Positions 1 through 64,000 of a DNA stretch of 64,000 nt are shown in pieces. Numbering within the stretch: position 1 is the stretch's first letter; the number at the start of each line of letters is the position of its first letter. This stretch comes from a virus, in the IMG/VR virus record IMGVR_UViG_3300044638_008494, positions 1 through 64,000 of that record; one strand, given 5' to 3'. Under the pieces are notes generated by a model that was given only the letters and a program-made list of their open reading frames with translations, had not been told where the DNA came from and searched no databases. The position numbers and the translations under genes are program-made.

Positions 1-39
1 TATGAGCGTACTGAGCTACCAGACTGCTCGCACCCCGCA
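1..39 (-). tRNA. tRNA-Met (CAT), 3' part outside window
   Basis: Read on the minus strand, the segment begins with an acceptor strand TGCGGGG, followed by a D arm with a perfect GAGC/GCTC stem around the loop AGTCTGGTA. It then runs into an anticodon stem and the loop start CTCATA, giving anticodon CAT. The D arm and loop match initiator tRNA-fMet (loop AGCCTGGTA in E. coli), so an initiator-type tRNA is plausible. The discriminating acceptor pair and the T arm are cut off by the window edge. One extra base between acceptor and D stem compared with E. coli fMet is odd. Confidence 0.75.
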
Positions 40-217
40 ATTAAAAATATTAGCTATCTTACACATATTGTGTTGCCCATTTAGCTCAGGGTCGTGGCTT
101 GATTGTTTTTAGGCTCAAGTCTTAGAAGGCCAATCTTTATATTTTTACATACGTTCGATAAGAATATCTCCCGAACTGTATGCTTATAATATATAGAATT
201 GGTAAAAATGTCAAGAA
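40..217. other. Non-coding interval with a strong hairpin
   Basis: No open reading frame is supported here. It contains a 10-bp inverted repeat with one bulged base: CATACGTTCG at 148-157 pairs with CGAAC-T-GTATG at 172-182, around a 14-base loop. A second imperfect 7-bp repeat (GGCTTGA with TCAAGTC) lies near 96-121. It sits between a tRNA gene and a small minus-strand gene, so it could hold a structured RNA, a processing signal or a decayed tRNA. There is no U-run typical of an intrinsic terminator. Confidence 0.3.
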
Positions 218-361
218 TTAATCTTCTTGATCAATGCTACCAGCTTTTGATGTGTATGTATCAACTCCATCAAAATCATCTTCATCAGTAGCATAAAGAT
301 CAATAGAATTAAATCTGTTTAAATTATCGTCATCTTCGTTAAGCCAAGATGGATTCAACAT
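218..361 (-). CDS. Small acidic protein of unknown function (47 aa)
   Basis: A 47-codon frame begins with ATG (MLNPSWLNEDDD...) and ends with TAA. It is strongly acidic, with repeated Asp/Glu patches (EDDD, DEDDFD) and only two Lys/Arg residues. It lies on the same strand as the neighbouring genes, 115 bases downstream of the mosaic zinc-ribbon gene. Only a weak ribosome binding site is visible. The composition looks like a real small phage protein rather than random A+T-rich translation. No family is recognised; acidic proteins of this size may be scaffold fragments or DNA mimics, but nothing here decides that. Confidence 0.5.
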   Translation of the reverse strand: MLNPSWLNEDDDNLNRFNSIDLYATDEDDFDGVDTYTSKAGSIDQED

Positions 362-476
362 ATTTTATCTATTAAATATATTGGCAACTTAATAACTGAT
401 TACCTAGTGGTTTGCCAATGTAGGATTTCCTGTACGCCTTGTTCCTCCACACGTTCCTTTATAGCTTTACTATTCA

Positions 477-1598
477 TTACCAACTTTTGCAAGCCCAATA
501 TCTTGCTTTCCATTTTGGGCCAGGATTATCACAATTATGTCTGGCTCTAAAACTTTTTCTTCTTGCAGGAATATTCTTTTTGATCTTCATGTTTGGATCA
601 CCAAAATTTACTTTGACTACGTTTCCTTTATCATTTTTAACATAGACAGAAAATTTCTTTGGTCCACCTGGGGTTCTGAATGGTTTATTTAATTTAACTT
701 TTCTGCCTTGATATTCAGATCCTTGGGCTTTTTCCCAAGCTTCTTTTGATGGTCGATCTTTATCTCCTGGTTTTGCTGGTTTATAATTTTTACCTTCTCT
801 TTTCTTTTTTCTTCTAATATTTTCCCAAAGACCAGGTCTTTTCATTGCAATATCATATTCAACAACATCTTCTTCACTGAAAGCAACTTCCTCTGCTGTA
901 ACGTATTCTTGCTCATCTGGGCAATAAAAATTATCTTCGTTTAAATCTTCTCCAGAAGCATCTAGCTCACTATTATCTTCCTCGTCTTCCATTTCGTCCT
1001 CTACTTCTTCTTTATAGTTTGAAGACCCGCATTTTGGACATTTTTCAGCTTTTTCGCCTTCATATCCACAATCTTCACATTCATATTCGCCTTCTGAGGA
1101 TTGTATTTTTCTAGCTAAAGCTTGTTTTGCTTCGGCTTTGTTTTCTTCAACAAACATGATGTAGTTGTGAATAGCTAACATATAATCTTCTGTAATAGCT
1201 ATTTTTCCTTGAAGCCAAGGCTCTGTTAAATTTTCTTTTACCATTGGGTTATCAATAGCAGCAATAATATTTTCAGCATGTTTCTTGATAGAGTTAATAG
1301 AGCCAAGAGACATATGATAAAAATCCATTTTATATTCTTCAAGGGATTCTTCGGAAGCTTTTGTAACGCTTTGTTTTGGTAAATATTTATCTTGCGCAGC
1401 TTTATTAAAAATTAAAATCTCATTATCTTCTGAGCCAAGAACAACATCTGCGCTAGCTTTGGCTTTTTTCCATTGAGAATAACAAACAGCGGCGCGCTGC
1501 TTCTGATCTTTAAAGTCTTTCCCCATTGTATTATCACCCATACAACGGGATACAAAATCACTTTGCTTTTCTTTTCCTTTTGGAGTTGGCAATGGCAT
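477..1598 (-). CDS. Mosaic phage protein with zinc ribbon, probable virion-associated
   Basis: Four parts are visible in the 373 residues. Residues 1-47 carry the segment with DFVSRCM and RAAVCYSQW, known from the N-termini of many phage head proteins and prohead proteases. Residues 90-160 form a helical domain (PWLQGKIAITEDYM...HNYIMF) of a kind common in phage genomes. A zinc ribbon follows with C174, C177, C187 and C190, then a long acidic linker. The basic C-terminal domain ends in FRARHNCDNPGPKWKARYWACKSW-like sequence, a tail seen on several phage structural proteins. I see no protease catalytic motif. The ATG start is unambiguous. It is probably packaged or morphogenetic, but the exact role is unknown. 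Confidence 0.6.
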   Translation of the reverse strand: MPLPTPKGKEKQSDFVSRCMGDNTMGKDFKDQKQRAAVCYSQWKKAKASADVVLGSEDNEILIFNKAAQDKYLPKQSVTKASEESLEEYKMDFYHMSLGSINSIKKHAENIIAAIDNPMVKENLTEPWLQGKIAITEDYMLAIHNYIMFVEENKAEAKQALARKIQSSEGEYECEDCGYEGEKAEKCPKCGSSNYKEEVEDEMEDEEDNSELDASGEDLNEDNFYCPDEQEYVTAEEVAFSEEDVVEYDIAMKRPGLWENIRRKKKREGKNYKPAKPGDKDRPSKEAWEKAQGSEYQGRKVKLNKPFRTPGGPKKFSVYVKNDKGNVVKVNFGDPNMKIKKNIPARRKSFRARHNCDNPGPKWKARYWACKSW

Positions 1599-1620
1599 AA
1601 TTATTTATAATAATTACACC

Positions 1621-4203
1621 CTAATTTTCTAAAGTTTCCTTTGAATCTTTTAAATCCTTTAATTTGCAATAAATCTTATTCGATTGTATTCCAAGATCAT
1701 TAATGTAAATTGCGTCTGGCCCCTTCACGGCCCCAGAAATGACTACGATGTCGTTCTCCTCTGGAAGCTTGCCGCCATTTTTATCCATCATTTCTTGAAT
1801 TTTGTTACGGTTGCTGTCAAAAACCATTGCTGCAACTTCGCTTGTTTCATCAGAAATAATTACTTTTACATATTTATTGCCACGTTGAGATGTTCGCTTT
1901 GTAACTTCTTGAACAACACCAACTACCATAACCTTATCGCCCTCCTTCTTGCTTTTAATGTCAATAATCGAATTGAACGAAGGATTCTTTTCTCTATAAA
2001 TTTTATTTAAAGATTGCGAGTATGGATTTCCAAGAAGAGTATATTCATACCAAAAATTTGCCAGATCTTCATTTCTACTATTTAATAAATAGATTTTTTT
2101 GTAAGGCTCATATTTTTTCTTAATAGTTTCAAACCTAGATGGCTTGATAATAAAATCACCATCAGTTGCATCTGAAAGCTTTTTGATATTATCAAGAATA
2201 TCTGTTTCTCCATTGGCAAACATTTGACGGATCATGTTTTTTTCACGATCTGTAAGAATATTATATGTTTGAGCTTCTAATGCAAGTTTAGATCTTGACT
2301 TGCCAAAGCCATCAAGCGCACCGGCCTGAATCATTGCTGAAAGAGCGCCAATATTAATTTTAGCTTCTTTAGCGGCATCAAAACATTCCATTTTATTTGT
2401 AAAATTAGAACGAAATGCAATAACATTTTTAAGAGTTTTTTCTGAAATACCCTTGATGGCTGAAAGTCCGTAGCGAATGTTATCACCTTCAATTTTAAAA
2501 TCAACATCTGATTTAGCCAAATGCGGCGGCAGCAGTTCAATACCAAAAGCTTTCATTTCATGACAAATCAATCTTGATTGCTCAAGGAAGTCTGATTCGT
2601 TAACAGCCATTCGTAGAAGTGCCAAGAAAAATTCTTTGGGATAATTAAACTTTAAATATGTGGTAATTGCAGAAAGGGATGCATATGGATAGGCATGCCC
2701 TGCACAGAATGAATAGTTCGCGCTGTCTTCGAGAATTTTCCAGTAGAAATCAGCAATCTCTTCGCCAAGCTTTAGTTCTTTTGCCTTGGTATAAATAATC
2801 TCTTTCCACTTGGGCATCTCTTCGCGCTTTTTCTTGCCAACAATCTTTCTTAGGGTTTCAGCTTCGCTCAATGTGAGTCCGAAAACTTTATGCCCAATTG
2901 CCATCATTTGCTCTTGATAGAGTGCAGCGCCGCCAGTTCTTTTTAATACCTCGTCAACCTTTGGGTGAAATTCTGGAAATTCTCCATAGTTTGCATATCG
3001 AGCATATTGCTCTGCAAAGGCTAAAGCCCCTGGTCTTGCAATTGCTACCACGGCGGCAAGCTGATCGAGATTTTTTGGCTTTACTTGTTTGCAAACATTA
3101 TAATTTGTAAACGCCTCAATTTGAAAAATTCCGTGTGGGTATTTTAAATCCTGCAAATGTGCATAAACAGTATCGTAATCTTCAACATCAATATCAAAAT
3201 AGTTTATCCCCACTTGAGTACAAACATCTTGCACTACAGAAAGGCTTTTTAGACCCAAGATATCAAGTTTGAGATTTATTTTCCCTGCCCATTCCATGTT
3301 GTATGAAGAAACTCTTTCCTTATCAGATGTCAACTCTGTTGGGCAAAAATTATTAATATTTTCATAAGAAACAAGATTTCCAGAAGCATGAACGCTTTTG
3401 TTTCTCATAAGGTCTTTTAATTGAATAGCTACACCGTAAATATCTTTATTTTCGTCACACCATTTTTTAAAATCTTCGTTATCTTTATATTCATCGTCAA
3501 TTTCATTAATCTTGCCAAACTTTGATTGGATCATAGAAGTAACAGCGTTCATCTCATCTTCTGTTTTATCCCCCACTATCTTTCCACAATCCTTGATTAA
3601 GGCTCTTCCAGAAAGTGTGCTTGTATTTAAAATTTTTGCTGTTCTATTGGGATAACGCTTTTCCAAATATTTGATAACTTCTTGGCGGCGATAATAACAA
3701 AAATCCATATCAATATCTGGCAAGAAGCTTCCATCAAAATAAACAATACCATCCACAATAGTTTTTTTGGCTCTTGTAGCTGAAATGAATCTTTCAAAAT
3801 AAAGATCGTATTTGATTGGATCTACCTTTGTAACTCCGATCAGATAAAGTATTAGACTGGATGCTGCAGATCCGCGACCAGGCCCAGTTGGAATGTTTTC
3901 TTTTTCACAAAAGTTGATCACATCCCAAATCATTAAAATATAGTCAACAAATCCAAGCTCTTGCAGTACTTTAAATTCTTTAACAGCGCGCTCTTTGTAT
4001 AAATCAATATTTGCCCCTTCTTCTTTTAATTTTGGAATAATTTTTTTAAAACCAGACTGGCAAAGGGCCTGTAAAAAGTCATCATTTGATGCATCTTTTG
4101 ATAGTTCAATTTTCTTTTTTTGAGTTGCTGTAAACTCAATAGTGGGACACCTTACGCCATGCAGGGGCAAGTCTAATTTATCAAAAGATTCTAGAAAGTT
4201 CAT
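1621..4203 (-). CDS. dnaE: DNA polymerase III alpha subunit, polymerase body without PHP domain
   Basis: This is the C-family replicative polymerase. It begins directly in the palm region and lacks the usual N-terminal PHP domain. The nucleotide-binding loop GPGRGSAASS is at about 107-116. The catalytic aspartates are in PDIDMDF (D165, D167), and the third is D314 in KLDILGLK. The SVHASG motif matches the thumb/finger region of bacterial DnaE. A C-terminal OB-type domain lies near residues 750-850. At 860 residues it is about 300 shorter than E. coli DnaE, and the missing part is accounted for by a separate PHP-like gene three genes upstream. It overlaps the ClpP-like gene by 4 bases. Identification is firm. 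Confidence 0.95.
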   Translation of the reverse strand: MNFLESFDKLDLPLHGVRCPTIEFTATQKKKIELSKDASNDDFLQALCQSGFKKIIPKLKEEGANIDLYKERAVKEFKVLQELGFVDYILMIWDVINFCEKENIPTGPGRGSAASSLILYLIGVTKVDPIKYDLYFERFISATRAKKTIVDGIVYFDGSFLPDIDMDFCYYRRQEVIKYLEKRYPNRTAKILNTSTLSGRALIKDCGKIVGDKTEDEMNAVTSMIQSKFGKINEIDDEYKDNEDFKKWCDENKDIYGVAIQLKDLMRNKSVHASGNLVSYENINNFCPTELTSDKERVSSYNMEWAGKINLKLDILGLKSLSVVQDVCTQVGINYFDIDVEDYDTVYAHLQDLKYPHGIFQIEAFTNYNVCKQVKPKNLDQLAAVVAIARPGALAFAEQYARYANYGEFPEFHPKVDEVLKRTGGAALYQEQMMAIGHKVFGLTLSEAETLRKIVGKKKREEMPKWKEIIYTKAKELKLGEEIADFYWKILEDSANYSFCAGHAYPYASLSAITTYLKFNYPKEFFLALLRMAVNESDFLEQSRLICHEMKAFGIELLPPHLAKSDVDFKIEGDNIRYGLSAIKGISEKTLKNVIAFRSNFTNKMECFDAAKEAKINIGALSAMIQAGALDGFGKSRSKLALEAQTYNILTDREKNMIRQMFANGETDILDNIKKLSDATDGDFIIKPSRFETIKKKYEPYKKIYLLNSRNEDLANFWYEYTLLGNPYSQSLNKIYREKNPSFNSIIDIKSKKEGDKVMVVGVVQEVTKRTSQRGNKYVKVIISDETSEVAAMVFDSNRNKIQEMMDKNGGKLPEENDIVVISGAVKGPDAIYINDLGIQSNKIYCKLKDLKDSKETLEN

Positions 4204-4868
4204 TTCTTTCTTAGCCTATTCTTTTTTGAATAATTAAGCAACATTGTTTGTTCTGTTTTTTGCATTTCGACTTTTAATCTCGGAACACCAATATGATCAG
4301 CAATTCCAAGTTGATATGTTGCTTTTGCATCCAAATAAAGATCAGCGTTATTATTTTTAATAAGCATTTTTTCAAAAGTGCCAGATTTCTTTTTGCAATT
4401 TTTATCCAGCATTAGAAGTAAATTACTATTTAGTTCAGAACAATGCTCTGCGCTAACAGCAATATCTGAGAATTTTCCATAATACTCATGAGATACCTGA
4501 TGGACAAGGACATAGCCATATTTTGAAATAAATCTCATTCCATGATCACCAGCAGATAACAAAACTGCACCACAGCTAAACGCTTTTCCATCACAAATTG
4601 TAGCAACTTTTTTGGTAGAGCTTTCAATAATAGAAAGCATTGCATGGAGAGCGTAAACATCGCCACCATAAGAATCTACGATTATGGGAATAATTTCTTG
4701 ATCAGAAGATTCAAGTCTGAAAAAATCTTCCCGAAATTCGTTAACTGCACCTTCGCAAATTTCATTAACAATAATAAAGTTATTGTTTTTTCTTTTAGTT
4801 AAACCTTGTAAATCTTGAATATCGATTTCAAACGGCAAATCATCTTGATTAATTTTAATTTCTTTCAT
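4200..4868 (-). CDS. clpP: ClpP-like serine protease
   Basis: The 222-residue protein has the ClpP/crotonase fold signature. The oxyanion segment is SYGGD. The nucleophile is S98 in GKAFSCG. The histidine is H123 in VLVHQ, and the acid is D176 in NADLYLDA, aligning with E. coli S97, H122 and D171, so the catalytic triad looks intact. Phage ClpP homologues usually lie beside portal or capsid genes as maturation proteases. This one lies between DNA polymerase and its exonuclease, overlapping each by 4 bases. No partner ATPase is visible in the window. It could process replication proteins, be a moonlighting maturation protease, or work with a host Clp ATPase. Confidence 0.9.
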   Translation of the reverse strand: MKEIKINQDDLPFEIDIQDLQGLTKRKNNNFIIVNEICEGAVNEFREDFFRLESSDQEIIPIIVDSYGGDVYALHAMLSIIESSTKKVATICDGKAFSCGAVLLSAGDHGMRFISKYGYVLVHQVSHEYYGKFSDIAVSAEHCSELNSNLLLMLDKNCKKKSGTFEKMLIKNNNADLYLDAKATYQLGIADHIGVPRLKVEMQKTEQTMLLNYSKKNRLRKK

Positions 4869-5509
4869 TGGTTTAATAAGTAAAGTTGTTTTTTTAGAAT
4901 TTGATATGTTAGTTCAACATCATACAAGCCATTGTGAGCAAGGCTTTTATCGTATGGGATGCTGTATTTCTTGCAAAGGTATTCTACTGAAGTTTTAAGA
5001 CCTTTTCTATTAAAAGATTTAAGTTTAAAATTCCAAGCTGCTTGTGATTGACCTTCGGGCTTTTGATATCCAATTTCAATAGCTTTTTCAATATTTTGAA
5101 CATCGTATATTCGTTCAATGTACGAGTAATCACTTTTCTTGCCTAAAGATCTTCGAAAAGTGTTATGTATAAAAATATCAAAACCAATCAGGTTAGCTCC
5201 AGAGATTAAAATGTCTCTATCAAATAAGTATTTCTCAAAGTGTTCAAGAACTTCTTTTGGATCTTCGCTTTTTTGCTTGTATTCGCTATGAATAAAGCCA
5301 GTTATTCTTGCAGCATCTGCAGACATTTTTAAATCTGGCCAGAATGGAAAACGATCATATTCTTCAATTTTTTCATTGCCTTGATAAACACAGTAAGAAA
5401 GTTGCCAAGGTCTGGATGAAAACAAATTCAAGTCCTCAGTTTCAAAATCGAAAATAAGCCATTTTTTATTGTTATCAAATCTTAATAAATTATTAATTTT
5501 ACGAGCCAT
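4865..5509 (-). CDS. DnaQ-like 3'-5' exonuclease (proofreading subunit)
   Basis: This is a DEDDh exonuclease. Exo I is FDFETED (D21, E23 from the chosen start), Exo II is GFDIFIHNTF, and Exo III is AHNGLYDVELT with the His and Asp of the DEDDh type. By family it removes mispaired 3' ends, and its place between the two parts of the polymerase makes it the likely epsilon-type proofreader. An upstream ATG at 5533 keeps the frame open, but the ATG at 5509 is preferred. A GGAAGGGTG purine run lies a few bases before it, and the overlap with the upstream gene is then only 11 bases. Length is about 214 residues, usual for epsilon-like domains. Confidence 0.88.
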   Translation of the reverse strand: MARKINNLLRFDNNKKWLIFDFETEDLNLFSSRPWQLSYCVYQGNEKIEEYDRFPFWPDLKMSADAARITGFIHSEYKQKSEDPKEVLEHFEKYLFDRDILISGANLIGFDIFIHNTFRRSLGKKSDYSYIERIYDVQNIEKAIEIGYQKPEGQSQAAWNFKLKSFNRKGLKTSVEYLCKKYSIPYDKSLAHNGLYDVELTYQILKKQLYLLNQ

Positions 5510-6254
5510 GAACTTCACCCTTCCATCGTTCAAAGTTAAATGTATCAGAACTCATATAGTTTAATTCGGGTTTCGATAATTTAGATTTGTTTAAAATACA
5601 GCGAAAAGATTGATATGCCTTGAAATTTTCTGACTTTTCATAGAAAATTGACTGTGCTGGGGTTAAAGTGCAGCCATGATCTGCAGAGCAATATAGCTCT
5701 AGAGCATCTTTTATAATTCCGTCAAACGGAAGACCATTATCTTCGACAAAGAAAGTATGTGGCATTCTTGATAGTGATGGTATAATTTCAGAAAATGTCA
5801 TTGTATTTTTAGCTACAAAAGAATCGTAAAATGGAAATGCTATGGTTAAATTCTTGGTGATAAGGTCATTGAAATTTTTCCAATCAATTCTTGGCAAATA
5901 ATAAAACCCATGCTCGCTAGCCCAAGCCCAAATCTTGATCAGGTCTTTATATCCTTTAGAATTTTTAATGAATAAAATAATTTTAGATTCATTTTTAAGA
6001 CTCTCTTCTTTTGTTGAAGCATCGTCTGTGATGATTAATTTTAATCCAAAACGCAAATTTAAATCAAGATCTTTACAATTCGAATATGCTTCAAGAAAGC
6101 CAGTCATAACGCTTTCAACCAAATAAACATCTTGAATGTTATTATTTTTACAAATATCAAGAATGGATTTTGGTCCAATCTCTGGGCTTTCTTTATCTAG
6201 TGTTAGAATAGATCGCCCAGAATAATGGGATGTCCACAAAGGAACTTTAAGCAT
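5499..6254 (-). CDS. Separate PHP-like domain of DNA polymerase III alpha
   Basis: The 251 residues resemble the N-terminal PHP region of DnaE. FGLKLIITDD matches the 'GIKPIIG' strand. LFIKNSKGYKDLIKI...GFYYLPRIDW matches the region of DnaE reading L-x-KN-x-GY-NL...GFYYKPRID. FKAYQSFRCI matches the segment just before the polymerase core. The metal-binding His-x-His of active PHP domains is absent (WTSHYSG in its place), so phosphoesterase activity is unlikely. Together with the 860-residue polymerase body it gives a normal total DnaE length. A structural or proofreader-docking role for a detached PHP is an inference. The ATG start is clear. Confidence 0.75.
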   Translation of the reverse strand: MLKVPLWTSHYSGRSILTLDKESPEIGPKSILDICKNNNIQDVYLVESVMTGFLEAYSNCKDLDLNLRFGLKLIITDDASTKEESLKNESKIILFIKNSKGYKDLIKIWAWASEHGFYYLPRIDWKNFNDLITKNLTIAFPFYDSFVAKNTMTFSEIIPSLSRMPHTFFVEDNGLPFDGIIKDALELYCSADHGCTLTPAQSIFYEKSENFKAYQSFRCILNKSKLSKPELNYMSSDTFNFERWKGEVHGS

Positions 6255-6285
6255 TTTTTTATATTAGAGCTTGTTGGGGCAAAAA

Positions 6286-7293
6286 TCAATTAAAATCTGC
6301 ACTGCCATAATGAGCGGGACAACCAGCGTATTCTAGCTTTTCCCATGACTGATTGTCGGTTATCTTTTCGTACTGAAATTTTTCTAGATAATCTTTTTCA
6401 AGAACTGTTTTGATAATATTTTTATTCTCATCGAATAGCCTATAGTAAGAAAATGGATCGCGGAACGAGCATTTCCATCCAGACTTTGCACCACACTTCC
6501 ATCTTCTTGAATTATCATAGAGAGCATAATCATTTTTTGCATCTTGCTCGTCAAAATTAGAAATGATAGTATTTACATAAGATAAATAGTGCCGGAATCC
6601 TTCAACTTGCTCTTCGGTAAATTCAAGTTCTTGAAATGGGTTTTTGGCAAATCGTAAAAAAATAAATCGACCAATTACTTTTTTAAAGTTTGGAATCTTA
6701 CCAGCCTTCTTTAAGAAATGTGCTGCAAGGGTATACATCATGGCCTGCAAATTACTCTCAAGTTCTTCGCCTCTAAACTGCTGTTTGCTTGATTTGTAAT
6801 CAGAGATAAAAATTGATTCTGTTTTTTTATTAAAAAGTATTTTGTCTATATAGCCAACAATTCTAAATTCAAGCTCTTCGTCAATAATATCAAAAGCATA
6901 TTCCGAATCAAGAATTTCTTCGTGATCTTCTGGAAAAAATCCAGCTTCAAGACCTACCTTAATCATTTCATAAATTAAACCTATATTTGTTTTTTTTGAT
7001 TTCTTATCCTCTTCGAACATTTCCAGCCCATACTTATGACACTTGGCTCTTAAAAATCTTTTTATTAATGGGAACTTTTCAATATCGCAATCTGCTTCGT
7101 GCATTTCTTTTGCAAAATGTATCCATTTTGGCTTTGTTAAAAGTTCAAAAAGGTCATGGCATACTGAACCTCTTAAAGCTCCAGAGTTTGTTGTATCTGG
7201 AAGCTTAAGGTGATATTTACTCCAATATAGCCATGAGCATTCTCCAAGAGTTTTAACTCTAGAAGCTGAAAGTTTTGTTAGTTCTTTATCCAT
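6286..7293 (-). CDS. PD-(D/E)XK nuclease, RecB/Cas4-like with probable Fe-S cluster
   Basis: The protein has the layout of RecB-family nucleases. The first motif is LSASRVKTLGECSWLYW. GSVCHDLFELL contains the conserved His (H46). The active-site strands are GYIDKILF (D150) and ISDYKSSK (D165, K167). C19 near the N-terminus plus three C-terminal cysteines (KCGAKSGWKC and GCPAHYG) match the four-cysteine Fe-S arrangement of Cas4/AddB-type nucleases. By family it degrades or resects DNA ends with single-strand exonuclease activity. It overlaps the upstream primase gene by 8 bases within the replication operon, which points to recombination or replication-end processing rather than CRISPR adaptation; no CRISPR array is present. 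Confidence 0.82.
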   Translation of the reverse strand: MDKELTKLSASRVKTLGECSWLYWSKYHLKLPDTTNSGALRGSVCHDLFELLTKPKWIHFAKEMHEADCDIEKFPLIKRFLRAKCHKYGLEMFEEDKKSKKTNIGLIYEMIKVGLEAGFFPEDHEEILDSEYAFDIIDEELEFRIVGYIDKILFNKKTESIFISDYKSSKQQFRGEELESNLQAMMYTLAAHFLKKAGKIPNFKKVIGRFIFLRFAKNPFQELEFTEEQVEGFRHYLSYVNTIISNFDEQDAKNDYALYDNSRRWKCGAKSGWKCSFRDPFSYYRLFDENKNIIKTVLEKDYLEKFQYEKITDNQSWEKLEYAGCPAHYGSADFN

Positions 7294-8167
7294 TTAAAAT
7301 ATTATTTATTTCTTCTTTTGAAGATTCGCCCCAATCCTTACATTTAGGAAGACGTATTTCAATCTGATTCTTGTTAAAAAATTCAAAAAGAGATTGCTGC
7401 ATCTTCTCTGCAGCACTGTTTCCAGCAAAATTATTATCTGCATCATTATTTGTTGATATGATAATTCTATCAGGATCTGCTGCAATTAGCGATTTTAATA
7501 TTGCTCTGCCCAACTTAAGCCCGAATAAAACTAAAAAGTTTTTGACGCCAGCTTCCCAAAGAGCAAGGCCGTCACCAATAGATTCGACAAGGATAATTTC
7601 TTTTTTATTTAAAATATCATCTTTATTTAAAAATGCAGGATATACCCAAGAATCAACAGATCCAAGATGTTTCCATTTTGGGGTATTTTTAGATATTTTT
7701 TTGCCAATCCATCGCCCAGATATTCCAATAAATTCGTTACGGTTATTTTTGATTGGAAATACGTAACGATTATACATTGCACTCTTGGTTGTTTTTGGTA
7801 TAACCCCGCCAAGAAAGAGTTCTAAAGTGCTATCACTAATACCCCTTTCATTCCAATAAGAGTGATTTTTTTGCAAGCTTTCCAATTCGCTTTTATCAAA
7901 AACTTCACCAGATGAAACTATAGTTTCTTTTTTGACTGGTATTTCTATATTGCCATCAAATTTTCCACCGCTTATTTCTACAAGCTTTTTAAAATCTCCG
8001 CCTGTGCCCCTTGCAAAATCAATCCATTTACCAGAATCTTTTAGAATTCTCAATGCAGAATCGTTATCTGAATCACGATAAATTGGTTTTGTGCGCCACT
8101 CTTTCCCGCGATCAAAAAGCGTATACCCCAATCCCTCTAATACAGTTTTGAAATCTATACTTGTCAT
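7286..8167 (-). CDS. dnaG: DNA primase, DnaG-type Toprim
   Basis: The core is a Toprim domain with the catalytic Glu in LVESIGDGLAL (E195) and the metal-binding DxD in STNNDADNN (D242, D244). The N-terminal 70 residues (EWRTKPIYRDSDND...WIDFARGTGGDFKKL) resemble the zinc-binding fold of DnaG, but the zinc cysteines are missing. At 293 residues it is much shorter than DnaG (about 580), with no helicase-interaction domain visible. It sits immediately downstream of the DnaB-type helicase, with a one-base overlap, so the two should act together to prime lagging-strand synthesis. Confidence 0.85.
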   Translation of the reverse strand: MTSIDFKTVLEGLGYTLFDRGKEWRTKPIYRDSDNDSALRILKDSGKWIDFARGTGGDFKKLVEISGGKFDGNIEIPVKKETIVSSGEVFDKSELESLQKNHSYWNERGISDSTLELFLGGVIPKTTKSAMYNRYVFPIKNNRNEFIGISGRWIGKKISKNTPKWKHLGSVDSWVYPAFLNKDDILNKKEIILVESIGDGLALWEAGVKNFLVLFGLKLGRAILKSLIAADPDRIIISTNNDADNNFAGNSAAEKMQQSLFEFFNKNQIEIRLPKCKDWGESSKEEINNILNG

Positions 8168-9642
8168 TACAACAATCCATCTTCTTGATTTTCATTTTCA
8201 AATACGTCAACATCAACATTTCTTGCATTAATGATGTCTTCTAACGTTCCGCATTCGCTAACTTGAAAATTTTCAACCTTATAATTAATAAAGTTAGGTT
8301 TGTAAGTGACTCTGCCTCGGTCATCGACAACGCGAACAAGATTTGAGTGACCCCTTGCATTTTTACCCTGATAGCGCGTAGCAAGCTCAATATACTTATG
8401 AGTACCAAACTGGACACCATCTTCAGCTTGCTCTTCGATTGTTTTTCTTCTAAAGATACCAACTTGAGAAGCAAACCACTGCAAACGATCTGACTGTGCA
8501 ATGGCGCTAGAGTCATCTGTGCCGCCCTCTGCCGATCTGTTTAATTGACATGCGGTAAGTAGTGGAATGTTTAAGCGCAAGTGACATTCTTTTAGTTTAT
8601 CAACCTTTTCTCCAATAAGCTGATATTCTTGCTTATTTCCATCAGATTCTCCCGTAAGTTTAATATAGTCATAAACCACAATTGCCGGATTCCCACGACC
8701 AACATCACCATAATACCAGCGTTGAATTAAAGAAGTAATTTCTTCTGTCTTTTTTCTTGCAACTGTCATGTGCTGAACATGGCCAAGAGCTTGTTTTAAT
8801 TCTTGCTTTTTGGATTCAAATTTTGCATACAACTCTCTGTTCTTTTTATAATTTCCTGTTTCAAGCCACCACATTGGAACGCCAGTAATTGCACTTGCAA
8901 TTCTAAATTTCATATCTTTAGTTTGCATTTCGGTATCCAAAATTAAAGCCTTACAATTTGGATTAAGTAATGCCGTCTTAAATGCAATATCGTTCAAGAT
9001 TGTGCTTTTTCCGTGCTTTGGTCGAGACACCCAAGCATATACCTCGCCATTGCGAAGACCGCCGTACATTTCATTAAAATTTTTATATGGAGTAACAAGA
9101 CCAGTATCGTTGATAGGGTTATCTCCCCGCTCCTCAATCATTTCAACAATGTCATCAAAAAGATCTTCCGGCTTTTCATTAAGATTATATGCTGAGATTT
9201 TTTCTCCATACATTTTATCAGCCAATGCAACAATTTCATCGGCTTCCATTTCCCCAGCAGAAATCATAGATTGGGCCATGCTTGAGGCCATCGTATGTAT
9301 ATCGCGCCTAATAGAAAGCGTTTTTAATCTGCGGCATGCATCTTCCAAAGCCTTATCGCTAATCTTAATGTATGAAAGGCTTTGCAGATAATTTAAAATA
9401 TCTAAATTTCCTTTATAGGTAATTCCAAGACTCTGCAATCTCTCCGAAACAAGAACTGGGTCGCTTGACTTATTATGCAAAGCGCAGTCTTTTAGTATTG
9501 CAAAAATTGCACCATGAGGCTTGTGAATAAAGTCTTCTTCAGAAATTAAATGAATTAATTCAAGCAGCTTCTTCGGGTTTTTTAAAAACCCTGCAATGCA
9601 GTGCTTTTCAATTGTTTGGTTTGCGATCTTATCTTGATTCAT
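8167..9642 (-). CDS. dnaB: Replicative DNA helicase, DnaB type
   Basis: The helical N-terminal domain at about 5-120 has the DnaB layout (IEKHCIAGFLKNP, then VSERLQSLG). The RecA-like motor follows: Walker A is SRPKHGKST (206-214), a variant of GRPGMGKT. The Walker B strand is AIVVYDYIKL, and TACQLNRSAEGG matches the DnaB LSQLNR motif. At 491 residues it has normal DnaB length, and it is expected to form a 5'-3' hexameric fork helicase. It overlaps the dNMP kinase gene upstream by 4 bases and the primase gene downstream by one base. No separate loader gene was recognised nearby. Confidence 0.93.
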   Translation of the reverse strand: MNQDKIANQTIEKHCIAGFLKNPKKLLELIHLISEEDFIHKPHGAIFAILKDCALHNKSSDPVLVSERLQSLGITYKGNLDILNYLQSLSYIKISDKALEDACRRLKTLSIRRDIHTMASSMAQSMISAGEMEADEIVALADKMYGEKISAYNLNEKPEDLFDDIVEMIEERGDNPINDTGLVTPYKNFNEMYGGLRNGEVYAWVSRPKHGKSTILNDIAFKTALLNPNCKALILDTEMQTKDMKFRIASAITGVPMWWLETGNYKKNRELYAKFESKKQELKQALGHVQHMTVARKKTEEITSLIQRWYYGDVGRGNPAIVVYDYIKLTGESDGNKQEYQLIGEKVDKLKECHLRLNIPLLTACQLNRSAEGGTDDSSAIAQSDRLQWFASQVGIFRRKTIEEQAEDGVQFGTHKYIELATRYQGKNARGHSNLVRVVDDRGRVTYKPNFINYKVENFQVSECGTLEDIINARNVDVDVFENENQEDGLL

Positions 9643-10253
9643 TGCGGCTTGATTTGGCTATAAATTGGCTTAACAACATTATAATGATAACTATCAAAAT
9701 TGTCAATTTCAATATTACTCATTGTATGCCAAGTTACAGCAAAGTCAGCATGCTGCTTAATTAATGGAGAATTTGCCTTTTCTTCAAAATTGGCTGGGTC
9801 AATTAATTTATTATGCTCAATCCTTTCAAGGTGAATTAATTTCCCGCCTTGAGATTTGACCCAGTTATGTTCGTCTTGCTCGTATTCGGCGTATCTAATG
9901 TCTGGGATAATTGCAATAAATGGCTTGTCGCTAGTTACAGAGTAGGCGTCTGCTACAATTTGTTTTTGCAAGATGCTAGTCCAATATGTGCCATTCGTTC
10001 TTATTCTTTGAATTTTTCCATAGCTAACTAATAGTTCACGAAATTTTGATTTTTCATTCGTGTCTTCTGTCCAAACGTTCATTGAACATTTTTCAGAAAG
10101 GAATTGCTGCATATCCTTTTTAAGCTCATTTGCCAATGAATATTTTTTGGCAATAAATCCATCGCGTTTAAATAGCTCTATAAGACAATTTGCGAACGTG
10201 TCCTTGCCTACTCTAGCTGCGGCACCAACTCCGATAAGTTTAATTTTGTTCAT
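9639..10253 (-). CDS. Deoxynucleoside monophosphate kinase
   Basis: The P-loop GAAARVGKDTFA at residues 10-21 and the later FRELLVSYGKIQR and FIAIIPDIRY segments match phage dNMP kinases of the T4 gene 1 type. These convert dNMPs, including modified ones, to diphosphates for DNA synthesis. Size (204 aa) fits. It overlaps the helicase and deoxyribosyltransferase genes. Its position close to a beta-glucosyltransferase-like gene recalls T4, where gp1 phosphorylates hydroxymethyl-dCMP; whether an unusual nucleotide is the substrate here is inference. Confidence 0.8.
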   Translation of the reverse strand: MNKIKLIGVGAAARVGKDTFANCLIELFKRDGFIAKKYSLANELKKDMQQFLSEKCSMNVWTEDTNEKSKFRELLVSYGKIQRIRTNGTYWTSILQKQIVADAYSVTSDKPFIAIIPDIRYAEYEQDEHNWVKSQGGKLIHLERIEHNKLIDPANFEEKANSPLIKQHADFAVTWHTMSNIEIDNFDSYHYNVVKPIYSQIKPQ

Positions 10254-10779
10254 GTGCTAAAATTTTCCAATACTTGGGATCTGCATAAATTTCTCCAGAA
10301 TTAATTTTAATTAAATATTCTACAATTTCACCCCAAGATTCAAATACAAGATCCATGCTGATAAGACCAGCAAGCCAAAGAGGAAATTTTTTCTTGTCAT
10401 CGGTATAGACAAGAATTGGTTTATTTTGCAAAGAAGCAATTACAATTTCGTGAATTGTTCCAAATGTTGGCACTTCAGGATCTATTTTGCCAATAATAAA
10501 AGTTGAAAGATCTACCATTCGCAAATCACGACTAATTACTCCTTTCATGTATTTTGAAATGCTTTTCCAGTCACCAGATTCACGCTGGTCTTTTAAAAGA
10601 TTACGATCTTCTTGCGTTTCTGTTAACTGATTAACAAAATGGTCTTTGTTTGGATCAAAGCACTTGATACCAATTTGCTTTACAGATTCGGTAACGGCAA
10701 CGCGCCAATCAAAGCAATTATCAGCATACTCAATTGGCCCTACAAGATAGCAGTAAGAATTTTTTAAAAGCTGTTTCAT
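10240..10779 (-). CDS. Nucleoside 2-deoxyribosyltransferase-like protein
   Basis: The N-terminal YLVGPIEYADN motif, the DLRMVDLSTFIIGKI segment and the TFGTIHEIVIA motif with its conserved Glu are typical of nucleoside 2-deoxyribosyltransferases. These swap the base on a deoxyribonucleoside through a covalent Glu intermediate. At 179 residues it is slightly longer than the family (about 160). It overlaps both neighbours (dNMP kinase and the glucosyltransferase-like gene), placing it in a nucleotide salvage or modified-base context. A base-releasing hydrolase activity on dNMPs is an alternative. Confidence 0.8.
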   Translation of the reverse strand: MKQLLKNSYCYLVGPIEYADNCFDWRVAVTESVKQIGIKCFDPNKDHFVNQLTETQEDRNLLKDQRESGDWKSISKYMKGVISRDLRMVDLSTFIIGKIDPEVPTFGTIHEIVIASLQNKPILVYTDDKKKFPLWLAGLISMDLVFESWGEIVEYLIKINSGEIYADPKYWKILAHEQN

Positions 10780-11786
10780 GATAGTATTGATTGAATTTGA
10801 TTTAATGTTTCTGCTCTGTGCCGTTCAGCAATAGAGATATTTTTGCGTTGATTACTTAATGCCATTTTGTATTCTTTTTCATTCTTATTTAAGAAATCTA
10901 TAGTAGCATTCATTTCATCTGCATTGCCAACGATTAGAAGGTCATCAATAATGTATCCCATTTTGCGAGATTCTTCAATTGTTTTTTCACATTTTGCGTC
11001 AAAAAATATAAGAACATCACACATAAGGCATTCGTAAAATCGATTGGCCAAATAGGCAAAGTTGCTATGTGTATGAAGATCTTCAAAATAGATAGAATAT
11101 TTGTAATTATTTAGTGTCTCTTTACCTAAAGACCAGTCTAATTTATCAATAAATTCAGCTTCTATGTTGGCAGCCCTATATTTGTCTTGGTTTTTCGTAG
11201 ATGAAGATATGGTATAATTTTTAATACCATTAAATTGGGCCATGTCTTTGGCGCGATGTTTGCGAAAAGTTCCAAAATATATTGTACCGTTTTTATCTTT
11301 TGCTTTTATGGGGCACTTGACATTATTAAATATTAATGAATTTAAATTAACAGTATGCCATTCATCAATCCAGTCATTGAGCTTGCCGCCTTCAAGCTTT
11401 TTCCCAAGTATCCAATGTCTATAACCAGACCTTTGATTGTTACAAATAACATGATATTTTTTGTGGTATTTTTTTACCATATTCCTCAAAAGAACATTGT
11501 CTTCAAGATCATGGTCATTTACAAAAAACCAGAGTTTGGCATCTGGATTATTGTCGATAATTTCCATATAAGCTTTATACTTCATATATGGCGATGCATA
11601 AACGCAAACAATATGATCCCATTTTTCTGATGCAACTTCTGGTATTTGCGATGCATGGGTTACAAGCTTATAGCCTAACTCTTTGGCTACTGTAAGAGAA
11701 TTTCTTACATGAACAATAGAAGTGTTGGAAAAATCTTCAAGTACGGTCTTTTTTTCACAAGACTCAATCATTAGAACTTTCGACAT
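10776..11786 (-). CDS. GT-B glycosyltransferase resembling T4 DNA beta-glucosyltransferase
   Basis: The layout is that of T4 beta-GT. The central GTIYFGTFRKHRAKDM matches T4 VIYGGSFRSGQRESKM in position and pattern. LANRFYECLMCDVLIFFD matches LRVWETMASDAVMLIDEE, and both end in a helical region with NADEM/NRAEL. By family it would transfer glucose from UDP-glucose to 5-hydroxymethylcytosine in phage DNA. The neighbours (dNMP kinase, deoxyribosyltransferase, RecA) support a DNA target more than a glycan one. A longer frame uses a TTG at 11822 and would overlap the upstream gene by 59 bases, so the ATG at 11786 is preferred. No dCMP hydroxymethylase is seen in the window. Confidence 0.65.
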   Translation of the reverse strand: MSKVLMIESCEKKTVLEDFSNTSIVHVRNSLTVAKELGYKLVTHASQIPEVASEKWDHIVCVYASPYMKYKAYMEIIDNNPDAKLWFFVNDHDLEDNVLLRNMVKKYHKKYHVICNNQRSGYRHWILGKKLEGGKLNDWIDEWHTVNLNSLIFNNVKCPIKAKDKNGTIYFGTFRKHRAKDMAQFNGIKNYTISSSTKNQDKYRAANIEAEFIDKLDWSLGKETLNNYKYSIYFEDLHTHSNFAYLANRFYECLMCDVLIFFDAKCEKTIEESRKMGYIIDDLLIVGNADEMNATIDFLNKNEKEYKMALSNQRKNISIAERHRAETLNQIQSILS

Positions 11787-12225
11787 ATTCTTTATTAAAA
11801 TGGTATTTGGTTTGTATATCAATATTAAAAGTATTTTGTACCCATTCTAGGCTTAAATTTTTAATATCATTTTCATTTATTCTAATAATAAAAAAACCAT
11901 TGTTTTGTAGCCATTCATCTTTTTTTTGATCGCGCTTTAAACTGTTTAAAAAGCCAATTCTTGTTTTGTGATGAAATTTTGAAAATGTATTGTGGAAATT
12001 ACCATCTGCCTCCACAGCAAGCATTTTATCAAAATTAATTAAATCACAATTTAATTTTGTTCCTAGTACGGGAAACTCTTCAACGCAATTATCGTACTTC
12101 CAGTATTGTTTAAAGAATTGTTTTATATTAAACTGGAATTTGCTTTTAGACTCTTTATCCCAATCAATCCTGTATTTTTTTAATGATACGCTTTTTGTCC
12201 TACTAAAAACATCCTTGAGTTTCAC
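11764..12225 (-). CDS. Vsr/DUF559-like PD-(D/E)XK endonuclease
   Basis: The last 100 residues carry the DUF559/Vsr nuclease pattern. CDLINFDKMLAVEADGNFH has the acidic active-site residues, followed by KRDQKKDEWLQNNGFFIIRINENDI, which matches the RD-x-KRD-x-L-x-x-xG-x-x-x-R-x-T element of the family. It probably nicks or cuts DNA in repair, recombination or intron homing. The N-terminal 50 residues are basic and aromatic, possibly DNA binding. The start is GTG, overlapping the recombinase stop as ATGTGA; no better ATG is available. It sits between RecA and the glucosyltransferase-like gene. Confidence 0.7.
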   Translation of the reverse strand: MKLKDVFSRTKSVSLKKYRIDWDKESKSKFQFNIKQFFKQYWKYDNCVEEFPVLGTKLNCDLINFDKMLAVEADGNFHNTFSKFHHKTRIGFLNSLKRDQKKDEWLQNNGFFIIRINENDIKNLSLEWVQNTFNIDIQTKYHFNKEYVESSND

Positions 12226-13352
12226 ATTGTTAGATCTTTAAATCTATCAAAAAGGTATTTTTGGATTGGCTCGCTATCTTCAATAAATTGACGAAGACCA
12301 TTTACGCCCTGAATTTTTTCTGGCACCTCAATGTTTAGGGATGCAGCCATTTCGGTTCTAAAGTTTGGCTCAAGCTCAAACCAAGCGCCCTTACCATTTG
12401 GTTTGTAAGCAATCTCCCATAGCTGAAGAAGATCGGCCAACTCATAACTTGTCCAAACACTTTTGCCACCTTTTTGACCATAACGAATTGGATATTTAAC
12501 TTCAACCATATTCTTTTCGTTATTGCTCTTGACAATTTTGGCTTTTGCCATATGTCCAACTACTTTACTGCCCTTTTCTCCCTCATGAATCAAATCGCCG
12601 CCAAATCGTGGAAGAAATTCAATAACAACATCGGCTTGGTGTTCAAGCGCTCTTGGGCCGCTTGCCTTACCTTGCTTTGGAACGGCAATTTCGTATGGAT
12701 TAATTTTAATCTGGTCACGAATTTGTGAAATATAAATATCAACATGCCCACGCTTTGCCATTGCAAGACCAACCTTTTTCAAGAACACAGAGGTAATTAG
12801 GCTTCCACCACCAACAGTGATTGATTCATCTTCTGCTTTTTTAGCGTCATCTCTTTTGATTAGAGAATCAACCGAATCAGTGATAAAAAAGTATTCTGTG
12901 TTTGTTGGATTGTTTGTAATAAGGTCACGTTTCAATTTGAAAACAGCCTCATAGATATTACTTTCAAATACAAAGCATGCGCCGTCCACCCACTCAGCGG
13001 TATTGTAAACAAAATTAATGCCAGACCTGTCTCTTATTTCTTCAGAAAGGCGACCTTCGCTTTTAATAAAGATCCCCCTGCGCTTTCTTGATCGGTCTTT
13101 TAAAAAGTGATGCATGAAATCTAGAGAAGCGCTAGTCTTACCGCCAGAAGCAAGACCAACAAACCTGTGAGCGCCAGGTCCAAGGCCACCGCTAAGCATA
13201 GAAGTAAGAAGAAGGCTTGAGCATCCGACTTTATATTCGTGCGCCTCTTCGTAATTATAGTGATCTTCTTTTGTACTTTTTAAAATAGATTCCAGCTGAT
13301 CTTCTGGAGCCATTACTTTTTCTGCGTCTGTTGAAATTTTACCTTTAGCCAT
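12222..13352 (-). CDS. recA: RecA-like recombinase
   Basis: The RecA/UvsX core is visible. The Walker A loop is GLASGGKTS (66-74). A Walker B strand EYFFITDSVDSL follows. GGGSLITSVFLKKVGLAMAKRG with ISQIRDQI matches the loop 1/loop 2 region of RecA. At 376 residues it has RecA length. It forms filaments on single-stranded DNA and drives strand exchange for recombination-dependent replication. Walker A departs from the usual GPESSGKT, and the protein is more diverged than host RecA proteins. An upstream TTG at 13367 is open, but the ATG at 13352 has a GGAAAAA ribosome binding site and starts just after the upstream gene ends. Confidence 0.9.
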   Translation of the reverse strand: MAKGKISTDAEKVMAPEDQLESILKSTKEDHYNYEEAHEYKVGCSSLLLTSMLSGGLGPGAHRFVGLASGGKTSASLDFMHHFLKDRSRKRRGIFIKSEGRLSEEIRDRSGINFVYNTAEWVDGACFVFESNIYEAVFKLKRDLITNNPTNTEYFFITDSVDSLIKRDDAKKAEDESITVGGGSLITSVFLKKVGLAMAKRGHVDIYISQIRDQIKINPYEIAVPKQGKASGPRALEHQADVVIEFLPRFGGDLIHEGEKGSKVVGHMAKAKIVKSNNEKNMVEVKYPIRYGQKGGKSVWTSYELADLLQLWEIAYKPNGKGAWFELEPNFRTEMAASLNIEVPEKIQGVNGLRQFIEDSEPIQKYLFDRFKDLTM

Positions 13353-13354
13353 AG

Positions 13355-13708
13355 TTATTTTTTCCAAATTTTTAAGAAATCATTAAGTGATTTTAACTTT
13401 TCTTTCTTTGGTTCTTCAGTTAGTATAGCAGGTTTTAATTCTTTTTCAATATCTTCTTCTATTTCAAAACGTTTTATTTTTTCTGGATTAAATTTGTATT
13501 TAGCCCACTCCTCTTTAAGAAATTTATCTCCATTAGGAGTGATAAACCAAGCAAGGCTTGGGATTTTAAACTTTACCTCCAGGCCCATCCAGAAAGCTTC
13601 ATCCTCATGCCTTGAGGAAAGCTGATTCATTATTTTCATTTCTCTTGGCCAATTAGTATGTTTGCCAAGATGCTTTGATATAAAAGCTTTTTTAAAACTT
13701 GAGCCCAT
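13355..13708 (-). CDS. Conserved-looking hypothetical protein, first gene of the recombinase operon
   Basis: The 117-residue basic protein has no recognised family. It has an N-terminal basic stretch, an aromatic middle (AFWMGLEVKFKIPSLAWFITPNGDKF), and a charged C-terminal half rich in Lys/Glu ending in FLKIWKK. It precedes the recombinase by two bases and is therefore likely co-expressed with it; a recombination mediator role would be a guess. A promoter just upstream predicts a start site at about 13709, next to the ATG, which would make the transcript leaderless. A second ATG at 13639 (MKIMNQL) with an AAGAGA upstream is an alternative start. Confidence 0.6.
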   Translation of the reverse strand: MGSSFKKAFISKHLGKHTNWPREMKIMNQLSSRHEDEAFWMGLEVKFKIPSLAWFITPNGDKFLKEEWAKYKFNPEKIKRFEIEEDIEKELKPAILTEEPKKEKLKSLNDFLKIWKK

Positions 13709-13715
13709 TTAGGGC

Positions 13716-13744
13716 ATAATAGAGTAACTTTTTTACAGTGTCAA
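13716..13744 (-). promoter_or_regulatory. Consensus-like sigma-70 promoter for the recombinase/replication operon
   Basis: On the minus strand TTGACA (13744-13739) is followed by exactly 17 bases and TATTAT (13721-13716), a near-perfect -35/-10 pair. The predicted start is at about 13709, one base before the ATG of the first operon gene. It lies in the only real gap between the virion gene trio and the replication genes, so an early promoter recognised by host sigma-70 is plausible. Confidence 0.55.
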
Positions 13745-13768
13745 ATATTTAATTTTTAAATATTTTTA

Positions 13769-14464
13769 TTATCCGCAACTAGTAGTTGTTGTATAAACGG
13801 TTATTATTAATTGTTTTTTATTTTGAGTTGTATACTCTACTGGCATAATTAATGTTAGTTCTGGCTGAAATGCATTTTGAAAATCGCAAAGGACGGGGCA
13901 AAACACCAAACTTCCCGATGTGTTACCGGGCACCGCACAGCCATTTGGATTTGTAGCAATCGATTCTGAAGTTACTCTATACTTTAATTTATATTTTATT
14001 GTTGCATTACACCTTTTTGTTGTTGGTCCACCAACGTCTTCAGGATCCTTAACATCTGTTTCTGTATCTGTATCTGTATTACAAGTACAAGAGCAACTAT
14101 TGCCGCAGCTGCATTCTCCGCTATTTTCAGTTTCAGATTCGTTGTCAGAGTAAGGGTCCGACAGCTCTGGTTCGCCAAGCTCACAGCTTATTATTTCGGC
14201 ATATTGTTCTACATTACAATCAATCTCTATAATGCAACCCGTAAGGGCGCTAAGAACAGGGAATGATGCGCTTAATGTTGATTGGGTTGTTGGAAAAACA
14301 TCTTCTGCTTCTGGGCATTCAGGCCCTTCAACTAATTCTTCCCAAAATGTAGTCGTATTATTTGTAGTTGTGGTAGTGCATGTGCCGCCGCCACCTCCGC
14401 CTTTTGCGCAGCAGCTAGAGAATTTTGTAAAACCAAATTTTGTATCGCGTAGTAGTGTGTTCAT
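13769..14464 (-). CDS. Cysteine- and threonine-rich protein, probable virion component
   Basis: The 231 residues are unusual. A CCAKGGGGGGTCTTTTT stretch at 18-34 is followed by an acidic segment. A Cys-dense stretch (GECSCGNSCSCTCNTDTDTETD) lies at about 115-138. The second half is beta-rich (ATIKYKLKYRVTSES, ...LTLIMPVEYTT) and ends in ITVYTTTTSCG. The pairing of low-complexity Thr/Gly with a Cys cluster suggests a disulphide- or metal-stabilised surface protein. It is the last of three genes transcribed together from 17.5 kb. No family is recognised, and its virion role is inferred only from neighbours and composition. Confidence 0.6.
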   Translation of the reverse strand: MNTLLRDTKFGFTKFSSCCAKGGGGGGTCTTTTTNNTTTFWEELVEGPECPEAEDVFPTTQSTLSASFPVLSALTGCIIEIDCNVEQYAEIISCELGEPELSDPYSDNESETENSGECSCGNSCSCTCNTDTDTETDVKDPEDVGGPTTKRCNATIKYKLKYRVTSESIATNPNGCAVPGNTSGSLVFCPVLCDFQNAFQPELTLIMPVEYTTQNKKQLIITVYTTTTSCG

Positions 14465-14468
14465 GGCC

Positions 14469-15011
14469 TTATTGTACGTTTAATCTTAGCAAGCAATATC
14501 CATTTGCTGTATTTTCAGTTACTTCGCTTAGGAACGTGCCGATGCGGTTTACCCCATTTGTAGCAACTCTTCCATTTGCGCCAACATATGCAGCCGCGCC
14601 AATCGTTGGATATCCAGCAACAGCTGGGTCAATGTCGTTTATAAGAACAGTGCCTTTTGTAAGAACTGGAACTGCTTGTTGCGGAAGAACGGCATCTCTT
14701 TCAGCAAGAAGCTGCGGCTCCCAAATTAATGGCGTTCCATTTTCATCAGTTTCAATAACGTCTTTTAAAAGAATACCAATGGCCAAATCGATCGTGGATG
14801 TTGTTTTTGTTACTTTGCCAACAGGAACAAATGAGGACGACATTGTGTTGCTAATATTAGAAAGATTAGAAAGTGAAAGCCCTTCGCCATAAATATCTTT
14901 CCAATTAGTGTTGATTTTTACAAGCGTACCCTTTGTTGCTACGCCATCATAAGCAAAAAGGTTTAATACATCATGCTGGCTGAAATCTCTGAATGGCTTT
15001 AAGTTTGGCAT
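14469..15011 (-). CDS. Probable capsid decoration or head-fibre type protein
   Basis: The 180-residue protein begins MPNLKPFRDFSQHDVLNLFAYDG. It ends in a beta-rich region with GVNRIGTFLSEVTENTANGYCLLRLN, a pattern like the IG-x-x-L...G-x-x-x-x-V-x-L ending of phage decoration proteins. GAAAYVGANGRVATNG is likewise typical of DUF2190-like head proteins. I infer a capsid surface or accessory virion protein. It is 30 bases downstream of the 811-residue gene and 4 bases before the Cys/Thr-rich gene, so the three are likely co-expressed late. The ATG start is clear. Confidence 0.55.
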   Translation of the reverse strand: MPNLKPFRDFSQHDVLNLFAYDGVATKGTLVKINTNWKDIYGEGLSLSNLSNISNTMSSSFVPVGKVTKTTSTIDLAIGILLKDVIETDENGTPLIWEPQLLAERDAVLPQQAVPVLTKGTVLINDIDPAVAGYPTIGAAAYVGANGRVATNGVNRIGTFLSEVTENTANGYCLLRLNVQ

Positions 15012-15041
15012 ATTCTTATTATAGTTTTATTATAGTTTTAT

Positions 15042-17477
15042 TTATTGAGCGTACGGACGAATTCTTTTTGCTATTTCCACGCCTGGCTCAGAAGTTGAAG
15101 GAACATTTACGTCTGAGAAAATTTGTCCTCTTTTTTGGGCAATTTTTTGCTTTAATTTTTGCATTTTGTGCCATTTTCTATTCTTTTTATTTGCATTTGG
15201 CAAAACTTTATCAACAAGCTGGCGTATTCTTAAGTTAAGCTCTTTTCCTGCCTTGATTTTTGAAATTGTTTTTGACTCTGAAGCGCTCGGGCCAGAAGAG
15301 TATGCTTTGTATGTTAGTTTTGCCCCATCATTTGGAGGTGTGATATTGTGACGATATGGGTATCTTTTTTGATATGTTCCTCTGTCACTAGCAGTATGTT
15401 TTGGGAACAGTTTGTGTGCGCCAACAGCACTTACACCAGTCTGCAAAGCACTATCAATACTATCAAGAGATCCATAGCCGCTGTAAATAAGCGATAAGTT
15501 TCCGCCATTAGTTCCTACTTCGGTGTTTAATTTTGTTGTTATAATTTCAATTGCATAATATGCGCCGCTAGGAATAATACCATTCCATGTTCCTGTGGCC
15601 ATTGATTTGCCAAAAATTTCATTATCATACAATTGATTATAAAATTTGTAAAAATAAGTATCTTTTAATGGCTCATCTTGTTTTAAGTGACCATTTGACG
15701 ATATGGATTTTTTATAACCAGTAGCAGTTTCCATTGGAATTTGAATTCCAGACTGCAATACTTGCTCATATGTTATTTGTTTACCATCAATAATATATCC
15801 ACTTTTTTGAACATACGTTCCTGAACTAATGGCTTTTGTTATTCCAATGCCAGAGCTTGTATTATCTCCAATTGATAAAAATATTCCCCCTACAACTCTG
15901 CCATTTACAATACTCGCGCCAGAGAATAAAAATACTGGCCCAATATATTCGCTAGGCATTGGCGCAAAATAACTTTCTCCTTGTTGCCTTGGGCCATTCC
16001 AAGATGGCACCGCTGCTCTCTGGTACGTGTATGGAACATTGACCTGAATTCCTTCTGGAAGTACGTTTCCATTGGCAAAGTTTTCACTATCAATAAATAG
16101 CGTTGGGGCTTGGAATGCTAGCGTTGTAACACGCTTATCTTTGCGGCACACTGATTTTCCGCCAATTAATGGTTTTTTCACAGCTGCTCTTTGCAAGTCA
16201 GCAGATGATGCTGCGCGAGGGTGTCCGCTTGCAACAGCCCAGGGTCCTTGCAATCTTCTTGGATCTGTTTTTTTCCAATCACCAAATGAAGATGGTTGAT
16301 GCACATAAATAACTCCAAGTTGTCCGCTGTTAGCTCTTTGATTGACATTTAATCTTCCGCTTATTGCAATGCACCATGCTCCAGAACCATATTGGGTAGA
16401 TACTGTATTATCAAAATAAATTTGTTTGCGAGAGTCTGTGGTGTTGACAAATCTTTTATATACTGGGTTTTCGGAGCCTAATGCAGCTTCGCTATATTCC
16501 CCATTGACGTTATTAATCCATCCGCTTTGCACACAATGATTGATCCATCCTTGTCCTGATGCTGGGTTATACCATGAACTATTACTTATGGTGAGTTGAT
16601 TTGCTGAAAATTGAGATTTTAATACATTTTGTTTGTATTCTTCTGTATAAACATCTTCTAATGAATTTGAATATCCAGTTTCTAATCCGTGTGGGCTAAC
16701 ATAGCATATTTGCTTATAATCGGCTGTTCCTGTAGAAATAACGATCAGCCCTTTTACATTCGTTGGTCCTTGTGTGGCGATTTTTGTAGGAAAATTATAC
16801 CCACCGCCTTGATAAAAATTAATTGTTGTTGGGTATGGAATGTTGAATCCAGTCAAGTTTGTATTATCATAAACAGATTTTTCTTTTCCTTGTCCAAATC
16901 TTGTTAATGCTGGGTGCCACCGGTAATATGTTTTTCTACTTTCTTCTCTGGAAATAGTTCCTGCAAATTTTGGTCTAAAGTTTAGGTCCCCAGATGTTCC
17001 AGCAATTCTAATATCAATAGTATTTGATGTTTGTTCAGGAAATCTTAATCTAGCAAATGGAAATTTATTATTTTGAAATGTTAATTTTGAATTTTGTTTG
17101 TGGTCAAATGGTTTGAAAAAATCGTTTTCTTGGTATGGGTAGTTATCACGAGAAAAAACAAAGTCTCTTAATTGACCGACAAGGTTCGTCTTTAATTTGC
17201 ATGAAGAATAAAAATGGTCTGATTCGACGGCCATTCTCCATGTTTGAAGGGTTTTGCTTTCTACTGTTGGAGATATGTACGAATTAATTTCTTTTCTTAT
17301 AACTGCTTTTGGGTTTCTTGATTTTAAAGTCCCAACGTTTTCCAAATCAACATAAGCGTCTTTAATTCCAAATACGCTGGTTTTATTAAGATCTGTAAAT
17401 CCAAGATCTTCACTGACGGCAATGTTGCCACCAAGCCCAAGTTTTCTGGCCTGCTCTTTTGTTAACTGTGTTGACAT
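15042..17477 (-). CDS. Large virion structural protein, unassigned
   Basis: The 811 residues show no enzymatic motif. The composition is that of a folded, beta-rich structural protein: many Gly, Ser, Tyr and Asn, few repeats. The C-terminal 90 residues are very basic (NANKKNRKWHKMQKLKQKIAQKRG), suggesting contact with nucleic acid or an acidic partner. It is the first gene after the group I intron, and two smaller probable virion genes follow it. Portal, tail-spike and head-vertex functions are all possible. The start ATG follows an in-frame TAA a few codons upstream, so the frame is not continued across the intron. Confidence 0.55.
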   Translation of the reverse strand: MSTQLTKEQARKLGLGGNIAVSEDLGFTDLNKTSVFGIKDAYVDLENVGTLKSRNPKAVIRKEINSYISPTVESKTLQTWRMAVESDHFYSSCKLKTNLVGQLRDFVFSRDNYPYQENDFFKPFDHKQNSKLTFQNNKFPFARLRFPEQTSNTIDIRIAGTSGDLNFRPKFAGTISREESRKTYYRWHPALTRFGQGKEKSVYDNTNLTGFNIPYPTTINFYQGGGYNFPTKIATQGPTNVKGLIVISTGTADYKQICYVSPHGLETGYSNSLEDVYTEEYKQNVLKSQFSANQLTISNSSWYNPASGQGWINHCVQSGWINNVNGEYSEAALGSENPVYKRFVNTTDSRKQIYFDNTVSTQYGSGAWCIAISGRLNVNQRANSGQLGVIYVHQPSSFGDWKKTDPRRLQGPWAVASGHPRAASSADLQRAAVKKPLIGGKSVCRKDKRVTTLAFQAPTLFIDSENFANGNVLPEGIQVNVPYTYQRAAVPSWNGPRQQGESYFAPMPSEYIGPVFLFSGASIVNGRVVGGIFLSIGDNTSSGIGITKAISSGTYVQKSGYIIDGKQITYEQVLQSGIQIPMETATGYKKSISSNGHLKQDEPLKDTYFYKFYNQLYDNEIFGKSMATGTWNGIIPSGAYYAIEIITTKLNTEVGTNGGNLSLIYSGYGSLDSIDSALQTGVSAVGAHKLFPKHTASDRGTYQKRYPYRHNITPPNDGAKLTYKAYSSGPSASESKTISKIKAGKELNLRIRQLVDKVLPNANKKNRKWHKMQKLKQKIAQKRGQIFSDVNVPSTSEPGVEIAKRIRPYAQ

Positions 17478-17519
17478 ATTTTTTTAGAATGTTTAAAACT
17501 TTAAAAACTTTAATCCGGT

Positions 17520-17950
17520 GGGTCTATCATTCTTGCAGGTGCACTTCGCTCGCTCAGGCTTCTCGATCTGGTAGCCGTGGCTCCAGGCTGAGTTTACTTC
17601 CAAACGGACCCTCTCGGTTACACTTGCATGCTAGACAGACAGACCGCCAATTGTGTTATCGTACAGTTGTTTATACCATACATCTATATATTTCTATATA
17701 GTTCAGACTATATCTTGGTACCAGAAATTAATCTGGCACACCGGGCGCTCTTGGGCAGTTTTATTGTTGGGACTCAACCGCCTAGTCGTTACACCTTCTA
17801 TCCTATCTTTCCCAGATAGCTTGGCTCGGTATTGTCTTTTCGGCGTTTTTACACGCCAACGAAGGTATCCACCGAATTCACCCAGTAAGGACTGTTGTTA
17901 TAAATTTTTAAAAGAACTTGAACAAGTTATCCTGTTCACAATATGATTAC
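17520..17950 (-). ncRNA. Group I intron (ribozyme core), no homing gene inside
   Basis: On the minus strand the conserved core reads in order. P3 5' strand is ATACCTTC. P4 pairs TTGGC with GCCAA, enclosing P5 (GGCGT...ACGCC). P6 is a hairpin (CTATCT...AGATAG). P3 3' strand is GAAGGTGT. The R element AACGACTA pairs by P7 with the S element AAGATATAGTC, with a P8 domain (GGCGGTT...AACTGCC) between. P9 is TATATA-GAAA-TATATA. A more G+C-rich domain at about 17522-17648, closed by GGTCTGT/ATAGACC, follows. The splice sites were not fixed, so the ends are approximate. It lies between a 65-aa gene and the 811-aa gene, and neither frame continues into it. Confidence 0.85.
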
Positions 17951-17981
17951 ATCTTAATTTTAAGAATATCCAAAAAAAATT

Positions 17982-18179
17982 TTATCTTTTTTCAAAAGCC
18001 CAGCAATAATGACAAATTTCTGGGGTTACTTTAAATATATCGCGTTTAAAGCATTTATAGCCATTATCCGTATAGTCGCCACCTTGACAGCTGCATCTAT
18101 GAACTGTCACACTTTCTTCGTTTTCAGACCTGTATTTGCAGTTTGAAAATTTATACTCAGCTGATAGGTTTTCTTCCAT
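17982..18179 (-). CDS. Small cysteine-rich protein linked to glycan genes
   Basis: The 65 residues hold a cysteine pattern: NCKYRSE near the N-terminus, then HRCSC, YKCF and CHYCWAF. This resembles the short Cys motif (C-x-YRG ... C-x-x-C ... C ... C-x-x-C) found alone or appended to bacterial and phage glycosyltransferases. A metal-binding role is likely; function beyond that is unknown. It lies 8 bases after the GDP-mannose dehydratase gene and is the last gene before the group I intron. It ends naturally with TAA after the final motif, so it does not look like a truncated exon. Confidence 0.55.
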   Translation of the reverse strand: MEENLSAEYKFSNCKYRSENEESVTVHRCSCQGGDYTDNGYKCFKRDIFKVTPEICHYCWAFEKR

Positions 18180-18187
18180 ATTTACTT

Positions 18188-19237
18188 TTACACCTCCAAA
18201 TCGTTAAAAACCATTTCTTCTATTAGAGAATCAAAAGAAATTTTTGGACGCCATCCAAGCTCTTTTTTTGCAGTTTCTGGATTGCCGAGTAATAAATCTA
18301 CTTCAGCTGGTCTGTAAAACTTTTCATTAATTTTTACCAATACTTTCTGGTCATAATAAATTGAATTAGTAGTTTTTTTGAGCAAAAATTTTTCTTCTAA
18401 TTCACCACCTGCCCATTCACCAACGATCCCACATTTACGAAATGCTATTTCAATAAACTCTTTAACAGTGTGCGTTTCGCCAGATGCCAACAAATATTCT
18501 CTAGGATTTTCTTGATTCAGCATCATCCAAATTCCTTCTACAAAATCTTTGGCATGGCTCCAGTCTCTTTTAGCATAAATATTTCCAAGCTCAAGTGGCT
18601 CTATAAAATCCTTGCCAAGATCTAGATCTTTTTTAATTCTGGCTATATGTTTAGTAATTTTTCTAGTTACAAATTCCTCTCCGCGCCTTGGGCTTTCGTG
18701 ATTATATAATAAGCCTTGAATTGCAAAAAGGTTATAGCTTTCTCGATATACTTTAACAATATGTCGCGCAGCGGCTTTGGCTGCCCCATATGGACTTCTT
18801 GGCTTTAATGGATGATTTTCATCTTGTGGGCTGTAGTCTACATCGCCAAGCTCTTCTGAAGATCCTGCATTATAAAACCTGCAAGATGGCGCATGTTTTC
18901 TAACGGCCTCTAAACAGCGTATAACGCCCACAGCATCTATTTCAAATGTTTGTTCGGGTATTTGCCATGATGCTCCAACAAAACTTTGTGCACCTAAATT
19001 AATAAAATAATCCGGCTTTATTTCTCTAACAATATTATCTATAGATTGTGAATCGGAAAGATCACCTGTGATAATTTCAAATCTTGGATGGTCGATTATA
19101 TGCTCTATATTTTTATAATTTTTTGTAGAGCTTCTTCGAACCATGCCATATATTTTATAATCTGTATTTGCAAGAAGATGATCAGCCATATAGCTGCCAT
19201 CTTGTCCGGTTACGCCTGTGATAATAACAGATTTCAT
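18188..19237 (-). CDS. gmd: GDP-mannose 4,6-dehydratase
   Basis: This is an extended short-chain dehydrogenase. The NAD(P)-binding motif ITGVTGQDGSYMADHLL is at the N-terminus, and YGMVRRSS follows as in GMD. The active site includes GSSEELG and the YGAAKAAA YxxxK pair. NHESPRRGEEFVTRKIT is the diagnostic GMD substrate segment. It converts GDP-mannose to GDP-4-keto-6-deoxymannose, the precursor of GDP-fucose, GDP-rhamnose and related sugars. At 349 residues it is full length. It overlaps the GT17 gene by 4 bases. No GDP-fucose synthase partner was seen, so the product may feed host or other phage enzymes. Confidence 0.93.
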   Translation of the reverse strand: MKSVIITGVTGQDGSYMADHLLANTDYKIYGMVRRSSTKNYKNIEHIIDHPRFEIITGDLSDSQSIDNIVREIKPDYFINLGAQSFVGASWQIPEQTFEIDAVGVIRCLEAVRKHAPSCRFYNAGSSEELGDVDYSPQDENHPLKPRSPYGAAKAAARHIVKVYRESYNLFAIQGLLYNHESPRRGEEFVTRKITKHIARIKKDLDLGKDFIEPLELGNIYAKRDWSHAKDFVEGIWMMLNQENPREYLLASGETHTVKEFIEIAFRKCGIVGEWAGGELEEKFLLKKTTNSIYYDQKVLVKINEKFYRPAEVDLLLGNPETAKKELGWRPKISFDSLIEEMVFNDLEV

Positions 19238-20037
19238 AAAATGAACTCTTTAAATTTTTCTATATTTTCTACAATATATGCAGGATGTGTAGTGTTGTCT
19301 AATTTAATTTTATTTAAAGTTTTACCATCAGATGTTAAATTTTCTGTTTTGATAAAAAAATGGTTATTTAATTTTCTATATTGGTCAAAAAATTTTATAA
19401 AATCTTCCCTTGATGGAAGCTCAGACTTGTCGAGCGGCTCTATGCATGATCTTGACTTTTTCCAAGCCGCCTCTGCCCCACCAAGCCAACTAAAATGCCA
19501 ACCGCCATCTGCTATTCTTGTTGGTATATCGTCTTTGTGATTTCTTACATTTTGTGGTGATATATTTTTTAATAAAGAATACTTTATAGCAACGCTACCA
19601 ATCCAGTTAGAATTTATGCTTTTTAAATTGAGAAAATATGCATAAAAATCCTGCTCAAATGATGCCATGCGAAAATTTGGATCATTAAAAATATCAAATT
19701 TTTTAGGATTCGGCACCTCATCTAAATCTGAAATAATTACAATATCGCTGTCGCTTATATTTGAAAAGCCCCTTCTAATGCAATTTCTCTGATGGTTCTC
19801 CATTTCCCAAAGATTATTTTTATTATCTGGATAATCTTCAACTTTGATATGGATTATTTTATCTGCAAATTTAGAAAATCTATGCTTATTTTCTTCAAAA
19901 TAAAACGGCTTATCAATAAGGCTTTGTGTTTTTCCCGCCTCTACGATAATAAATTTTTCTACATATTTGTTTAGAGTATTTAGTCGTATATCTAGCAAGT
20001 CTAGCTCATTAAAAAACGTAAAACAATCATAAATCAT
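19234..20037 (-). CDS. Glycosyltransferase family 17-like protein
   Basis: The N-terminus IYDCFTFFNELDLLDIRLNTL with FIIVEAGKTQS, followed by IISDLDEVPNP (the DxD-type metal site), WHFSWLGG and the HPAYI ending, matches the GT17 family (beta-1,4-N-acetylglucosaminyltransferase-like). At 267 residues it is complete. It probably adds GlcNAc or a similar sugar to a surface or virion glycan. It lies between GMD and a degenerate methyltransferase-like gene, each overlap being 4 bases, so these genes form one operon. Confidence 0.8.
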   Translation of the reverse strand: MIYDCFTFFNELDLLDIRLNTLNKYVEKFIIVEAGKTQSLIDKPFYFEENKHRFSKFADKIIHIKVEDYPDNKNNLWEMENHQRNCIRRGFSNISDSDIVIISDLDEVPNPKKFDIFNDPNFRMASFEQDFYAYFLNLKSINSNWIGSVAIKYSLLKNISPQNVRNHKDDIPTRIADGGWHFSWLGGAEAAWKKSRSCIEPLDKSELPSREDFIKFFDQYRKLNNHFFIKTENLTSDGKTLNKIKLDNTTHPAYIVENIEKFKEFIL

Positions 20038-20693
20038 AAACTAATTTCTTGTTTAAAATTAGAACGAAATGTGTCGTCAAAAGATTTTTGTAATGCTTTT
20101 TCTGTTCTAATATTTTGCTGCCTGTTTATTTGCAATAAAATATAACCATCTTTTTCCCAAAAATCATTTATATACAACCTTACGTCGTGTTGTAATAAAA
20201 CTTTTGATACGGCATATATATTGTATATGTATTTGATGCTGTCAAGGACATTCTGCTCTTGAAGATTTTTAATTGAAGTAAAAAATCCAACAAATATTTG
20301 AGCATTTGATGATATATAATTCGAGCAATCTTTTACGAATGAATTAAAGTTTATATTTTCTATATTTGGAATTACAAGCGTATCAATTTTGCCATTTTTT
20401 AATGAAGCGCTAACTGGCTTGTAATCCTCATCATAAATATTATAATTTGTCGAGTTAAAATATTTATTAATATCTGGAAAATTTATAGACACTATATTTG
20501 ATCGATTTGAAAAATCAAACGCCGTATCTTTTACAAGATCTTCAAAAATAGAATTTTCAATATTAGAAAAATTTTGTGCGTTGTTATTTTTAACAGTATA
20601 GCAATAATAGCATATGTTATAATTTGAAATGCTTTTAAAATTTGTCATATTTATGGATCCGCAAACTTTGCATGTATTTACATTATGACTCAT
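20034..20693 (-). CDS. Divergent sugar methyltransferase-like protein with N-terminal zinc site
   Basis: The first 35 residues carry NTCKVCGS and ICYYCYTV, a four-cysteine knuckle like that heading the C-methyltransferases of deoxysugar pathways. The rest (FPDINKYFNSTNYNIYDEDY ... SSNAQIFVGFFTSIKNL) resembles the C-terminal half of that family, but the SAM-binding GxGxG loop is not recognisable. It may be a degenerate or partner subunit. At 219 residues it is about half the usual length. Position between the GT17 gene and an oxidoreductase supports a sugar-tailoring role, though this is weak. Confidence 0.45.
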   Translation of the reverse strand: MSHNVNTCKVCGSINMTNFKSISNYNICYYCYTVKNNNAQNFSNIENSIFEDLVKDTAFDFSNRSNIVSINFPDINKYFNSTNYNIYDEDYKPVSASLKNGKIDTLVIPNIENINFNSFVKDCSNYISSNAQIFVGFFTSIKNLQEQNVLDSIKYIYNIYAVSKVLLQHDVRLYINDFWEKDGYILLQINRQQNIRTEKALQKSFDDTFRSNFKQEISL

Positions 20694-20697
20694 AAAT

Positions 20698-21633
20698 TTA
20701 AAACCCTCCGTTTAAATATAAATTTGAGGGATTTGTTACAGAAAATGGAAGCTCTGATTGGTTTATATTTGTAAAAATATCTGAAAAATATTCCGCAGAT
20801 GCTCCATATAAATATGCAGTTGCAAACATTTTTTCCCATATATCATTTACTGTTTGTTCTGGAAGATATTCCATGTTGGGCGATGGGTATATATTATAAA
20901 TATGATTACTAATCATAGTAAGCAGCGGAATAATTTGATCATATTGATCATATACAATTTTATGTGTTTCGGAAATCTTATCTGTTTTGAAAATAAACTC
21001 TAATTCGGGCTTTTCAGAAATACCCCAAGAAAATTCATAGGTATTGCCATTCATATTTTTAATATAGCCTTTGTAATTATCTAAGATATTAAAGCTTTCT
21101 AGCTTATCTTTTCCCATAATTTGATGCAAAAAAATAATTAAATATATAGCCTGTGTAGAATATATTTTTTTCGCTTTTAATTCATCTTCGAAATTGTTGG
21201 GGCCAGAAACTTTTAAAGAAACGTAATTTGCTTTCAATGACATTACTTTTCTACATAGAAATAAAAAATCTTGGTCTTGAACGTATGGATAGTTAATATA
21301 AAATGCTTTTTTATTATTACTTTCAATAAGCTGATTGAAAAGAGCTTTTCTTTCCTCTTTTGAATTTAAAAATGGACTTTCAGTAATAATATGTTTTTTA
21401 TTATCCAATCCGTATTTAATATATTCCATTTGGTGTTCTGAGTGGAGGGCAAGATATAGCGCATCTGCATTGTTTAAAATCTCATCCTTTTCGGTTTGCG
21501 GCGTTGATGAATTGATTGTACCTACCAATTCATATCTGGAAAATAAGGATGCTGCATTTAAAACTTTCGCTCCCCAATTACCCGTACCAATAATGGCTAT
21601 CTTAATTTTGTTTTTTTGATAAAGTTCATTCAT
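20698..21633 (-). CDS. NAD(P)-dependent oxidoreductase, GFO/IDH/MocA-like
   Basis: A Rossmann fold opens the protein (KIAIIGTGNWGAKVL, GxGxxG). It is followed by ADALYLALHSEHQMEYIKYGL and HIITESPF, which correspond to the family's 'P-x-x-x-H' and 'EKP' motifs; Lys is replaced by Ser in the EKP position. That suggests altered or lost dehydrogenase chemistry. At 311 residues the length is typical. By neighbourhood it should act on a nucleotide sugar in the same cluster as GMD and the GT17 enzyme. Confidence 0.65.
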   Translation of the reverse strand: MNELYQKNKIKIAIIGTGNWGAKVLNAASLFSRYELVGTINSSTPQTEKDEILNNADALYLALHSEHQMEYIKYGLDNKKHIITESPFLNSKEERKALFNQLIESNNKKAFYINYPYVQDQDFLFLCRKVMSLKANYVSLKVSGPNNFEDELKAKKIYSTQAIYLIIFLHQIMGKDKLESFNILDNYKGYIKNMNGNTYEFSWGISEKPELEFIFKTDKISETHKIVYDQYDQIIPLLTMISNHIYNIYPSPNMEYLPEQTVNDIWEKMFATAYLYGASAEYFSDIFTNINQSELPFSVTNPSNLYLNGGF

Positions 21634-21644
21634 ATTACATTTTA

Positions 21645-22055
21645 TTATTTACCGCACATTTTCCAAAAAATTTTTTCTATCTCTTTTATAGCATCATTAG
21701 TAATTGCTTGATAGTCTTCTACGTCTGCAATCTCTTTTTTCCCAGTAATAATATTTAGCATGTCTACATTGCTTTCGTTAAGGATTGAATTGATTGTATT
21801 TAATTGTTCTTGAAAAATATTATTAATATTTACTTTCCATGATGAGATAAAATCTTTTTGCATTGATTCTTTTTCCTGATCTGTTTGTGCAATTTCATCT
21901 AAGACTTTGCTCCAAATAAATGAAATGATAGAAAGAATTAAATTTTCTTTCATGGCATTTAACATTTTTTCTTTAAATTTTTCCTGCTCTATTTGCAGTT
22001 GAGTGTTTTCAGTCGCCACTTGAACCAAACCCCCTTTCTCCTCTTTCAGATTCAT
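21645..22055 (-). CDS. Helical protein of unknown function
   Basis: The protein is predominantly helical and charged, with a Gln/Glu-rich start (ENTQLQIEQEKFKEKM), a hydrophobic helix (NLILSIISFIWSKVL) and many Glu/Lys/Asn afterwards. No family is recognised. As given it overlaps the dUTPase gene by 47 bases. A GTG at 22019 (VATENTQ) with a GGAG/GGGGG run upstream would cut the overlap to about 11 bases and may be the true start. It lies between nucleotide genes and the sugar genes, so it belongs to the same transcript. Confidence 0.5.
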   Translation of the reverse strand: MNLKEEKGGLVQVATENTQLQIEQEKFKEKMLNAMKENLILSIISFIWSKVLDEIAQTDQEKESMQKDFISSWKVNINNIFQEQLNTINSILNESNVDMLNIITGKKEIADVEDYQAITNDAIKEIEKIFWKMCGK

Positions 22056-22428
22056 CTAATGAATTTACAATTTTTAAATCCCATATATAGCATTTTTCAA
22101 TAATTAATTGAGCTATTTTGTCACCAGTATTTACCAAATAATCTTTTTGACCAGCATTGTATAAAATAACTTTGATTTCCCCCCTGTATCCAGAATCTAC
22201 AACGCCAGCAAATACATCAATTCCATATTTGAAGGCCATGCCAGATCGCGGGGCAATTCTCGCATAATATCCATCAGGTATGGATATAGAAATTGATGTT
22301 CCAACAGCCTTCCATGATTGGCCTTTTATTAGGATAGCTTCAGACGCGTACAGATCAAGCCCAGCATCTGTTGGAGCATTCCTTGTTGGAGTTTTAGCAT
22401 TTTCTGATAATAGTTTGACTTGTATCAT
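22009..22428 (-). CDS. dut: dUTP diphosphatase
   Basis: All five motifs of trimeric dUTPases are present: APTDAGLDLYA (1), APRSGMA (2), GVVDSGYRGEIKV (3), NTGDKIAQLII (4) and ERGERGFGSSG (5). The enzyme hydrolyses dUTP to dUMP, keeping uracil out of DNA and supplying dTMP synthesis. The ATG at 22428 (MIQVKL) is preferred over a TTG six codons upstream, giving 139 residues, standard for the family. It follows the dCMP deaminase gene by 34 bases, so both enzymes feed dUMP. Confidence 0.96.
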   Translation of the reverse strand: MIQVKLLSENAKTPTRNAPTDAGLDLYASEAILIKGQSWKAVGTSISISIPDGYYARIAPRSGMAFKYGIDVFAGVVDSGYRGEIKVILYNAGQKDYLVNTGDKIAQLIIEKCYIWDLKIVNSLDESERGERGFGSSGD

Positions 22429-22462
22429 TAAACTATTATAATTCAATATGTTATAAAAACAA

Positions 22463-22867
22463 TTATATTTTTATAAGTTGGATGTTAAATTCTTTTGCTA
22501 ACTCTACAGAAAAATCATCACGCTCGTAAGCTTCATTATAATATACTTCTTTAATTCCATACATGGATATATTTTTAATACATTCTGAGCATGGGCGAAG
22601 TGTCACCGCTATTAATTTAGCTTCATGTGGCTTAATGTAACGCAAAGCAGCGGCTTCTGCGTGAGATACTCGGCGGCGCCTTTCATCTCTATCGCTCCAA
22701 TTAATCTCAACGCCTGGTGGCGCTCCATTATAACCTATTGCAGCTACAGTATTATCATAGCGCAGAATACAGGCCCCGACCTTCCTGTAAGGATCTTCAG
22801 ATCTAAGCGCAGCAGCTTTCGCAAGCTCCATTGCATATTCTGGCCAAGTTAATCGTTCATGTATCAT
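22463..22867 (-). CDS. dCMP deaminase
   Basis: Zinc-binding motifs of the cytidine/deoxycytidylate deaminase family are clear: SHAEAAAL (His ligand and catalytic Glu) and LRPCSECIKN (two Cys ligands). An N-terminal segment DPYRKVGACI precedes YNGAPPG, typical of dCMP deaminases. It deaminates dCMP to dUMP. The ATG at 22867 overlaps the stop of the ribonucleotide reductase (ATGA), and a TTG three codons further upstream is less likely. At 134 residues it lacks any large allosteric extension. Confidence 0.93.
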   Translation of the reverse strand: MIHERLTWPEYAMELAKAAALRSEDPYRKVGACILRYDNTVAAIGYNGAPPGVEINWSDRDERRRRVSHAEAAALRYIKPHEAKLIAVTLRPCSECIKNISMYGIKEVYYNEAYERDDFSVELAKEFNIQLIKI

Positions 22868-25188
22868 ATTTGACAAGCACCACCAGCACAGGCTTGGGCT
22901 CCAAGAGTCGCGGCCTCTACATAGGTTTGATCTTTTTCTATTACACTAGACCAATCAACTTCTCGATGTTCTCTTTGTATATCGCACCATGCTTTCCACA
23001 AGGTAACATGTTTTAAGCAATGTGCTGTCCTGCGATCATCGCCATTAAAATATCTTTGAGAAAATTGCTTTGCTCTCCTTAACCAGTCTTTTTTCGCAAA
23101 CCAATTGTCATATTCTGTTTTTTTCCCATAGTATGAAATAATCTTTTCATTATGCTCTTTAAGAGTATATCCATTCTTATGTGGAAATGCTGGCTCAAGC
23201 ATGGTTTCTGAAACTTGCTCGCCAATGCCAAGAAATGCATCGCATGCTTTCCATAGATTACCGTCAAAAGCAGCCAATCCGTCTACAGTCAATCCAGAGG
23301 CAAACACCGAAGCGTTTCCATACTGCTCGACAATCTCTTCTGGAGTTAAAACAGTGCTGAATGGGGCTTGCGGATAGTCAAGATCGCCAGAGGATGGCAA
23401 CAATGATATGCCTGAAAAATATTCTTGATTATTAAAAATAAACTTTTCAACATCTTTCCATTCATTTGGCTGAACAACTACTGTGCATGATACATTATGT
23501 CTAACATATGGTTTTACGCATAGTTCTTGATTTGTGCCGTGCTCTACCCAGTTTCTTTGAGTGGATTTGATTTGATCTAAAAACTGAACTGCTGATGTGG
23601 CATTTTTTAAAATAGCACCCCTTGGAACTTCGCATAAAAACGAAACAACCTCATCCGTTCCGTTAGCTGACCAAACGCTTGTTTCTACAGCAAGTGGATT
23701 TTGTGACTTGTAATGCTGTGCTGGAAATTCATTGCGATTGGCTTGAACTCTACGAATGTATCGTTTTGCATGATGTGGGTGTATGCCAGAAGCGGTTCCA
23801 AGCACGCAACTGGTTGAGCCAGCTGGCTTTACGCATGTTGTTCTAGCAGATTGGTTAATACCGATCATTGCCGCGATTTTTTTATTTGTTTTTTTAATTT
23901 CTTCTGCGCCCCTTCTTTGAATTTTAGAATCAAGAAGAATTTCAGGATTATCCATAAATCCAGTTATCGAGCATCCAAGAAGAGCCTCTCTTTCAACTAT
24001 TTTTTTGGTAGTATCTGTTAAATAATTAAAGCGAGTATATCCTGCCTGCATTGTTCCCAAAATAGCAGATGCGCGACACGCTTCATAAAACTCATCTTCG
24101 CTTGTACAGAATTTTCCATTAATCTCTGTTAGATTGCAGACTTGTATACCGCTCTTGCCATTAAAGTTTGGAATCATTCCAATTTCAGCGCATGGATTAT
24201 ATACAACGTCTGTTCCGTGTAGCCAAATAAACCCAGGCTCACCAAATTGCCTAGTTGACTCCATAAGGCTATGGAACTCTTCTGAGGTTGTTTTGCCTTT
24301 AATCAGTACGGCAGAATTATTAGACCTTGCTCTTTGAGGATTTTCTATAAACCAATTGCCAGTTTTGGCAGCAGCCATTTCTCCATCATTTAGCGAAAAT
24401 TGGCAGATAGTAGCAGATCTACGAACGCCACCAGATAAAACTGCATCGCTAGCATGCATAATAATATCATATGCATCTATTGGGCGCAACTTTCCAGCAA
24501 ATTCATCTGTTTTGAATTCTACACTATTGATTCGCTTCTCAATCAGCGCCCTAATTTTTTCTATTGCTTTTTCAAGGCCTTTGTGCCCAGGCGCTTTAAA
24601 TTGACCAGCTATCAAGGCACCTTCTGGGCGAACAAGGCTGTAATCGAAATTTACTTTGTGCCCAGACATTTCTGGGAATTCGCTGTCTTTTTCTGCAAAA
24701 TAGCTATTAACAATAACTCCAATTGCATCAGCCCATCCATCAATAGAATCGTCAACTTTCCATTTTCTCCAAGCCGTTCCGTCAACTTGACGAAGTTTGG
24801 GAAGTTTATTTATATGTTCGCTTTGAACTGAAAATCCAAGCCCAACACCACAAAGAAGAACATACATTGACTCTTGAAAAGATCTTGGTCTGTCAATATA
24901 AGTAGAAGAGCAGTTGTAAATTTTAAATTCTTCTTTTTCAATCCATTTTCCACCAAATTGCAAAGCTCTTTGTGAGCCAAGAACTCTCTTTTTTCTTACC
25001 ATTCTTTTTGCGAATTCAAACTCTTCTTTAAATTCTGGATTTGATTCCAGTATATGCGCATATTTTCTAGCATGCATTCCAAAAACACGCTCTACAATTT
25101 CTGGCCAAGTTTCTCTCCTTTGCTTCTCTGGCAGATAGTGTGAATATTTTGCGTACAGTGTGTATTCTGAAAGTGCTTTTAGACTCAT
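22864..25188 (-). CDS. nrdJ: Class II (adenosylcobalamin-dependent) ribonucleotide reductase
   Basis: The 774-residue protein resembles the monomeric Lactobacillus-type ribonucleoside triphosphate reductase. YAKYSHYLPEKQRRETW matches its N-terminus. MYVLLCGVGLGFSVQ holds the first active-site cysteine region. VYNPCAEIG carries the radical Cys and Glu. The C-terminus ACAGGACQI has the redox-shuttle cysteine pair. Reduction of NTPs uses coenzyme B12 and needs no oxygen or second subunit. It starts an operon with dCMP deaminase and dUTPase downstream. B12 must come from the host, as no synthesis gene is seen. Identification is firm. Confidence 0.95.
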   Translation of the reverse strand: MSLKALSEYTLYAKYSHYLPEKQRRETWPEIVERVFGMHARKYAHILESNPEFKEEFEFAKRMVRKKRVLGSQRALQFGGKWIEKEEFKIYNCSSTYIDRPRSFQESMYVLLCGVGLGFSVQSEHINKLPKLRQVDGTAWRKWKVDDSIDGWADAIGVIVNSYFAEKDSEFPEMSGHKVNFDYSLVRPEGALIAGQFKAPGHKGLEKAIEKIRALIEKRINSVEFKTDEFAGKLRPIDAYDIIMHASDAVLSGGVRRSATICQFSLNDGEMAAAKTGNWFIENPQRARSNNSAVLIKGKTTSEEFHSLMESTRQFGEPGFIWLHGTDVVYNPCAEIGMIPNFNGKSGIQVCNLTEINGKFCTSEDEFYEACRASAILGTMQAGYTRFNYLTDTTKKIVEREALLGCSITGFMDNPEILLDSKIQRRGAEEIKKTNKKIAAMIGINQSARTTCVKPAGSTSCVLGTASGIHPHHAKRYIRRVQANRNEFPAQHYKSQNPLAVETSVWSANGTDEVVSFLCEVPRGAILKNATSAVQFLDQIKSTQRNWVEHGTNQELCVKPYVRHNVSCTVVVQPNEWKDVEKFIFNNQEYFSGISLLPSSGDLDYPQAPFSTVLTPEEIVEQYGNASVFASGLTVDGLAAFDGNLWKACDAFLGIGEQVSETMLEPAFPHKNGYTLKEHNEKIISYYGKKTEYDNWFAKKDWLRRAKQFSQRYFNGDDRRTAHCLKHVTLWKAWCDIQREHREVDWSSVIEKDQTYVEAATLGAQACAGGACQI

Positions 25189-25322
25189 GGTATTAAAAAT
25201 GATTTAAAATTTTTGACGCGCTTGCGTCAGTTTTTTATATTACGCCAATTTGATGGAAATGAAAATTTTTTTTACGTGATGGCGTAAAAAAAATGAAAAC
25301 AAAAAAGTACAGTGTATGAAAT
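25189..25322. promoter_or_regulatory. Inverted repeats upstream of the ribonucleotide reductase gene
   Basis: This gap holds two inverted repeats. TGACGC/GCGTCA (25214-25229, loop GCTT) is followed on the plus strand by GTTTTTT. TTACGCCA (25240-25247) pairs with TGGCGTAA (25280-25287). Read towards the reductase gene the first hairpin has no clean U-run, so it is not an obvious terminator in that direction. The repeats may be operators or a leader structure controlling the nucleotide operon, or a barrier to antisense transcription. No cobalamin riboswitch core is visible. Confidence 0.4.
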
Positions 25323-26141
25323 TTAAAATTTCAGTATAGAATTTTCTATTTCATTAATGTCGATATTTTCGACAAGATTTTTTTCTAAATAAATTGCATT
25401 TGGGTTTATTGGTTGCCAATTTTTAGAAGTTTGTGCCTGTGGATAATATGTGTAGGAATAAAGCCCAAGAACGGGGAATGAGTATCCTGACGCTATCCAA
25501 GCAATTGCAGAATCAACAGTTATCAAAAAATCACAAGACAAAACAAACTTAATAGTATCAAAAAATGTGCCAATGAACCTTTTCTCACATATTTGTGGCT
25601 GGTCTGGCAGTCCAATTTGAACTGGCGTATAGCCCATCTTTATAATCAGTTGGCATATTTGCTTGGATTTTTCCAAAGATGGCATTTTATCGCTACCTCT
25701 TGTTTCTGCGAACAGGTTAACGGCAACATATTTATTATTTTTTTCTGTAGCAAAATATTTATTTAAAGATATTTGTAAATTTTCAGGAGCTTTTAGTCCA
25801 TGAACATAGCATACTTCTTCTGTTTGGTGCCGTTTTAAATACCAATCTGGTTCTGGATGGTGCGGCATTGCATGAAATACATAGTCAAATCTTTCTCTTT
25901 CAATGAATGCCACATCTTCATTCGATGGCCATCCATCATATTTATCCCAAATATGTATTTTTTGTACAAGAGGGTTTTCGTAAAAAATTTCTTTTATGCT
26001 TTCATATTTTTTATTTATGCCGAAATAAAGTTCGGAATCTGGAAAATATGTTTTGAAGCTTTTAGCAGCAACAAGGTTCATGCAAAGATCGCCATATTGA
26101 CCCTGATTAAATCCTATAGCTTTAACTGTTTTATCAGTCAT
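25323..26141 (-). CDS. Glycosyltransferase family 9-like (heptosyltransferase fold)
   Basis: The GT-B protein (272 aa) begins with a GT9-type segment (GFNQGQYGDLCMNLVAAKSFKTYFPD), in which the residues QYGD stand where heptosyltransferases have GDxxL. The nucleotide-sugar part includes YVAVNLFAETRGSDKMP and FLITVDSAIAWIASGYSFPVLGLY, the typical D(S/T)-x-x-x-H/W-x-A region. It likely transfers a heptose or other sugar from a nucleotide donor. The predicted substrate cannot be told. It overlaps the next upstream gene by 4 bases, and it is the last gene before the reductase operon. Confidence 0.75.
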   Translation of the reverse strand: MTDKTVKAIGFNQGQYGDLCMNLVAAKSFKTYFPDSELYFGINKKYESIKEIFYENPLVQKIHIWDKYDGWPSNEDVAFIERERFDYVFHAMPHHPEPDWYLKRHQTEEVCYVHGLKAPENLQISLNKYFATEKNNKYVAVNLFAETRGSDKMPSLEKSKQICQLIIKMGYTPVQIGLPDQPQICEKRFIGTFFDTIKFVLSCDFLITVDSAIAWIASGYSFPVLGLYSYTYYPQAQTSKNWQPINPNAIYLEKNLVENIDINEIENSILKF

Positions 26142-26809
26142 AGGTTATAATAATTTTTGAAATATTCTATTTTTTCTTCGCGTAATGTTTTACCAGCATG
26201 GCCAATTAAATCATAAGTGTTTGTTGTGCCATGAAACATTTCATTGATATTGTTATAAACATATGCGTTTCCAGTATTGTTGTACTTTATATTATCCCAC
26301 ATTTTACTCTCCATATGATTGGTAGGATTTTGAGGTAGCATATTTTTTACAAATACTGTATTGCCAAACCAAATATTTGTTCTGCATCCATCTAATGGAT
26401 GATCTGGTCCAGCATCATCTTGAGCAATAGCCATAAAAATAAAATCTTGCGGATTTACTCTTGTTGGCCATTCTAAATATGCTTTGATATTATCTTCATT
26501 CATTATGAAATCATAACCTATTCTATAGTGAAATAGGTGGCTATATTTTAATAATATATCAAGACCGTTATTTAATAAATGCAATTCTCCGTTACCATGA
26601 TAAGATTCATATCTATGGTTGTTATCTATGATTGTAAAATTAGTTTTTTTCTGTATAAATTCCGGAACATAATGGCTGTCTGATAGAACTATAAAGCTGT
26701 TTTTGAAATAATGCCTTATACTGTCAATAAGCTTGTCTAAAATTTGTATTTTAAGCTCGCTATTTGGCTCTTCTAAATTTGAAGTAATTAAAAATGATTC
26801 GCAATTCAT
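26138..26809 (-). CDS. Probable glycosyltransferase-like protein, unassigned
   Basis: The 223-residue protein has an alpha/beta start (ESFLITSNLEEPNSELK...) and FIVLSDSHYVPEFI. The segment LFHYRIGYDFIM and later FIFMAIAQDDAG place acidic residues after beta strands, as in GT-A enzymes, but no clear DxD motif or family match is seen. The ending YDLIGHAGKTLREEKIEYFKNYY is polar and helical. Both neighbours overlap by 4 bases and are a GT9-like enzyme and a methyltransferase, so participation in glycan building is inferred from context. Confidence 0.45.
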   Translation of the reverse strand: MNCESFLITSNLEEPNSELKIQILDKLIDSIRHYFKNSFIVLSDSHYVPEFIQKKTNFTIIDNNHRYESYHGNGELHLLNNGLDILLKYSHLFHYRIGYDFIMNEDNIKAYLEWPTRVNPQDFIFMAIAQDDAGPDHPLDGCRTNIWFGNTVFVKNMLPQNPTNHMESKMWDNIKYNNTGNAYVYNNINEMFHGTTNTYDLIGHAGKTLREEKIEYFKNYYNL

Positions 26810-27453
26810 AAGTTTATTGATATATGTGGGGGAATATTCCTAAATTTATCGTCATTTTTTCTCCATAGCATGTTAGAATGTTCCCACCCTAAACTTTTTA
26901 ATGTAAAAACATTCTGCATAAAAGCTTTATTATGCTCTCGATGATCAATGATTTGCATAGCACATTGGCTTAAAAATAATTTAAAATTATCAACAGGATA
27001 TAGTAATGAGGGGTAAATTGTATTATGTGTTATACTTTCATGTGGAATTGATAAGTAAAAAATTGAATCTTTATGCATTAATTTTTTAATTTCTAATAAA
27101 CAATGATAAGGATTGCTTAAATGTTCAAAAGTTTCAAAAGAAAAAATATAGTCAAACTTTTTGTTATCGAGTGTTGCTGCAAAAAAATCATATTGCAAAT
27201 CCGCTATATGATATTCAAAATTGTTATCTAGTTTAGCACCGTCTATACCTACTAAAGTATTATTATTGTTTTTTTCTAGTCTTTGGAAGATCGGGCCATA
27301 TCCACACCCAACATCTAAAATAGATGAATTTTTAATTTCATTTAATCTTAAATCTTCAACTAAAAAATCAAAACGTGGTTTATGTGACCTTTCATAATCA
27401 TCAAAGCCTTGCCCTATATTTTTATTATAAAATTCTGTAATAATATTTTCCAT
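26806..27453 (-). CDS. SAM-dependent methyltransferase
   Basis: The class I methyltransferase motif I is ILDVGCGYGPIFQRL, followed by an acidic strand end (GIDGA), motif IV FDYIFSFETFEHL, and IFYLSIPHES. At 215 residues it is a single-domain enzyme of the Methyltransf_11/23 kind. Target is probably a sugar or a small precursor in the glycan cluster. It lies 8 bases after the gene at 27462-28190 and overlaps the next by 4. Confidence 0.8.
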   Translation of the reverse strand: MENIITEFYNKNIGQGFDDYERSHKPRFDFLVEDLRLNEIKNSSILDVGCGYGPIFQRLEKNNNNTLVGIDGAKLDNNFEYHIADLQYDFFAATLDNKKFDYIFSFETFEHLSNPYHCLLEIKKLMHKDSIFYLSIPHESITHNTIYPSLLYPVDNFKLFLSQCAMQIIDHREHNKAFMQNVFTLKSLGWEHSNMLWRKNDDKFRNIPPHISINL

Positions 27454-27461
27454 ATATTAAA

Positions 27462-28190
27462 TTAGCGTATGCATTCTATATCAAATAATTTATATGATTT
27501 ATCTATATGTTCTTGATCGTGAATAGAATTTCCATAAAATTTAAACCATTCATATTTAAATCCTTCTTTTTCTAGCTTGTGCCACCATAGCCTTTCGGAC
27601 CCTGGCTGGTAATAATTTAATTTATCCATTTCAAAATAGCAATCTGCTGTAATATCCATCCACTTTGGGCTTGTATAAAAAAAATAATCTGCCGGAACAG
27701 CGTTCCTGCTTGATGGCTGCGCTGGGCCTTTAAAATGATGAATCCATATAGAGTCTTCTGTTACCATTTCTGCATATTCCATTTTAAATTCTGAGCCAAG
27801 AACAGGGGAATATCTATCAGATGGTGACGGATTAACAAGTCTAATATCTGGCCTATGACATATTATAATATCATAATTTATATTATTTTTTTCTTGATAT
27901 TTTTTCCGTAATTCATTACATTTATATCTAGATGTAAAGTGAGGTATCATGGTTTGCATTGGCTGGTAATTATAATGCAAATCTTCTATCTCATATTCTT
28001 TGGGCTGGTAAAGATCGATATACTCTTCACAGCTTCCATCAGTAATAACATCAGGACGCTCATTGCCGTGAAGCCTCCAAGTATGAATGAATATATCTGG
28101 ATTTAATGTATCTAAAATATTTTTTTTGAAAGCATCATAGCATCTTTTGAAAGATCTTGGGTTTGCCGCCATTTGAACTGCTATTTTCAT
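27462..28190 (-). CDS. Putative glycosyltransferase-like protein (surface glycan family)
   Basis: MKIAVQMAANPRSFKRCYDAF, then PDIFIHTWRLHG and YDIIICHRPDIRL, form the pattern of a family found in phage and bacterial glycan clusters. It has a GT-A-like order of strands and an RPDIR motif in place of DxD. ADYFFYTSPKWMD and GSERLWWHKLEKEGF complete the usual length (242 aa). Activity is not established for the family as far as I can say; a sugar or phosphosugar transferase is the likely role. Confidence 0.55.
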   Translation of the reverse strand: MKIAVQMAANPRSFKRCYDAFKKNILDTLNPDIFIHTWRLHGNERPDVITDGSCEEYIDLYQPKEYEIEDLHYNYQPMQTMIPHFTSRYKCNELRKKYQEKNNINYDIIICHRPDIRLVNPSPSDRYSPVLGSEFKMEYAEMVTEDSIWIHHFKGPAQPSSRNAVPADYFFYTSPKWMDITADCYFEMDKLNYYQPGSERLWWHKLEKEGFKYEWFKFYGNSIHDQEHIDKSYKLFDIECIR

Positions 28191-28858
28191 ATATCTTTAT
28201 ACCTTAATTCTTGAGGTATCTTAGCGTGCTCAATATAAAAAAAACTTTCATGTAAGAAAAGTCCTTGCATAAAATTATTATAATTTGATGGATGCGGTAT
28301 ATTTAGATTGATTTGGCACCAATTTTTTTCTTGTAAAAATGGTATTGATAGTTTTGTTTTTTGCCCTAAATCATCAAGCAATATAATTGTTTTATTATGA
28401 ATCTTATCGAATGCGGCCTCTATTTCTTTAAGCTGATGCTCTGCTGATCCAGAAACATGGCTATCTACAGAATCTAAATATAAAAAATCAATTCTTTCTT
28501 TAAAGTTTTTTAAAAAATTAATAGAATCATCAATCACATATTCAACATATTCATTATATTCCTCTGTAGCAATTTTGCAATTTTCTATATTTTGACTGTC
28601 TATATCGCATGTCCATACGCGCCCGCTTCCGACAGAATTGCAAAAATTAGAAAATAAAACAGTTGAGCAGCCATCAGCGGCCCTATCTTCAATATTTGGA
28701 TGGGTTTTATGATTCTTTCTGCACGTACCAGTTTCAACAAAATTAATAGGTCTGCCTTGATTAATTAAATATACAGCCATTTTCATGGTTGCTAAACGCG
28801 ATCCTAATGATCGATCGCCATTTTCGTATCTCTTAAAAAACTGTTCTAAGTTGATCAT
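28187..28858 (-). CDS. SAM-dependent methyltransferase, Methyltransf_24 type
   Basis: The first SAM motif is FVETGTCRK, followed by DGCSTVLFSNFCNSVGSGRVWTCDI, which provides the acidic ribose-binding residue. DFLYLDSVDSH and TIILLDDLG are the later strands, matching the Methyltransf_24 family of sugar or small-molecule methyltransferases. At 223 residues it is complete. A second, separate gene of the same broad kind lies immediately upstream (28855-29442), with a 4-base overlap. Confidence 0.75.
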   Translation of the reverse strand: MINLEQFFKRYENGDRSLGSRLATMKMAVYLINQGRPINFVETGTCRKNHKTHPNIEDRAADGCSTVLFSNFCNSVGSGRVWTCDIDSQNIENCKIATEEYNEYVEYVIDDSINFLKNFKERIDFLYLDSVDSHVSGSAEHQLKEIEAAFDKIHNKTIILLDDLGQKTKLSIPFLQEKNWCQINLNIPHPSNYNNFMQGLFLHESFFYIEHAKIPQELRYKDI

Positions 28859-29442
28859 TTTTTAATAATAAATTGCCATCCTCTATGACAGTTTTCATCA
28901 GGTCTCGATGATGATGAAAAAGTATGATTGTAATATCCTCTTTCATCGGCTATTTCTTTATACCTTAGCAAGTTTTTAAATTCACAAACATCATGAAAGA
29001 ACATAAATGAATTAGGCTTCATAATATCGAAAACTTTCTCTGCCCATAAATGTGCCCTACCATGATCTGCGTCTGAAACTAAGAAATCATATGTTTCATT
29101 TTGAGAATTCATAACAAAATCTTTTTCATCTATAGGAGCTATGATATTAGCGCCATTAGATTCTAAGTATTCTAATTTCTCTTTTGGCAGATTGCCACCT
29201 AAATCATGCAGATTATCTATGCAGGTTAATTGACCTACTCCATTATATTTAATTCCTGCGCATAATATTTCTGAAGCAAATGCTGGACCAATTCCAAGCT
29301 CTAAAACATTTTTAGGCTTTATCGATGTTATTGCGCCCAATAAAAATATTCCATGGCATAAATCTACTGAAGCTGTGTGTATGTGGCCTCTACTTTTTAG
29401 TACGCCCTCTATTGATGTTAAAATGTTATCTATATTATTCAT
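28855..29442 (-). CDS. SAM-dependent methyltransferase, second Methyltransf_24-like gene
   Basis: VLELGIGPAFASEIL is motif I, LTCIDNLHDLGG supplies the acidic residue after strand 2, YDFLVSDADHGR is motif IV, and FMFFHDVCEF is motif V. HD pairs after strands 4 and 5 are common in metal-dependent O-methyltransferases. Size is 195 residues. It differs enough in sequence from the neighbour at 28187 that recent duplication is not evident. Likely role: methylation of a glycan sugar. Confidence 0.72.
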   Translation of the reverse strand: MNNIDNILTSIEGVLKSRGHIHTASVDLCHGIFLLGAITSIKPKNVLELGIGPAFASEILCAGIKYNGVGQLTCIDNLHDLGGNLPKEKLEYLESNGANIIAPIDEKDFVMNSQNETYDFLVSDADHGRAHLWAEKVFDIMKPNSFMFFHDVCEFKNLLRYKEIADERGYYNHTFSSSSRPDENCHRGWQFIIKK

Positions 29443-29447
29443 TTGAG

Positions 29448-30116
29448 TTATTTTAATACTAATTCTTTGTATTTTCTAAAATGTTCTAATCTTTTATGAA
29501 ATAAATCTGGACCAAAGCCAGGTATATGAATTATAAAATCTCCAGACTCCCAGTCTCCATTTACTCCGAGCCAATCATTTAAACCATTTGGGTGACCATA
29601 TACACCACTATATGGGTATGCGTTCATTAGTTTTTGAGGTATAACTTTAATTGTTTTTTTAAACTGTTCGTCTTTATATGTCGCAAATATTGCGGTTTGC
29701 TCTTCGCCAAATAAAAACTTGTTTTGGGGAGCAAGCTCATACATTTTAGATTTTAAATGTTTAATATACTCTTTTCCTTCTTTTGAATTTCTTACCAAGA
29801 ATACGCCAGCATTTACATCGCCACCATAATCAGCGCAGATAATAAAATGATAATTTTCATCTATTACTTCTTCTATTTTTTTGTTAAAATTAGTAAATAA
29901 GGTGTCATTATCAGCCCACAATATCCAATCATACTGTTCGGACTCTAACAGGCTATCAATAAAAATAATTTTATCAAATCCTAAATAATCCCAGCTTTGG
30001 TGCTGTAAAATACCAAAATAATTATGTTTTCTGCAATATTCTAATTTATTGGGCCAAGTTATATTTGTAAGTTCGTCCATATTCGGAGTTGCTATACTGG
30101 CTACTGCAATTTTCAT
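29448..30116 (-). CDS. Glycosyltransferase family 34-like (GMA12/MNN10) protein
   Basis: The N-terminal KIAVASIATPNM, then WILWADNDTLFTN with the DxD-type metal motif (ADND), GDVNAGVFLVRNS, and GDFIIHIPGFGPD with a late histidine, follow the order of the GT34 galactosyl/mannosyl transferases. At 222 residues it is a single catalytic domain without a membrane anchor. It probably transfers galactose, mannose or xylose from a nucleotide donor onto the same glycan that the neighbouring enzymes build. Confidence 0.75.
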   Translation of the reverse strand: MKIAVASIATPNMDELTNITWPNKLEYCRKHNYFGILQHQSWDYLGFDKIIFIDSLLESEQYDWILWADNDTLFTNFNKKIEEVIDENYHFIICADYGGDVNAGVFLVRNSKEGKEYIKHLKSKMYELAPQNKFLFGEEQTAIFATYKDEQFKKTIKVIPQKLMNAYPYSGVYGHPNGLNDWLGVNGDWESGDFIIHIPGFGPDLFHKRLEHFRKYKELVLK

Positions 30117-30119
30117 AAT

Positions 30120-30770
30120 TTAGTTCGGTATAAGTAAAAATCCTTGATGTGTTTTTTCTGGGGGATTATAGTCAGAATTTAAATCGTTAAAAATATTTTT
30201 AGCGGGGTCTAGAATTGAATAATTAAATTTTTTAAGATTATTGAAATCAAACCCACCTTCCTCAGGCCATTTCCAATGAGGATTGTCTGGGTAGTTTTGT
30301 ATTGAGTTTCCTCGTGGAGCAGCATGTATCTCTACATAAATAATAGGCCTGACGCTATTAAATAAAAATTCAAATGTTTTAAGAACTATACTTTCCATGC
30401 CTTCGACATCTAGCTTGACAAAGTTTGGTAGTGGAATATTATTTTCTTTTATAAAATTTTCTAAATTTACATATTTTATATATTGTACTGTATCTAGGGT
30501 AACTCCATCCTCTTTATAATCTGTTTTGCAATCTTTAAATCTAGTAAAGCATTCATATGAAGACTCGTGAAGCGCCACATCGTAACATTTAATTCCAAGA
30601 TGTTCGCAATTTGATTTTAATATTGGAAAATTGTTTGGAGATGGCTCGAATGCATAAACTTCTGCCCCTGAACTTTTCATTTGAACTGAAATTTCTCCGA
30701 TATGAGCCCCTATATCATAGCAGATAGAGTTTGGAGATATGTATTCTTTGTATAGATTGAATTCGCTCAT
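30120..30770 (-). CDS. FkbM-family methyltransferase
   Basis: CYDIGAHIGEISVQM is the SAM-binding loop. EVYAFEPSPNNFPILKSNC is the classic FkbM second motif. NFVKLDVEGMESIVLKTFEFL is the family's signature Asp-Val-Glu-Gly segment. The 216 residues match the family's usual length. Members O-methylate sugars on glycans and antibiotics. It lies 3 bases after the gene at 30767-31702 on the same transcript as the other glycan genes. Confidence 0.87.
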   Translation of the reverse strand: MSEFNLYKEYISPNSICYDIGAHIGEISVQMKSSGAEVYAFEPSPNNFPILKSNCEHLGIKCYDVALHESSYECFTRFKDCKTDYKEDGVTLDTVQYIKYVNLENFIKENNIPLPNFVKLDVEGMESIVLKTFEFLFNSVRPIIYVEIHAAPRGNSIQNYPDNPHWKWPEEGGFDFNNLKKFNYSILDPAKNIFNDLNSDYNPPEKTHQGFLLIPN

Positions 30771-31702
30771 GATGTTTTTTCTGTATTAATGCTATAATTT
30801 CTTTTTACCGCCTGCAATTCAAAATCTTTCAAGTATGGAGCAAGTATATAGCCCTTATCTTTTTTTAATATATTATTGGCTATCGTATTAATTCCCGAAG
30901 CGTCCCAATTTAATGGGAAGCATGTTTCGGAGAACATTAACCATCTTATTTGATGGCTTGGAATAGATGTAAATGGCTGTTGAGAATGTTTTGAGAATGT
31001 AAGTGTAGGTATTCCGTAACCGTATGCTATATATCGAAACCCACTGTCTGTAGCTATCATCATCGTGGCATTAGAAATTAACGAACATACATCTTCTATA
31101 GGGCCATTAAAAATTTCAACATTAGGAAGATTTTTGACATCTTCATAAAATTTATTAGTATCGCTTGTAGAAATAATAACGCATTTATTACTTTCTGACA
31201 ATAAGGATATTAATTTTGTAATATACCAGTCTTCAAGCCTATGACCAGCTGATGTGGATGATACAAGATGTAAAACAATATAATTCCCCCTATCATTGTT
31301 AACTTTAAGTTCTGGTTTTGGAAAAAATTTAAAGTACCTTAACCAATCAAAATCATACCCTGTCCACTTTAAAGAGTCTATGTGGAGATCATAAAATTTA
31401 TCATATGATTCCATTTCAGACCTAATTTCGTCAGGGACATTTTCTAATGCACCATAATAATTATCTGTTCCAAACTGACAGTCAACCCAAAATTCTTTGT
31501 ATTTTTTATTTGGTATAATTTTGATTTCTTTATAAAACGATGGATATAAACATTCTATAACTTCTTTTTGGAATGTTTTTCCTTCACTATCAATATATGC
31601 TGTTATAGAAGAGTCTGGGTATTTTTCTTTAATAGCCGTAGCAAATCTGTGTCCAAGCAAGCAGTCTCCGGCGCCGCCTTCTAGCCTAACAGATATATTC
31701 AT
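30767..31702 (-). CDS. Glycosyltransferase family 9-like protein
   Basis: SVRLEGGAGDCLLGHRFATAIKEKYPD is the GT9 N-terminal loop (GD-x-L), and YIVLHLVSSTSAGHRLEDW starts the second Rossmann half. ATMMIATDSGFRYIAYGYGIPTLTF is the donor site with TDSG, as in ADP-heptose transferases. At 311 residues it is full length. It is more typical than the GT9-like gene at 25323. Probably a heptosyl- or related hexosyltransferase acting in the cell cytoplasm. Confidence 0.78.
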   Translation of the reverse strand: MNISVRLEGGAGDCLLGHRFATAIKEKYPDSSITAYIDSEGKTFQKEVIECLYPSFYKEIKIIPNKKYKEFWVDCQFGTDNYYGALENVPDEIRSEMESYDKFYDLHIDSLKWTGYDFDWLRYFKFFPKPELKVNNDRGNYIVLHLVSSTSAGHRLEDWYITKLISLLSESNKCVIISTSDTNKFYEDVKNLPNVEIFNGPIEDVCSLISNATMMIATDSGFRYIAYGYGIPTLTFSKHSQQPFTSIPSHQIRWLMFSETCFPLNWDASGINTIANNILKKDKGYILAPYLKDFELQAVKRNYSINTEKTS

Positions 31703-32073
31703 TTTTGACTATTTCCTTTTTCTATTCTATAGCTGTCACAATCATCATGATGGGTGGATATTTCAACTATAGCGCTATCTTCAATGGCTTCTATTTTATG
31801 TGGGTTGTATTGCGGTATATCTACAACATCTCCAGCACGCAAATATTCACATTTGGCTTCTGCATTGGTCAAATCAAAATAATCTAATCTTAGGTGACCT
31901 TTTAAAACATAAAAAGTTTCTTCTTTGTTGACATGATAATGCATTGAAAATTTGGCACCAGCATTAAATTCTAAAATTTTACCACAATATTTATCATTAT
32001 TGACAATCCATAATTCTTGCCCCCATCCTTTTTGAACAACCCTATCTAACGGTCTTATTTTTATTTGTTTCAT
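31699..32073 (-). CDS. Cupin-domain protein, mannose-6-phosphate isomerase-like
   Basis: The single cupin has KFSMHYHVNKEETFYVLKG (HxH and E ligands) and GDVVDIPQYNPHKIEA (P-x-x-x-x-H ligand), so a metal site is likely. Similar 120-residue cupins form the C-terminal part of type II mannose-6-phosphate isomerase/GDP-mannose pyrophosphorylase. The N-terminal RVVQKGWGQELWIVNND is the typical VxKPWGxE-like segment of that group. It could supply mannose or isomerise a sugar for the GMD branch. The gene overlaps neighbours by 4 bases. Confidence 0.75.
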   Translation of the reverse strand: MKQIKIRPLDRVVQKGWGQELWIVNNDKYCGKILEFNAGAKFSMHYHVNKEETFYVLKGHLRLDYFDLTNAEAKCEYLRAGDVVDIPQYNPHKIEAIEDSAIVEISTHHDDCDSYRIEKGNSQK

Positions 32074-32459
32074 GTTGTTATTTTTAATCCGGTTTTATTT
32101 TCAAGCTTTTTAATTCTTTCTTTTCTTTCTTTTTTAATAACATCAGGATGTTTCGCGCCCTTCCTTTTGCCAGAGTAGTCTTTGTAATACTTCTGCTTGA
32201 TTGGGTCATTAAAGCCACCACGCTTGTCGCTTAATTCTTTAGAATAATCTTGTATGTCTCCTATAGTTCCGCGCATTTTTCCAGTTTTTTCGATAAATGC
32301 TGTTTCAGAAGATATTTGAGTATCTATTGATGCATTTGGAGCATAAAATATTCTTCTTAATTTTTTTCCATTATGATAATATTCATGAACATCATTCATA
32401 CCTTGAACTACATCATGAACTTCGCCACTATCATCATCAATGTAAGAATATATTGGCAT
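32070..32459 (-). CDS. FmdB-like phage protein without the zinc cysteines
   Basis: The start MPIYSYIDDDSGEVHDVVQGM, followed by GKKLRRIFYAPN, fits the fold of small FmdB-type zinc ribbon proteins common in phages. The four cysteines are absent, so zinc cannot be bound in the usual way. The C-terminal half is basic and helical (KHPDVIKKERKERIKKLENK). At 129 residues function is unknown. The next gene upstream shares its stop/start base at 32459. Confidence 0.55.
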   Translation of the reverse strand: MPIYSYIDDDSGEVHDVVQGMNDVHEYYHNGKKLRRIFYAPNASIDTQISSETAFIEKTGKMRGTIGDIQDYSKELSDKRGGFNDPIKQKYYKDYSGKRKGAKHPDVIKKERKERIKKLENKTGLKITT

Positions 32460-32680
32460 TACTTATAGTCTTTACTATTTCTTATAACTTCATGTTTTGG
32501 AGTAATTCTTCTCCAAGAGCCATCTGGCATAATTTTGTAAGATCTATCAGAATGCTTGATAATATTTCCAGAGTTTTCTTTCAAGAAATCATTCCTAGTA
32601 TGATCAGCAAGTTTTTGTTTTAGCTCTTCTTTATACTTATTGTATTTTTGAATTTCTTTATTTTTGCTTTTTGATCCCAT
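32459..32680 (-). CDS. Small basic hypothetical protein
   Basis: The 73-residue protein is rich in Lys, Asn and Glu, with a helical first half (KNKEIQKYNKYKEELKQKL) and a short polar second half (YKIMPDGSWRRITPKHEV). No family is recognised. It starts 2 bases after the glycosyltransferase gene and runs directly into the FmdB-like gene, which suggests co-translation with it. Confidence 0.5.
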   Translation of the reverse strand: MGSKSKNKEIQKYNKYKEELKQKLADHTRNDFLKENSGNIIKHSDRSYKIMPDGSWRRITPKHEVIRNSKDYK

Positions 32681-32681
32681 A

Positions 32682-33758
32682 TTATTTAATATTTTCTAGT
32701 ATTAGATTGGTTGTTTTTTCCCATGTAAACTGTTCTTGTAGTTTCAAGCCAGCTTTATTTACTGGGTTGGATTTTGCTTTTTCAATAGCAACATCACATG
32801 CATCTAAAAATTCATCTACCGAGAAATCAAAAATATTTCCTTGATTAAAGGGCTGCCCTTCTCTGAAGAACATATTGTCATAGGCTGGCGTCTTTCCGTT
32901 TGGAGTTATACAAATGGTATTTTCATCAGTCATCCATTCTTTATAACCATGAGCTTTTAATCCAATGCAATGCTTTCCAAGGGCAACAGATGTAAATTCT
33001 GGTAGCCCCCATGTCTCTCCACCAGACATTGCTATCATAACGTGATTGGCATTTAAGAATTTATTATAATCTTCTTGCTTTTCCATCCATGGCAAAAAGT
33101 TTATATTGAAGAATCTCTTACCTTCAAGAGCCTGACCAATCATTGCGCTTTGATCTTCTTGTTTGAGAAAATTGTTATAAATAGCACAGTTTAAAAATAC
33201 ATCATGTCGATTGCCATATTTTTTTGCCCAAGCGTTTAATATTTTTAGATGGTGTTTTCTTTTTTCTAGCTTACCTGCTAGGCCAAAACAAATTCTATTA
33301 TCGGGATAATTAACATTGCTTACACTAAATGAGCTTGCATCGAATCCTAATGGAATAGTTTTGCATTTGATATCAAAGCTAGAAAACAAATCCGTATAAT
33401 GACTAGATGGAACAAAAACCATTTCTTGATTTTTTAATATATTAAGCTCTCTGGATGTCGGACTATCAAGTTCATAGAACGTATACAAATATTGCTTTTC
33501 AGAATAACTTTCCATACTTCCCATAATATGCCAAAGCTTGACAACTGGGGTATTTCTTGAGTGCAACTCTTCAGCCTTTATTGAATTTTCAACAATCCAT
33601 TTTACAAAACCCTGCTCTTTTTCAAGCATGCTATGGTCTGGCTGGCCAATATGAAAAATGTTTGGCTTTATATCTTTTTTATAGATTTCTCTGGCAATAT
33701 TATTTGAGCATTGCCCCAAACTTGTTTTGTTAAATGGAAAATGTAAAGAAAATTTCAT
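32682..33758 (-). CDS. Glycosyltransferase, GT-B fold, family 4-like
   Basis: KFSLHFPFNKTSLGQCSNNIAREI opens the acceptor domain. CKTIPLGFDASSFS and ICFGLAGKLEKRKHHLKILNAW mark the start of the donor domain. VMIAMSGGETWGLPEFTSVALGKHCIGL carries the E-x-x-x-x-x-x-E region that binds the nucleotide sugar in retaining GT4 enzymes. At 358 residues it is complete. It is the first gene of the long minus-strand glycan operon, after an intrinsic terminator that separates it from the SSB-like gene. Confidence 0.82.
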   Translation of the reverse strand: MKFSLHFPFNKTSLGQCSNNIAREIYKKDIKPNIFHIGQPDHSMLEKEQGFVKWIVENSIKAEELHSRNTPVVKLWHIMGSMESYSEKQYLYTFYELDSPTSRELNILKNQEMVFVPSSHYTDLFSSFDIKCKTIPLGFDASSFSVSNVNYPDNRICFGLAGKLEKRKHHLKILNAWAKKYGNRHDVFLNCAIYNNFLKQEDQSAMIGQALEGKRFFNINFLPWMEKQEDYNKFLNANHVMIAMSGGETWGLPEFTSVALGKHCIGLKAHGYKEWMTDENTICITPNGKTPAYDNMFFREGQPFNQGNIFDFSVDEFLDACDVAIEKAKSNPVNKAGLKLQEQFTWEKTTNLILENIK

Positions 33759-33790
33759 AAACGATAATATGCTTTGTATAAAAAAAATCT

Positions 33791-33820
33791 AAAAAAAAAT
33801 AGGCCCAAAAGGGCCTATTT
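33791..33820 (-). terminator. Intrinsic terminator after the SSB-like gene
   Basis: On the minus strand AATAGGCCC-TTTT-GGGCCTATT forms a 9-bp stem followed by a run of T residues broken only by a single AGA. It lies 20 bases after the end of the SSB-like gene and upstream of the glycosyltransferase at 32682, so it ends the sigma factor/SSB transcript. The hairpin is symmetrical, and a weaker U-run exists on the plus side. Confidence 0.85.
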
Positions 33821-33840
33821 TCATTAATTTACAACAATAA

Positions 33841-34134
33841 TCAAAACGGAATATCGTCGTTGTTAGACTCAACCTCATCATTTTGAGGTTTAGATGCCTT
33901 GCCTCCACCATCTTTTGCTGAAGAAGGTTTTAATGCCTCTTCTAGCTCAGAAAGAACTAGCCTATAATCTGGTTGATTTGGCTTTGTCTTATTATTCTTG
34001 AAGATAAATGCAGTATAATCATTACTGCCTATCTTTACCTTTCCAGATAGAAAGGTCTTTCCATTTTTTTCTTTTTTCCAGAAAGCTCCAATATCGGTTA
34101 GATCAGAGTTTCTATTTTCTGTATTTGTGCTCAT
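33841..34134 (-). CDS. SSB-like small protein with acidic C-terminal tip
   Basis: The 97-residue protein begins with IGAFWKKEKNGKTFLSGKV and DYTAFIFKNNKTKPNQPDYRLV, an arrangement like DUF736 proteins, and probably makes a small beta barrel. The C-terminus is a flexible Ser/Lys/Asn linker ending in SNNDDIPF. The acidic DDIPF tip is the protein-interaction tail of bacterial single-stranded DNA binding proteins. A role binding ssDNA or recruiting host SSB partners is likely. It lies 3 bases after the sigma factor gene and ends at a terminator. Confidence 0.6.
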   Translation of the reverse strand: MSTNTENRNSDLTDIGAFWKKEKNGKTFLSGKVKIGSNDYTAFIFKNNKTKPNQPDYRLVLSELEEALKPSSAKDGGGKASKPQNDEVESNNDDIPF

Positions 34135-34137
34135 AAA

Positions 34138-34743
34138 TTATAATATATCCATTGTTGTTGATGATTTCAATTTATTTCTTAAAAAGTCTATAAATTTATC
34201 ATGCCAGTTTACGACTGTTTGCGTAGATACTCCAAAATGGTCTGCTATTTGTTTGAATGTTTTTACTTTTTGTCCGCTGGAAAAATATCTCATTTTAATT
34301 ACTTCTTTTGCTGTTTCATCAGATGACAGATCTATAATGTCTTCGATATATTGAAGTATCTCCTTGTCTTTTTGGATGAGATCATTCTGTGCGGCAAAAT
34401 GATTGTCAGTTAAATAGTTTAGGATATCATCATTTAAATTTGTGTATTTCTTATTAGCATTGCATGCGTTTAGGCATGCGTATGTAATAACGTTACCGAG
34501 CCATGTAGAAAATTTTGTCCCACAAGAAGGATCGAATGTTTTTGCTGCATGGTAAATTAAAGAGTCTTTTTGCTCTTCTACATCCCTAGCGATTGTAGAA
34601 GTATTGTTGTAAAAATACTTATTATATATCTTGTAACAAATACCTGAATGTCTAGATATTAGCACGTTTAGCGCATCTGAGTTTTCATCTGATTTTACCT
34701 TAGTTATCAATTCTTGATCGTCTATAAATTTATCTGTTTCCAT
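34138..34743 (-). CDS. Phage RNA polymerase sigma factor, sigma-70 family
   Basis: Region 2 is visible: VLISRHSGICYKIYNKYF (2.1), then SLIYHAAKTFDPSCGTKFSTWLGNVITYACLNA (2.2-2.4, with the W-containing DNA-melting helix). Region 4 follows at the C-terminus: AKEVIKMRYFSSGQK and KTFKQIADHFGVSTQTVVNWHDKFI, a helix-turn-helix for the -35 element. At 201 residues it is a small sigma like phage late sigma factors. It probably redirects host RNA polymerase to phage late or middle promoters. Its own promoter is not obvious in the A+T-rich divergent spacer. Confidence 0.85.
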   Translation of the reverse strand: METDKFIDDQELITKVKSDENSDALNVLISRHSGICYKIYNKYFYNNTSTIARDVEEQKDSLIYHAAKTFDPSCGTKFSTWLGNVITYACLNACNANKKYTNLNDDILNYLTDNHFAAQNDLIQKDKEILQYIEDIIDLSSDETAKEVIKMRYFSSGQKVKTFKQIADHFGVSTQTVVNWHDKFIDFLRNKLKSSTTMDIL

Positions 34744-34790
34744 AAGTTGATGTTATACAATATTTTATTCTGAGTCTATTTAAAAAATAT

Positions 34791-34833
34791 AAAAACGCAA
34801 AGCGTTTTTGCGGCTTTGCCGCATTCTTTTTTC
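34791..34833. promoter_or_regulatory. Two back-to-back hairpins between divergent genes
   Basis: AAAAACGC-AAA-GCGTTTTT (34791-34809) and TGCGGC-TTT-GCCGCA (34809-34823) are adjacent perfect hairpins. The first has a U-rich run on the minus strand; the second is followed on the plus strand by TTCTTTTTT. Each therefore looks like an intrinsic terminator facing one of the two genes (sigma factor on the minus strand, membrane protein on the plus strand). They stand upstream of both, so they may insulate the divergent transcripts or act as leader attenuators. Confidence 0.6.
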
Positions 34834-34900
34834 TCAATAAACATTATTTATTAATAACATGTTTTTTTAGAAAAGTCAATATTATTTTATATAATCGGAT

Positions 34901-35266
34901 ATGTTAGAAAATATAGTAATCACCTGCTTTGTAATATCCATTATACAGTATTATATGTATATGACAAATGTAATTTGGGAATATTTAAACTTGTTATCGA
35001 AAATTATAAAAATTCCTAAATTTTTTGAAGGCACAATGCTTATTAGCGCTGCAAAGCTAGAGCCAAATTATTTAATGTTTATTAATTCAGTATATAATAA
35101 CTTTTTTACAAAATTAATTTCATGCCCTATATGTACAGGGTTTTGGATGTCTGTTATTGCATCATTATTGCTTGGTAATATACTTTTATTCGGGCCAATA
35201 GCTTACGTATCATTATGTCTTTATTTTTCAATAAAACTTTTGACAAATAGATCCTATAGAATATAA
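34901..35266 (+). CDS. Small membrane protein, DUF1360-like
   Basis: Two hydrophobic segments are visible: IVITCFVISIIQYYMYM near the N-terminus, and WMSVIASLLLGNILLFG with the following AYVSLCLYFSI near the end. SCPICTGFW between them matches the CP-x-C-x-G-(F/W) motif of the DUF1360 family, small membrane proteins common in phages. At 121 residues it is complete. A TATAAT-like element lies a few bases before the ATG. Function unknown; lysis control or superinfection exclusion are possibilities only. Confidence 0.6.
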   Translation: MLENIVITCFVISIIQYYMYMTNVIWEYLNLLSKIIKIPKFFEGTMLISAAKLEPNYLMFINSVYNNFFTKLISCPICTGFWMSVIASLLLGNILLFGPIAYVSLCLYFSIKLLTNRSYRI

Positions 35267-35272
35267 TCGTTC

Positions 35273-35755
35273 ATGCAAAAATCTTTATCTTTTTACAAGC
35301 CAAATAGCTACAATAAAGGATCTGCTGGTCAGTTCCAATATGGAGCAAAAGACGGCGATTTTGGATTATATGTCAGCATAGTTAAACAGGCTGCATGGAA
35401 TACAGATACAAAAAGGGGGTCTTTTTCTGAAAACGCTAAGAATCCATCTAAAAATAAGAAAATAAAACTTAACGCTACAGAAGCTGCGGCTATGTCTAGG
35501 GTTATCTTGTGTGATGTTGACAAGTGGTCTAGCGTTCATAGAAGTGAATCCAAAACAACATCTATAATGTTTTCTCACTATATAAAGGATAATGCCAAAC
35601 TAGGGTATGGATTTTCTATATCAGAAAAGGATGGGGAATCATTCATGCTCAGTTTAAATAATGACGAGGGCTATGTTTTAAAGAATTTTCTTGAAGAATA
35701 TATCAAATTCACATTTAATAAGCAGCAACTTAATACACAACAAGAAAAGTTTTAA
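35273..35755 (+). CDS. Hypothetical protein
   Basis: The 160-residue protein starts QKSLSFYKPNSYNKGSAGQFQYGAKDGDFGLYVSIVKQAAWN. An internal basic segment (KNPSKNKKIKLNATEAAAMSRVI) is followed by a beta-rich part (SIMFSHYI..YGFSISEKDGESFMLSLNNDEGYVL) and a helix. The strand order recalls small ssDNA-binding or transcription-coactivator folds, but no motif is decisive. It is 6 bases after the membrane protein gene and shares one base with the next gene, so the plus-strand genes form an operon. Confidence 0.45.
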   Translation: MQKSLSFYKPNSYNKGSAGQFQYGAKDGDFGLYVSIVKQAAWNTDTKRGSFSENAKNPSKNKKIKLNATEAAAMSRVILCDVDKWSSVHRSESKTTSIMFSHYIKDNAKLGYGFSISEKDGESFMLSLNNDEGYVLKNFLEEYIKFTFNKQQLNTQQEKF

Positions 35756-37707
35756 TGAGAAAGAAAAGAGTTTTGTTTTTAACTGACTATTCCGGAGTAA
35801 ATACCGGTTTTGGTAAAAATATAAAATTACTATTATCGTATTTATATAAAACCAATAAATACGAATTATTTCACGCCGCATGTGGAGTCGGAGATAATAA
35901 TCCAGAATTTGAACGCTTTCCTTGGAAAACTATTGGAGTCATACCAAATGATCAGGCATTTATTCAAAAAATGCAGCAAGATCAGCATTTCGCTCGAATT
36001 GCCAGCTATGGAGAGCCACAGATAGCAAAGATTGTAGAAGAAACAAAGCCAGATGTGGTATTTGCCATTCAAGATAGTTGGGGGGCGCTATTTGTTGCTG
36101 ACAAGCCATTCTTCAAAAGAATTCCAACAGTTTGCTGGATTACTTTTGATAGCTTGCCATTATTGCAAGATACCATTGATAAAGCAGACAAGATCCAGAA
36201 CTACTGGACATGGTCTGATTTTGCAGAGCATGAATTTCATAGATTGGGATTCAAGCATGTTAAAACGCAATATCCATTAACAAACACTGACCATTTCTAT
36301 CCAATAAGTAACGAAGATAAGTTTAATATTAGAAAAAGGTTTGGAATATCTCAAGATTGCACTATTTTTGGTTTTGTTTTTAGAAATCAATTGCGAAAAT
36401 TAGTTGGCACCTTGATAGCTGGATATGCAGAATTTTTAAAGCATAATCCCGATATGGTAAACAAATCAAAACTACTTCTTCACACCCATTTCGGAGAAGG
36501 ATGGGATATAATGAGATTTGTTAAACAATACAACATACCATTTGAAAATATACTTTGCACATATGTTTGTAAAGAAACAAAACAATATTTTATACATCCG
36601 TATGTAGGCCAAGATGTCGAAAATCCTATTACAAAAAATAAAACTCTCATCACTGCAAACGTTTCAATCGGAGTTACTGATGCTCAATTAAACGAGATTT
36701 ACAACATAATGGATGCATATCTACACCCTGCCACCTCTGGGGCGTGCGAAATTCCTATTGTTGAAGCTGCGCTAACTGAAAAGATAGTATCCACATGTGA
36801 TTATTCTTTTGGGTGGAATGTAGTCAACCATAATAAAGGCTGTATCCCTATGGAGTATTCATTTTACAATGAACCTCCTATGGGATCAAATACGCAGTTT
36901 TTAAAATCTCAACCATTCCCCTCTTCTGTGGCAAAAATAATGAAAAAAATTTGCGAAATGAAAACGCAAAAGAGAAGAGAAATGGAGATGGCGTCTAGAA
37001 AATGGGCTTTAGAAAACTATTCGGTTGATGTAAATGGTAGCAAAATAGAGGCATTTATTGATAGTCAAAATCTTATTGAAGATGAGAATGCATGGCTTGA
37101 TAAAGAAGACAAAAAAATAAATCCAAATGTTCAAATTGAAAATATCCAAGATAACTTGCAATGGATTGTTCAACTTTACAACAAAATATTAGATGCTCAT
37201 CCTGATAATAATGATGACGGCGTAAAACATTGGATGACTCAATTGGAAAGGGGCATGCCTAGAGAAAATATAGAAAAATATTTTAGAGATATTGCCAATA
37301 AGGACATGCAAAAAGAAGAGAAATCTTCTTCCTTAGAAGATCTGTTTGATAAAGATGATAAGGCAAACAAATTGAAAAGATTGCTAATAGTTCAGCCGCA
37401 AAGTGCTGGTGACATATTTTTAGTAACGGCACTTTTGGAATCCTTGAGATTAAAATTTCAATCAGATAAGTGGAAAATTTACTTTGCGTGTGACCCAAAA
37501 TTTGCAGATATTTTATTCGGAAATCAAAATATAGACAAAATTATCCCATATCATCAAATTATGGATAATCAAATTGCAATGGAGGGTCACGGCGATCATC
37601 TTGGTTATGTTGATATATGTTTAAATCCATATTTTTCAACACAAAGACTTTTAAATTATACCCACAATGGATATAGTATTTGTCAATTTGATAATAAACT
37701 TAATTAA
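35755..37707 (+). CDS. Large glycosyltransferase: GT4-like, DUF4214-like and N-terminal half of a GT9-like domain
   Basis: Residues 1-430 are a GT-B enzyme of the GT4 kind: LFLTDYSGVNTGFGKN at the start, IFGFVFRNQLRKLVGTLIAGY, and YLHPATSGACEIPIVEAALTEK in the donor site. Residues about 470-520 (LYNKILDAHPDNNDDGVKHW...GMPRENIEKYF) resemble DUF4214. From about 540 a GT9 start appears (LLIVQPQSAGDIFLVTALLESL, VDICLNPYFS), but it breaks off at a TAA. The rest of that domain starts four bases later in the next gene, in the same frame. Both proteins may act as one unit or the gene may be broken. Confidence 0.75.
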   Translation: MRKKRVLFLTDYSGVNTGFGKNIKLLLSYLYKTNKYELFHAACGVGDNNPEFERFPWKTIGVIPNDQAFIQKMQQDQHFARIASYGEPQIAKIVEETKPDVVFAIQDSWGALFVADKPFFKRIPTVCWITFDSLPLLQDTIDKADKIQNYWTWSDFAEHEFHRLGFKHVKTQYPLTNTDHFYPISNEDKFNIRKRFGISQDCTIFGFVFRNQLRKLVGTLIAGYAEFLKHNPDMVNKSKLLLHTHFGEGWDIMRFVKQYNIPFENILCTYVCKETKQYFIHPYVGQDVENPITKNKTLITANVSIGVTDAQLNEIYNIMDAYLHPATSGACEIPIVEAALTEKIVSTCDYSFGWNVVNHNKGCIPMEYSFYNEPPMGSNTQFLKSQPFPSSVAKIMKKICEMKTQKRREMEMASRKWALENYSVDVNGSKIEAFIDSQNLIEDENAWLDKEDKKINPNVQIENIQDNLQWIVQLYNKILDAHPDNNDDGVKHWMTQLERGMPRENIEKYFRDIANKDMQKEEKSSSLEDLFDKDDKANKLKRLLIVQPQSAGDIFLVTALLESLRLKFQSDKWKIYFACDPKFADILFGNQNIDKIIPYHQIMDNQIAMEGHGDHLGYVDICLNPYFSTQRLLNYTHNGYSICQFDNKLN

Positions 37708-37710
37708 AAT

Positions 37711-38943
37711 ATGTCACACTTGCTTGAATCATACAGCCTTCAAACTGGGGCAAAAATTTCTAAACCCTTCATAGTTAAAAATTTTTACCCTACTCCAGAA
37801 AAATATATAACAATTCATAATTCTAGCGGAATGGGGGCAAAAAATTATGATTATTTTCAAGAAGTAATTGATCATTTGATTCCATTCTTAAAAAAGAAGG
37901 GCATTGATGTGGTGCAAATTGGCGGAGAAGAAGATAGGCCAATAAATGGCTGCATCCATATTCAAGGAAAAACAAGCTATCATCAAACTGCATTCGTAAT
38001 ACAAAACTCATTACTCCATATTGGAAATGATAGCTTTCCTGTTCATATAGCATCTGCTGCTGATATTCCTATAATTTCATTATATAGCGTAACACTACCA
38101 TCTATTGCTGGTCCATGCTTTAATTCTAAAGATGTATTTAATGATAAGGTCTTTTGTTTTACGCCAGATTTTAATGGTAAAAAGCCGTCATTCAATCCAA
38201 ATGAAAGTCCCAAATTAATTAATGATATTAAAATAGAAAGCATAGTTGAGGCTGTAGACAAAGTGCTTGATTTGGGTTACAATAAAAAATTAAAAACAAT
38301 TTTTGTTGGAAATAAATATCAAGCGCAGGGTATAGAAATTGTTCCTGATGCTGTTCTAAGTAGTGACTTTGCTAAAGGATCACCTGCATTATTAAGAATA
38401 GACTTATTAAATTCAGAAGTCGATGATGCTATTATTTATCATAATTTGCAAGCAAGAAAGCTTGGGATTAAAATGTCTAATCTAAAAAAAGTGAAAGACT
38501 TGAATGTTATTTATTCAAACAAAAACAATCTTATAGAGATTGTTTTTGATATAGACCATGGATATGACAAAAAGTATCTAGAGCAGTTATCATCAATATA
38601 CCCAAATGTCATAATTTACTATTCTGGTGATGACGATGTTTTTTTCAATAAAACTAAATTAGACCTAATTGACTTGAATTTAAAATTTTTCCGACAAAAA
38701 AATGAAACAGAAAAAATAACTGATTTGCATTTAAAAATACAATCCGCAATAAAAGACGACTTATGGATTCAAACAAATCGATTAATCCTAGCAAAAAATA
38801 AAGTTTATTTATCTGAAGCACATTTAAGAGAAGACAAGCCATCTAATGATAAAAAAATAAAATTAAATAGTTTGACAAATATATCAAATATGTCTATATC
38901 TGATATAGACTTCTTTTTAATCTATCAAGAAAGTAAAAAATAA
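37711..38943 (+). CDS. C-terminal half of a GT9-like domain plus unknown domain
   Basis: Residues 30-170 continue a GT9 fold that began in the previous gene: YITIHNSSGMGAKNYDYF, then VVQIGGEEDR and LLHIGNDSFPVHIASAADIPIISLY, the donor-binding D-x-x-x-H-x-A motif. Residues after about 200 form a second, repetitive alpha/beta segment without clear relatives. The frame is the same as that of the upstream gene, separated by TAA-AAT-ATG, and no Shine-Dalgarno sequence is seen. It therefore looks like the product of a stop codon inside one ancestral gene, or of a natural readthrough/reinitiation site. Confidence 0.65.
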   Translation: MSHLLESYSLQTGAKISKPFIVKNFYPTPEKYITIHNSSGMGAKNYDYFQEVIDHLIPFLKKKGIDVVQIGGEEDRPINGCIHIQGKTSYHQTAFVIQNSLLHIGNDSFPVHIASAADIPIISLYSVTLPSIAGPCFNSKDVFNDKVFCFTPDFNGKKPSFNPNESPKLINDIKIESIVEAVDKVLDLGYNKKLKTIFVGNKYQAQGIEIVPDAVLSSDFAKGSPALLRIDLLNSEVDDAIIYHNLQARKLGIKMSNLKKVKDLNVIYSNKNNLIEIVFDIDHGYDKKYLEQLSSIYPNVIIYYSGDDDVFFNKTKLDLIDLNLKFFRQKNETEKITDLHLKIQSAIKDDLWIQTNRLILAKNKVYLSEAHLREDKPSNDKKIKLNSLTNISNMSISDIDFFLIYQESKK

Positions 38944-38944
38944 A

Positions 38945-39721
38945 ATGCCAAAAAATTCATCGAAAACAGAAACCGTTGTAGTAAATTCAAACGAAACCCA
39001 CGAACTTATTCAGGATCAGCCGTTTGGAAGAAACGAAATCGGGCTACTAAATAACATTACATACAAATACAATGATGATGGCACAATTAATTGGAAATCA
39101 ATGGTTAAGCATGAATTTCTTGTCGCAAATAAAGACAAGTTTCCAGCATCAACAGATTTTAGCGCCATTGATGTAACGCAACTTGATGATGGTCAACTCC
39201 TAATTCTTTTAGGAGGAATTAAAGATATCGCCTGTATTAGGGGATTTACAGAAGTTGGCTACGACGTTATAACCGCCAGACAAGATTATGTAGCTGTTAA
39301 ATGTAACATATCTTGGATTCCAAACTACGAAACTGGAATGCTGGCTGTAAAATTCTCTGCGCTTGCAGATGCTCATTTTGAAAATACTAGTGGTTTTGGA
39401 AATAAATTTTTAATGGCAATTGCTGAAAACCGCGCATTTATTCGTGCAGTTCGTAACTTTTTAAGAATTAATATTGTTGGTCAGGATGAAATCGATCCAA
39501 AAAAGAAAAGTGAAATTATTGAAGAGTCCCAGCCAACAAATCCAGCAAATGTTTTAAACAAGGTAATGTCTGAGGTTGGATTAAATTTTGAAACTATAAA
39601 AGCAAAACTAGTTTCTGAAAATGATCAAGAGGCTAGTGAATGGAATAGTATCAATGATGTTCCTAAAAAAAGAATTTTCGAAATAATCGAAAGAATTAAA
39701 AGAAAAAATAAATCTTCTTAA
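38945..39721 (+). CDS. Unknown protein, weakly like phage single-strand annealing proteins
   Basis: The 258 residues have a beta-rich middle (WKSMVKHEFLVANKD, YDVITARQDYVAVKCNISWIP) and GFGNKFLMAIAENRAFIRAVRNFLRI. The latter recalls the 'A-E-x-R-A-x-x-R-A-x-R-x-x-x-G' helix of ERF/Rad52-type annealing proteins. The C-terminal part is linker and a charged helix. The resemblance is not enough to assign function, though a DNA-recombination role would fit the phage's RecA and nucleases. It ends base-to-base against the convergent tail gene at 39722. Confidence 0.4.
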   Translation: MPKNSSKTETVVVNSNETHELIQDQPFGRNEIGLLNNITYKYNDDGTINWKSMVKHEFLVANKDKFPASTDFSAIDVTQLDDGQLLILLGGIKDIACIRGFTEVGYDVITARQDYVAVKCNISWIPNYETGMLAVKFSALADAHFENTSGFGNKFLMAIAENRAFIRAVRNFLRINIVGQDEIDPKKKSEIIEESQPTNPANVLNKVMSEVGLNFETIKAKLVSENDQEASEWNSINDVPKKRIFEIIERIKRKNKSS

Positions 39722-41758
39722 TTATAGAAGCCCAGCCTGCTGAAGTAGCGCTATAGTTGCAGAATCAAGCTTTCCAGCGCTTGCTAGTTCTGCTATTGAA
39801 TTTAATATATTAGCACTAAGATTCGAACTTGTAGCTGATACTGGCACTTCTACAGCTGGAGAAATATTTACTTCCAACCTTACAGAACTACCAGCTGGAC
39901 TACCAAGGATCCTAACAGCCTCTCTATACCTTTCCGCCAAATCTAAAATACTATTATCCTTCCCCCTAAACTGGTTTAAATTTAAACTAAAAATTTGCCT
40001 AAACTCTCTCTCTTCTGAAGGTTCGATTTCTATTGTAGACTCATCGACTATTGATGACTGATCTGTATGCTGGAAAAAAGTATCACACTGTACTGGATTT
40101 GGAAAATAATATCTACCAGGGGTTAAATCTTTTAATGTCTCACCAAGCTTGCACGACCTGAAAGATTGTTCTCCGGATTTGACATATAAATTGTATGGGG
40201 CTTTTATTGCTTTTTTAACATATCTTTTATAATATTTTTGTTTATATATTGGACCATCGTAAGTAACTGTACCAGCAGACCACCAAGGCTCATCGCTCAT
40301 ATATGAAGCTCTAATTGCCTTAGGGTATGGCAAAAGTTCTCCATTTTTCTTCGATGTTCTGCAAAAAAGCCTATCTAATTTTAAATCTAAAAAAGTTCTA
40401 GTAAGTTCGCAGCCAAGAGATGGGCATTGTCGCTCAACAACATCACCAAATGATGCACCACCATCAGCAGAAAATTTAACATCAGCATATTCTGGATTTA
40501 TTCCAGATGGAATATCACAATGAATCCACCCAAAATTTCCAATTCCAGAAATTAAATTCTGATTTTTATTTTTAACAGCAACATCGGTAATTGTGATTTT
40601 TCCACCAGAAGATATTGCCCCCTTAAATCCATCAACTACATATTTATTATTTCCATTCCCAGTAGTAAAGGAAGCCTCTGGGATTTTATTGTCCGAACTG
40701 TTATATTCAAATTCATTTATGGTAGGAATTTTTTTACCATAAAGATCTATTCCATAAGATCCCTCTTCGGCGCTAATTGTTCCTAGCATATGATCAGCTT
40801 TGCCACCAATGAAAACGCTCTCATCAGCCAAATGGTTTAATTTTATATCTTTTTCGCCAAAATTAAATTTACTTTGCATTTCACGCCCCCAATCATCTAA
40901 AAATTTTTGGTCGCTATATGGAACTCCACCAATCCTGTCTAATAAAAATATTTTGGCTTCATATTCCCTTACTGCAAACCATCCATCCATACATTGGCGT
41001 AATATGCAAAAAGCCACGCAATGGCAATAATTGCAATTTACCGAATTCAAAATTGTATACTCATACCATCCAATATTTGGCTCAGGGCCTCTGGCTATTC
41101 TACCATACCAGTCCAGAACAAACCCTGTATTAAAATATGGAAAGTGATCTTTATTATTGACATCCCAATAATTATCAATATTATCTGTTAAACTATTCAT
41201 CATTGACCACGGCCATCCGCATTGTACATCTTCATAAGTGCAAGGATAGCACGGCTCTCCGCAACCAAACCAAAATGATAAAAATAGTGGGGAAAATCCA
41301 CCCAAAATTGTACCATCATCTCTCCATTTAACTACTTTACCATTAATTTCATTAATACTTTCACTAACTATTCCATGCATTTTATGCAGTCTAAAAGTAT
41401 CTGTTTTTCCAGCCTGACCAATGTATTGATTTTCAAACCAAAATGGATTGGCAATAGCAAAACTGCTTATACATCTAGGATCTGTTTTAATAATATCTTC
41501 TTGTAAAATAAATCCCTTATCATAAAAAAAACCATTTACATACCATCCTTGCAAATAATCACCAGGATTGTATCCAGCAGTTGCATCATAATCACAAAAA
41601 AACTTTAATCCTCTTGGGGGAAATTGCCAAGGGTCTTTGAACCAATCCACATAGTAAGCATATGTTCTAGAACTCCCTACAAAATAATTGCCTTGATTGC
41701 ATAAGGATGAGTCAATACAATCATTATCAGACAAATCTAGAGTTAAATCGATTGGCAT
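39722..41758 (-). CDS. Tail or fibre structural protein
   Basis: The 678-residue protein is rich in Trp, Tyr, Cys and Asn. Paired cysteines recur (CGEPCYPCTYEDVQCGW, NCNYCHCVAFC, RQCPSLGCELTR). GPEPNIGWYEYTIL and YYKRYVKKAIKAPYNLYVKSGEQ are beta-rich. The final 120 residues form a Ser/Glu linker and an Ala/Leu-rich helix (LNSIAELASAGKLDSATIALLQQAGLL), of the kind used for trimerisation or for joining to a partner. No lysozyme or peptidase motif is seen. As the last gene of the tail block it is a candidate tip or receptor-binding protein. Confidence 0.6.
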   Translation of the reverse strand: MPIDLTLDLSDNDCIDSSLCNQGNYFVGSSRTYAYYVDWFKDPWQFPPRGLKFFCDYDATAGYNPGDYLQGWYVNGFFYDKGFILQEDIIKTDPRCISSFAIANPFWFENQYIGQAGKTDTFRLHKMHGIVSESINEINGKVVKWRDDGTILGGFSPLFLSFWFGCGEPCYPCTYEDVQCGWPWSMMNSLTDNIDNYWDVNNKDHFPYFNTGFVLDWYGRIARGPEPNIGWYEYTILNSVNCNYCHCVAFCILRQCMDGWFAVREYEAKIFLLDRIGGVPYSDQKFLDDWGREMQSKFNFGEKDIKLNHLADESVFIGGKADHMLGTISAEEGSYGIDLYGKKIPTINEFEYNSSDNKIPEASFTTGNGNNKYVVDGFKGAISSGGKITITDVAVKNKNQNLISGIGNFGWIHCDIPSGINPEYADVKFSADGGASFGDVVERQCPSLGCELTRTFLDLKLDRLFCRTSKKNGELLPYPKAIRASYMSDEPWWSAGTVTYDGPIYKQKYYKRYVKKAIKAPYNLYVKSGEQSFRSCKLGETLKDLTPGRYYFPNPVQCDTFFQHTDQSSIVDESTIEIEPSEEREFRQIFSLNLNQFRGKDNSILDLAERYREAVRILGSPAGSSVRLEVNISPAVEVPVSATSSNLSANILNSIAELASAGKLDSATIALLQQAGLL

Positions 41759-41769
41759 TTTGATTAAAC

Positions 41770-42252
41770 TTACGGCTCCGGCGCAAAAGGCGCAGGCAGT
41801 AAAAAGAAATATTTACATGATTGCATAACCATAACATTGTTATACATATGCCTATAAACGATTAATTCACCGGAGTTTGTGTTTACAAATTTCCCCTGCA
41901 CTTTTTGATTTTTTGTAACAGAAAATATTGGAGCATACAATGCTGTTTGATCTTTTATTTTTTTTGAAGACCCAGAGTAAGATATTGTTTGCGGGTAATC
42001 CTGCCACCATTTATCATCGCTTATAACTTTAACTTCTTGAATCCCCCCATTGTTAAAAGTTAATTTTAAATATACTTTTACACTCTCTGTGATTATATTC
42101 GCAGGCATTGATAATCTTGTCGCAGAAGCCAAATCTGTTCCATCTGCAAAAAGAAAAGAATCATACGACATTCTAAATGAATTTCCAACTATTATTGGCG
42201 CGAATGGTCCGCCTACATTTGATGTACTGAAAATTGGACTTACTGGTCTCAT
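41770..42252 (-). CDS. Tail-associated structural protein
   Basis: The 160 residues are beta-rich (GNSFRMSYDSFLFADG, ESVKVYLKLTFNNGGIQEVKVI, GELIVYRHMYNNVMVM), with a Pro-rich ending FLLPAPFAPEP. This composition suits a baseplate, tip or fibre-connector protein. It is located between two large tail proteins with spacings of 11 bases and 1 base. No family is recognised. Confidence 0.5.
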   Translation of the reverse strand: MRPVSPIFSTSNVGGPFAPIIVGNSFRMSYDSFLFADGTDLASATRLSMPANIITESVKVYLKLTFNNGGIQEVKVISDDKWWQDYPQTISYSGSSKKIKDQTALYAPIFSVTKNQKVQGKFVNTNSGELIVYRHMYNNVMVMQSCKYFFLLPAPFAPEP

Positions 42253-42253
42253 A

Positions 42254-44167
42254 TTAATATTTTTGCTCTGTTATGGTATAATTTGCTCGTAATTGTCTAT
42301 AAATATCTTCATCAGTAAATAATAATCCAGAATACGTTGCTCCATTTGTTCCAGATATAATATACATAGCCTGTCCAAGAAATTCAAAAGAATTATTAAA
42401 TTCAATTTGTTTGCTTATCATTAAATTATAACTTTGGTAATTTAAAAATGGAACAGTTTTGATGTATCCTGTAATTTGATTTTTATCATGCAATTCATCA
42501 CCATTAATTTGCAGAGTTATATTTCTATCGCTATAAATATTAAATCCACTCTCTATGTTTCCGAATATCCCACTTGAAATTAAATTATTATTTTCATTAT
42601 ATAAGCTATTTCCGTTTGATAAGTATATATTATCTTTATAATACACTGGCAACTGCCCAGTTAAGCCATCTCCAGTTATTCCGGTCATTGTTCCTGAAAA
42701 ATACCCAGAAGCACTTCCTGAAAATAAAACTATATATTGTTTATTATAATTAAACTCTATTTCTGGAACATTAAATGTAAAATATTCTCCTGATAAGTAT
42801 TTTCCAGTCAAATTATTGAAATTGCGCCCACTTTCATATATCTTATTAAATCCAGTTAAGCTTCCGGTAAAACCATTTCCTTCATACAAATATAAATACA
42901 ATGAACCGCTTGGATTATTTCTTATAATCCCAGATTTCCATTGAGATGCATTATTTCCTAAAATTATATTGGGTGGCATTACAGCACCACTCAACCCACT
43001 AATTCCAGTAGGCACTATGCCGCTCAATCCTGTTGGTACGCCACTTTTATACAAATTAACAGTAATGCCTGTTATGGTCCAATATTTTTTATGGTACTCT
43101 TGAATTCCGCTCTGTTGAAAAATTCTTCCACCAAATTCACTATTTGTGATATAGCCATTAGATGTATTACTGTATATATTTTGATTATTATTAGTATTGC
43201 TTGATAATATTAAATTATTCTTTACCGGAAGATCAAAATTAAACCATGCAGTTGTATTTGCAGTATTTGGCTTTATAAACCATGATCCAGTAAAACTATC
43301 TTGATATCCATTTAAAAATCTATTATTGTTTTGCAAGCCAGACAAAGTTACAAAAAATCCAGAAGTTTTAGAATAGGTGCTATATAAGTCTAGAATAATA
43401 TTCCAGTTTGAATATAAATCTGAAATATTTAGCGTATCCAAAGATCCAACAACTACATTTCCTACAACGCTTAAAACGCCTGATTCAAGTGGATTTGAAA
43501 ATCTTAATATTGATAATGTTTGATTTATAGTTCCAAAATTTGTATTTAAAACTAACGGAAGATAATAGCTAGAATACGGTTCGCTTTGTAAAATTGTTAA
43601 ATCTACGTAAGACTGTGGATCTATCTGTATATTTTTATTTTGATTTCCAGAAAAAACAAAATAATTAGTAGCGTTACTTGTAGGATTTATATTAATATCA
43701 TGTACAACAAATGGAAATGAATTATTTTGATCGCCAGATATTTTTAAATTTAATGGATTTTTATAATAATCAGCCTGCTTATATATAATATTATATAACG
43801 GCCTGTCTCCATTTATTTTAATATCTAAATCTTTTTCAAAATTCAAACTACCGTTCCAAGATAAATTTATTCCAGAGCAAAATCCATAATCTCCTGTTGT
43901 ATTATAAATAATATTATTGTCAATAGATAAATTAAAATTATTTTTTGATAAATTTCCAGATAGATTAAAAAATTTATTTTTTGGATCAACAAAATATATA
44001 AAATTATCACTTTTATCTTTTATCTTGCCACTTTCTATTGTAATTTTTTCTCGCACATTTTGAGATAAAAAATCAAAATTCGTACTATAAAAATTATCAT
44101 AATTCATATAGCTTATGCTAAATGATATTCCACTTTGAGGATAAAAATTTATACCAGAATATTTCAT
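42254..44167 (-). CDS. Large tail/tip structural protein with Gly-Ser-Asn-rich repeats
   Basis: The 637 residues contain many short SG, TG and NLSG turns. The pattern KIYESGRNFNNLTGKYLSGEYFTFNVPEI resembles carbohydrate-binding beta-sandwich domains that decorate cell surface and phage tail proteins. The N-terminal half is Asn-rich and beta-rich (NLSGNLSKNNFNLSIDNN). No enzyme motif is visible. Probably a tail fibre or host-recognition protein. It overlaps the next gene upstream by 4 bases (ATGA). Confidence 0.55.
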   Translation of the reverse strand: MKYSGINFYPQSGISFSISYMNYDNFYSTNFDFLSQNVREKITIESGKIKDKSDNFIYFVDPKNKFFNLSGNLSKNNFNLSIDNNIIYNTTGDYGFCSGINLSWNGSLNFEKDLDIKINGDRPLYNIIYKQADYYKNPLNLKISGDQNNSFPFVVHDININPTSNATNYFVFSGNQNKNIQIDPQSYVDLTILQSEPYSSYYLPLVLNTNFGTINQTLSILRFSNPLESGVLSVVGNVVVGSLDTLNISDLYSNWNIILDLYSTYSKTSGFFVTLSGLQNNNRFLNGYQDSFTGSWFIKPNTANTTAWFNFDLPVKNNLILSSNTNNNQNIYSNTSNGYITNSEFGGRIFQQSGIQEYHKKYWTITGITVNLYKSGVPTGLSGIVPTGISGLSGAVMPPNIILGNNASQWKSGIIRNNPSGSLYLYLYEGNGFTGSLTGFNKIYESGRNFNNLTGKYLSGEYFTFNVPEIEFNYNKQYIVLFSGSASGYFSGTMTGITGDGLTGQLPVYYKDNIYLSNGNSLYNENNNLISSGIFGNIESGFNIYSDRNITLQINGDELHDKNQITGYIKTVPFLNYQSYNLMISKQIEFNNSFEFLGQAMYIISGTNGATYSGLLFTDEDIYRQLRANYTITEQKY

Positions 44168-46464
44168 GACATTCTATTACTGACGTTTGTTTGAACTGCC
44201 GAGACAAGATTTCTTTGCAGTTTAGGTTTAAATGGTATGTCTTTATAACTATATGAAACTAAAAGACCAGCACTATCTACAGTTGCCGTTAATGACTGTA
44301 AGGTTGGGACAATTGGCAAATAAAATCCATCACATGTTGCACTATAAGTTTTTAATGGCTCCGTTGTGCCCCCAGATTCTGGCGTGTAAAGTTCTTCTCG
44401 AACATCCGTTTCTTGCGGGGTAATATCTGAAATATTTACAGTATGTGATAATGCTGTACTGCTAATTCCTCCACTTTTTGCCCATGTATTGCTTGGCGAA
44501 GTATTTCCATTAGCAATAGTTTTAGAATATTGCGCGGTAGTTCTTCTAACAACTCTATACTTAGAAAAAGATGGATATACAAATAAAACGGTCTGACCAT
44601 TGCAAGAACATACATTTCCAAAACCACGAGCAGATCCCAAACCAGGAAGGGGAGCGCTTTCGGTATCATCATACGAGGTATCGTCATCGAAATCTTTAAT
44701 AACACTTTTACATGGATTATTGTATTCCTTGTCTTTTTCTGCTGCCTCTTCTAGTGCTTTTTCTTGATCTTCATTACTTATTGCATTTGGATCCTCGTAA
44801 CCAATTGTATCAGGAAGATCATTATAGTTAGTAAATTGTGGCATTATTGTAGATCCAGCAGTTACTAGTGGAAAAATTCCACGCTTTGGGTATCTTACAT
44901 ATACTATCCTAAAGCCATCATTTTCAATTGAACTTCTTAAACTTCCAGGAGCTACGACCTGCTTTTCGTTTCCGCCGCCAAGATCAATCCATGAATATCC
45001 ATTATTATTATCGTAAAGACTGCAAAAAATATCATGACTTACTCCGACAAAACAATCCTGCACTGCATCATCAAACTCGGATGAGTCAGAGTTGCCTTCT
45101 ATCCAAGTAGAAACTGACCTCCACAACCCCATTCTTACAAGACCAACCTCATCTTCCCATGTTCCACCTATTGGATTCAATCCTCGCCTAGTTGTTGCTG
45201 GACTATATTCTACGCGCTTTATTTTTAATGACCCGTCTGCCAATGAGCCTAACCGCGAAACATCAGATGTATTGCTATATGGATAAAAAAGTTCCATATT
45301 TTTTGGTGGCTTCTGTATATTCTCCAAATCTTTAACTAAATAAAATGAACCACCCTCTCCAACACCCAAATATTCCAATATGTTAGCTCTCAAACTTTTG
45401 TTAAAATTAAAATTATATTTATAATATAAATTTTCTCTTTCATCCCCAGATGGGGAACCGGGTATACCAATTGATCCATAATTTTTTAGCCCAACTAAGC
45501 TAAAATTTTCTCCCCAAACAGCATATGCAGTTCTGTAGGCTGGTATGGTATCAAATAGTATGTCAAAAGCAGATGGATAATTTGGGTGAGGTATTGGAGA
45601 TACGTCAAACGAATCATGAACTACAGTTGATGCAGATCCATCAATGGCTTCGAAACTTTTATCTCTTTGAAAAAGCCAAGAAGAAAGCGTATATGTCCCT
45701 TCTTTTGTCCATCCTTCGTCTACAGATAAAATTCCGCAACCTTCTTTTGGTAAATCTTCTGGAACAGAAATGCTACCATTGAATTTTTTCAATGCCTGTC
45801 TGGCCGTTGCATATCTCCAATCCCACCAATAATAACATCCAACATCATTATATATGCTAGCAAGAACAGTTCTGTAAGATCCCTCATAAGACACCCTTCC
45901 GCCAGAAATATTTGGAGCGCCAATAATATTCAAAGCTTCATTTGGATCATAATCCACATCACTTGGTTCACAAGGGTTAGTTGTAAATTTTTCTCTTCCC
46001 AATCCGCCCGCACCAGTGCCTTGAAACCTTGACACAACATAATACTCATCCCTTGTTTCTATTCTAAATTCAACACCGCGACTTCCTGCAGAAATTCTTA
46101 ATCTGGTAATTCTTAATGTTTTACCTACTGTTGTGGTAGTAGATGGCAATCCTCTTCTAAATAAAACTATAGAATTCTGATCCAGATATATAGAATTATC
46201 CATATATTGATAAGTTATTAAATTTTTACCTTGCTCATAATGCCTATTATATCCAATGAGCGTTCCGGCAAATTGAATTCCATTAAAATTTAATACCTGA
46301 GCATTTTGATTAAAATTTGATTGAAACGCTCCACCACCAGCTGCAATTTCGCCAGCAGCGAGCGTTGTTACCGATAATTTTGCTGGAGAATCTGTAACTG
46401 AAGCACTTAAAGAAACATTGATAATTCCCTGATTTGCCCCAATCGATCTGATATTTATTGCCAT
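44164..46464 (-). CDS. Large tail structural protein, possible tip component
   Basis: The 766-residue protein has an N-terminal beta region (INIRSIGANQGIINVSLSASVTDSPAKLSV, RITRLRISAGSRGVEFRIETRDEYYVV) and several Cys-containing loops (GCYYWWDWRYATARQALK, GNVCSCNGQTVLFVYP). It ends in a region with YLPIVPTLQSLTATVDSAG. A negatively charged linker (EEAAEKDKEY) lies near 600. No lytic domain is recognised. It sits in the middle of the tail genes, so a hub, tip or fibre-attachment role is likely. Confidence 0.55.
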   Translation of the reverse strand: MAINIRSIGANQGIINVSLSASVTDSPAKLSVTTLAAGEIAAGGGAFQSNFNQNAQVLNFNGIQFAGTLIGYNRHYEQGKNLITYQYMDNSIYLDQNSIVLFRRGLPSTTTTVGKTLRITRLRISAGSRGVEFRIETRDEYYVVSRFQGTGAGGLGREKFTTNPCEPSDVDYDPNEALNIIGAPNISGGRVSYEGSYRTVLASIYNDVGCYYWWDWRYATARQALKKFNGSISVPEDLPKEGCGILSVDEGWTKEGTYTLSSWLFQRDKSFEAIDGSASTVVHDSFDVSPIPHPNYPSAFDILFDTIPAYRTAYAVWGENFSLVGLKNYGSIGIPGSPSGDERENLYYKYNFNFNKSLRANILEYLGVGEGGSFYLVKDLENIQKPPKNMELFYPYSNTSDVSRLGSLADGSLKIKRVEYSPATTRRGLNPIGGTWEDEVGLVRMGLWRSVSTWIEGNSDSSEFDDAVQDCFVGVSHDIFCSLYDNNNGYSWIDLGGGNEKQVVAPGSLRSSIENDGFRIVYVRYPKRGIFPLVTAGSTIMPQFTNYNDLPDTIGYEDPNAISNEDQEKALEEAAEKDKEYNNPCKSVIKDFDDDTSYDDTESAPLPGLGSARGFGNVCSCNGQTVLFVYPSFSKYRVVRRTTAQYSKTIANGNTSPSNTWAKSGGISSTALSHTVNISDITPQETDVREELYTPESGGTTEPLKTYSATCDGFYLPIVPTLQSLTATVDSAGLLVSYSYKDIPFKPKLQRNLVSAVQTNVSNRMS

Positions 46465-46482
46465 TTATTTTATTTAATATTA

Positions 46483-48285
46483 TTATATTTCAAATAATAT
46501 ATTTCCTCCATTTTTTATATAAAAAAGACTACTTGCTAAAAACTCATCTTCTAGCTCAATATAGTCTATATTATTTGTATACCTTACCCCATTAAGCCAA
46601 ACAGATGATGTATTTTTTGCTATACTATTTACATTAAATAATCTTCCAGAATCATTTAATACATATTTTATTTTAAAATTTTTATTAGCAATATTTTGTG
46701 TGGAAATTATATTATAACCAGAAGGAATGTTTCTTAATATTTTATTTGGCAGCTGATAGTCCATACCAGATGCAAGTAATTGTCCATTTAAAAAACATAA
46801 TTTATTACTAAAATTAATATTATTAATATTAGATCCGCTACTTATATTTCCAGTTACTATGTATTCTTGATTTGGCCAAGAATCAATTAAAATATTGCTC
46901 GTAGACAATTCAGAAGATATGCGATTGGTATATATGTATGCTCCGGTTGTAAAATAGTCTCTTGTTGGATTATAAAAAATTTGACCGCTGGAAACAATAG
47001 GATTATATGACTGTTCTTTTATTTGTAATTGGCCGTTATAATAATACCCAGAAACATTTTGCAAATTATTAGAAAGGGTTGGCTTAAGTCGATTTGTATT
47101 ATTTTCAAATATTGCATTTGAATATCCAATATTGTCATCATATAAATTTGAACCAAGAATAAACAGCCTATCGCTATTATCAATTGAATTATTTAAAAAT
47201 ATATAATCTACATATTCTGTTATATATTTATAATTAGAAGCTATAGGCAATTTATTAATAATAGTGTATTCAAGAACATAGCCAGATTCAAATTCAAAAT
47301 TTCTAATTCCTGTTAGTGTTTGACACACATTAACATTTATTGTTTGCGGCGTAAATCCACTTATTCCATTATTTGATACGCCTTGTAGAAATTCATTGTA
47401 TATTTCATTGTTAAAATCATTAAGCTCTATATGGCTAGCAAAATATGTTGACTCATCTGTTAATTGAACAAACGATCCAGTCGTTTCTTGCCTAACGTAA
47501 CACCTAACCAATTCAATAATTTCAGAATCAATAATGCCTGTCGTTCCGCTTATTAATCCAGTCAATATCTGATCTTGCAAATCTATAACGCTACCACTAA
47601 TGAATGACTGCTCGTAATAAGATTTATTAAAAACAGAAAGATCATAAATAAATATATCTGATATTTTTGCCTTCAATAAGTTCTTGCTGTTTTCAAAATT
47701 AATTCCACTGCCTAAAGTATAATTATTAGAATAATTATTATTTATATCTCCGAATTGAACTGTTGATTTGTTAATAGATTTATTAATAGAACTATAACAT
47801 CCAACCGAATAATTTATTGGAGATATTTCACAATAAAAAATACCTGTTTTTGGAGCCTTGGCGTTATGACAATATGTTATTGGTCCAATAATATTATCAT
47901 AATATTCTATATATGGAAAACCAAATGGACTTATTCCAAAATTAACTCCTGAATATGTTGAATTTGTTTTTCCAAAAGAGGAAATGAAAACGTTATTTTG
48001 TCCAGTAAAACTCTCTATTTCATATGTCATTAGAAACGCAACATTTTGAGAATTTAAATTTCTAATTTTTGCAAAATCTTTATCTAAAAATCCAACCCCA
48101 CTATATTTCCAAAAATTATTAGGATTAGCTATTTCTAAATTCAAAGATTGAGCAGACCATGCAGATCCAGATAATATTGACTTGCCGCTAACTCCACTTT
48201 CATTAAAATCAAAATATGCAAAAGCCGTATTTTTATTAAAAAACGGGTCTTTCTCTAAAAAAAACTGTGTAGATTTATTTGACAT
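46483..48285 (-). CDS. Tail structural protein with surface-loop-rich composition
   Basis: The 600-residue protein is Asn-, Ser-, Tyr- and Ile-rich, with repeated short Gly-Ser turns (SGVSGKSILSGSAW, SGTTGIID, SGSNINNINFSN) and beta strands typical of phage fibres. It contains a lectin-like segment (FLMTYEIESFTGQNNVFISSFGKTN). No enzymatic motif is visible. It is flanked on both sides by other tail proteins and is likely a fibre or tip-side protein. Confidence 0.55.
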   Translation of the reverse strand: MSNKSTQFFLEKDPFFNKNTAFAYFDFNESGVSGKSILSGSAWSAQSLNLEIANPNNFWKYSGVGFLDKDFAKIRNLNSQNVAFLMTYEIESFTGQNNVFISSFGKTNSTYSGVNFGISPFGFPYIEYYDNIIGPITYCHNAKAPKTGIFYCEISPINYSVGCYSSINKSINKSTVQFGDINNNYSNNYTLGSGINFENSKNLLKAKISDIFIYDLSVFNKSYYEQSFISGSVIDLQDQILTGLISGTTGIIDSEIIELVRCYVRQETTGSFVQLTDESTYFASHIELNDFNNEIYNEFLQGVSNNGISGFTPQTINVNVCQTLTGIRNFEFESGYVLEYTIINKLPIASNYKYITEYVDYIFLNNSIDNSDRLFILGSNLYDDNIGYSNAIFENNTNRLKPTLSNNLQNVSGYYYNGQLQIKEQSYNPIVSSGQIFYNPTRDYFTTGAYIYTNRISSELSTSNILIDSWPNQEYIVTGNISSGSNINNINFSNKLCFLNGQLLASGMDYQLPNKILRNIPSGYNIISTQNIANKNFKIKYVLNDSGRLFNVNSIAKNTSSVWLNGVRYTNNIDYIELEDEFLASSLFYIKNGGNILFEI

Positions 48286-48289
48286 ATTT

Positions 48290-49825
48290 TTATTCAGTAT
48301 ATACGTAAGTAAAACTTACTTTCCTACCATCAAGATCCTCATTTATAGTTTTTGCTGTTAAAATCGAAAGCTTATATTCATTTACAATTTGTTGTATAAA
48401 ATTCAAAGTATCAATATACTTTCCACTTTCAAATGAGGCATTTCCCTGTATTTGTATTGTTTGTGGCTGCTCATGAGTTCCATAAGCGCTCCATTCAGAA
48501 CAAAGTGGCTGTTTAAATTCATATTGCTGCAAAGAGTATGATTTTGTTATCCCATATGTTAAAGATTTTATATAGCACGGTATTACTGTATTTATCTTAT
48601 TAATACTCCAATTACATTTATAAATTATTTTAGATGCAGACTCGCTATATGTAACGTTTTCCTGTGCAAGTTTAAAATATGATAAATTATAATCATTATT
48701 ATTAAATTCATCTATGTTTTTTATAAATTCATTTAGTGGGTTAAATTTAGTATTAAAATAATCAACAACGCGAGTGTATCTTTCGGATTGATTTCCAACT
48801 CTGCATGTTATTTCCGAGACCATTTCTGCCGAATCTTGGTCGGCCTGTATATCGTATCCAAGATTAAAAGATGCCGTAGATTTGACAGCTATTATTGGAC
48901 TATTATCATTATTGAATACTGCGTTGAATTCAATAGTGTTACTTTGCAAGTTCTCATTAACACCAGAAGTTAAATAAAATGAATTAAGATCTCCATTATT
49001 TGTACATCCACTATAAACATCAAAAGCCAAACTCCACAAATCTAAAGTTTTATATTGATTTCTTACATTTTGTATGTTATTTCCCAACCCGCCTTCGATA
49101 CTTCCGTTAATACTAACCGTAGTAAAATTATCAAGATCTTTATTAATTGTATTGCTATATCTTATAATTCCAGTAACAATATTTGCTTGATCAAATATAT
49201 AATCTTCTTTTATTGAATATGTTCCATTCAAACGATCTGAAAATTCTGAAATTGAAACAAGTGTTGGCAAATTATTATCATGAATATTAATAAAAGCAGG
49301 TTTAATAAAATTATTTAATCCAGTCCTTGAGTATACCCAGTTCCTTGCGTTATAAATTGCTGCGTTTTTATTAGTCACACCATTTGCCGAGACTGAGTGG
49401 CTTATATTTACGCTTCTATTATTATTTTCTTCTACAACAAATTCATCTACAGGATTGGTTACAAAATGTTTTCCGCTAAACGATAATGGATCAAAAACTT
49501 CCACATTAACAGTAAATGGCAAAATATACGCATAGTTTGATTCATCAAAAGATATATCTCTAATAATAACATTATCGGCATTATAGATAATATTATTATC
49601 TTCTTTAATTTGAAAATTTTTGAAATTTTGCGCGAAATTACTTACCAACTGCTGCTGTTTTAATAACATGCCACTAAAACCCACACCACAGCCTACAATC
49701 TCCCCCTCTAAATTAAAAGTGTCAATAGATTGCCACCAACCATCACTTTCTCTATTAAAAGAGACAAATGGAGTGTAGCATATTCCACTAAATGCATTTT
49801 TATTATTATACCAAATTTCATTCAT
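48290..49825 (-). CDS. Tail tip-proximal structural protein, distantly paralogous to its neighbour
   Basis: The protein (511 aa) shares its layout with the 523-residue protein just upstream. NADNVIIRDISFDESNYAYILPFTVNVEVFDP matches the position of the neighbour's NISVDSSNWVRTAEYTADIII. LAFDVYSGCTNNGDLNSFYLTSG corresponds to the neighbour's FYQNYTSGTLNSFAVSQGY. Both have repeated beta segments. Distal-tail or baseplate ring proteins next to a tape measure often have such a layout. Its start overlaps the end of the neighbour by 8 bases. Confidence 0.55.
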   Translation of the reverse strand: MNEIWYNNKNAFSGICYTPFVSFNRESDGWWQSIDTFNLEGEIVGCGVGFSGMLLKQQQLVSNFAQNFKNFQIKEDNNIIYNADNVIIRDISFDESNYAYILPFTVNVEVFDPLSFSGKHFVTNPVDEFVVEENNNRSVNISHSVSANGVTNKNAAIYNARNWVYSRTGLNNFIKPAFINIHDNNLPTLVSISEFSDRLNGTYSIKEDYIFDQANIVTGIIRYSNTINKDLDNFTTVSINGSIEGGLGNNIQNVRNQYKTLDLWSLAFDVYSGCTNNGDLNSFYLTSGVNENLQSNTIEFNAVFNNDNSPIIAVKSTASFNLGYDIQADQDSAEMVSEITCRVGNQSERYTRVVDYFNTKFNPLNEFIKNIDEFNNNDYNLSYFKLAQENVTYSESASKIIYKCNWSINKINTVIPCYIKSLTYGITKSYSLQQYEFKQPLCSEWSAYGTHEQPQTIQIQGNASFESGKYIDTLNFIQQIVNEYKLSILTAKTINEDLDGRKVSFTYVYTE

Positions 49826-51389
49826 CGTCTATAGAAGTTACAGAGAATTGTGCGGTTCTTTCCATTGGATTTATGGATAATGTAGCGGATGTTGTTATTT
49901 CGCCCTCGCCGCCTTCATACATATCTTCAGGAAAAGTATTTAAAATCGTTTCCTTATTATATTTTCTTATTTTTGTTTTTGTTATTTCCTTAAAAGATTT
50001 TTGTTGGTGAAATTGTCTAACTAATTTATTAGATATTTTATATTCATCAAACAATCTTACTGGATAATTTATTGATTTAGACGATACACTTTCAGTATAT
50101 TCTCCTGATAAGTTTATGTTCCTATCAGAATATATTGCTGTATAATCAAGGTCGCCATTATACTTAGAAACTGTAAGTGATTTGTTTTTTAAATTTAAAA
50201 TTGGCTTTTTAATTTTATTACAAGAAATATTTTTATCTATTAAAGCCTCATAAGCATCATATGCAGCTGGATATAGTAAATTTATTTTTTGCTCATATCC
50301 ATATTTCATATTTTCATATTTTTCTTGCGAATTTAATGGCCCATGTCCTTTTATTTTTAAATTTACTTGCGATGCAGATTCATATGGATCCGCAAAATTC
50401 GTCGTTGCATCTAATATCCAAGAAAATCGTGATGATATAAACTTCTGATCAGAATATTTTGACTCTAATTGAATTCTTCCATCAAACCTATTGGCCTGAT
50501 ATCCTTGCGATACGGCAAATGAATTAAGAGTTCCGCTCGTATAATTCTGATAAAATGACTGGCATCTTGAATATGATAACCCTGAAATGGATTTTAATTT
50601 ATTTTTTGCTCCATCAAATCTTGGATCAGACAATCCCAGAATATCTGCAGTTTCTGTTACTTCTGATACGCCTTCTTCATTTCTTAACAAAGAATATGAA
50701 TAAAATACATCAGCATCATTATCTCCATTTATTGATTTTGAAAAACTTTCTTCAAAAGAAAAAGTTTTATTTATTAAATCATATGTTTCAGAATAATTTT
50801 TTTTAACTGAAAAAAAGTTATTACCACCGCTTAATAAAAAAAATGGAACCTCTTTTCCTATTATTCCAGACGCTATAGATTTAGCTATATTGCTTGCCAA
50901 ATTCCCAACCAAGGCATTATCGAATTCAATATTTAAATTATGACTGTATTCATAAACATTATTTCGATTCAAATTTAAATTAAAATTTTCAGAAAAATTT
51001 GTTATCAAAGACAATCTGTTATCGTTGATAAAATTAGACATACCGGTGAAATATGCACCGGTCATATTATACAAATTACCTGTGGATCTAATAATTATAT
51101 CTGCTGTATATTCTGCAGTTCTAACCCAATTAGAAGAATCTACGCTTATATTAGTTATATATCCAGAACCGAAATTATGGCCATTAATAATTATTTCACT
51201 TGTAGATTTTGATAAGTTAATCAAGTCATTCAGCCCACTAAAAACGCCACTAACACCTTGACTGTTTTGAAGGTCTAATAAGAGTCCTTGTATTTGTAAA
51301 TTTTTTTCTATAGCATAATTCAACCCATAATCTCCAAAGAATTTTGGACTATGCGTGTACGTTAGTAGAGTTGCATTATCAAAAATCAT
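49818..51389 (-). CDS. Distal tail-like structural protein, first gene after the tape measure
   Basis: The 523-residue protein starts two bases after the tape measure gene, the position of distal tail proteins in long-tailed phages. It contains GYITNISVDSSNWVRTAEYTADIIIRS, a beta region like that of phage tail tip proteins. The rest is beta-rich with Ser/Asn turns (NFSENFNLNLNRNNVYEYSHNLNIEF). Its long C-terminal half may form a tip extension. It resembles the next gene downstream, so a duplication of tip proteins is likely. No catalytic motif is present. Confidence 0.6.
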   Translation of the reverse strand: MIFDNATLLTYTHSPKFFGDYGLNYAIEKNLQIQGLLLDLQNSQGVSGVFSGLNDLINLSKSTSEIIINGHNFGSGYITNISVDSSNWVRTAEYTADIIIRSTGNLYNMTGAYFTGMSNFINDNRLSLITNFSENFNLNLNRNNVYEYSHNLNIEFDNALVGNLASNIAKSIASGIIGKEVPFFLLSGGNNFFSVKKNYSETYDLINKTFSFEESFSKSINGDNDADVFYSYSLLRNEEGVSEVTETADILGLSDPRFDGAKNKLKSISGLSYSRCQSFYQNYTSGTLNSFAVSQGYQANRFDGRIQLESKYSDQKFISSRFSWILDATTNFADPYESASQVNLKIKGHGPLNSQEKYENMKYGYEQKINLLYPAAYDAYEALIDKNISCNKIKKPILNLKNKSLTVSKYNGDLDYTAIYSDRNINLSGEYTESVSSKSINYPVRLFDEYKISNKLVRQFHQQKSFKEITKTKIRKYNKETILNTFPEDMYEGGEGEITTSATLSINPMERTAQFSVTSIDDE

Positions 51390-51391
51390 AT

Positions 51392-54300
51392 TTATGCAGT
51401 CTGACCATTTTTAGTTTGTAATCCAGCAATTTGCCTATTAACAGCATCAATTGCCGATGCAAGTTCTGCTCTTAACTGCTCTTGAACTTCCGATATTTTT
51501 GCTCCAACCTCAGCAATTGCCTCTTCAGACATTGATACGTCTATTTTAAAATCAGTACTAATATCAACAGGAAAACTAATATCTTGATTTAAAGTCATTT
51601 CTTTTCCACCATCTTCTACTGGCTGCTGAGATACCTCTCTCTGTGGTGACTCTTGAACTTGCTTAGTTTGTTCTTCAACTATTCCACTATTTTTATTAAC
51701 AGCCTCACGACTACCATCTAATGACTTTTTCAATTCCCTTATTTCTTCTTTTCCTTGCTCGATATTTTTAGGAGGGGCCATCGGGGCTTGAGGCTCAACT
51801 CCGATTGGCGGTTTTGATTCTGGGTTAAAATTTGGATCATAATACCCTAATCCCCCATCTGGCTGTGGAAACATTTTCGGAGGAGGAAGCGTTGGTTTAG
51901 GAAATTGAGGAAAAGCTGGGCTTAACAAAGGAGACTGAGGTGTATATGGTCGAGTTAGTGGCCCACCAATTGGCTGCAATGGAGATTGGATTTGTGGATC
52001 CGCAAATTGACCAACCAAAGGATTAACTCCTCGATTTGTAAATGGAGACGCAGTAGGTGGAACATATGGTGAAACTGCGGGGTTATTATAAGGAAAAGGC
52101 TTTGGAGCCTGAAGCGGCATACCCACGCTACCAGCTCCACCCTCTCCGAAATTAGGATCATAAAATCCTTGACTTCCATCAGGCTGAGTAAATGTTTGCG
52201 GCGGAGGAAGCGTTGGTTTAGGAAATTGAGGAAAATTAGGTCTTGGCGTCAATACTTCTCGCATATTTTCCGCTGACCCACCCAACATAACAGATCCTTC
52301 TAGCGCACTTACTATCTTATCTCCATTTAAATCTATAGCACCTATCATTTTTATAGCAAATGGATTAAGAGAATTTTCTAAAACAGACTTTATAATCGGC
52401 ATAACGTCAGTCGCCATTGTTCCATCTATACCCTTGTTTAACATACCATCTCTGGAAGCATTTGGGGCTTGATATGGCATTTGCGACAATAATGATGTTA
52501 CATCATAAGTGTTTCCAGCCTTTAACTCATCTCTTAAATACTGTATTACTGATATCATTTTATCATCTGATATTTTTTGTCCAGCCAGTAATGCGTCAAT
52601 TGAAGATTTTAATTGTTGCTGAAAATCATCGACATTTTTAATTTCAGAATTTGCATTCTGGCTCTTTTGTACGGCGAGCTGATTTACGGACCGACCAGTA
52701 TCGGTCGCCTCCACTTTTAATTCGTTTTTCAAATATTTAGAAAAATTTTCTTTTAAACTATCCGCAAACTCTTTTCCATACTTATTCATAGCATCAACTG
52801 CCAATTTATTATTTGGATCTGCCCTCCATTGGGTTAACTGCTCTTTTGTCATTGATTGAGACCATTGGCCCGACATTCGACCTTCTTCATTAAACATTTG
52901 ATGTGTTTGATATTTATCTCCCCAACTTAACAAATCAGCACCAGGATCATCTGGTCCGTAGTTGTATTTCCTACGAACTACATTTTGATAATTTTTTTCT
53001 TCAATTTCTTTTATTATTTCTTGAAATGATTTTCCTAATGGGCCACTTGATGCTCCTGATATGTTTGTATTCGGAAGTTTATTTAAAATTTGTTTTAGTA
53101 TAGAAATATTTTGAGCTACAGCTTGGTCTTGCTGCGCTTGAGATGCTTCCATTGCTTTAGCGGCCGCTGGGCTTATAATTGTAAAATTTCCGCCACTAGA
53201 GCCGCCAACGCCACTAACACCACCAACGCCGCCAGCACTACCAGCACCACTAACACTGCCAGTAGTAGCTGCTCCCCGCATTGCTGCTTTTATTGCACTT
53301 GCGGCTGCTGTGCTTGTTATTGGGGGATTTGTTGTGGCGCTTCCTCTAGCATTAGACTGCATACTAAATGCACCGCCAGAAGTTGATGGGCATAATGCAT
53401 TAATAGCTGTTTGCGCACAATTTGCCAAATTTAGTAATTTTTCCGCAGCATTATCTGCTTCTTTTTGTAATCCAGTAAAGGCTTGTTGTGAAAATTTATC
53501 CATATTTATTCCCACATATCCAATAGATTTAACCAGATCTTCAGCTGCTTGATTGAATGGGTTAGCAAATTTTTGCCCAGGCTTCATACCGCCAAACTGC
53601 TGATTAACCATATCAACCACATTTGCTCGACCCAATCCCTTTAAATTACCCAAACCAATAGCATCAAGGTATTCATCGGATTGATCTTGCAACATTGCTG
53701 TTAATCTTGATCTTTCTCCTCTTTGGTAATTTTCTGGAATTCCAAGAGCTTCCATAGCTTCTAATCTTCTGATTGACTGTTCGCGCTCGAACTTGTCCAT
53801 TTCTCTTTTATATTTTAATGGCCCAATTTCGCCAGCTTGGTATGCCCTACGAAGCTCAGTTCCCTCCATTTGTGTTGGGTCAAATCCTGATAATCCAGAA
53901 ACCCCACCAGCATATCCTTGCATTTTTTGCATGCGATCATTAAATCTACCAACTGCAATATCGAATGCCTGTTGAACTTTTTGTGCAGCATTGTTAAAAT
54001 CTATATTTTGTAGCGCCTGTTTTAAATTAAAATTTGCATCTTCAAGGCTTTTCTCATATGCGTCCTGCAGCCCTTTAGGCAATTTTGATAAATCAATTTT
54101 TTGTATATCTTCTATAGTTACAGCTTTTGCAATTTGTTCGGATACATTTTGCAAATCTACAACCTCTCCACGGTTAGCAGATGTTGTTAAATCTGCATTT
54201 TTTATATTATCTTGCAATTGCGGAACAAATGATCCCTTTAATGTATCAGCCGCTTCTTTACTTGCTTCTATAAAATCAATATAACTTTGCTGATCAATTC

Positions 54301-57300
54301 TTGCTGCGCCAATTGCCGCTTCTTGTTCAAAAGATGGGGTTCTGTACTGCATAATCGCAGTATCAGTTTGCGTGGCTAAGCCTAAATTAAATTTAGGTAT
54401 ATCTATTTTTAAAATTTTATTTAAGCTTCCTATTAATTTTGCAGAATTATCAAGCGCGTTTTTATTTTTTCTAAAATTATTAATATAATCTTGAACTACT
54501 TGTGGCAATTGTGAAATATTTTTTCTACTCTGTTCTTCAAGTCGAAGAGTATTTTGATTTTCTTCTAAACGCTTTTTCAAATTTTTAGATAAATCTTCTG
54601 ATAATCCTCTTAATTCTGCAGGTGATGCTTTTTTAAATGCTTCTTTTAATTTTTCAAGTTCTTCTGCGGTGCCTTCCCCGCCTTCTTTCAACATGCTTAA
54701 AATATTATCAAATTCTTCTCCAATACGGACCGCGTCAAATCCTTTTAATTTTTCCACCGAAGGAATTACCTTGTTTAACATGTCTATGCGGCCCTTAGTA
54801 TCAACATCTTCTCCACCGGCATAATCAAATGTAGATAAAATAGAATCAGCAATTTTTTTAGATTGATCTTTTCCTATATTGGTCCATGATGTTATAAATT
54901 CTTTACCAATATCTGTAGTTAACGATTCAATATTTGCACCTCTTGTTTGATCTTGTATATATTTAGCTAAAATTTCTTGCTGTTTTGCAACATCATTTGT
55001 CGCAGATATTTGGTTTTGTATGCTTGGTGGCAACTTTGATAATTGTCGCAAGTATTCATTTTCTGCTCTTGTTATATCTTTAATTGGGGCATTGGATTCA
55101 GTTAAATCACTTAATTTTTCTCTAGCTATTAGTAATCCTTGCGTAGACTCTTGTGCTCTTTGTGCATTTTCTGTTGCTTTTTGAACTCTTTGAGATGCAT
55201 CGCCCAATCCATTTATAGATAATGCTAGCGCATCTACAATTGGCTTTGCTGATAATGCAGCTCCAACTATTCCTCCTATTATTGCGCCTGGTGCTCCACC
55301 GCCAACTGCCGCGCCAGCCCCTGCAAAACCACCAATATTGCCTAATCCAGTCAAAAGTGACCCCGCAACTGTTTGATCTCCACCAGCTATCTGAGATCCT
55401 ATTCCGCTTGCTGTTTGAAGGGCGAATCCCAACCCCAAACCTTTATTTTTTGCAAACTCATCAAACCTTTCTCTTTTAGTCAAGCTTCGTTTATTTATAG
55501 CAGATTGAATTGTTGCTGCTCTTTCTTCAGATTTGGCCTGATCTCTCGCTACACGCTCTCTTCTTTTTTCCCTTTCTATTTGACCAGCCATTCCAGTATC
55601 TGTCCATGTCCCTGCTTGGGCATTATATAATGTAGGATTTTGTCTGGCTGTATTTTCCTGAATATCTAATTTTTGCAAAAGCTTGTTTTGCCTATTTATT
55701 CTTTGCTGGTTAGATTCAAATGCTTGATCTAATGTTTGTCCGGTGGATTTTAGTTCTCCTTTTAATTTTCTTAATTCTTTTGCTCCATCATCCAGCTGTC
55801 CTCCAAAAAATGCTAGAGAAAATAGCAATCCAGAAATTGATGCTGAAATTGCTGTAAAATCTGTTGCTCCAGAGGTGAAATTTGTTGCTCCAGAGGTGAA
55901 ATTTGTTTCATTATCTCCTGCGGCAAAATTTGGAATGAATCCAGAAGAGGCCAATAATCCAGCACCTTTCTGCATCTCTGCAGAATCCTTCATGGCGCGA
56001 TTTTTTCCACCATGTTGGCGCATAGCTGAGGCAAACGAAGGCTGACTTTTATTTCTTACGTGCAAGAATGGCTTATCATCTATTACGGCTTTTTTTCCAG
56101 AAATAGATTCTTCTAAAGCAATAACTTCTTTGACATACTGATCTGATTTTGCAAAATTTGGTATAAAACCAGAAGCTGCCATATCAGAAGTTTTGCGTAT
56201 ATTTTGATTATAATTTCTTAATTCTTTTATGGCCATTGGGCTACTAGCCAGCGACTGCAAATCCTTATCTGATAAGCCCAACTCTTTTGCTCCTTGAACA
56301 AGTGGCTTGTATTTTAAATCTCCGATCTTAATTGCGTCCAGATTAAATCCAGCATTAGATTTAGATCCGTACAGCAGTTCTTTAAATTTATTTAACTTGT
56401 CTGGCGTTCCAAGTTTTAACAACGATCCTTGCTGTATTCTTGCCAAGGCAGATTGTGCCGCAGATCTTTCTCCAAGGGTAGCGCCGCGCTTCATCAATTC
56501 TTGAATTGCTTGTATATTTACAAAATTTGGTATAAAACCAGAAGCAAATTTACCAACATTCGGCTGACTTTCAGATGCAATCCTCTTAGCCATATGTCCA
56601 AATACTATTGGGTCAATAAGCCCTACTTTATTTGTTTTTATTAAACCTTCTGGAGAAATTCCACCTTCGCGCGCCTGTATTTGCGCTTCTTTTGGAAGTG
56701 GGCGCATAAATGTAAAATTCGCTGATGAGGCAGTATCTAAAGCTAATGCTTGCAACCAATTTGGCTTTTCGCTTACAGACCTTTTTGCACTCTCAAATCT
56801 TGAATTGACAATAGCAATTAAAGATTTTTCTACCTCATAATCGTTAATTTCATCTTTAAATGTATTACCAGCAAATCTTTGCGATGTTACCAATGAGTTA
56901 CCAGAGACTCTTCTTAAAGGCAATAATTGTAAATTTGAATCAGTTTTTTTTAGTTGCCTTGTAGCTTTTGCCCAATCTATTGAACCAATATCTCTTAATT
57001 TACCTCTTTGTTGCATTGGGGACTTGTAATCTAAAGTCGGTAATTTTAGAACTTTACTTCCGGTTTTAAACGCATGAGATTCTGCCCCACTGCCTAGATA
57101 TTGTAAATCAGGATATTGTTGATATAATTTATTTATACGCTTTTCAACTGCTGGTTTTTGTTTAATCTCCTCAAAATTAAACGAACTCTTATTTCGTATT
57201 TGCTCTAAAATTGGGCTATCTGCAAAATTTGGTATAAACCCACTTGCCATAGCAAACATCCCTTGCTGGTTTGGATATTTTTTTGCAAATATTGCTCCTA

Positions 57301-60300
57301 ATTTTGCTACAATATCAGGATCTCTTAAAGCTTCTTGTGGCAATCTATTCTTTTTGACAAAGTCTTTAATCCATTGTGCTTGAAATTTATTTCTTCCAGC
57401 CATCATTGGATTTGCTGCAAATGCTGGAATAAAACCATCGGCAGCGCCAGAAGATTGTAACGCTGCCATTCTTTTCTCTACTTCTATTTCAAACTGTGAT
57501 CGCGCTCCTCCCCTTCTAAGAACTAGCCCTTCTTTTCTAATACTTTCAATAGCTTTTATTCTAAGAGCCTGAACTTTTCCAAAACCAGGCCCACTTTTTA
57601 CTTGTTTAACTGCACCAGGTTTTGCTTCGTTGAGTAATTTTTGCATTACTTCATTAGTTGCACCCGATGAGCTTTTTGCATCATACATTCCAGGCGCACC
57701 ATGAAATAATTTTCTTAATCTTGGCGTTATTCTTTCTTGTCTAAAATCAATACCAGCATTTTGAGAAGTTTTTTGTAAGCCTTGCTGAAGTAAAGTAATT
57801 AATCCACCCTCGAAGGCAACGCCAACGGCACCCTCTGCTGCTCCATAGTTAGGAAGATCTTTTGGTGATTTTAAAAAGTTTTCACCTCCTAAAACTTGTC
57901 CGAATTGATTCGCCTCACGAACAAGTAGGTCGCCTAAATTTTTTTTCAAATCAGGGAGCTGGCCTTTAATAACATCTTTATTAATTCCAGCAACCGGTAT
58001 TAGCCCTTTGTATTTTTTGCCAAGATACGAACCAGCGCCCGGTGCCATTGTGTAACCTTCAGAAATATTAGGATAAATAAGAGATACAACCTTGCCATTT
58101 AATGCTTTAGATGTTCTCGTATCACCAAGATCAATAATTTCATCGCCTTCCTTTGATGATTTGGCAAAATTTGGTATAAAACCAGAAGCTGCATTTGGAA
58201 CAACCAATTTATAATTGCTTGGCATAAAAATATTATCCTTTTGTGGAGGATTTTGTTTTTTGCTTTTTCCGTAATTAGTTTCAATAACTTTAGAAATTAA
58301 ATTATCGTTGTCTATTGTTCCAAATTTCACCTCGCCCACTGGTTTTCCTTTTGAATTTAATAGGTCCATTCTTGCAGTTTTTGATTCTGCAACTTGCAAA
58401 CCAAGACGATTCGCAGCAAATCTCTCGAAATATTTACCAACAAGATCATTTTTTACCCCAGTGAATTGTCTGTCCTTATTAACTAATTTTGTATTGCCAG
58501 ATAATAAGCTAGGAACCTTTTCTTTATTTGTGAGCAAATTTTGTTTTAACTGGCCAATTTGTTTTATAGAATACCCATTTCTTGTAAAATATTTAACAGC
58601 AGTCTCTGATAGCTTTGAATCTTTGGAATTTAAATTATTTAATTGTTTATCAAATTGATTTTCAAATGAAGATCTACTACCAATCGAAATAATATCAAAT
58701 GAAAATGGAGAATATGTATCTAAACCCTTATTTGCTACTTGAGATGATTGTACTCCAGTTATAGTACCACCTGGCAAAGATTTTTTATTTTTTGGTTGTG
58801 CGAAATTTGGCACAAACCCAGATGCAGATATTTTTTTAGCTCCATCAGGTAGACCATATTTGCTTTTCATTTCCCTATTCCATACAGCAGTTCCATCACC
58901 ACCACCATAATTAGGAACAGCCCATTCTCCAGTATGAGCCACCATTGTCCCCTTTTTATTATTTCCCATTGGGAAATTTTTCATTACAACTGGTCTATCT
59001 TTTGCTGGATTTGCGTCACCAACTCTATTATTAATATTATTTTGCTCTGCTGCTAGATGCGGCAAAAAGCCACCAGCCGCAGTTTTAACCTTAGAACCTC
59101 TTTGTGTTATAAAAGATTTTCCACCCACGTTTTGCACACCAACTTGAGACGCTGTTGTTTTTGCTATCTGTGCTGCTATAGAATTTTGCTTTTGCAACTC
59201 TATGGTTTGCTGCTTTACAATTTCTAAATATGCTTTTGCCCCAGAAGCAACAGAGGCTTGGCCGCTAGATATTGCCTTGTATATACTAGCATTATTTTGT
59301 AAAAATTTTACAACACTTTGCTGTATTACTGCTTGTTCTTTAGCTGCTTGATTTACCCCTAAAATACTTTTAAAAGCTTCAACACCATATCTAGAAAATT
59401 CTGCAAATAGTTTAACTACCGCTGCCGTTACCAAAGCAAGCCCTGGTCCGCCAATAAAATTTCCAATTCCGCTTATTATTCCGCTACCAATTTTTGCACC
59501 AATACTATCAGCATCAACATTGTTCACGGCACCAGTGAGAAATTCAGAAATATTTAAAACATTTTTTGCAGCTGGCTCAAAAAGTCCACCAGCAATATTT
59601 CCTCCAGCTTGCTGTATATTTGCCAAGGCACGCGTACCTCTAGCAGAAAGTGTTTCATTTAATTTTTCATTACGCCTTATGGCCTGATCAGTAGTTCCAA
59701 GTGATGTTTTTAAAGCTTGGTCATATATTGAATATTCCTTACCAAGATCTCCCAGCGCAGCTTTTAATACGTTAATTTGGAATACACCGCCAACCTGCTC
59801 AGCTACATAGTTTTTTTGCGTTGCAGATAATCCATCGTAAACACTAGCAAGTTCTTTCAATAATTGTACTTGCGTTTTTACATTACCCTCGGCATCTGTA
59901 GATTGTATGCCTAGCCCACCCAAAACTTCTTGTGTTTTTTCTCTACCAAGTCTTGTAAATATAGTTTTTAATGAGTTACCTATAACAGCACCGCCTCGAG
60001 CCGTAACTTGTTGCGCGGTGGTTACTAAAGCGATCAACTCATCAAAAGAAATTCCAGCATCATCAGCGGAAGATCCAACGCGGCTAAGTGCGTTTGCTAA
60101 ATCCGCAGAACTAACAGCAAAAGCAGCATCAACGTTAGCTAGTTTATTTACAATTTCAGTTGCTTGTAGCGCAGATCCCCCAAACGAGTTGATTGCGGCT
60201 GTTAATGCAGATACGCTAGCGGCGGCATCCAATCCACTTAAACGTGTTAAGATCAAAGCCGCTTCTGTTCGCTTTAATGTTTCTTCTACCCCAAGACCTT

Positions 60301-60718
60301 GACGAGAAAGTTCCGTAGCAGCTTCGGCAACCACATCAAACGATTGCGCTGTGTTCCCAGCGATATCGAATAATGAAGCTCCAAATTTCGCTAAATTTCT
60401 ATCTGTCAAATTTAACAGAACATTAACATCTGCTAATTTTTTTTCTACATTTACAAATGTATTAAATAAAGAAGTAACAGCGCTTTGTATCGCAAAGATT
60501 GCACCAGCAGATGCAGCAAAGGCAATAACGCGCGCGTTCGCTGCGGCCAAAGACTTGTCGATTTCTTGTATTTGACCGCTAATTTTGCCCAATGGCTGTG
60601 CTGCGCCACCTGCTGTTTGAATATTTAGAGTAACACCTTGCTTGGCAACCTGATCAATTTGCCGCCTAAGTTTCGCGGTATTACCATCAACATCTACTCT
60701 GATATTTGGATTAGCCAT
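51392..60718 (-). CDS. Tail tape measure protein with embedded nuclease- and kinase-like modules
   Basis: The 3108 residues set tail length and reach the host during infection. Residues 90-330 are the TP901-type tape measure core (IAGNTAQSFDVVAEAATELS, GISFDELIALVTTAQQVTARGG). Residues 548-1599 hold eight copies of a nonapeptide near ASGFIPNFA. Between copies lie a PD-(D/E)XK-like module (E765, D785, E796, K798), a second like it (E970, D991, D1013, K1015) and a kinase-like module (LGSGAES at 1208-1214, K1225, D1369). A Gly/Ala-rich, glycine-zipper-like stretch is near 1780-1830, long helices follow, and a Pro-rich region lies near 2830-2950. The length is unusually large. Confidence 0.93.
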   Translation of the reverse strand: MANPNIRVDVDGNTAKLRRQIDQVAKQGVTLNIQTAGGAAQPLGKISGQIQEIDKSLAAANARVIAFAASAGAIFAIQSAVTSLFNTFVNVEKKLADVNVLLNLTDRNLAKFGASLFDIAGNTAQSFDVVAEAATELSRQGLGVEETLKRTEAALILTRLSGLDAAASVSALTAAINSFGGSALQATEIVNKLANVDAAFAVSSADLANALSRVGSSADDAGISFDELIALVTTAQQVTARGGAVIGNSLKTIFTRLGREKTQEVLGGLGIQSTDAEGNVKTQVQLLKELASVYDGLSATQKNYVAEQVGGVFQINVLKAALGDLGKEYSIYDQALKTSLGTTDQAIRRNEKLNETLSARGTRALANIQQAGGNIAGGLFEPAAKNVLNISEFLTGAVNNVDADSIGAKIGSGIISGIGNFIGGPGLALVTAAVVKLFAEFSRYGVEAFKSILGVNQAAKEQAVIQQSVVKFLQNNASIYKAISSGQASVASGAKAYLEIVKQQTIELQKQNSIAAQIAKTTASQVGVQNVGGKSFITQRGSKVKTAAGGFLPHLAAEQNNINNRVGDANPAKDRPVVMKNFPMGNNKKGTMVAHTGEWAVPNYGGGDGTAVWNREMKSKYGLPDGAKKISASGFVPNFAQPKNKKSLPGGTITGVQSSQVANKGLDTYSPFSFDIISIGSRSSFENQFDKQLNNLNSKDSKLSETAVKYFTRNGYSIKQIGQLKQNLLTNKEKVPSLLSGNTKLVNKDRQFTGVKNDLVGKYFERFAANRLGLQVAESKTARMDLLNSKGKPVGEVKFGTIDNDNLISKVIETNYGKSKKQNPPQKDNIFMPSNYKLVVPNAASGFIPNFAKSSKEGDEIIDLGDTRTSKALNGKVVSLIYPNISEGYTMAPGAGSYLGKKYKGLIPVAGINKDVIKGQLPDLKKNLGDLLVREANQFGQVLGGENFLKSPKDLPNYGAAEGAVGVAFEGGLITLLQQGLQKTSQNAGIDFRQERITPRLRKLFHGAPGMYDAKSSSGATNEVMQKLLNEAKPGAVKQVKSGPGFGKVQALRIKAIESIRKEGLVLRRGGARSQFEIEVEKRMAALQSSGAADGFIPAFAANPMMAGRNKFQAQWIKDFVKKNRLPQEALRDPDIVAKLGAIFAKKYPNQQGMFAMASGFIPNFADSPILEQIRNKSSFNFEEIKQKPAVEKRINKLYQQYPDLQYLGSGAESHAFKTGSKVLKLPTLDYKSPMQQRGKLRDIGSIDWAKATRQLKKTDSNLQLLPLRRVSGNSLVTSQRFAGNTFKDEINDYEVEKSLIAIVNSRFESAKRSVSEKPNWLQALALDTASSANFTFMRPLPKEAQIQAREGGISPEGLIKTNKVGLIDPIVFGHMAKRIASESQPNVGKFASGFIPNFVNIQAIQELMKRGATLGERSAAQSALARIQQGSLLKLGTPDKLNKFKELLYGSKSNAGFNLDAIKIGDLKYKPLVQGAKELGLSDKDLQSLASSPMAIKELRNYNQNIRKTSDMAASGFIPNFAKSDQYVKEVIALEESISGKKAVIDDKPFLHVRNKSQPSFASAMRQHGGKNRAMKDSAEMQKGAGLLASSGFIPNFAAGDNETNFTSGATNFTSGATDFTAISASISGLLFSLAFFGGQLDDGAKELRKLKGELKSTGQTLDQAFESNQQRINRQNKLLQKLDIQENTARQNPTLYNAQAGTWTDTGMAGQIEREKRRERVARDQAKSEERAATIQSAINKRSLTKRERFDEFAKNKGLGLGFALQTASGIGSQIAGGDQTVAGSLLTGLGNIGGFAGAGAAVGGGAPGAIIGGIVGAALSAKPIVDALALSINGLGDASQRVQKATENAQRAQESTQGLLIAREKLSDLTESNAPIKDITRAENEYLRQLSKLPPSIQNQISATNDVAKQQEILAKYIQDQTRGANIESLTTDIGKEFITSWTNIGKDQSKKIADSILSTFDYAGGEDVDTKGRIDMLNKVIPSVEKLKGFDAVRIGEEFDNILSMLKEGGEGTAEELEKLKEAFKKASPAELRGLSEDLSKNLKKRLEENQNTLRLEEQSRKNISQLPQVVQDYINNFRKNKNALDNSAKLIGSLNKILKIDIPKFNLGLATQTDTAIMQYRTPSFEQEAAIGAARIDQQSYIDFIEASKEAADTLKGSFVPQLQDNIKNADLTTSANRGEVVDLQNVSEQIAKAVTIEDIQKIDLSKLPKGLQDAYEKSLEDANFNLKQALQNIDFNNAAQKVQQAFDIAVGRFNDRMQKMQGYAGGVSGLSGFDPTQMEGTELRRAYQAGEIGPLKYKREMDKFEREQSIRRLEAMEALGIPENYQRGERSRLTAMLQDQSDEYLDAIGLGNLKGLGRANVVDMVNQQFGGMKPGQKFANPFNQAAEDLVKSIGYVGINMDKFSQQAFTGLQKEADNAAEKLLNLANCAQTAINALCPSTSGGAFSMQSNARGSATTNPPITSTAAASAIKAAMRGAATTGSVSGAGSAGGVGGVSGVGGSSGGNFTIISPAAAKAMEASQAQQDQAVAQNISILKQILNKLPNTNISGASSGPLGKSFQEIIKEIEEKNYQNVVRRKYNYGPDDPGADLLSWGDKYQTHQMFNEEGRMSGQWSQSMTKEQLTQWRADPNNKLAVDAMNKYGKEFADSLKENFSKYLKNELKVEATDTGRSVNQLAVQKSQNANSEIKNVDDFQQQLKSSIDALLAGQKISDDKMISVIQYLRDELKAGNTYDVTSLLSQMPYQAPNASRDGMLNKGIDGTMATDVMPIIKSVLENSLNPFAIKMIGAIDLNGDKIVSALEGSVMLGGSAENMREVLTPRPNFPQFPKPTLPPPQTFTQPDGSQGFYDPNFGEGGAGSVGMPLQAPKPFPYNNPAVSPYVPPTASPFTNRGVNPLVGQFADPQIQSPLQPIGGPLTRPYTPQSPLLSPAFPQFPKPTLPPPKMFPQPDGGLGYYDPNFNPESKPPIGVEPQAPMAPPKNIEQGKEEIRELKKSLDGSREAVNKNSGIVEEQTKQVQESPQREVSQQPVEDGGKEMTLNQDISFPVDISTDFKIDVSMSEEAIAEVGAKISEVQEQLRAELASAIDAVNRQIAGLQTKNGQTA
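51882..52235 (-). repeat. Direct repeat in the proline-rich part of the tape measure
   Basis: A 33-base sequence is identical at 51882-51914 and 52203-52235, embedded in longer similar units coding FPQFPKPTLPPP followed by a QPDG-x-x-G-x-YDPNF segment. The repeats are 321 bases apart, in a region rich in Pro, Gln and Phe near the protein's C-terminal end. They suggest duplication of an extended linker. Confidence 0.9.
55862..55903 (-). repeat. Tandem 21-bp repeat inside the tape measure gene
   Basis: The 21-base unit TGTTGCTCCAGAGGTGAAATT (plus strand) occurs twice without spacer (55862-55882 and 55883-55903), encoding NFTSGAT twice. A diverged third copy (NFTSGATDFTAIS) follows in the protein. 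It lies directly after the last ASGFIPNFA-type nonapeptide. It may be a recent slippage product in a flexible linker. Confidence 0.95.
55922..59077 (-). repeat. Eight dispersed copies of an ASGFIPNFA-like nonapeptide in the tape measure
   Basis: Copies begin at residues 548, 632, 844, 1093, 1158, 1392, 1515 and 1591. Sequences are AGGFLPHLA, ASGFVPNFA, ASGFIPNFA, ADGFIPAFA, ASGFIPNFA, ASGFIPNFV, ASGFIPNFA and SSGFIPNFA. Spacings of 65-249 residues correspond to separate globular modules. Nucleotide conservation is lower than protein conservation, so selection acts on the peptide. Known tape measure proteins without such cargo do not need these elements, and a processing site, shared binding site or unfolding linker could explain them. 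Confidence 0.9.
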
Positions 60719-60788
60719 ATATTCCGTAATTTGTACCTTTTACCTAAGATAAATTACAGATTTTAAATGTAAAAATCGCTGCTTATAA

Positions 60789-61775
60789 TCAGCTCTTGCT
60801 AGCCAATTCGTATATTCCCATGCTTCCCTTTGTTTGGGATTCAGAAATTATTTTATCTCCCAATATATCACCGCCAGCAATGCTTTTAACGTCATCCCTA
60901 TCTCCAAATAAGAAAGTAGATCCCTTATTTCCTTTTTTATTTTTACTGGTAGATTCTACTCGTTTCCTATTCTTTAAAGATTCAAGCCATTGATCTAATT
61001 TATCGGGGTTATCGTAAACCCCATCTGGAATTTCAGCGTCAGAGTTTTTAATTATATTTTGATAATATTTCCCCCAAATTAAAACTTCATGCTGATTTTT
61101 TGTTAGTTTTATTACTGGCTTTCCAAACACTTCCATAGATGTGCTCCCTATATACAAGATATTTTGAAAATGATGAGATATGGCTGTTTTTTTTATTATT
61201 TTAGAAGAGAAATCGGATAAATATTTAAAATAGTAATATGTTGCCCAATCTAAGATATTTTCAGACTCTTCATCTAGATTTTTATTAAATAATAACTCTT
61301 TTAAATCTTCATTTTTAAATAAAAAATTTTGCAAGAAAAAATCAGAAGTTTTTTTTGTGGCCCACTCCTCTGATGTCATTACGATAAAGGATGATCTTTC
61401 TTTATTTAACTTATCTAATTTTTCATGCTCAGAATTAACTTGCTCGTCAATACGCTTTTTATCAGAATCATAGATTAGTTTTGATCTTGTTGTATTTAAT
61501 CTATTAATTGTTGATTTTAATATTCGAATTTGATTCTCTTTTTCTTCACTCCACCACCCATATTTGGATGCAAGCGCCACCTGATCTTCTTCTCCAAGTA
61601 TTCCATTAACGCTGGCTTCATTTAAAAATCTATCATAAATATCTCTTATCTGAAGAGACTCTGATTGGGTTAAATGCTTTAAGTATATTTTTCCGTAATT
61701 TTCTATTTGGTATACGGAATAGCCATTAGATATATCTTCAAAAACGGCCAATACATCAACACTTTGGCCACTCAT
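60789..61775 (-). CDS. Tail assembly chaperone-like protein, second of pair
   Basis: The 328-residue, largely helical and charged protein (YGWWSEEKENQIRILKSTINRLN, DEQVNSEHEKLDKLNKERSS) is between a chaperone-like gene and the tape measure gene, the position of the longer tail assembly chaperone in many phages. Its frame is the same as that of the preceding 258-residue protein, from which it is separated by TAA and three codons (TAA ACT AAC ATT ATG). A weak GAGGAA ribosome binding site lies about 15 bases upstream. The C-terminal 60 residues are Lys/Gly-rich (NKKGNKGSTFLFGDRDDV). Role by position only. Confidence 0.5.
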   Translation of the reverse strand: MSGQSVDVLAVFEDISNGYSVYQIENYGKIYLKHLTQSESLQIRDIYDRFLNEASVNGILGEEDQVALASKYGWWSEEKENQIRILKSTINRLNTTRSKLIYDSDKKRIDEQVNSEHEKLDKLNKERSSFIVMTSEEWATKKTSDFFLQNFLFKNEDLKELLFNKNLDEESENILDWATYYYFKYLSDFSSKIIKKTAISHHFQNILYIGSTSMEVFGKPVIKLTKNQHEVLIWGKYYQNIIKNSDAEIPDGVYDNPDKLDQWLESLKNRKRVESTSKNKKGNKGSTFLFGDRDDVKSIAGGDILGDKIISESQTKGSMGIYELASKS

Positions 61776-61784
61776 AATGTTAGT

Positions 61785-62561
61785 TTATTCCTCGCTTGGC
61801 TTTGTGTCTTCTATTTTATTTTCTTTATTTTCTTCAGTATCAGCGGCAGTACTGTCATCTGCTGATCGATTTGACCCAGAATCGCTATCTTTAAAATCTT
61901 GCCAATTCGAGATTCTGTTTAAAAACCAAAGCGTAATTAAATAATTAAATCTTTGACCAACCTTTATAATAAAGGCTTCATCTTCATTGTCTGGATCAAG
62001 CTGATCATACCAGTCCAGCATTTCATCGTAATTTTCACCATTAAAAAACTGCTCGTCTTCGCTTTTATAAGCTAATTGTGTTAACCACCATTGGATGGTT
62101 GCATTTCTTGCCTTAGCCTCTGCCGTATTTTCAAAAATGTAAATTTGCTCAAGCTCAAATGTTTGAATCTCCCTTTTTGATTCTTCAATTTGCAATTCAA
62201 GTTTTGCTTTTTGAAGTTTTTGTTTATTATCTAATTCGGGCAATTGGTTTAATTTGTTCAACTCGATACTTGATTCAAAAAATGTTCTTTTGGCTTTAGT
62301 ATAATCCTCTGCTTCAGAGTTTGAAATTGTTCCTCCTAAGTTTTCTAAAATAGTATTCCAAGCGGCTTTTGGCAATAGGCCAGCCTTAACAAAGCTCGCT
62401 AACTGTTTTGCGTATTCAACTTCGCCAAGTTGCCGCAAGCTTCTTGATGGTTTTAAAATATAAAATCTTTTCTCTTCATTCTTATTGTTTTTAGCAATGA
62501 ATGAGTAAATCCATTTTTTAGTATCAAAGTCCGGTTTATCCTGCACATCATTATTATTCAT
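61785..62561 (-). CDS. Tail assembly chaperone-like protein, first of pair
   Basis: The 258-residue protein has a first half that recalls proteins folding around tape measures: WIYSFIAKNNKNEEKRFYILKPSRSLRQLGEVEYAKQL, then FVKAGLLPKAAWNTIL. A long coiled segment (KQKLQKAKLELQIEESKREIQTFELE) is followed by LITLWFLNRISNWQDF. A very acidic Ser/Asp/Glu tail (DSTAADTEENKENKIEDTKPSEE) ends it. By position, between tail tube and tape measure, it resembles gpG-type chaperones. No slippery frameshift site is evident, unlike the classical system. Confidence 0.5.
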   Translation of the reverse strand: MNNNDVQDKPDFDTKKWIYSFIAKNNKNEEKRFYILKPSRSLRQLGEVEYAKQLASFVKAGLLPKAAWNTILENLGGTISNSEAEDYTKAKRTFFESSIELNKLNQLPELDNKQKLQKAKLELQIEESKREIQTFELEQIYIFENTAEAKARNATIQWWLTQLAYKSEDEQFFNGENYDEMLDWYDQLDPDNEDEAFIIKVGQRFNYLITLWFLNRISNWQDFKDSDSGSNRSADDSTAADTEENKENKIEDTKPSEE

Positions 62562-62566
62562 ATTTA

Positions 62567-62806
62567 TTACTTTCTATTATTATCATCATTAATAAACAAA
62601 AAATCAAAATTTTCTAATTCTTTTGTTATATCTCTTATTGTATTATTTCCGTGATCAAGAATTCTCTTTCTAATTTTTTGAAATTCTTCATCTGACATGC
62701 GGCCATCAGCTACAATATCTTCTAATACATAGATAAAAGACAAAAAAAGCCTAGTCACAGACTTTTTAATATATCCGAGTACAAATTCTTTTATATTAAA
62801 TTTCAC
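62567..62806 (-). CDS. Small tail-module protein
   Basis: The 79-residue protein is helical and amphipathic (VLGYIKKSVTRLFLSFIYVLEDIVADGRMSDEEFQKIRKRIL). The start codon is GTG (62804-62806), preceded by AAAGG about 9 bases upstream. The residues DGRMSDEEFQKI resemble an EF-hand-like acidic loop, but this is not enough for calcium binding. It lies between the tail tube gene and the chaperone-like genes and may be a small tail connector. Function unknown. Confidence 0.45.
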   Translation of the reverse strand: MKFNIKEFVLGYIKKSVTRLFLSFIYVLEDIVADGRMSDEEFQKIRKRILDHGNNTIRDITKELENFDFLFINDDNNRK

Positions 62807-62850
62807 CTTTAAAAACCTTTTACCTTACATGGTATTACACCATAAAATAA

Positions 62851-62880
62851 AAAAAGGGGCAGAAACTGCCCCTTTTTTTT
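62851..62880 (-). terminator. Intrinsic terminator after the tail tube gene
   Basis: AAAAAGGGGCAG-AAA-CTGCCCCTTTTT forms a perfect stem flanked by T-runs on both strands, so it can stop transcription in either direction. It lies 20 bases after the stop of the tail tube gene. Transcription of the downstream chaperone and tape measure genes would need readthrough or a separate promoter. Confidence 0.92.
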
Positions 62881-62899
62881 GAATTTATTTTGTTTATAA

Positions 62900-64000
62900 T
62901 TATACCAAAGCAGCTGCTGGAAAACTTCCAGACAAGAAGATACCACGTTGATTATCTTCTGGGCCACCAATTGGAACTTCAAAACTTGCAGTTAGCGTAG
63001 CATTGTCTCCGATTGATGTTGACAAGCTTTGACTTACAAGCTTAGCACCTTTAAGTGTTGCGCTCATTGCCAAATCTCCTGCACCAGAGCAGTCGATCTT
63101 CTTAAGCTTTAAGGTTAAATCGTATACTCCAGTATCGCAAAGAAGGCTAGAAATATTTCCATCTGAAAGATTTCCAACTTCAGCATCTATATCTAGCGTA
63201 GCTGTAACTGGAAAGTCAATTTCTCTAGCAAATGAGAAGCGGCTTCCCAATTTGTTCAATGGCGTTCTTGCTAAATCAAAACTCATGGTTGCTGATTGAA
63301 CTTTCAAGTCAGAAGCTGAGTACCCAATGATTCCAGTAATATCGATAGTAGCATCGCCTGGAAGAAGTGCTGTTGGTTGTGCGCCATAAGCGTTTGTTTT
63401 GTGCTGAGGCAATCTGAATGCCTGTGACGTAATTGGCAATCCATTTACTGGATTAACAGCAGGAACATCGTTATTACCATCAACTGATGAGTAAATTCTA
63501 GCATTAAGTGCTTCCAAATCAACTGTAGCTGTTGGAATATCGCCCACTGCAACATTCAAGCTATATGAAGTAACATAACTATTTCCAACACCAACAACTC
63601 CGGTTACCCCTGCATAGTTTGATGCGTCACTACCTTCAGATGCGACTAAAAGATATAGATTTTTTTCGTCGGTTGTCTTTTGAAGAATATCTTTTAAGCA
63701 TGAAACTTGTGCTTGGGTTCCTGTAGCAACAGTTAGTCCTAGCAATTTTTCATTTAAACCATCTGTTACATAGTAAGATAAGCTTGCTGAAACTGTTGGG
63801 GCTTCTGTGTCAAGACGATCAATTGCTGCAAGATTTCCAAATTGGTTAATATCTTGTAGATTTCTTGTGAAATCTGAATCAAATGATTGAACACGGGTAA
63901 GCTGTTTGATATCAGCTGATCCGGTTTGCGCCACTCTAGCACCGTTTGTTCCAGTAGTTTGGCTTGCGAATACTCCTAGTGATTGATATATAATGCGATT
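62900..64000 (-). CDS. Tail tube or major tail protein, 5' end outside window
   Basis: The frame is open to the last base of the window. A GTG at 63934 gives a 344-residue frame, but 22 further codons upstream (ending ...GVFASQTTGTNGAR) have the same composition and no stop, so the true start is outside. The protein is Ala/Ser/Thr/Gly-rich and beta-rich. Recurring LDIDAEVGNLS, ATLKGAKLVSQSLSTSIGDNATLTASFEVP and similar segments suit a tail tube or sheath-like virion protein. A strong terminator follows it, as is usual for highly expressed tail tube genes. Position upstream of chaperone-like and tape measure genes supports tail tube. Confidence 0.65.
   Translation of the reverse strand, partial: NRIIYQSLGVFASQTTGTNGARVAQTGSADIKQLTRVQSFDSDFTRNLQDINQFGNLAAIDRLDTEAPTVSASLSYYVTDGLNEKLLGLTVATGTQAQVSCLKDILQKTTDEKNLYLLVASEGSDASNYAGVTGVVGVGNSYVTSYSLNVAVGDIPTATVDLEALNARIYSSVDGNNDVPAVNPVNGLPITSQAFRLPQHKTNAYGAQPTALLPGDATIDITGIIGYSASDLKVQSATMSFDLARTPLNKLGSRFSFAREIDFPVTATLDIDAEVGNLSDGNISSLLCDTGVYDLTLKLKKIDCSGAGDLAMSATLKGAKLVSQSLSTSIGDNATLTASFEVPIGGPEDNQRGIFLSGSFPAAALV

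What the first reader, a model, noticed from the sequence alone, without database searches (positions are those of the whole stretch)
1621..6254. DNA polymerase III alpha split into polymerase body and separate PHP-like protein
Seen: the 860-residue DnaE starts without a PHP domain, and a 251-residue PHP-like protein is encoded separately, with exonuclease and ClpP genes in between. Together the two parts equal normal DnaE length. Known: PHP and polymerase are normally one chain in bacterial DnaE. Inference: the phage assembles a multi-chain core in which PHP may dock the proofreading exonuclease.
Basis: partly seen in the sequence, partly recalled or inferred. Interest (0 to 1): 0.75.

Follow-up and report, generated by a model that had tools for sequence, protein, structure and literature searches.

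The report
Phage polymerase III split in two
A large group of uncultured bacterial viruses makes its main DNA-copying enzyme from separate pieces: a domain that in bacteria is built into the polymerase chain (PHP) is its own small protein here, has lost its metal site, and is encoded next to a separate proofreading enzyme.

Summary
In transcription order on the minus strand lie PHP (6254-5499), a DEDDh exonuclease (5509-4865), a ClpP-like gene and the DnaE polymerase body (4203-1621). PHP and polymerase match adjacent, non-overlapping parts of one DnaE model. An AlphaFold model of PHP matches only DnaE/PolC PHP domains in the PDB. This is no artefact: 75 other contigs carry the module, and in all 73 where both genes can be read they are separate, in the order PHP, exonuclease, polymerase. 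ClpP is an inserted cargo gene.

All nine PHP metal ligands are lost in 40 distinct sequences, while exonuclease and polymerase catalytic residues are invariant. Likeliest reading: a multi-chain Pol III core with inactive PHP as a structural subunit. Evolutionary rates tie PHP and exonuclease each to the polymerase more than to each other. Physical assembly is inferred, not shown.

Precedent: Rhodococcus phages Trina, Peregrin, Weasels2 and Grayson also split at this boundary. Trina's is an independent split with an intact PHP metal site. Verdict: real, conserved, a new variant of a known kind.

The parts
5499..6254 (-). PHP protein, 251 aa: DnaE-type PHP domain encoded alone, all nine metal ligands lost
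   Evidence: Pfam PHP 6.5e-9; 40/40 homologues match PHP; profile hits only DnaE/PolC in PDB, 3.8e-11; AF2 model pLDDT 85.9, Foldseek matches DnaE/PolC PHP only; ligand columns
4865..5509 (-). DEDDh proofreading-type exonuclease, 214 aa from the ATG at 5509; starts 11 nt inside the PHP gene
   Evidence: phrog_192 DNA polymerase exonuclease subunit 4.8e-15; D21, E23, D111, H192, D197 invariant in 37; overlap conserved; ribosome-binding site
4200..4868 (-). ClpP-like serine protease, 222 aa; cargo gene between exonuclease and polymerase, not a conserved part of the module
   Evidence: Pfam CLP_protease 3.4e-25; before PHP in the L004 subgroup and not detected in most other loci; other genes occupy the same gaps
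1621..4203 (-). DnaE-type Pol III alpha without PHP: palm, thumb, fingers, HHH, OB fold, 860 aa
   Evidence: Pfam DNA_pol3_alpha 7e-60, finger 4e-30, HHH_6 2.7e-19, OB 2.9e-5; D163, D165, D314 invariant in 31; AF2 pLDDT 85.0, Foldseek matches DnaE structures

Best explanation
[quoted passage not shown] The most likely working form is a multi-chain replicative core: the PHP protein has lost its metal site, is not a nuclease, and acts as a structural subunit that sits on the polymerase as the covalent PHP does in bacteria. The separate DEDDh exonuclease proofreads. The polymerase body carries the catalytic Asp triad. Shown here: identity of the parts, clean breakpoint, loss of all nine PHP ligands, intact exonuclease and polymerase sites, conserved gene order without fusion, one origin of this split, and rate covariation of PHP and of exonuclease with the polymerase. 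Inferred: that the chains bind one another, that PHP is needed for polymerase stability, and that the exonuclease proofreads for this polymerase.
For: TIGR00594 splits into exactly two adjacent matches in the virus record. PHP has a DnaE/PolC PHP fold, with every PDB match up to E 1e-3 a C-family polymerase. In 73 of 73 readable contigs PHP and POL are separate and in the order PHP-EXO-POL, often with 4-26 nt overlaps. Metal ligands changed in 40 sequences: Glu to Arg 39/40, His to Lys 40/40, Cys to Phe 40/40. DEDDh residues invariant in 37 and polymerase Asp residues in 31. Split family is one clade, support 100. Rate covariation of tree distances, partial r: PHP-POL 0.76, EXO-POL 0.33, PHP-EXO 0.18, with PHP-POL the highest of 15 pairs; without the L004 group EXO-POL 0.77, PHP-POL 0.70, PHP-EXO 0.48. 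In E. coli the inactive PHP domain stabilises the whole polymerase, and loss of PHP activity goes with having a separate exonuclease (PMC3666897).
Against: Rate covariation is indirect, the sequences are phylogenetically related, POL-PRI is also high (0.57), and the rank order changes with the taxa used (in the smallest subset PHP-POL falls to 0.46). PHP diverges fast (35% identity between window and L004). No host or expression data.
Confidence: 0.77

Rival explanations
1. The PHP protein's main retained job is to dock the exonuclease next to the polymerase, as the PHP domain does for epsilon in E. coli.
For: PHP and exonuclease genes keep their order in all loci and overlap by 4-26 nt in many; inactive PHP plus active DEDDh is the E. 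coli combination (PMC3666897); best Foldseek hit is the E. coli PHP-epsilon chimera 4gx9.
Against: The exonuclease has no C-terminal segment (17-21 residues after the last Asp), the part that binds alpha in E. coli (PMC4478557). Rates tie the exonuclease to POL more than to PHP. In many loci other genes separate PHP from EXO. The chimera hit reflects its PHP part, and other DnaE chains score alike.
Confidence: 0.25
2. The PHP protein has left the polymerase and does something else in infection; POL works without any PHP.
For: It is a separate, fast-diverging protein without the catalytic site. No binding was tested.
Against: PHP always sits with EXO and POL, the two genes together cover a normal DnaE, the fold remains that of DnaE PHP, and rate covariation with POL is among the strongest found.
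Confidence: 0.12
3. The two halves are joined after transcription or translation (split intein, frameshift, trans-splicing intron) into one chain.
For: Split DnaE inteins exist in cyanobacteria (PMC3919608); the virus record carries a group I intron elsewhere.
Against: PHP ends a few residues after the domain and POL starts about 20 residues before its own, with no room for intein halves. Complete genes lie between the halves. Rfam finds no intron near the locus.
Confidence: 0.02
4. Assembly or sequencing artefact, or a decaying polymerase gene.
For: The source is an uncultured virus contig.
Against: 75 other contigs down to about 35% PHP identity carry the same arrangement, and catalytic residues are invariant.
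Confidence: 0.01

Closest known systems
Split DnaE of Rhodococcus phages Trina (gp101/gp102), Peregrin, Weasels2, Grayson
   Same: Separate PHP gene followed by a PHP-less polymerase gene; in Trina broken at the same PHP/palm linker
   Different: In Trina PHP keeps all nine metal ligands and the two genes abut without an exonuclease gene between. Its polymerase groups with fused Braelyn; one clade with the present family is rejected, AU p 0.0015, so the splits are independent. The other three were seen only as two adjacent annotations
E. coli DNA polymerase III core (alpha, epsilon)
   Same: DnaE-type polymerase, metal-free PHP, proofreading by a separate DEDDh exonuclease
   Different: PHP is part of alpha in E. 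coli (five of nine ligands lost, PMC3666897); epsilon has a C-terminal alpha-binding segment that the phage exonuclease lacks
PolC of Gram-positive bacteria
   Same: PHP, DEDDh exonuclease and polymerase belong together; PolC exonucleases are among the nearest sequence matches of EXO
   Different: One chain with the exonuclease inserted inside PHP and the OB fold at the N-terminal side; here separate chains and a C-terminal OB fold
Phage DnaE genes split elsewhere: Cellulophaga phi13:1, Mycobacterium MrMiyagi, Rossellomorea phiT1, Alicyclobacillus KKP_3916
   Same: Alpha subunit encoded by more than one ORF
   Different: Breaks inside the polymerase domain, with PHP staying attached to the first polymerase part

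Membership tests
DnaE-type DNA polymerase III alpha | C-family palm with catalytic Asp triad, fingers, HHH, C-terminal OB fold | tested here: met
   Pfam domains, invariant Asp, fold match to DnaE
DnaE-type DNA polymerase III alpha | PHP domain on the same polypeptide as the polymerase | tested here: not met
   PHP is a separate ORF in window and in 73 of 73 readable contigs
DnaE PHP domain | PHP fold of the DnaE/PolC kind | tested here: met
Active PHP exonuclease | Nine ligands HHDHEH[C/H]DH | tested here: not met
   None of the nine ligand positions is conserved in the 40 sequences
Pol III epsilon (DnaQ) proofreader | DEDDh active site | tested here: met
   Five residues invariant in 37 sequences
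Pol III epsilon (DnaQ) proofreader | C-terminal alpha-binding segment of E. coli type | tested here: not met
   17-21 residues after the last Asp against a 243-residue epsilon with its binding segment after residue 186 (PMC4478557)
PolC | Exonuclease inserted into PHP, one chain, OB fold on the N-terminal side | tested here: not met
   Separate genes, OB fold at 758-828 of POL
Trina-type split DnaE | Common origin with the Rhodococcus phage Trina split | tested here: not met
   Joint clade rejected, AU p 0.0015
Multi-chain Pol III core | PHP, POL and EXO physically bind | not testable with these tools
   Only single chains could be modelled; indirect support from rate covariation

The most novel reading that the evidence does not exclude
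The clade has turned the PHP domain into a genuine trans-acting Pol III subunit with the metal cluster replaced by a conserved protein ionic network (Glu to Arg, His to Lys, His to Lys/Arg, His to Asp/Asn), and with a bare DEDDh exonuclease that docks directly on the polymerase rather than through PHP: a replicase core with a different wiring from E. coli Pol III and from PolC.
Probability: 0.3. Interest if true: 0.7.

Novelty: new variant of a known kind. Interest (0 to 1): 0.52.

Why it matters
The PHP domain is described as present on the same chain in C-family polymerases, and why an inactive PHP is kept has been open (PMC3666897, PMC12926913). A clade in which PHP is a separate, metal-free protein lets that question be tested by simple addition or omission: polymerase, exonuclease and PHP can be purified apart and recombined. 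Beside Rhodococcus phages it is a second, independent case, which indicates that the covalent link is dispensable.

Tried and rejected
1) Mosaic idea: window EXO is closest to L004-type phages (47-50%) and PHP to another group (43-49%), which suggested exonuclease exchange; trees do not support it (EXO and POL both put the window beside the L004 group, PHP unresolved; rates differ). The polymerase tree with fused outgroups places the window differently within the family, so its exact position is unsure. 2) PHP-EXO fusion by frameshift: PHP and EXO are in the +1 phase in many loci, but the overlap is only 4-26 nt, EXO has its own ATG and ribosome-binding site, and other loci have other phases or hundreds of bases between them. 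3) ClpP as part of the polymerase: rejected, cargo. 4) DNA-level relatives among isolated phages: essentially none, one 162-base match. 5) Sliding clamp in the virus record: none found, but the record may be incomplete. 7) A paper discussing such a split was not found in the open library; [quoted passage not shown]

Full report
Observation. The window is part of a 107,022-base virus record. On the minus strand, in transcription order, lie PHP (6254-5499, 251 aa), exonuclease (ATG 5509 to 4865), a ClpP-like gene (4868-4200) and the polymerase (4203-1621, 860 aa). Neighbouring genes overlap by 11, 4 and 4 nt. The polymerase has the DnaE palm/thumb domain, fingers, helix-hairpin-helix and OB fold but no PHP. 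A search of the whole record with the alpha-subunit model TIGR00594 gives two places only: model 40-240 in PHP and 286-1022 in POL.

It is a DnaE PHP. The window protein alone matches Pfam PHP at 6.5e-9, and all 40 distinct homologues match PHP. A profile of the family finds only DnaE and PolC in the PDB (3e0d 3.8e-11). The AlphaFold model (pLDDT 85.9, pTM 0.85) matches PHP domains of DnaE and PolC in ranks 1-23 and nothing else convincingly. The polymerase model (pLDDT 85.0) matches DnaE structures.

It is conserved. Scans of IMG/VR with the PHP and POL sequences and alignments and of the genome collection gave 64 viral contigs and 11 contigs binned into metagenome-assembled genomes of unrelated taxa, so the host is unknown. 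The gene order is RecA, helicase, primase, RecB-like nuclease, PHP, EXO, POL with variations. In all 73 contigs in which both PHP and POL can be read they are separate ORFs. Many loci have PHP and EXO overlapping by 4-26 nt and EXO and POL overlapping by 4 nt. Others carry extra genes in the two gaps: a cupin-like protein, a SET-like protein, LAGLIDADG-type endonucleases, glycosyltransferase-like proteins (names by inspection of the sequences). ClpP is between EXO and POL only in the window's close kin, before PHP in the L004 subgroup, and not detected in most others.

Active sites. Against Trina gp101, which has the complete HHDHEHCDH set (the motif used in PMC12926913), all nine ligand positions are changed in the family: for example Glu to Arg in 39 of 40, His to Lys in 40 of 40, Cys to Phe in 40 of 40. 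The exonuclease DEDDh residues are invariant in 37. The polymerase Asp residues D163, D165 and D314 are invariant in 31. E. coli PHP has lost five of nine ligands, and loss goes with a separate exonuclease (PMC3666897), so the pattern fits known logic but goes further.

Breakpoint. In the fused phage polymerase L086 the PHP model ends at residue 255 and POL-model position 25 begins at 286. The two separate genes thus account for almost all of a fused DnaE: the break is in the linker, nothing large is lost, and there is no room for intein halves. Rfam finds no intron near.

Origin. In a tree of polymerase cores the split family is one clade (support 100) within a set of fused phage and bacterial DnaE. 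Rhodococcus phage Trina has an independent split at the same boundary: it groups with fused Braelyn (support 100), and one clade with the present family is rejected (AU p 0.0015). Peregrin, Weasels2 and Grayson show the same two adjacent annotations. Other phage DnaE genes are broken inside the polymerase domain. PHP, EXO and POL trees of the present family share the same main groups, so the module appears to be inherited together.

How it may work. Rate covariation across 39 loci and six replication genes gives PHP-POL the highest partial correlation (0.76; raw 0.93), against PHP-EXO 0.18. Without the L004 group, EXO-POL (0.77) and PHP-POL (0.70) lead and PHP-EXO is 0.48; in the smallest subset PHP-POL is 0.46 and EXO-POL 0.71. 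This suggests POL as the hub for both partners. The exonuclease is a bare domain without the C-terminal segment that binds alpha in E. coli (PMC4478557). I therefore favour a multi-chain core in which PHP is a metal-free structural subunit on POL and the exonuclease proofreads, possibly docking on POL. Physical contact is inference.

Literature. Open-access searches found no description of this split. Papers state that PHP is universal in C-family polymerases (PMC12926913) and on a single polypeptide (PMC3666897). The library lacks most subscription papers, so absence there is weak evidence.

Noticed in passing
window 17684-17937, minus strand: Complete group I catalytic intron (Rfam RF00028, 69.9 bits, E 1.1e-15); the host gene it interrupts was not clear from the flanking frames.
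   Followed up: partly
window 51392-60718, minus strand: 3108-aa tape measure protein (phrog_4211 1.6e-42, Pfam PhageMin_Tail 6.7e-29), suggesting a very long tail; most neighbouring large ORFs (39722-51389) match no Pfam or PHROG family.
   Followed up: no
window 18188-38943: Many sugar-metabolism and glycosyltransferase genes (GDP-mannose dehydratase, GT17, GT9, phrog_2170) and a ribonucleotide reductase at 22864-25188.
   Followed up: no
L017:3726-6692 and L104:9614-12601: In these two relatives the POL gene itself is read in two ORFs around residue 500-565, a further break or an inserted element.
   Followed up: no
L004:4108-5046, L049:9394-10182, L063:6558-7397: LAGLIDADG-like free-standing endonuclease ORFs inserted between replication genes of the family, by inspection of the sequences.
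   Followed up: no
window 13769-14464, minus strand: 231-aa low-complexity protein with runs of Gly, Cys and Thr near its start; no PHROG match.
   Followed up: no
L074:2909-6466 and L075:2909-4486: Chryseobacterium phage MA9V-3 and Cellulophaga phage phi13:1 DnaE carry an extra N-terminal region of about 120 residues before PHP, and PHP ligands are partly lost.
   Followed up: no

Follow-up and report, generated by a model that had tools for sequence, protein, structure and literature searches.

A phage tape measure protein with an internal array of linker-bounded modules, two of them nuclease-like

The window analysed here is a stretch of 64,000 nucleotides (positions 1 to 64,000) of the IMG/VR virus record IMGVR_UViG_3300044638_008494, which comprises 107,022 bases in all and encodes DNA polymerase III alpha, DnaB, a RecA-like protein, glycosylation genes and PhoH; the terminase and capsid genes of the record are recognizable by weak matches only. 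A long reverse-strand gene in the window encodes a tape measure protein (table 1). PhageMin_Tail (PF10145) scores 101.6 bits, against a Pfam cut-off of 33.2, at residues 121-311 of the 3108-aa ORF, and nine PHROG tape-measure families match the same ORF (best 1.6e-42). The product is a genuine tape measure protein, as the first-pass annotation of this DNA had proposed, and both the single open frame of that annotation and all ten of the residues it named are found where it had placed them. At its N-terminus the protein resembles tape measure proteins, SPbeta-like ones among them, at only ~25-32%. Elsewhere in the window, a GDP-mannose dehydratase and several glycosyltransferase-like genes lie at 18188-19237 and 32682-38943; modification of glycans, or of the phage's own virion, may be the role of such glycosylation-type genes.

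A short peptide of the type (A/S)SGFIPNFA occurs eight times in the protein and partitions its residues 550-1599 into modules. These linkers start at G550, G634, G846, G1095, G1160, G1394, G1517 and G1593; ASGFIPNFA is their commonest form, and their general form is (A)(A/S)xG[FY][IV]PNFA. The cargo array that they delimit follows the N-terminal tape-measure domain, which extends to about residue 545, and precedes the remaining ~1500 residues. The first-pass annotation had read enzyme-like segments into residues 641-843, 853-1092 and 1167-1391, and the borders of all three fall on linker peptides, which it had left unnamed. We take the HTGEWAVPNYGGG element of module 0 (window 58823-59053) to resemble the GEYVIP-type loops of other tape measure proteins, and the linker may have originated from a loop of this type.

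Table 1. Features of the tape measure gene and its cargo array, in window coordinates
Feature	Residues	Position	Strand	Remarks
Two ORFs (328 and 258 aa) directly upstream of the tape measure gene		60789..62561	(-)	A family with a window ORF recurs upstream in relatives
Tape measure protein		51392..60718	(-)	Single open frame, 3108 aa; PF10145 and PHROG profiles
PhageMin_Tail (PF10145) domain	121-311	59786..60358	(-)	Pfam match, E 6.7e-29
Linker 1, GFLPHLA	550-556	59051..59071	(-)	Degenerate
Module 0, Gly-rich element (HTGEWAVPNYGGG)	556-632	58823..59053	(-)	Seen in many relatives
Linker 2, GFVPNFA	634-640	58799..58819	(-)	
Module 1, PD-(D/E)XK nuclease-like (E765, D785, E796-V-K798)	641-843	58190..58798	(-)	
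Linker 3, GFIPNFA	846-852	58163..58183	(-)	
Module 2, PD-(D/E)XK-like (E970, D991, D1013-A-K1015)	853-1092	57443..58162	(-)	Commonest cargo family
Linker 4, GFIPAFA	1095-1101	57416..57436	(-)	Degenerate
Module 3	1102-1157	57248..57415	(-)	Without enzyme signature; 7 matches in tape measure ORFs, window counted
Linker 5, GFIPNFA	1160-1166	57221..57241	(-)	
Module 4, possible kinase N-lobe (LGSGAES, K1225)	1167-1391	56546..57220	(-)	Orphan
Linker 6, GFIPNFV	1394-1400	56519..56539	(-)	
Module 5	1401-1513	56180..56518	(-)	Orphan, without enzyme signature
Linker 7, GFIPNFA	1517-1523	56150..56170	(-)	
Module 6	1523-1590	55949..56152	(-)	Frequent last module before tape measure sequence resumes; 46 matches; without enzyme signature
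Linker 8, GFIPNFA	1593-1599	55922..55942	(-)	

Relatives were collected by three scans of viral contigs with back-translated linker patterns, each locus being counted once. At least 301 viral loci carry the linker, at least 219 of them with two or more strict copies within one ORF; the first copy at each locus is imposed by the scan itself and the extra copies are independent of it, and some loci are adjacent pieces of one contig, so that not all of them are independent phages. In bacterial and archaeal genomes searched with the first linker pattern, a single one of the 119 loci among the matches listed is multi-copy. The 274 ORFs collected hold 739 strict linker copies (shuffled versions of those proteins hold none), and the conservation of the linker is confined to a core of ~10 residues, the flanks not being conserved. 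The tape-measure N-terminus of the window is matched by 182 of the 274 ORFs, many of the rest being incomplete, and the first linker lies at a median position of 595 in window numbering (IQR 520-602; 147 ORFs that could be measured). Module 0 has 92 matches across the 274 ORFs, one protein family recurs upstream of linker-bearing ORFs (201 neighbours) and a downstream family recurs too. By these sequence criteria, the linker-bearing ORFs are tape measure ORFs from one uncultured phage lineage. No relatives of the module region were found among 50,697 phage records (INPHARED), representatives of module 2 from other loci matched none of the phage isolates' records, and Xylophilus phage Lumi, an isolate whose tape measure N-terminus is distantly similar, has no linkers. 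The one multi-linker locus among the genome-collection matches listed (L320:1-3960) is a contig of 4 kb binned with a Proteobacteria MAG and probably of phage origin; it is a weak hint at a host, and naming a host from genome contigs was dropped, one multi-copy locus being too weak a basis.

The segments between linkers fall into one very large, lineage-specific family (115 segments, the family of window module 2) and many small families and singletons, in 77 distinct cargo combinations among the relatives; module 2 stands beside 19 different neighbour labels. An SNase cargo (L101:8760-9341; 38.4 bits, Pfam cut-off 21), which keeps DGDT...RL..VDA.E, and a GNAT cargo (L065:6774-7307; 22.2 bits, cut-off 20.7) were assigned by Pfam, and all other cargo families by motif reading, not by Pfam cut-off. 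The latter include two further nuclease-like families (GRvFE...D...EaK and FE...DF...GDaK), a HAD-like family (DxDxT...T...K...DD), an ADP-ribosyltransferase-like family (YRG...S...E.E, in the tape measure ORFs L264:2532-3278(+) and L087:214-1263(-)) and a P-loop family of ~157 aa (L105:3943-4413(+) and 12 related segments) that often immediately precedes a module 2-type domain. Kinase-like motifs (GxG...VGVKKF...E...DLHGSNY...DPG) occur in the tape measure ORFs of further relatives (L026:3864-4439(-), L046:2625-3200(+), L056:7387-7971(-) and L427-L433), and this cargo found no match in the PDB by profile. The cargo families of relatives each appear to retain a complete catalytic-type residue set. 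As to enzyme variety, the window holds two modules that are nuclease-like by motif only, and the relatives hold SNase and GNAT above cut-off as well as HAD, ART-like and kinase-like motifs. Weak Pfam matches to Diphtheria_C (0.13) and LepB_N (0.048) lay below cut-off and were judged to be chance.

A loose E...D...(D/E)xK pattern is present in 194 of 294 cargo segments as against ~137 of 294 shuffled ones; because shuffles give it so often, the bare pattern was dropped as evidence. It is conservation, not the occurrence of the pattern, that separates the nuclease-type residue set from chance. Across 66 aligned module 2 sequences, D991 and K1015 are invariant, position 1013 always has D or E, and position 970 has E 64 times and D twice. 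Three of these four motif residues rank within the four most conserved of 262 alignment columns, and the most conserved columns are those of the motif acidic and Lys residues together with G966 and F969. When modules 1 and 2 were aligned together for structure prediction, the module 1 homologues were drawn onto module 2; the joint alignment was therefore discarded and module 2 was modelled alone. The AF2 model (pLDDT 86.7, pTM 0.71) is an alpha/beta domain and not the helical spacer that the first-pass annotation had named as the outcome that would speak against a nuclease in this segment; E970 lies on one of its helices, and D1013 to K1015 at strand 167-170 of the model. Foldseek found no match for the model at E<=0.001 in the PDB or in BFVD (viral), hence none to a restriction enzyme, and we therefore name the family PD-(D/E)XK-like only. 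Profile searches of PDB sequences, NCBIfam and PADLOC likewise gave module 2 no significant match to a known nuclease family, and no member of the family reached a nuclease model in Pfam; for this module, such an outcome is one that the first-pass annotation had listed as counting against its proposal. Nor was module 2 ever found as a separate small gene among the 50 phage records searched: its profile matches 35 of them, always inside frames of 1687-4643 aa. The residue set thus supports a putative PD-(D/E)XK-like, metal-dependent enzyme, which the fold comparison does not confirm.

A different reading of module 2 is that it represents a metal-binding enzyme, or a binding domain, of another or new fold that shares the E/D/(D/E)xK set. 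This reading concerns module 2 alone and is compatible with tail-borne cargo. It would account for a confident model without a significant PDB match and for the few strands in the core around D991, but the order and spacing of the motifs are as in PD-(D/E)XK enzymes, hhalign pairs the module 2 profile with that of module 1 at the motifs FE and D (P 0.0005, probability 33%), and the same profile weakly matches other cargo with the E/D/(D/E)xK set (e.g. G020:67103-67372, E 1.3e-6). We consider another fold somewhat unlikely, if far from negligible.

In module 1, the canonical set reads LVGKYFE(765)...RMD(785)...GE(796)VK(798), and E765, D785, E796 and K798 are invariant across three divergent sequences, namely the window module and two distant cargo modules (the homologues L004:157-891 and L051:4645-5355). 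A weak alignment with the restriction enzyme Eco15I (E 0.56) places the Glu, Asp and ExK of the module opposite the helix Glu, AD and QIK that form the active-site motifs of that enzyme (PMC11347163); an antibody chain outscores Eco15I, matching another part of the module. The homologues, the Eco15I alignment and the hhalign alignment with module 2 are each a weak pointer when taken alone. The PD-(D/E)XK claim for this segment thus finds its backing in an ordered E/D/ExK set conserved in three sequences, and its profile side amounts to the Eco15I alignment and a DUF6998 match (0.007) below the Pfam cut-off.

The protein kinase that had been proposed for residues 1167-1391 could not be established. 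LGSGAES, K1225 and D1369 are all present in module 4, which has no homologues among the collected cargo segments and tape measure ORFs; its profile alignment with the kinase-like cargo of relatives was no better than shuffles (Z 0.36), and single-sequence hhalign among kinase-like segments gave nothing. Because a MAFFT alignment with the kinase-like cargo misplaced the glycine loop, and was rejected, and because of the Z of 0.36, the module was folded as a single sequence. The resulting model has a pLDDT of 37.6 overall and of 66-77 at residues ~1190-1229, where LGSGAES and K1225 lie on a three-strand hairpin plus helix. A helix with three strands is the expected look of a kinase N-lobe, and on this model a kinase is possible.

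We propose, with a probability of roughly 60%, that the window encodes a siphovirus-type tape measure protein with a cargo array inside it, and that this array, with at least two PD-(D/E)XK-type nuclease-like modules, travels with the tail, is ejected with the tape measure protein and acts early. The modules would most likely travel in or on the tail together with the tape measure protein and be ejected along with it, either ahead of the DNA or at the same time; in the early phase of infection the nuclease-like modules would target nucleic acid or defences of the host. The linker would probably serve as a recognition or hinge element allowing module exchange, and cutting at linkers could possibly free the modules. 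Against delivery, ~1000 extra folded residues in several copies are hard to fit in a tail tube. Siphovirus tape measure proteins exit the tail at infection. For the lambda protein, labelling at the inner membrane while the genome is being injected has been reported (PMC13190303), and from such behaviour we infer delivery of the array.

Alternatively, the protein may be a polyprotein whose linkers are cleavage sites, the modules being freed in the producing cell for late infection or assembly and not delivered by the tail. Short, near-invariant linkers with unconserved flanks do resemble a recognition sequence, and DdrB of phage P1, a packaged polyvalent protein, is reported to be proteolytically processed (PMC5512222). 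However, no gene for a protease that could cut the linkers was recognized, either adjoining the window's tape measure gene or among the recurrent neighbours, most neighbours being unannotated, and a nuclease would be of little use to a protein made late, at assembly; we regard this alternative as unlikely. That the inserts are structural only, degenerate sequences serving without catalysis as tail-lumen filler or as tail-tip or assembly domains, would suit the tolerance of tape measure proteins for insertions, the want of an enzyme signature in window modules 3, 5 and 6 and the want of a fold match for module 2, but it is improbable given that acidic and Lys residues, with nearby Gly and Phe, are the top conserved columns in 66 divergent module 2 sequences and that unrelated cargo families each retain their own catalytic-type residue set.

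Tail-borne arrays of this kind share features with several known systems. In the MuF polymorphic toxins of temperate phages, a structural protein of the phage reportedly bears toxin domains that vary; the MuF carrier is said to be associated with the head and to have its toxins at the C-terminus, whereas the arrays here are internal to a tail protein and belong mainly to uncultured phages. Hydrolase-bearing tape measure proteins such as SPbeta YomI have a homologous N-terminal domain and likewise carry extra enzymatic domains. Cell-wall hydrolase domains of tape measure proteins help the tail to cross the wall; unlike those of the YomI type, the domains here are nuclease-, SNase-, HAD-, ART- and kinase-like. 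The polyvalent proteins of phages and conjugative elements combine many enzyme domains in one polypeptide, which is believed to accompany the DNA into the host (Iyer et al. 2017, PMC5512222). The arrays appear to resemble them in having several enzyme-like domains per polypeptide and in overlapping domain types (ART, ParB and peptidases, for example, are described there; PMC5512222), but polyvalent proteins are capsid-packaged or conjugation-borne, whereas here a tape measure protein acts as the carrier and one standard peptide bounds the modules; neither "tape measure" nor "linker" occurs in the text of that paper (PMC5512222). The Sle1-type effectors of actinobacterial contractile injection systems are tape-measure-related, modular proteins with exchangeable functional domains, as here, loaded in a phage-tail-like particle (PMC13277306); they come from bacterial contractile injection systems and not from infectious phages, and the abstract makes no mention of a linker array (PMC13277306). 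No published description of tape measure cargo arrays, or of the GFIPNFA peptide, was found in the open-licence literature, where absence is no proof. In a survey of mosaicism, genuine cases among tape measure proteins could not be confirmed (PMC10684548); the present arrays look like clear examples of them.

We see about even chances that the arrays form a widespread and so far undescribed tail-borne effector platform, in which a fixed cargo slot with IPNFA-type punctuation would hold interchangeable enzymes (nucleases, SNase, and ADP-ribosyltransferase-, kinase-, phosphatase- and acetyltransferase-like proteins) that would reach the cell together with the tape measure protein. That hundreds of related uncultured phages carry the same kind of string with different enzymes points to phage tails as an exchangeable carrier of early-infection proteins. 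If this is true, the tail, beside the capsid, would carry a variable enzyme set for use as infection begins, and, since a short peptide marks the start and end of each module, the cargo of metagenomic phages could be listed by sequence search. With the arrays, the passage of folded enzymes along with a tape measure protein can also be put to a direct test.
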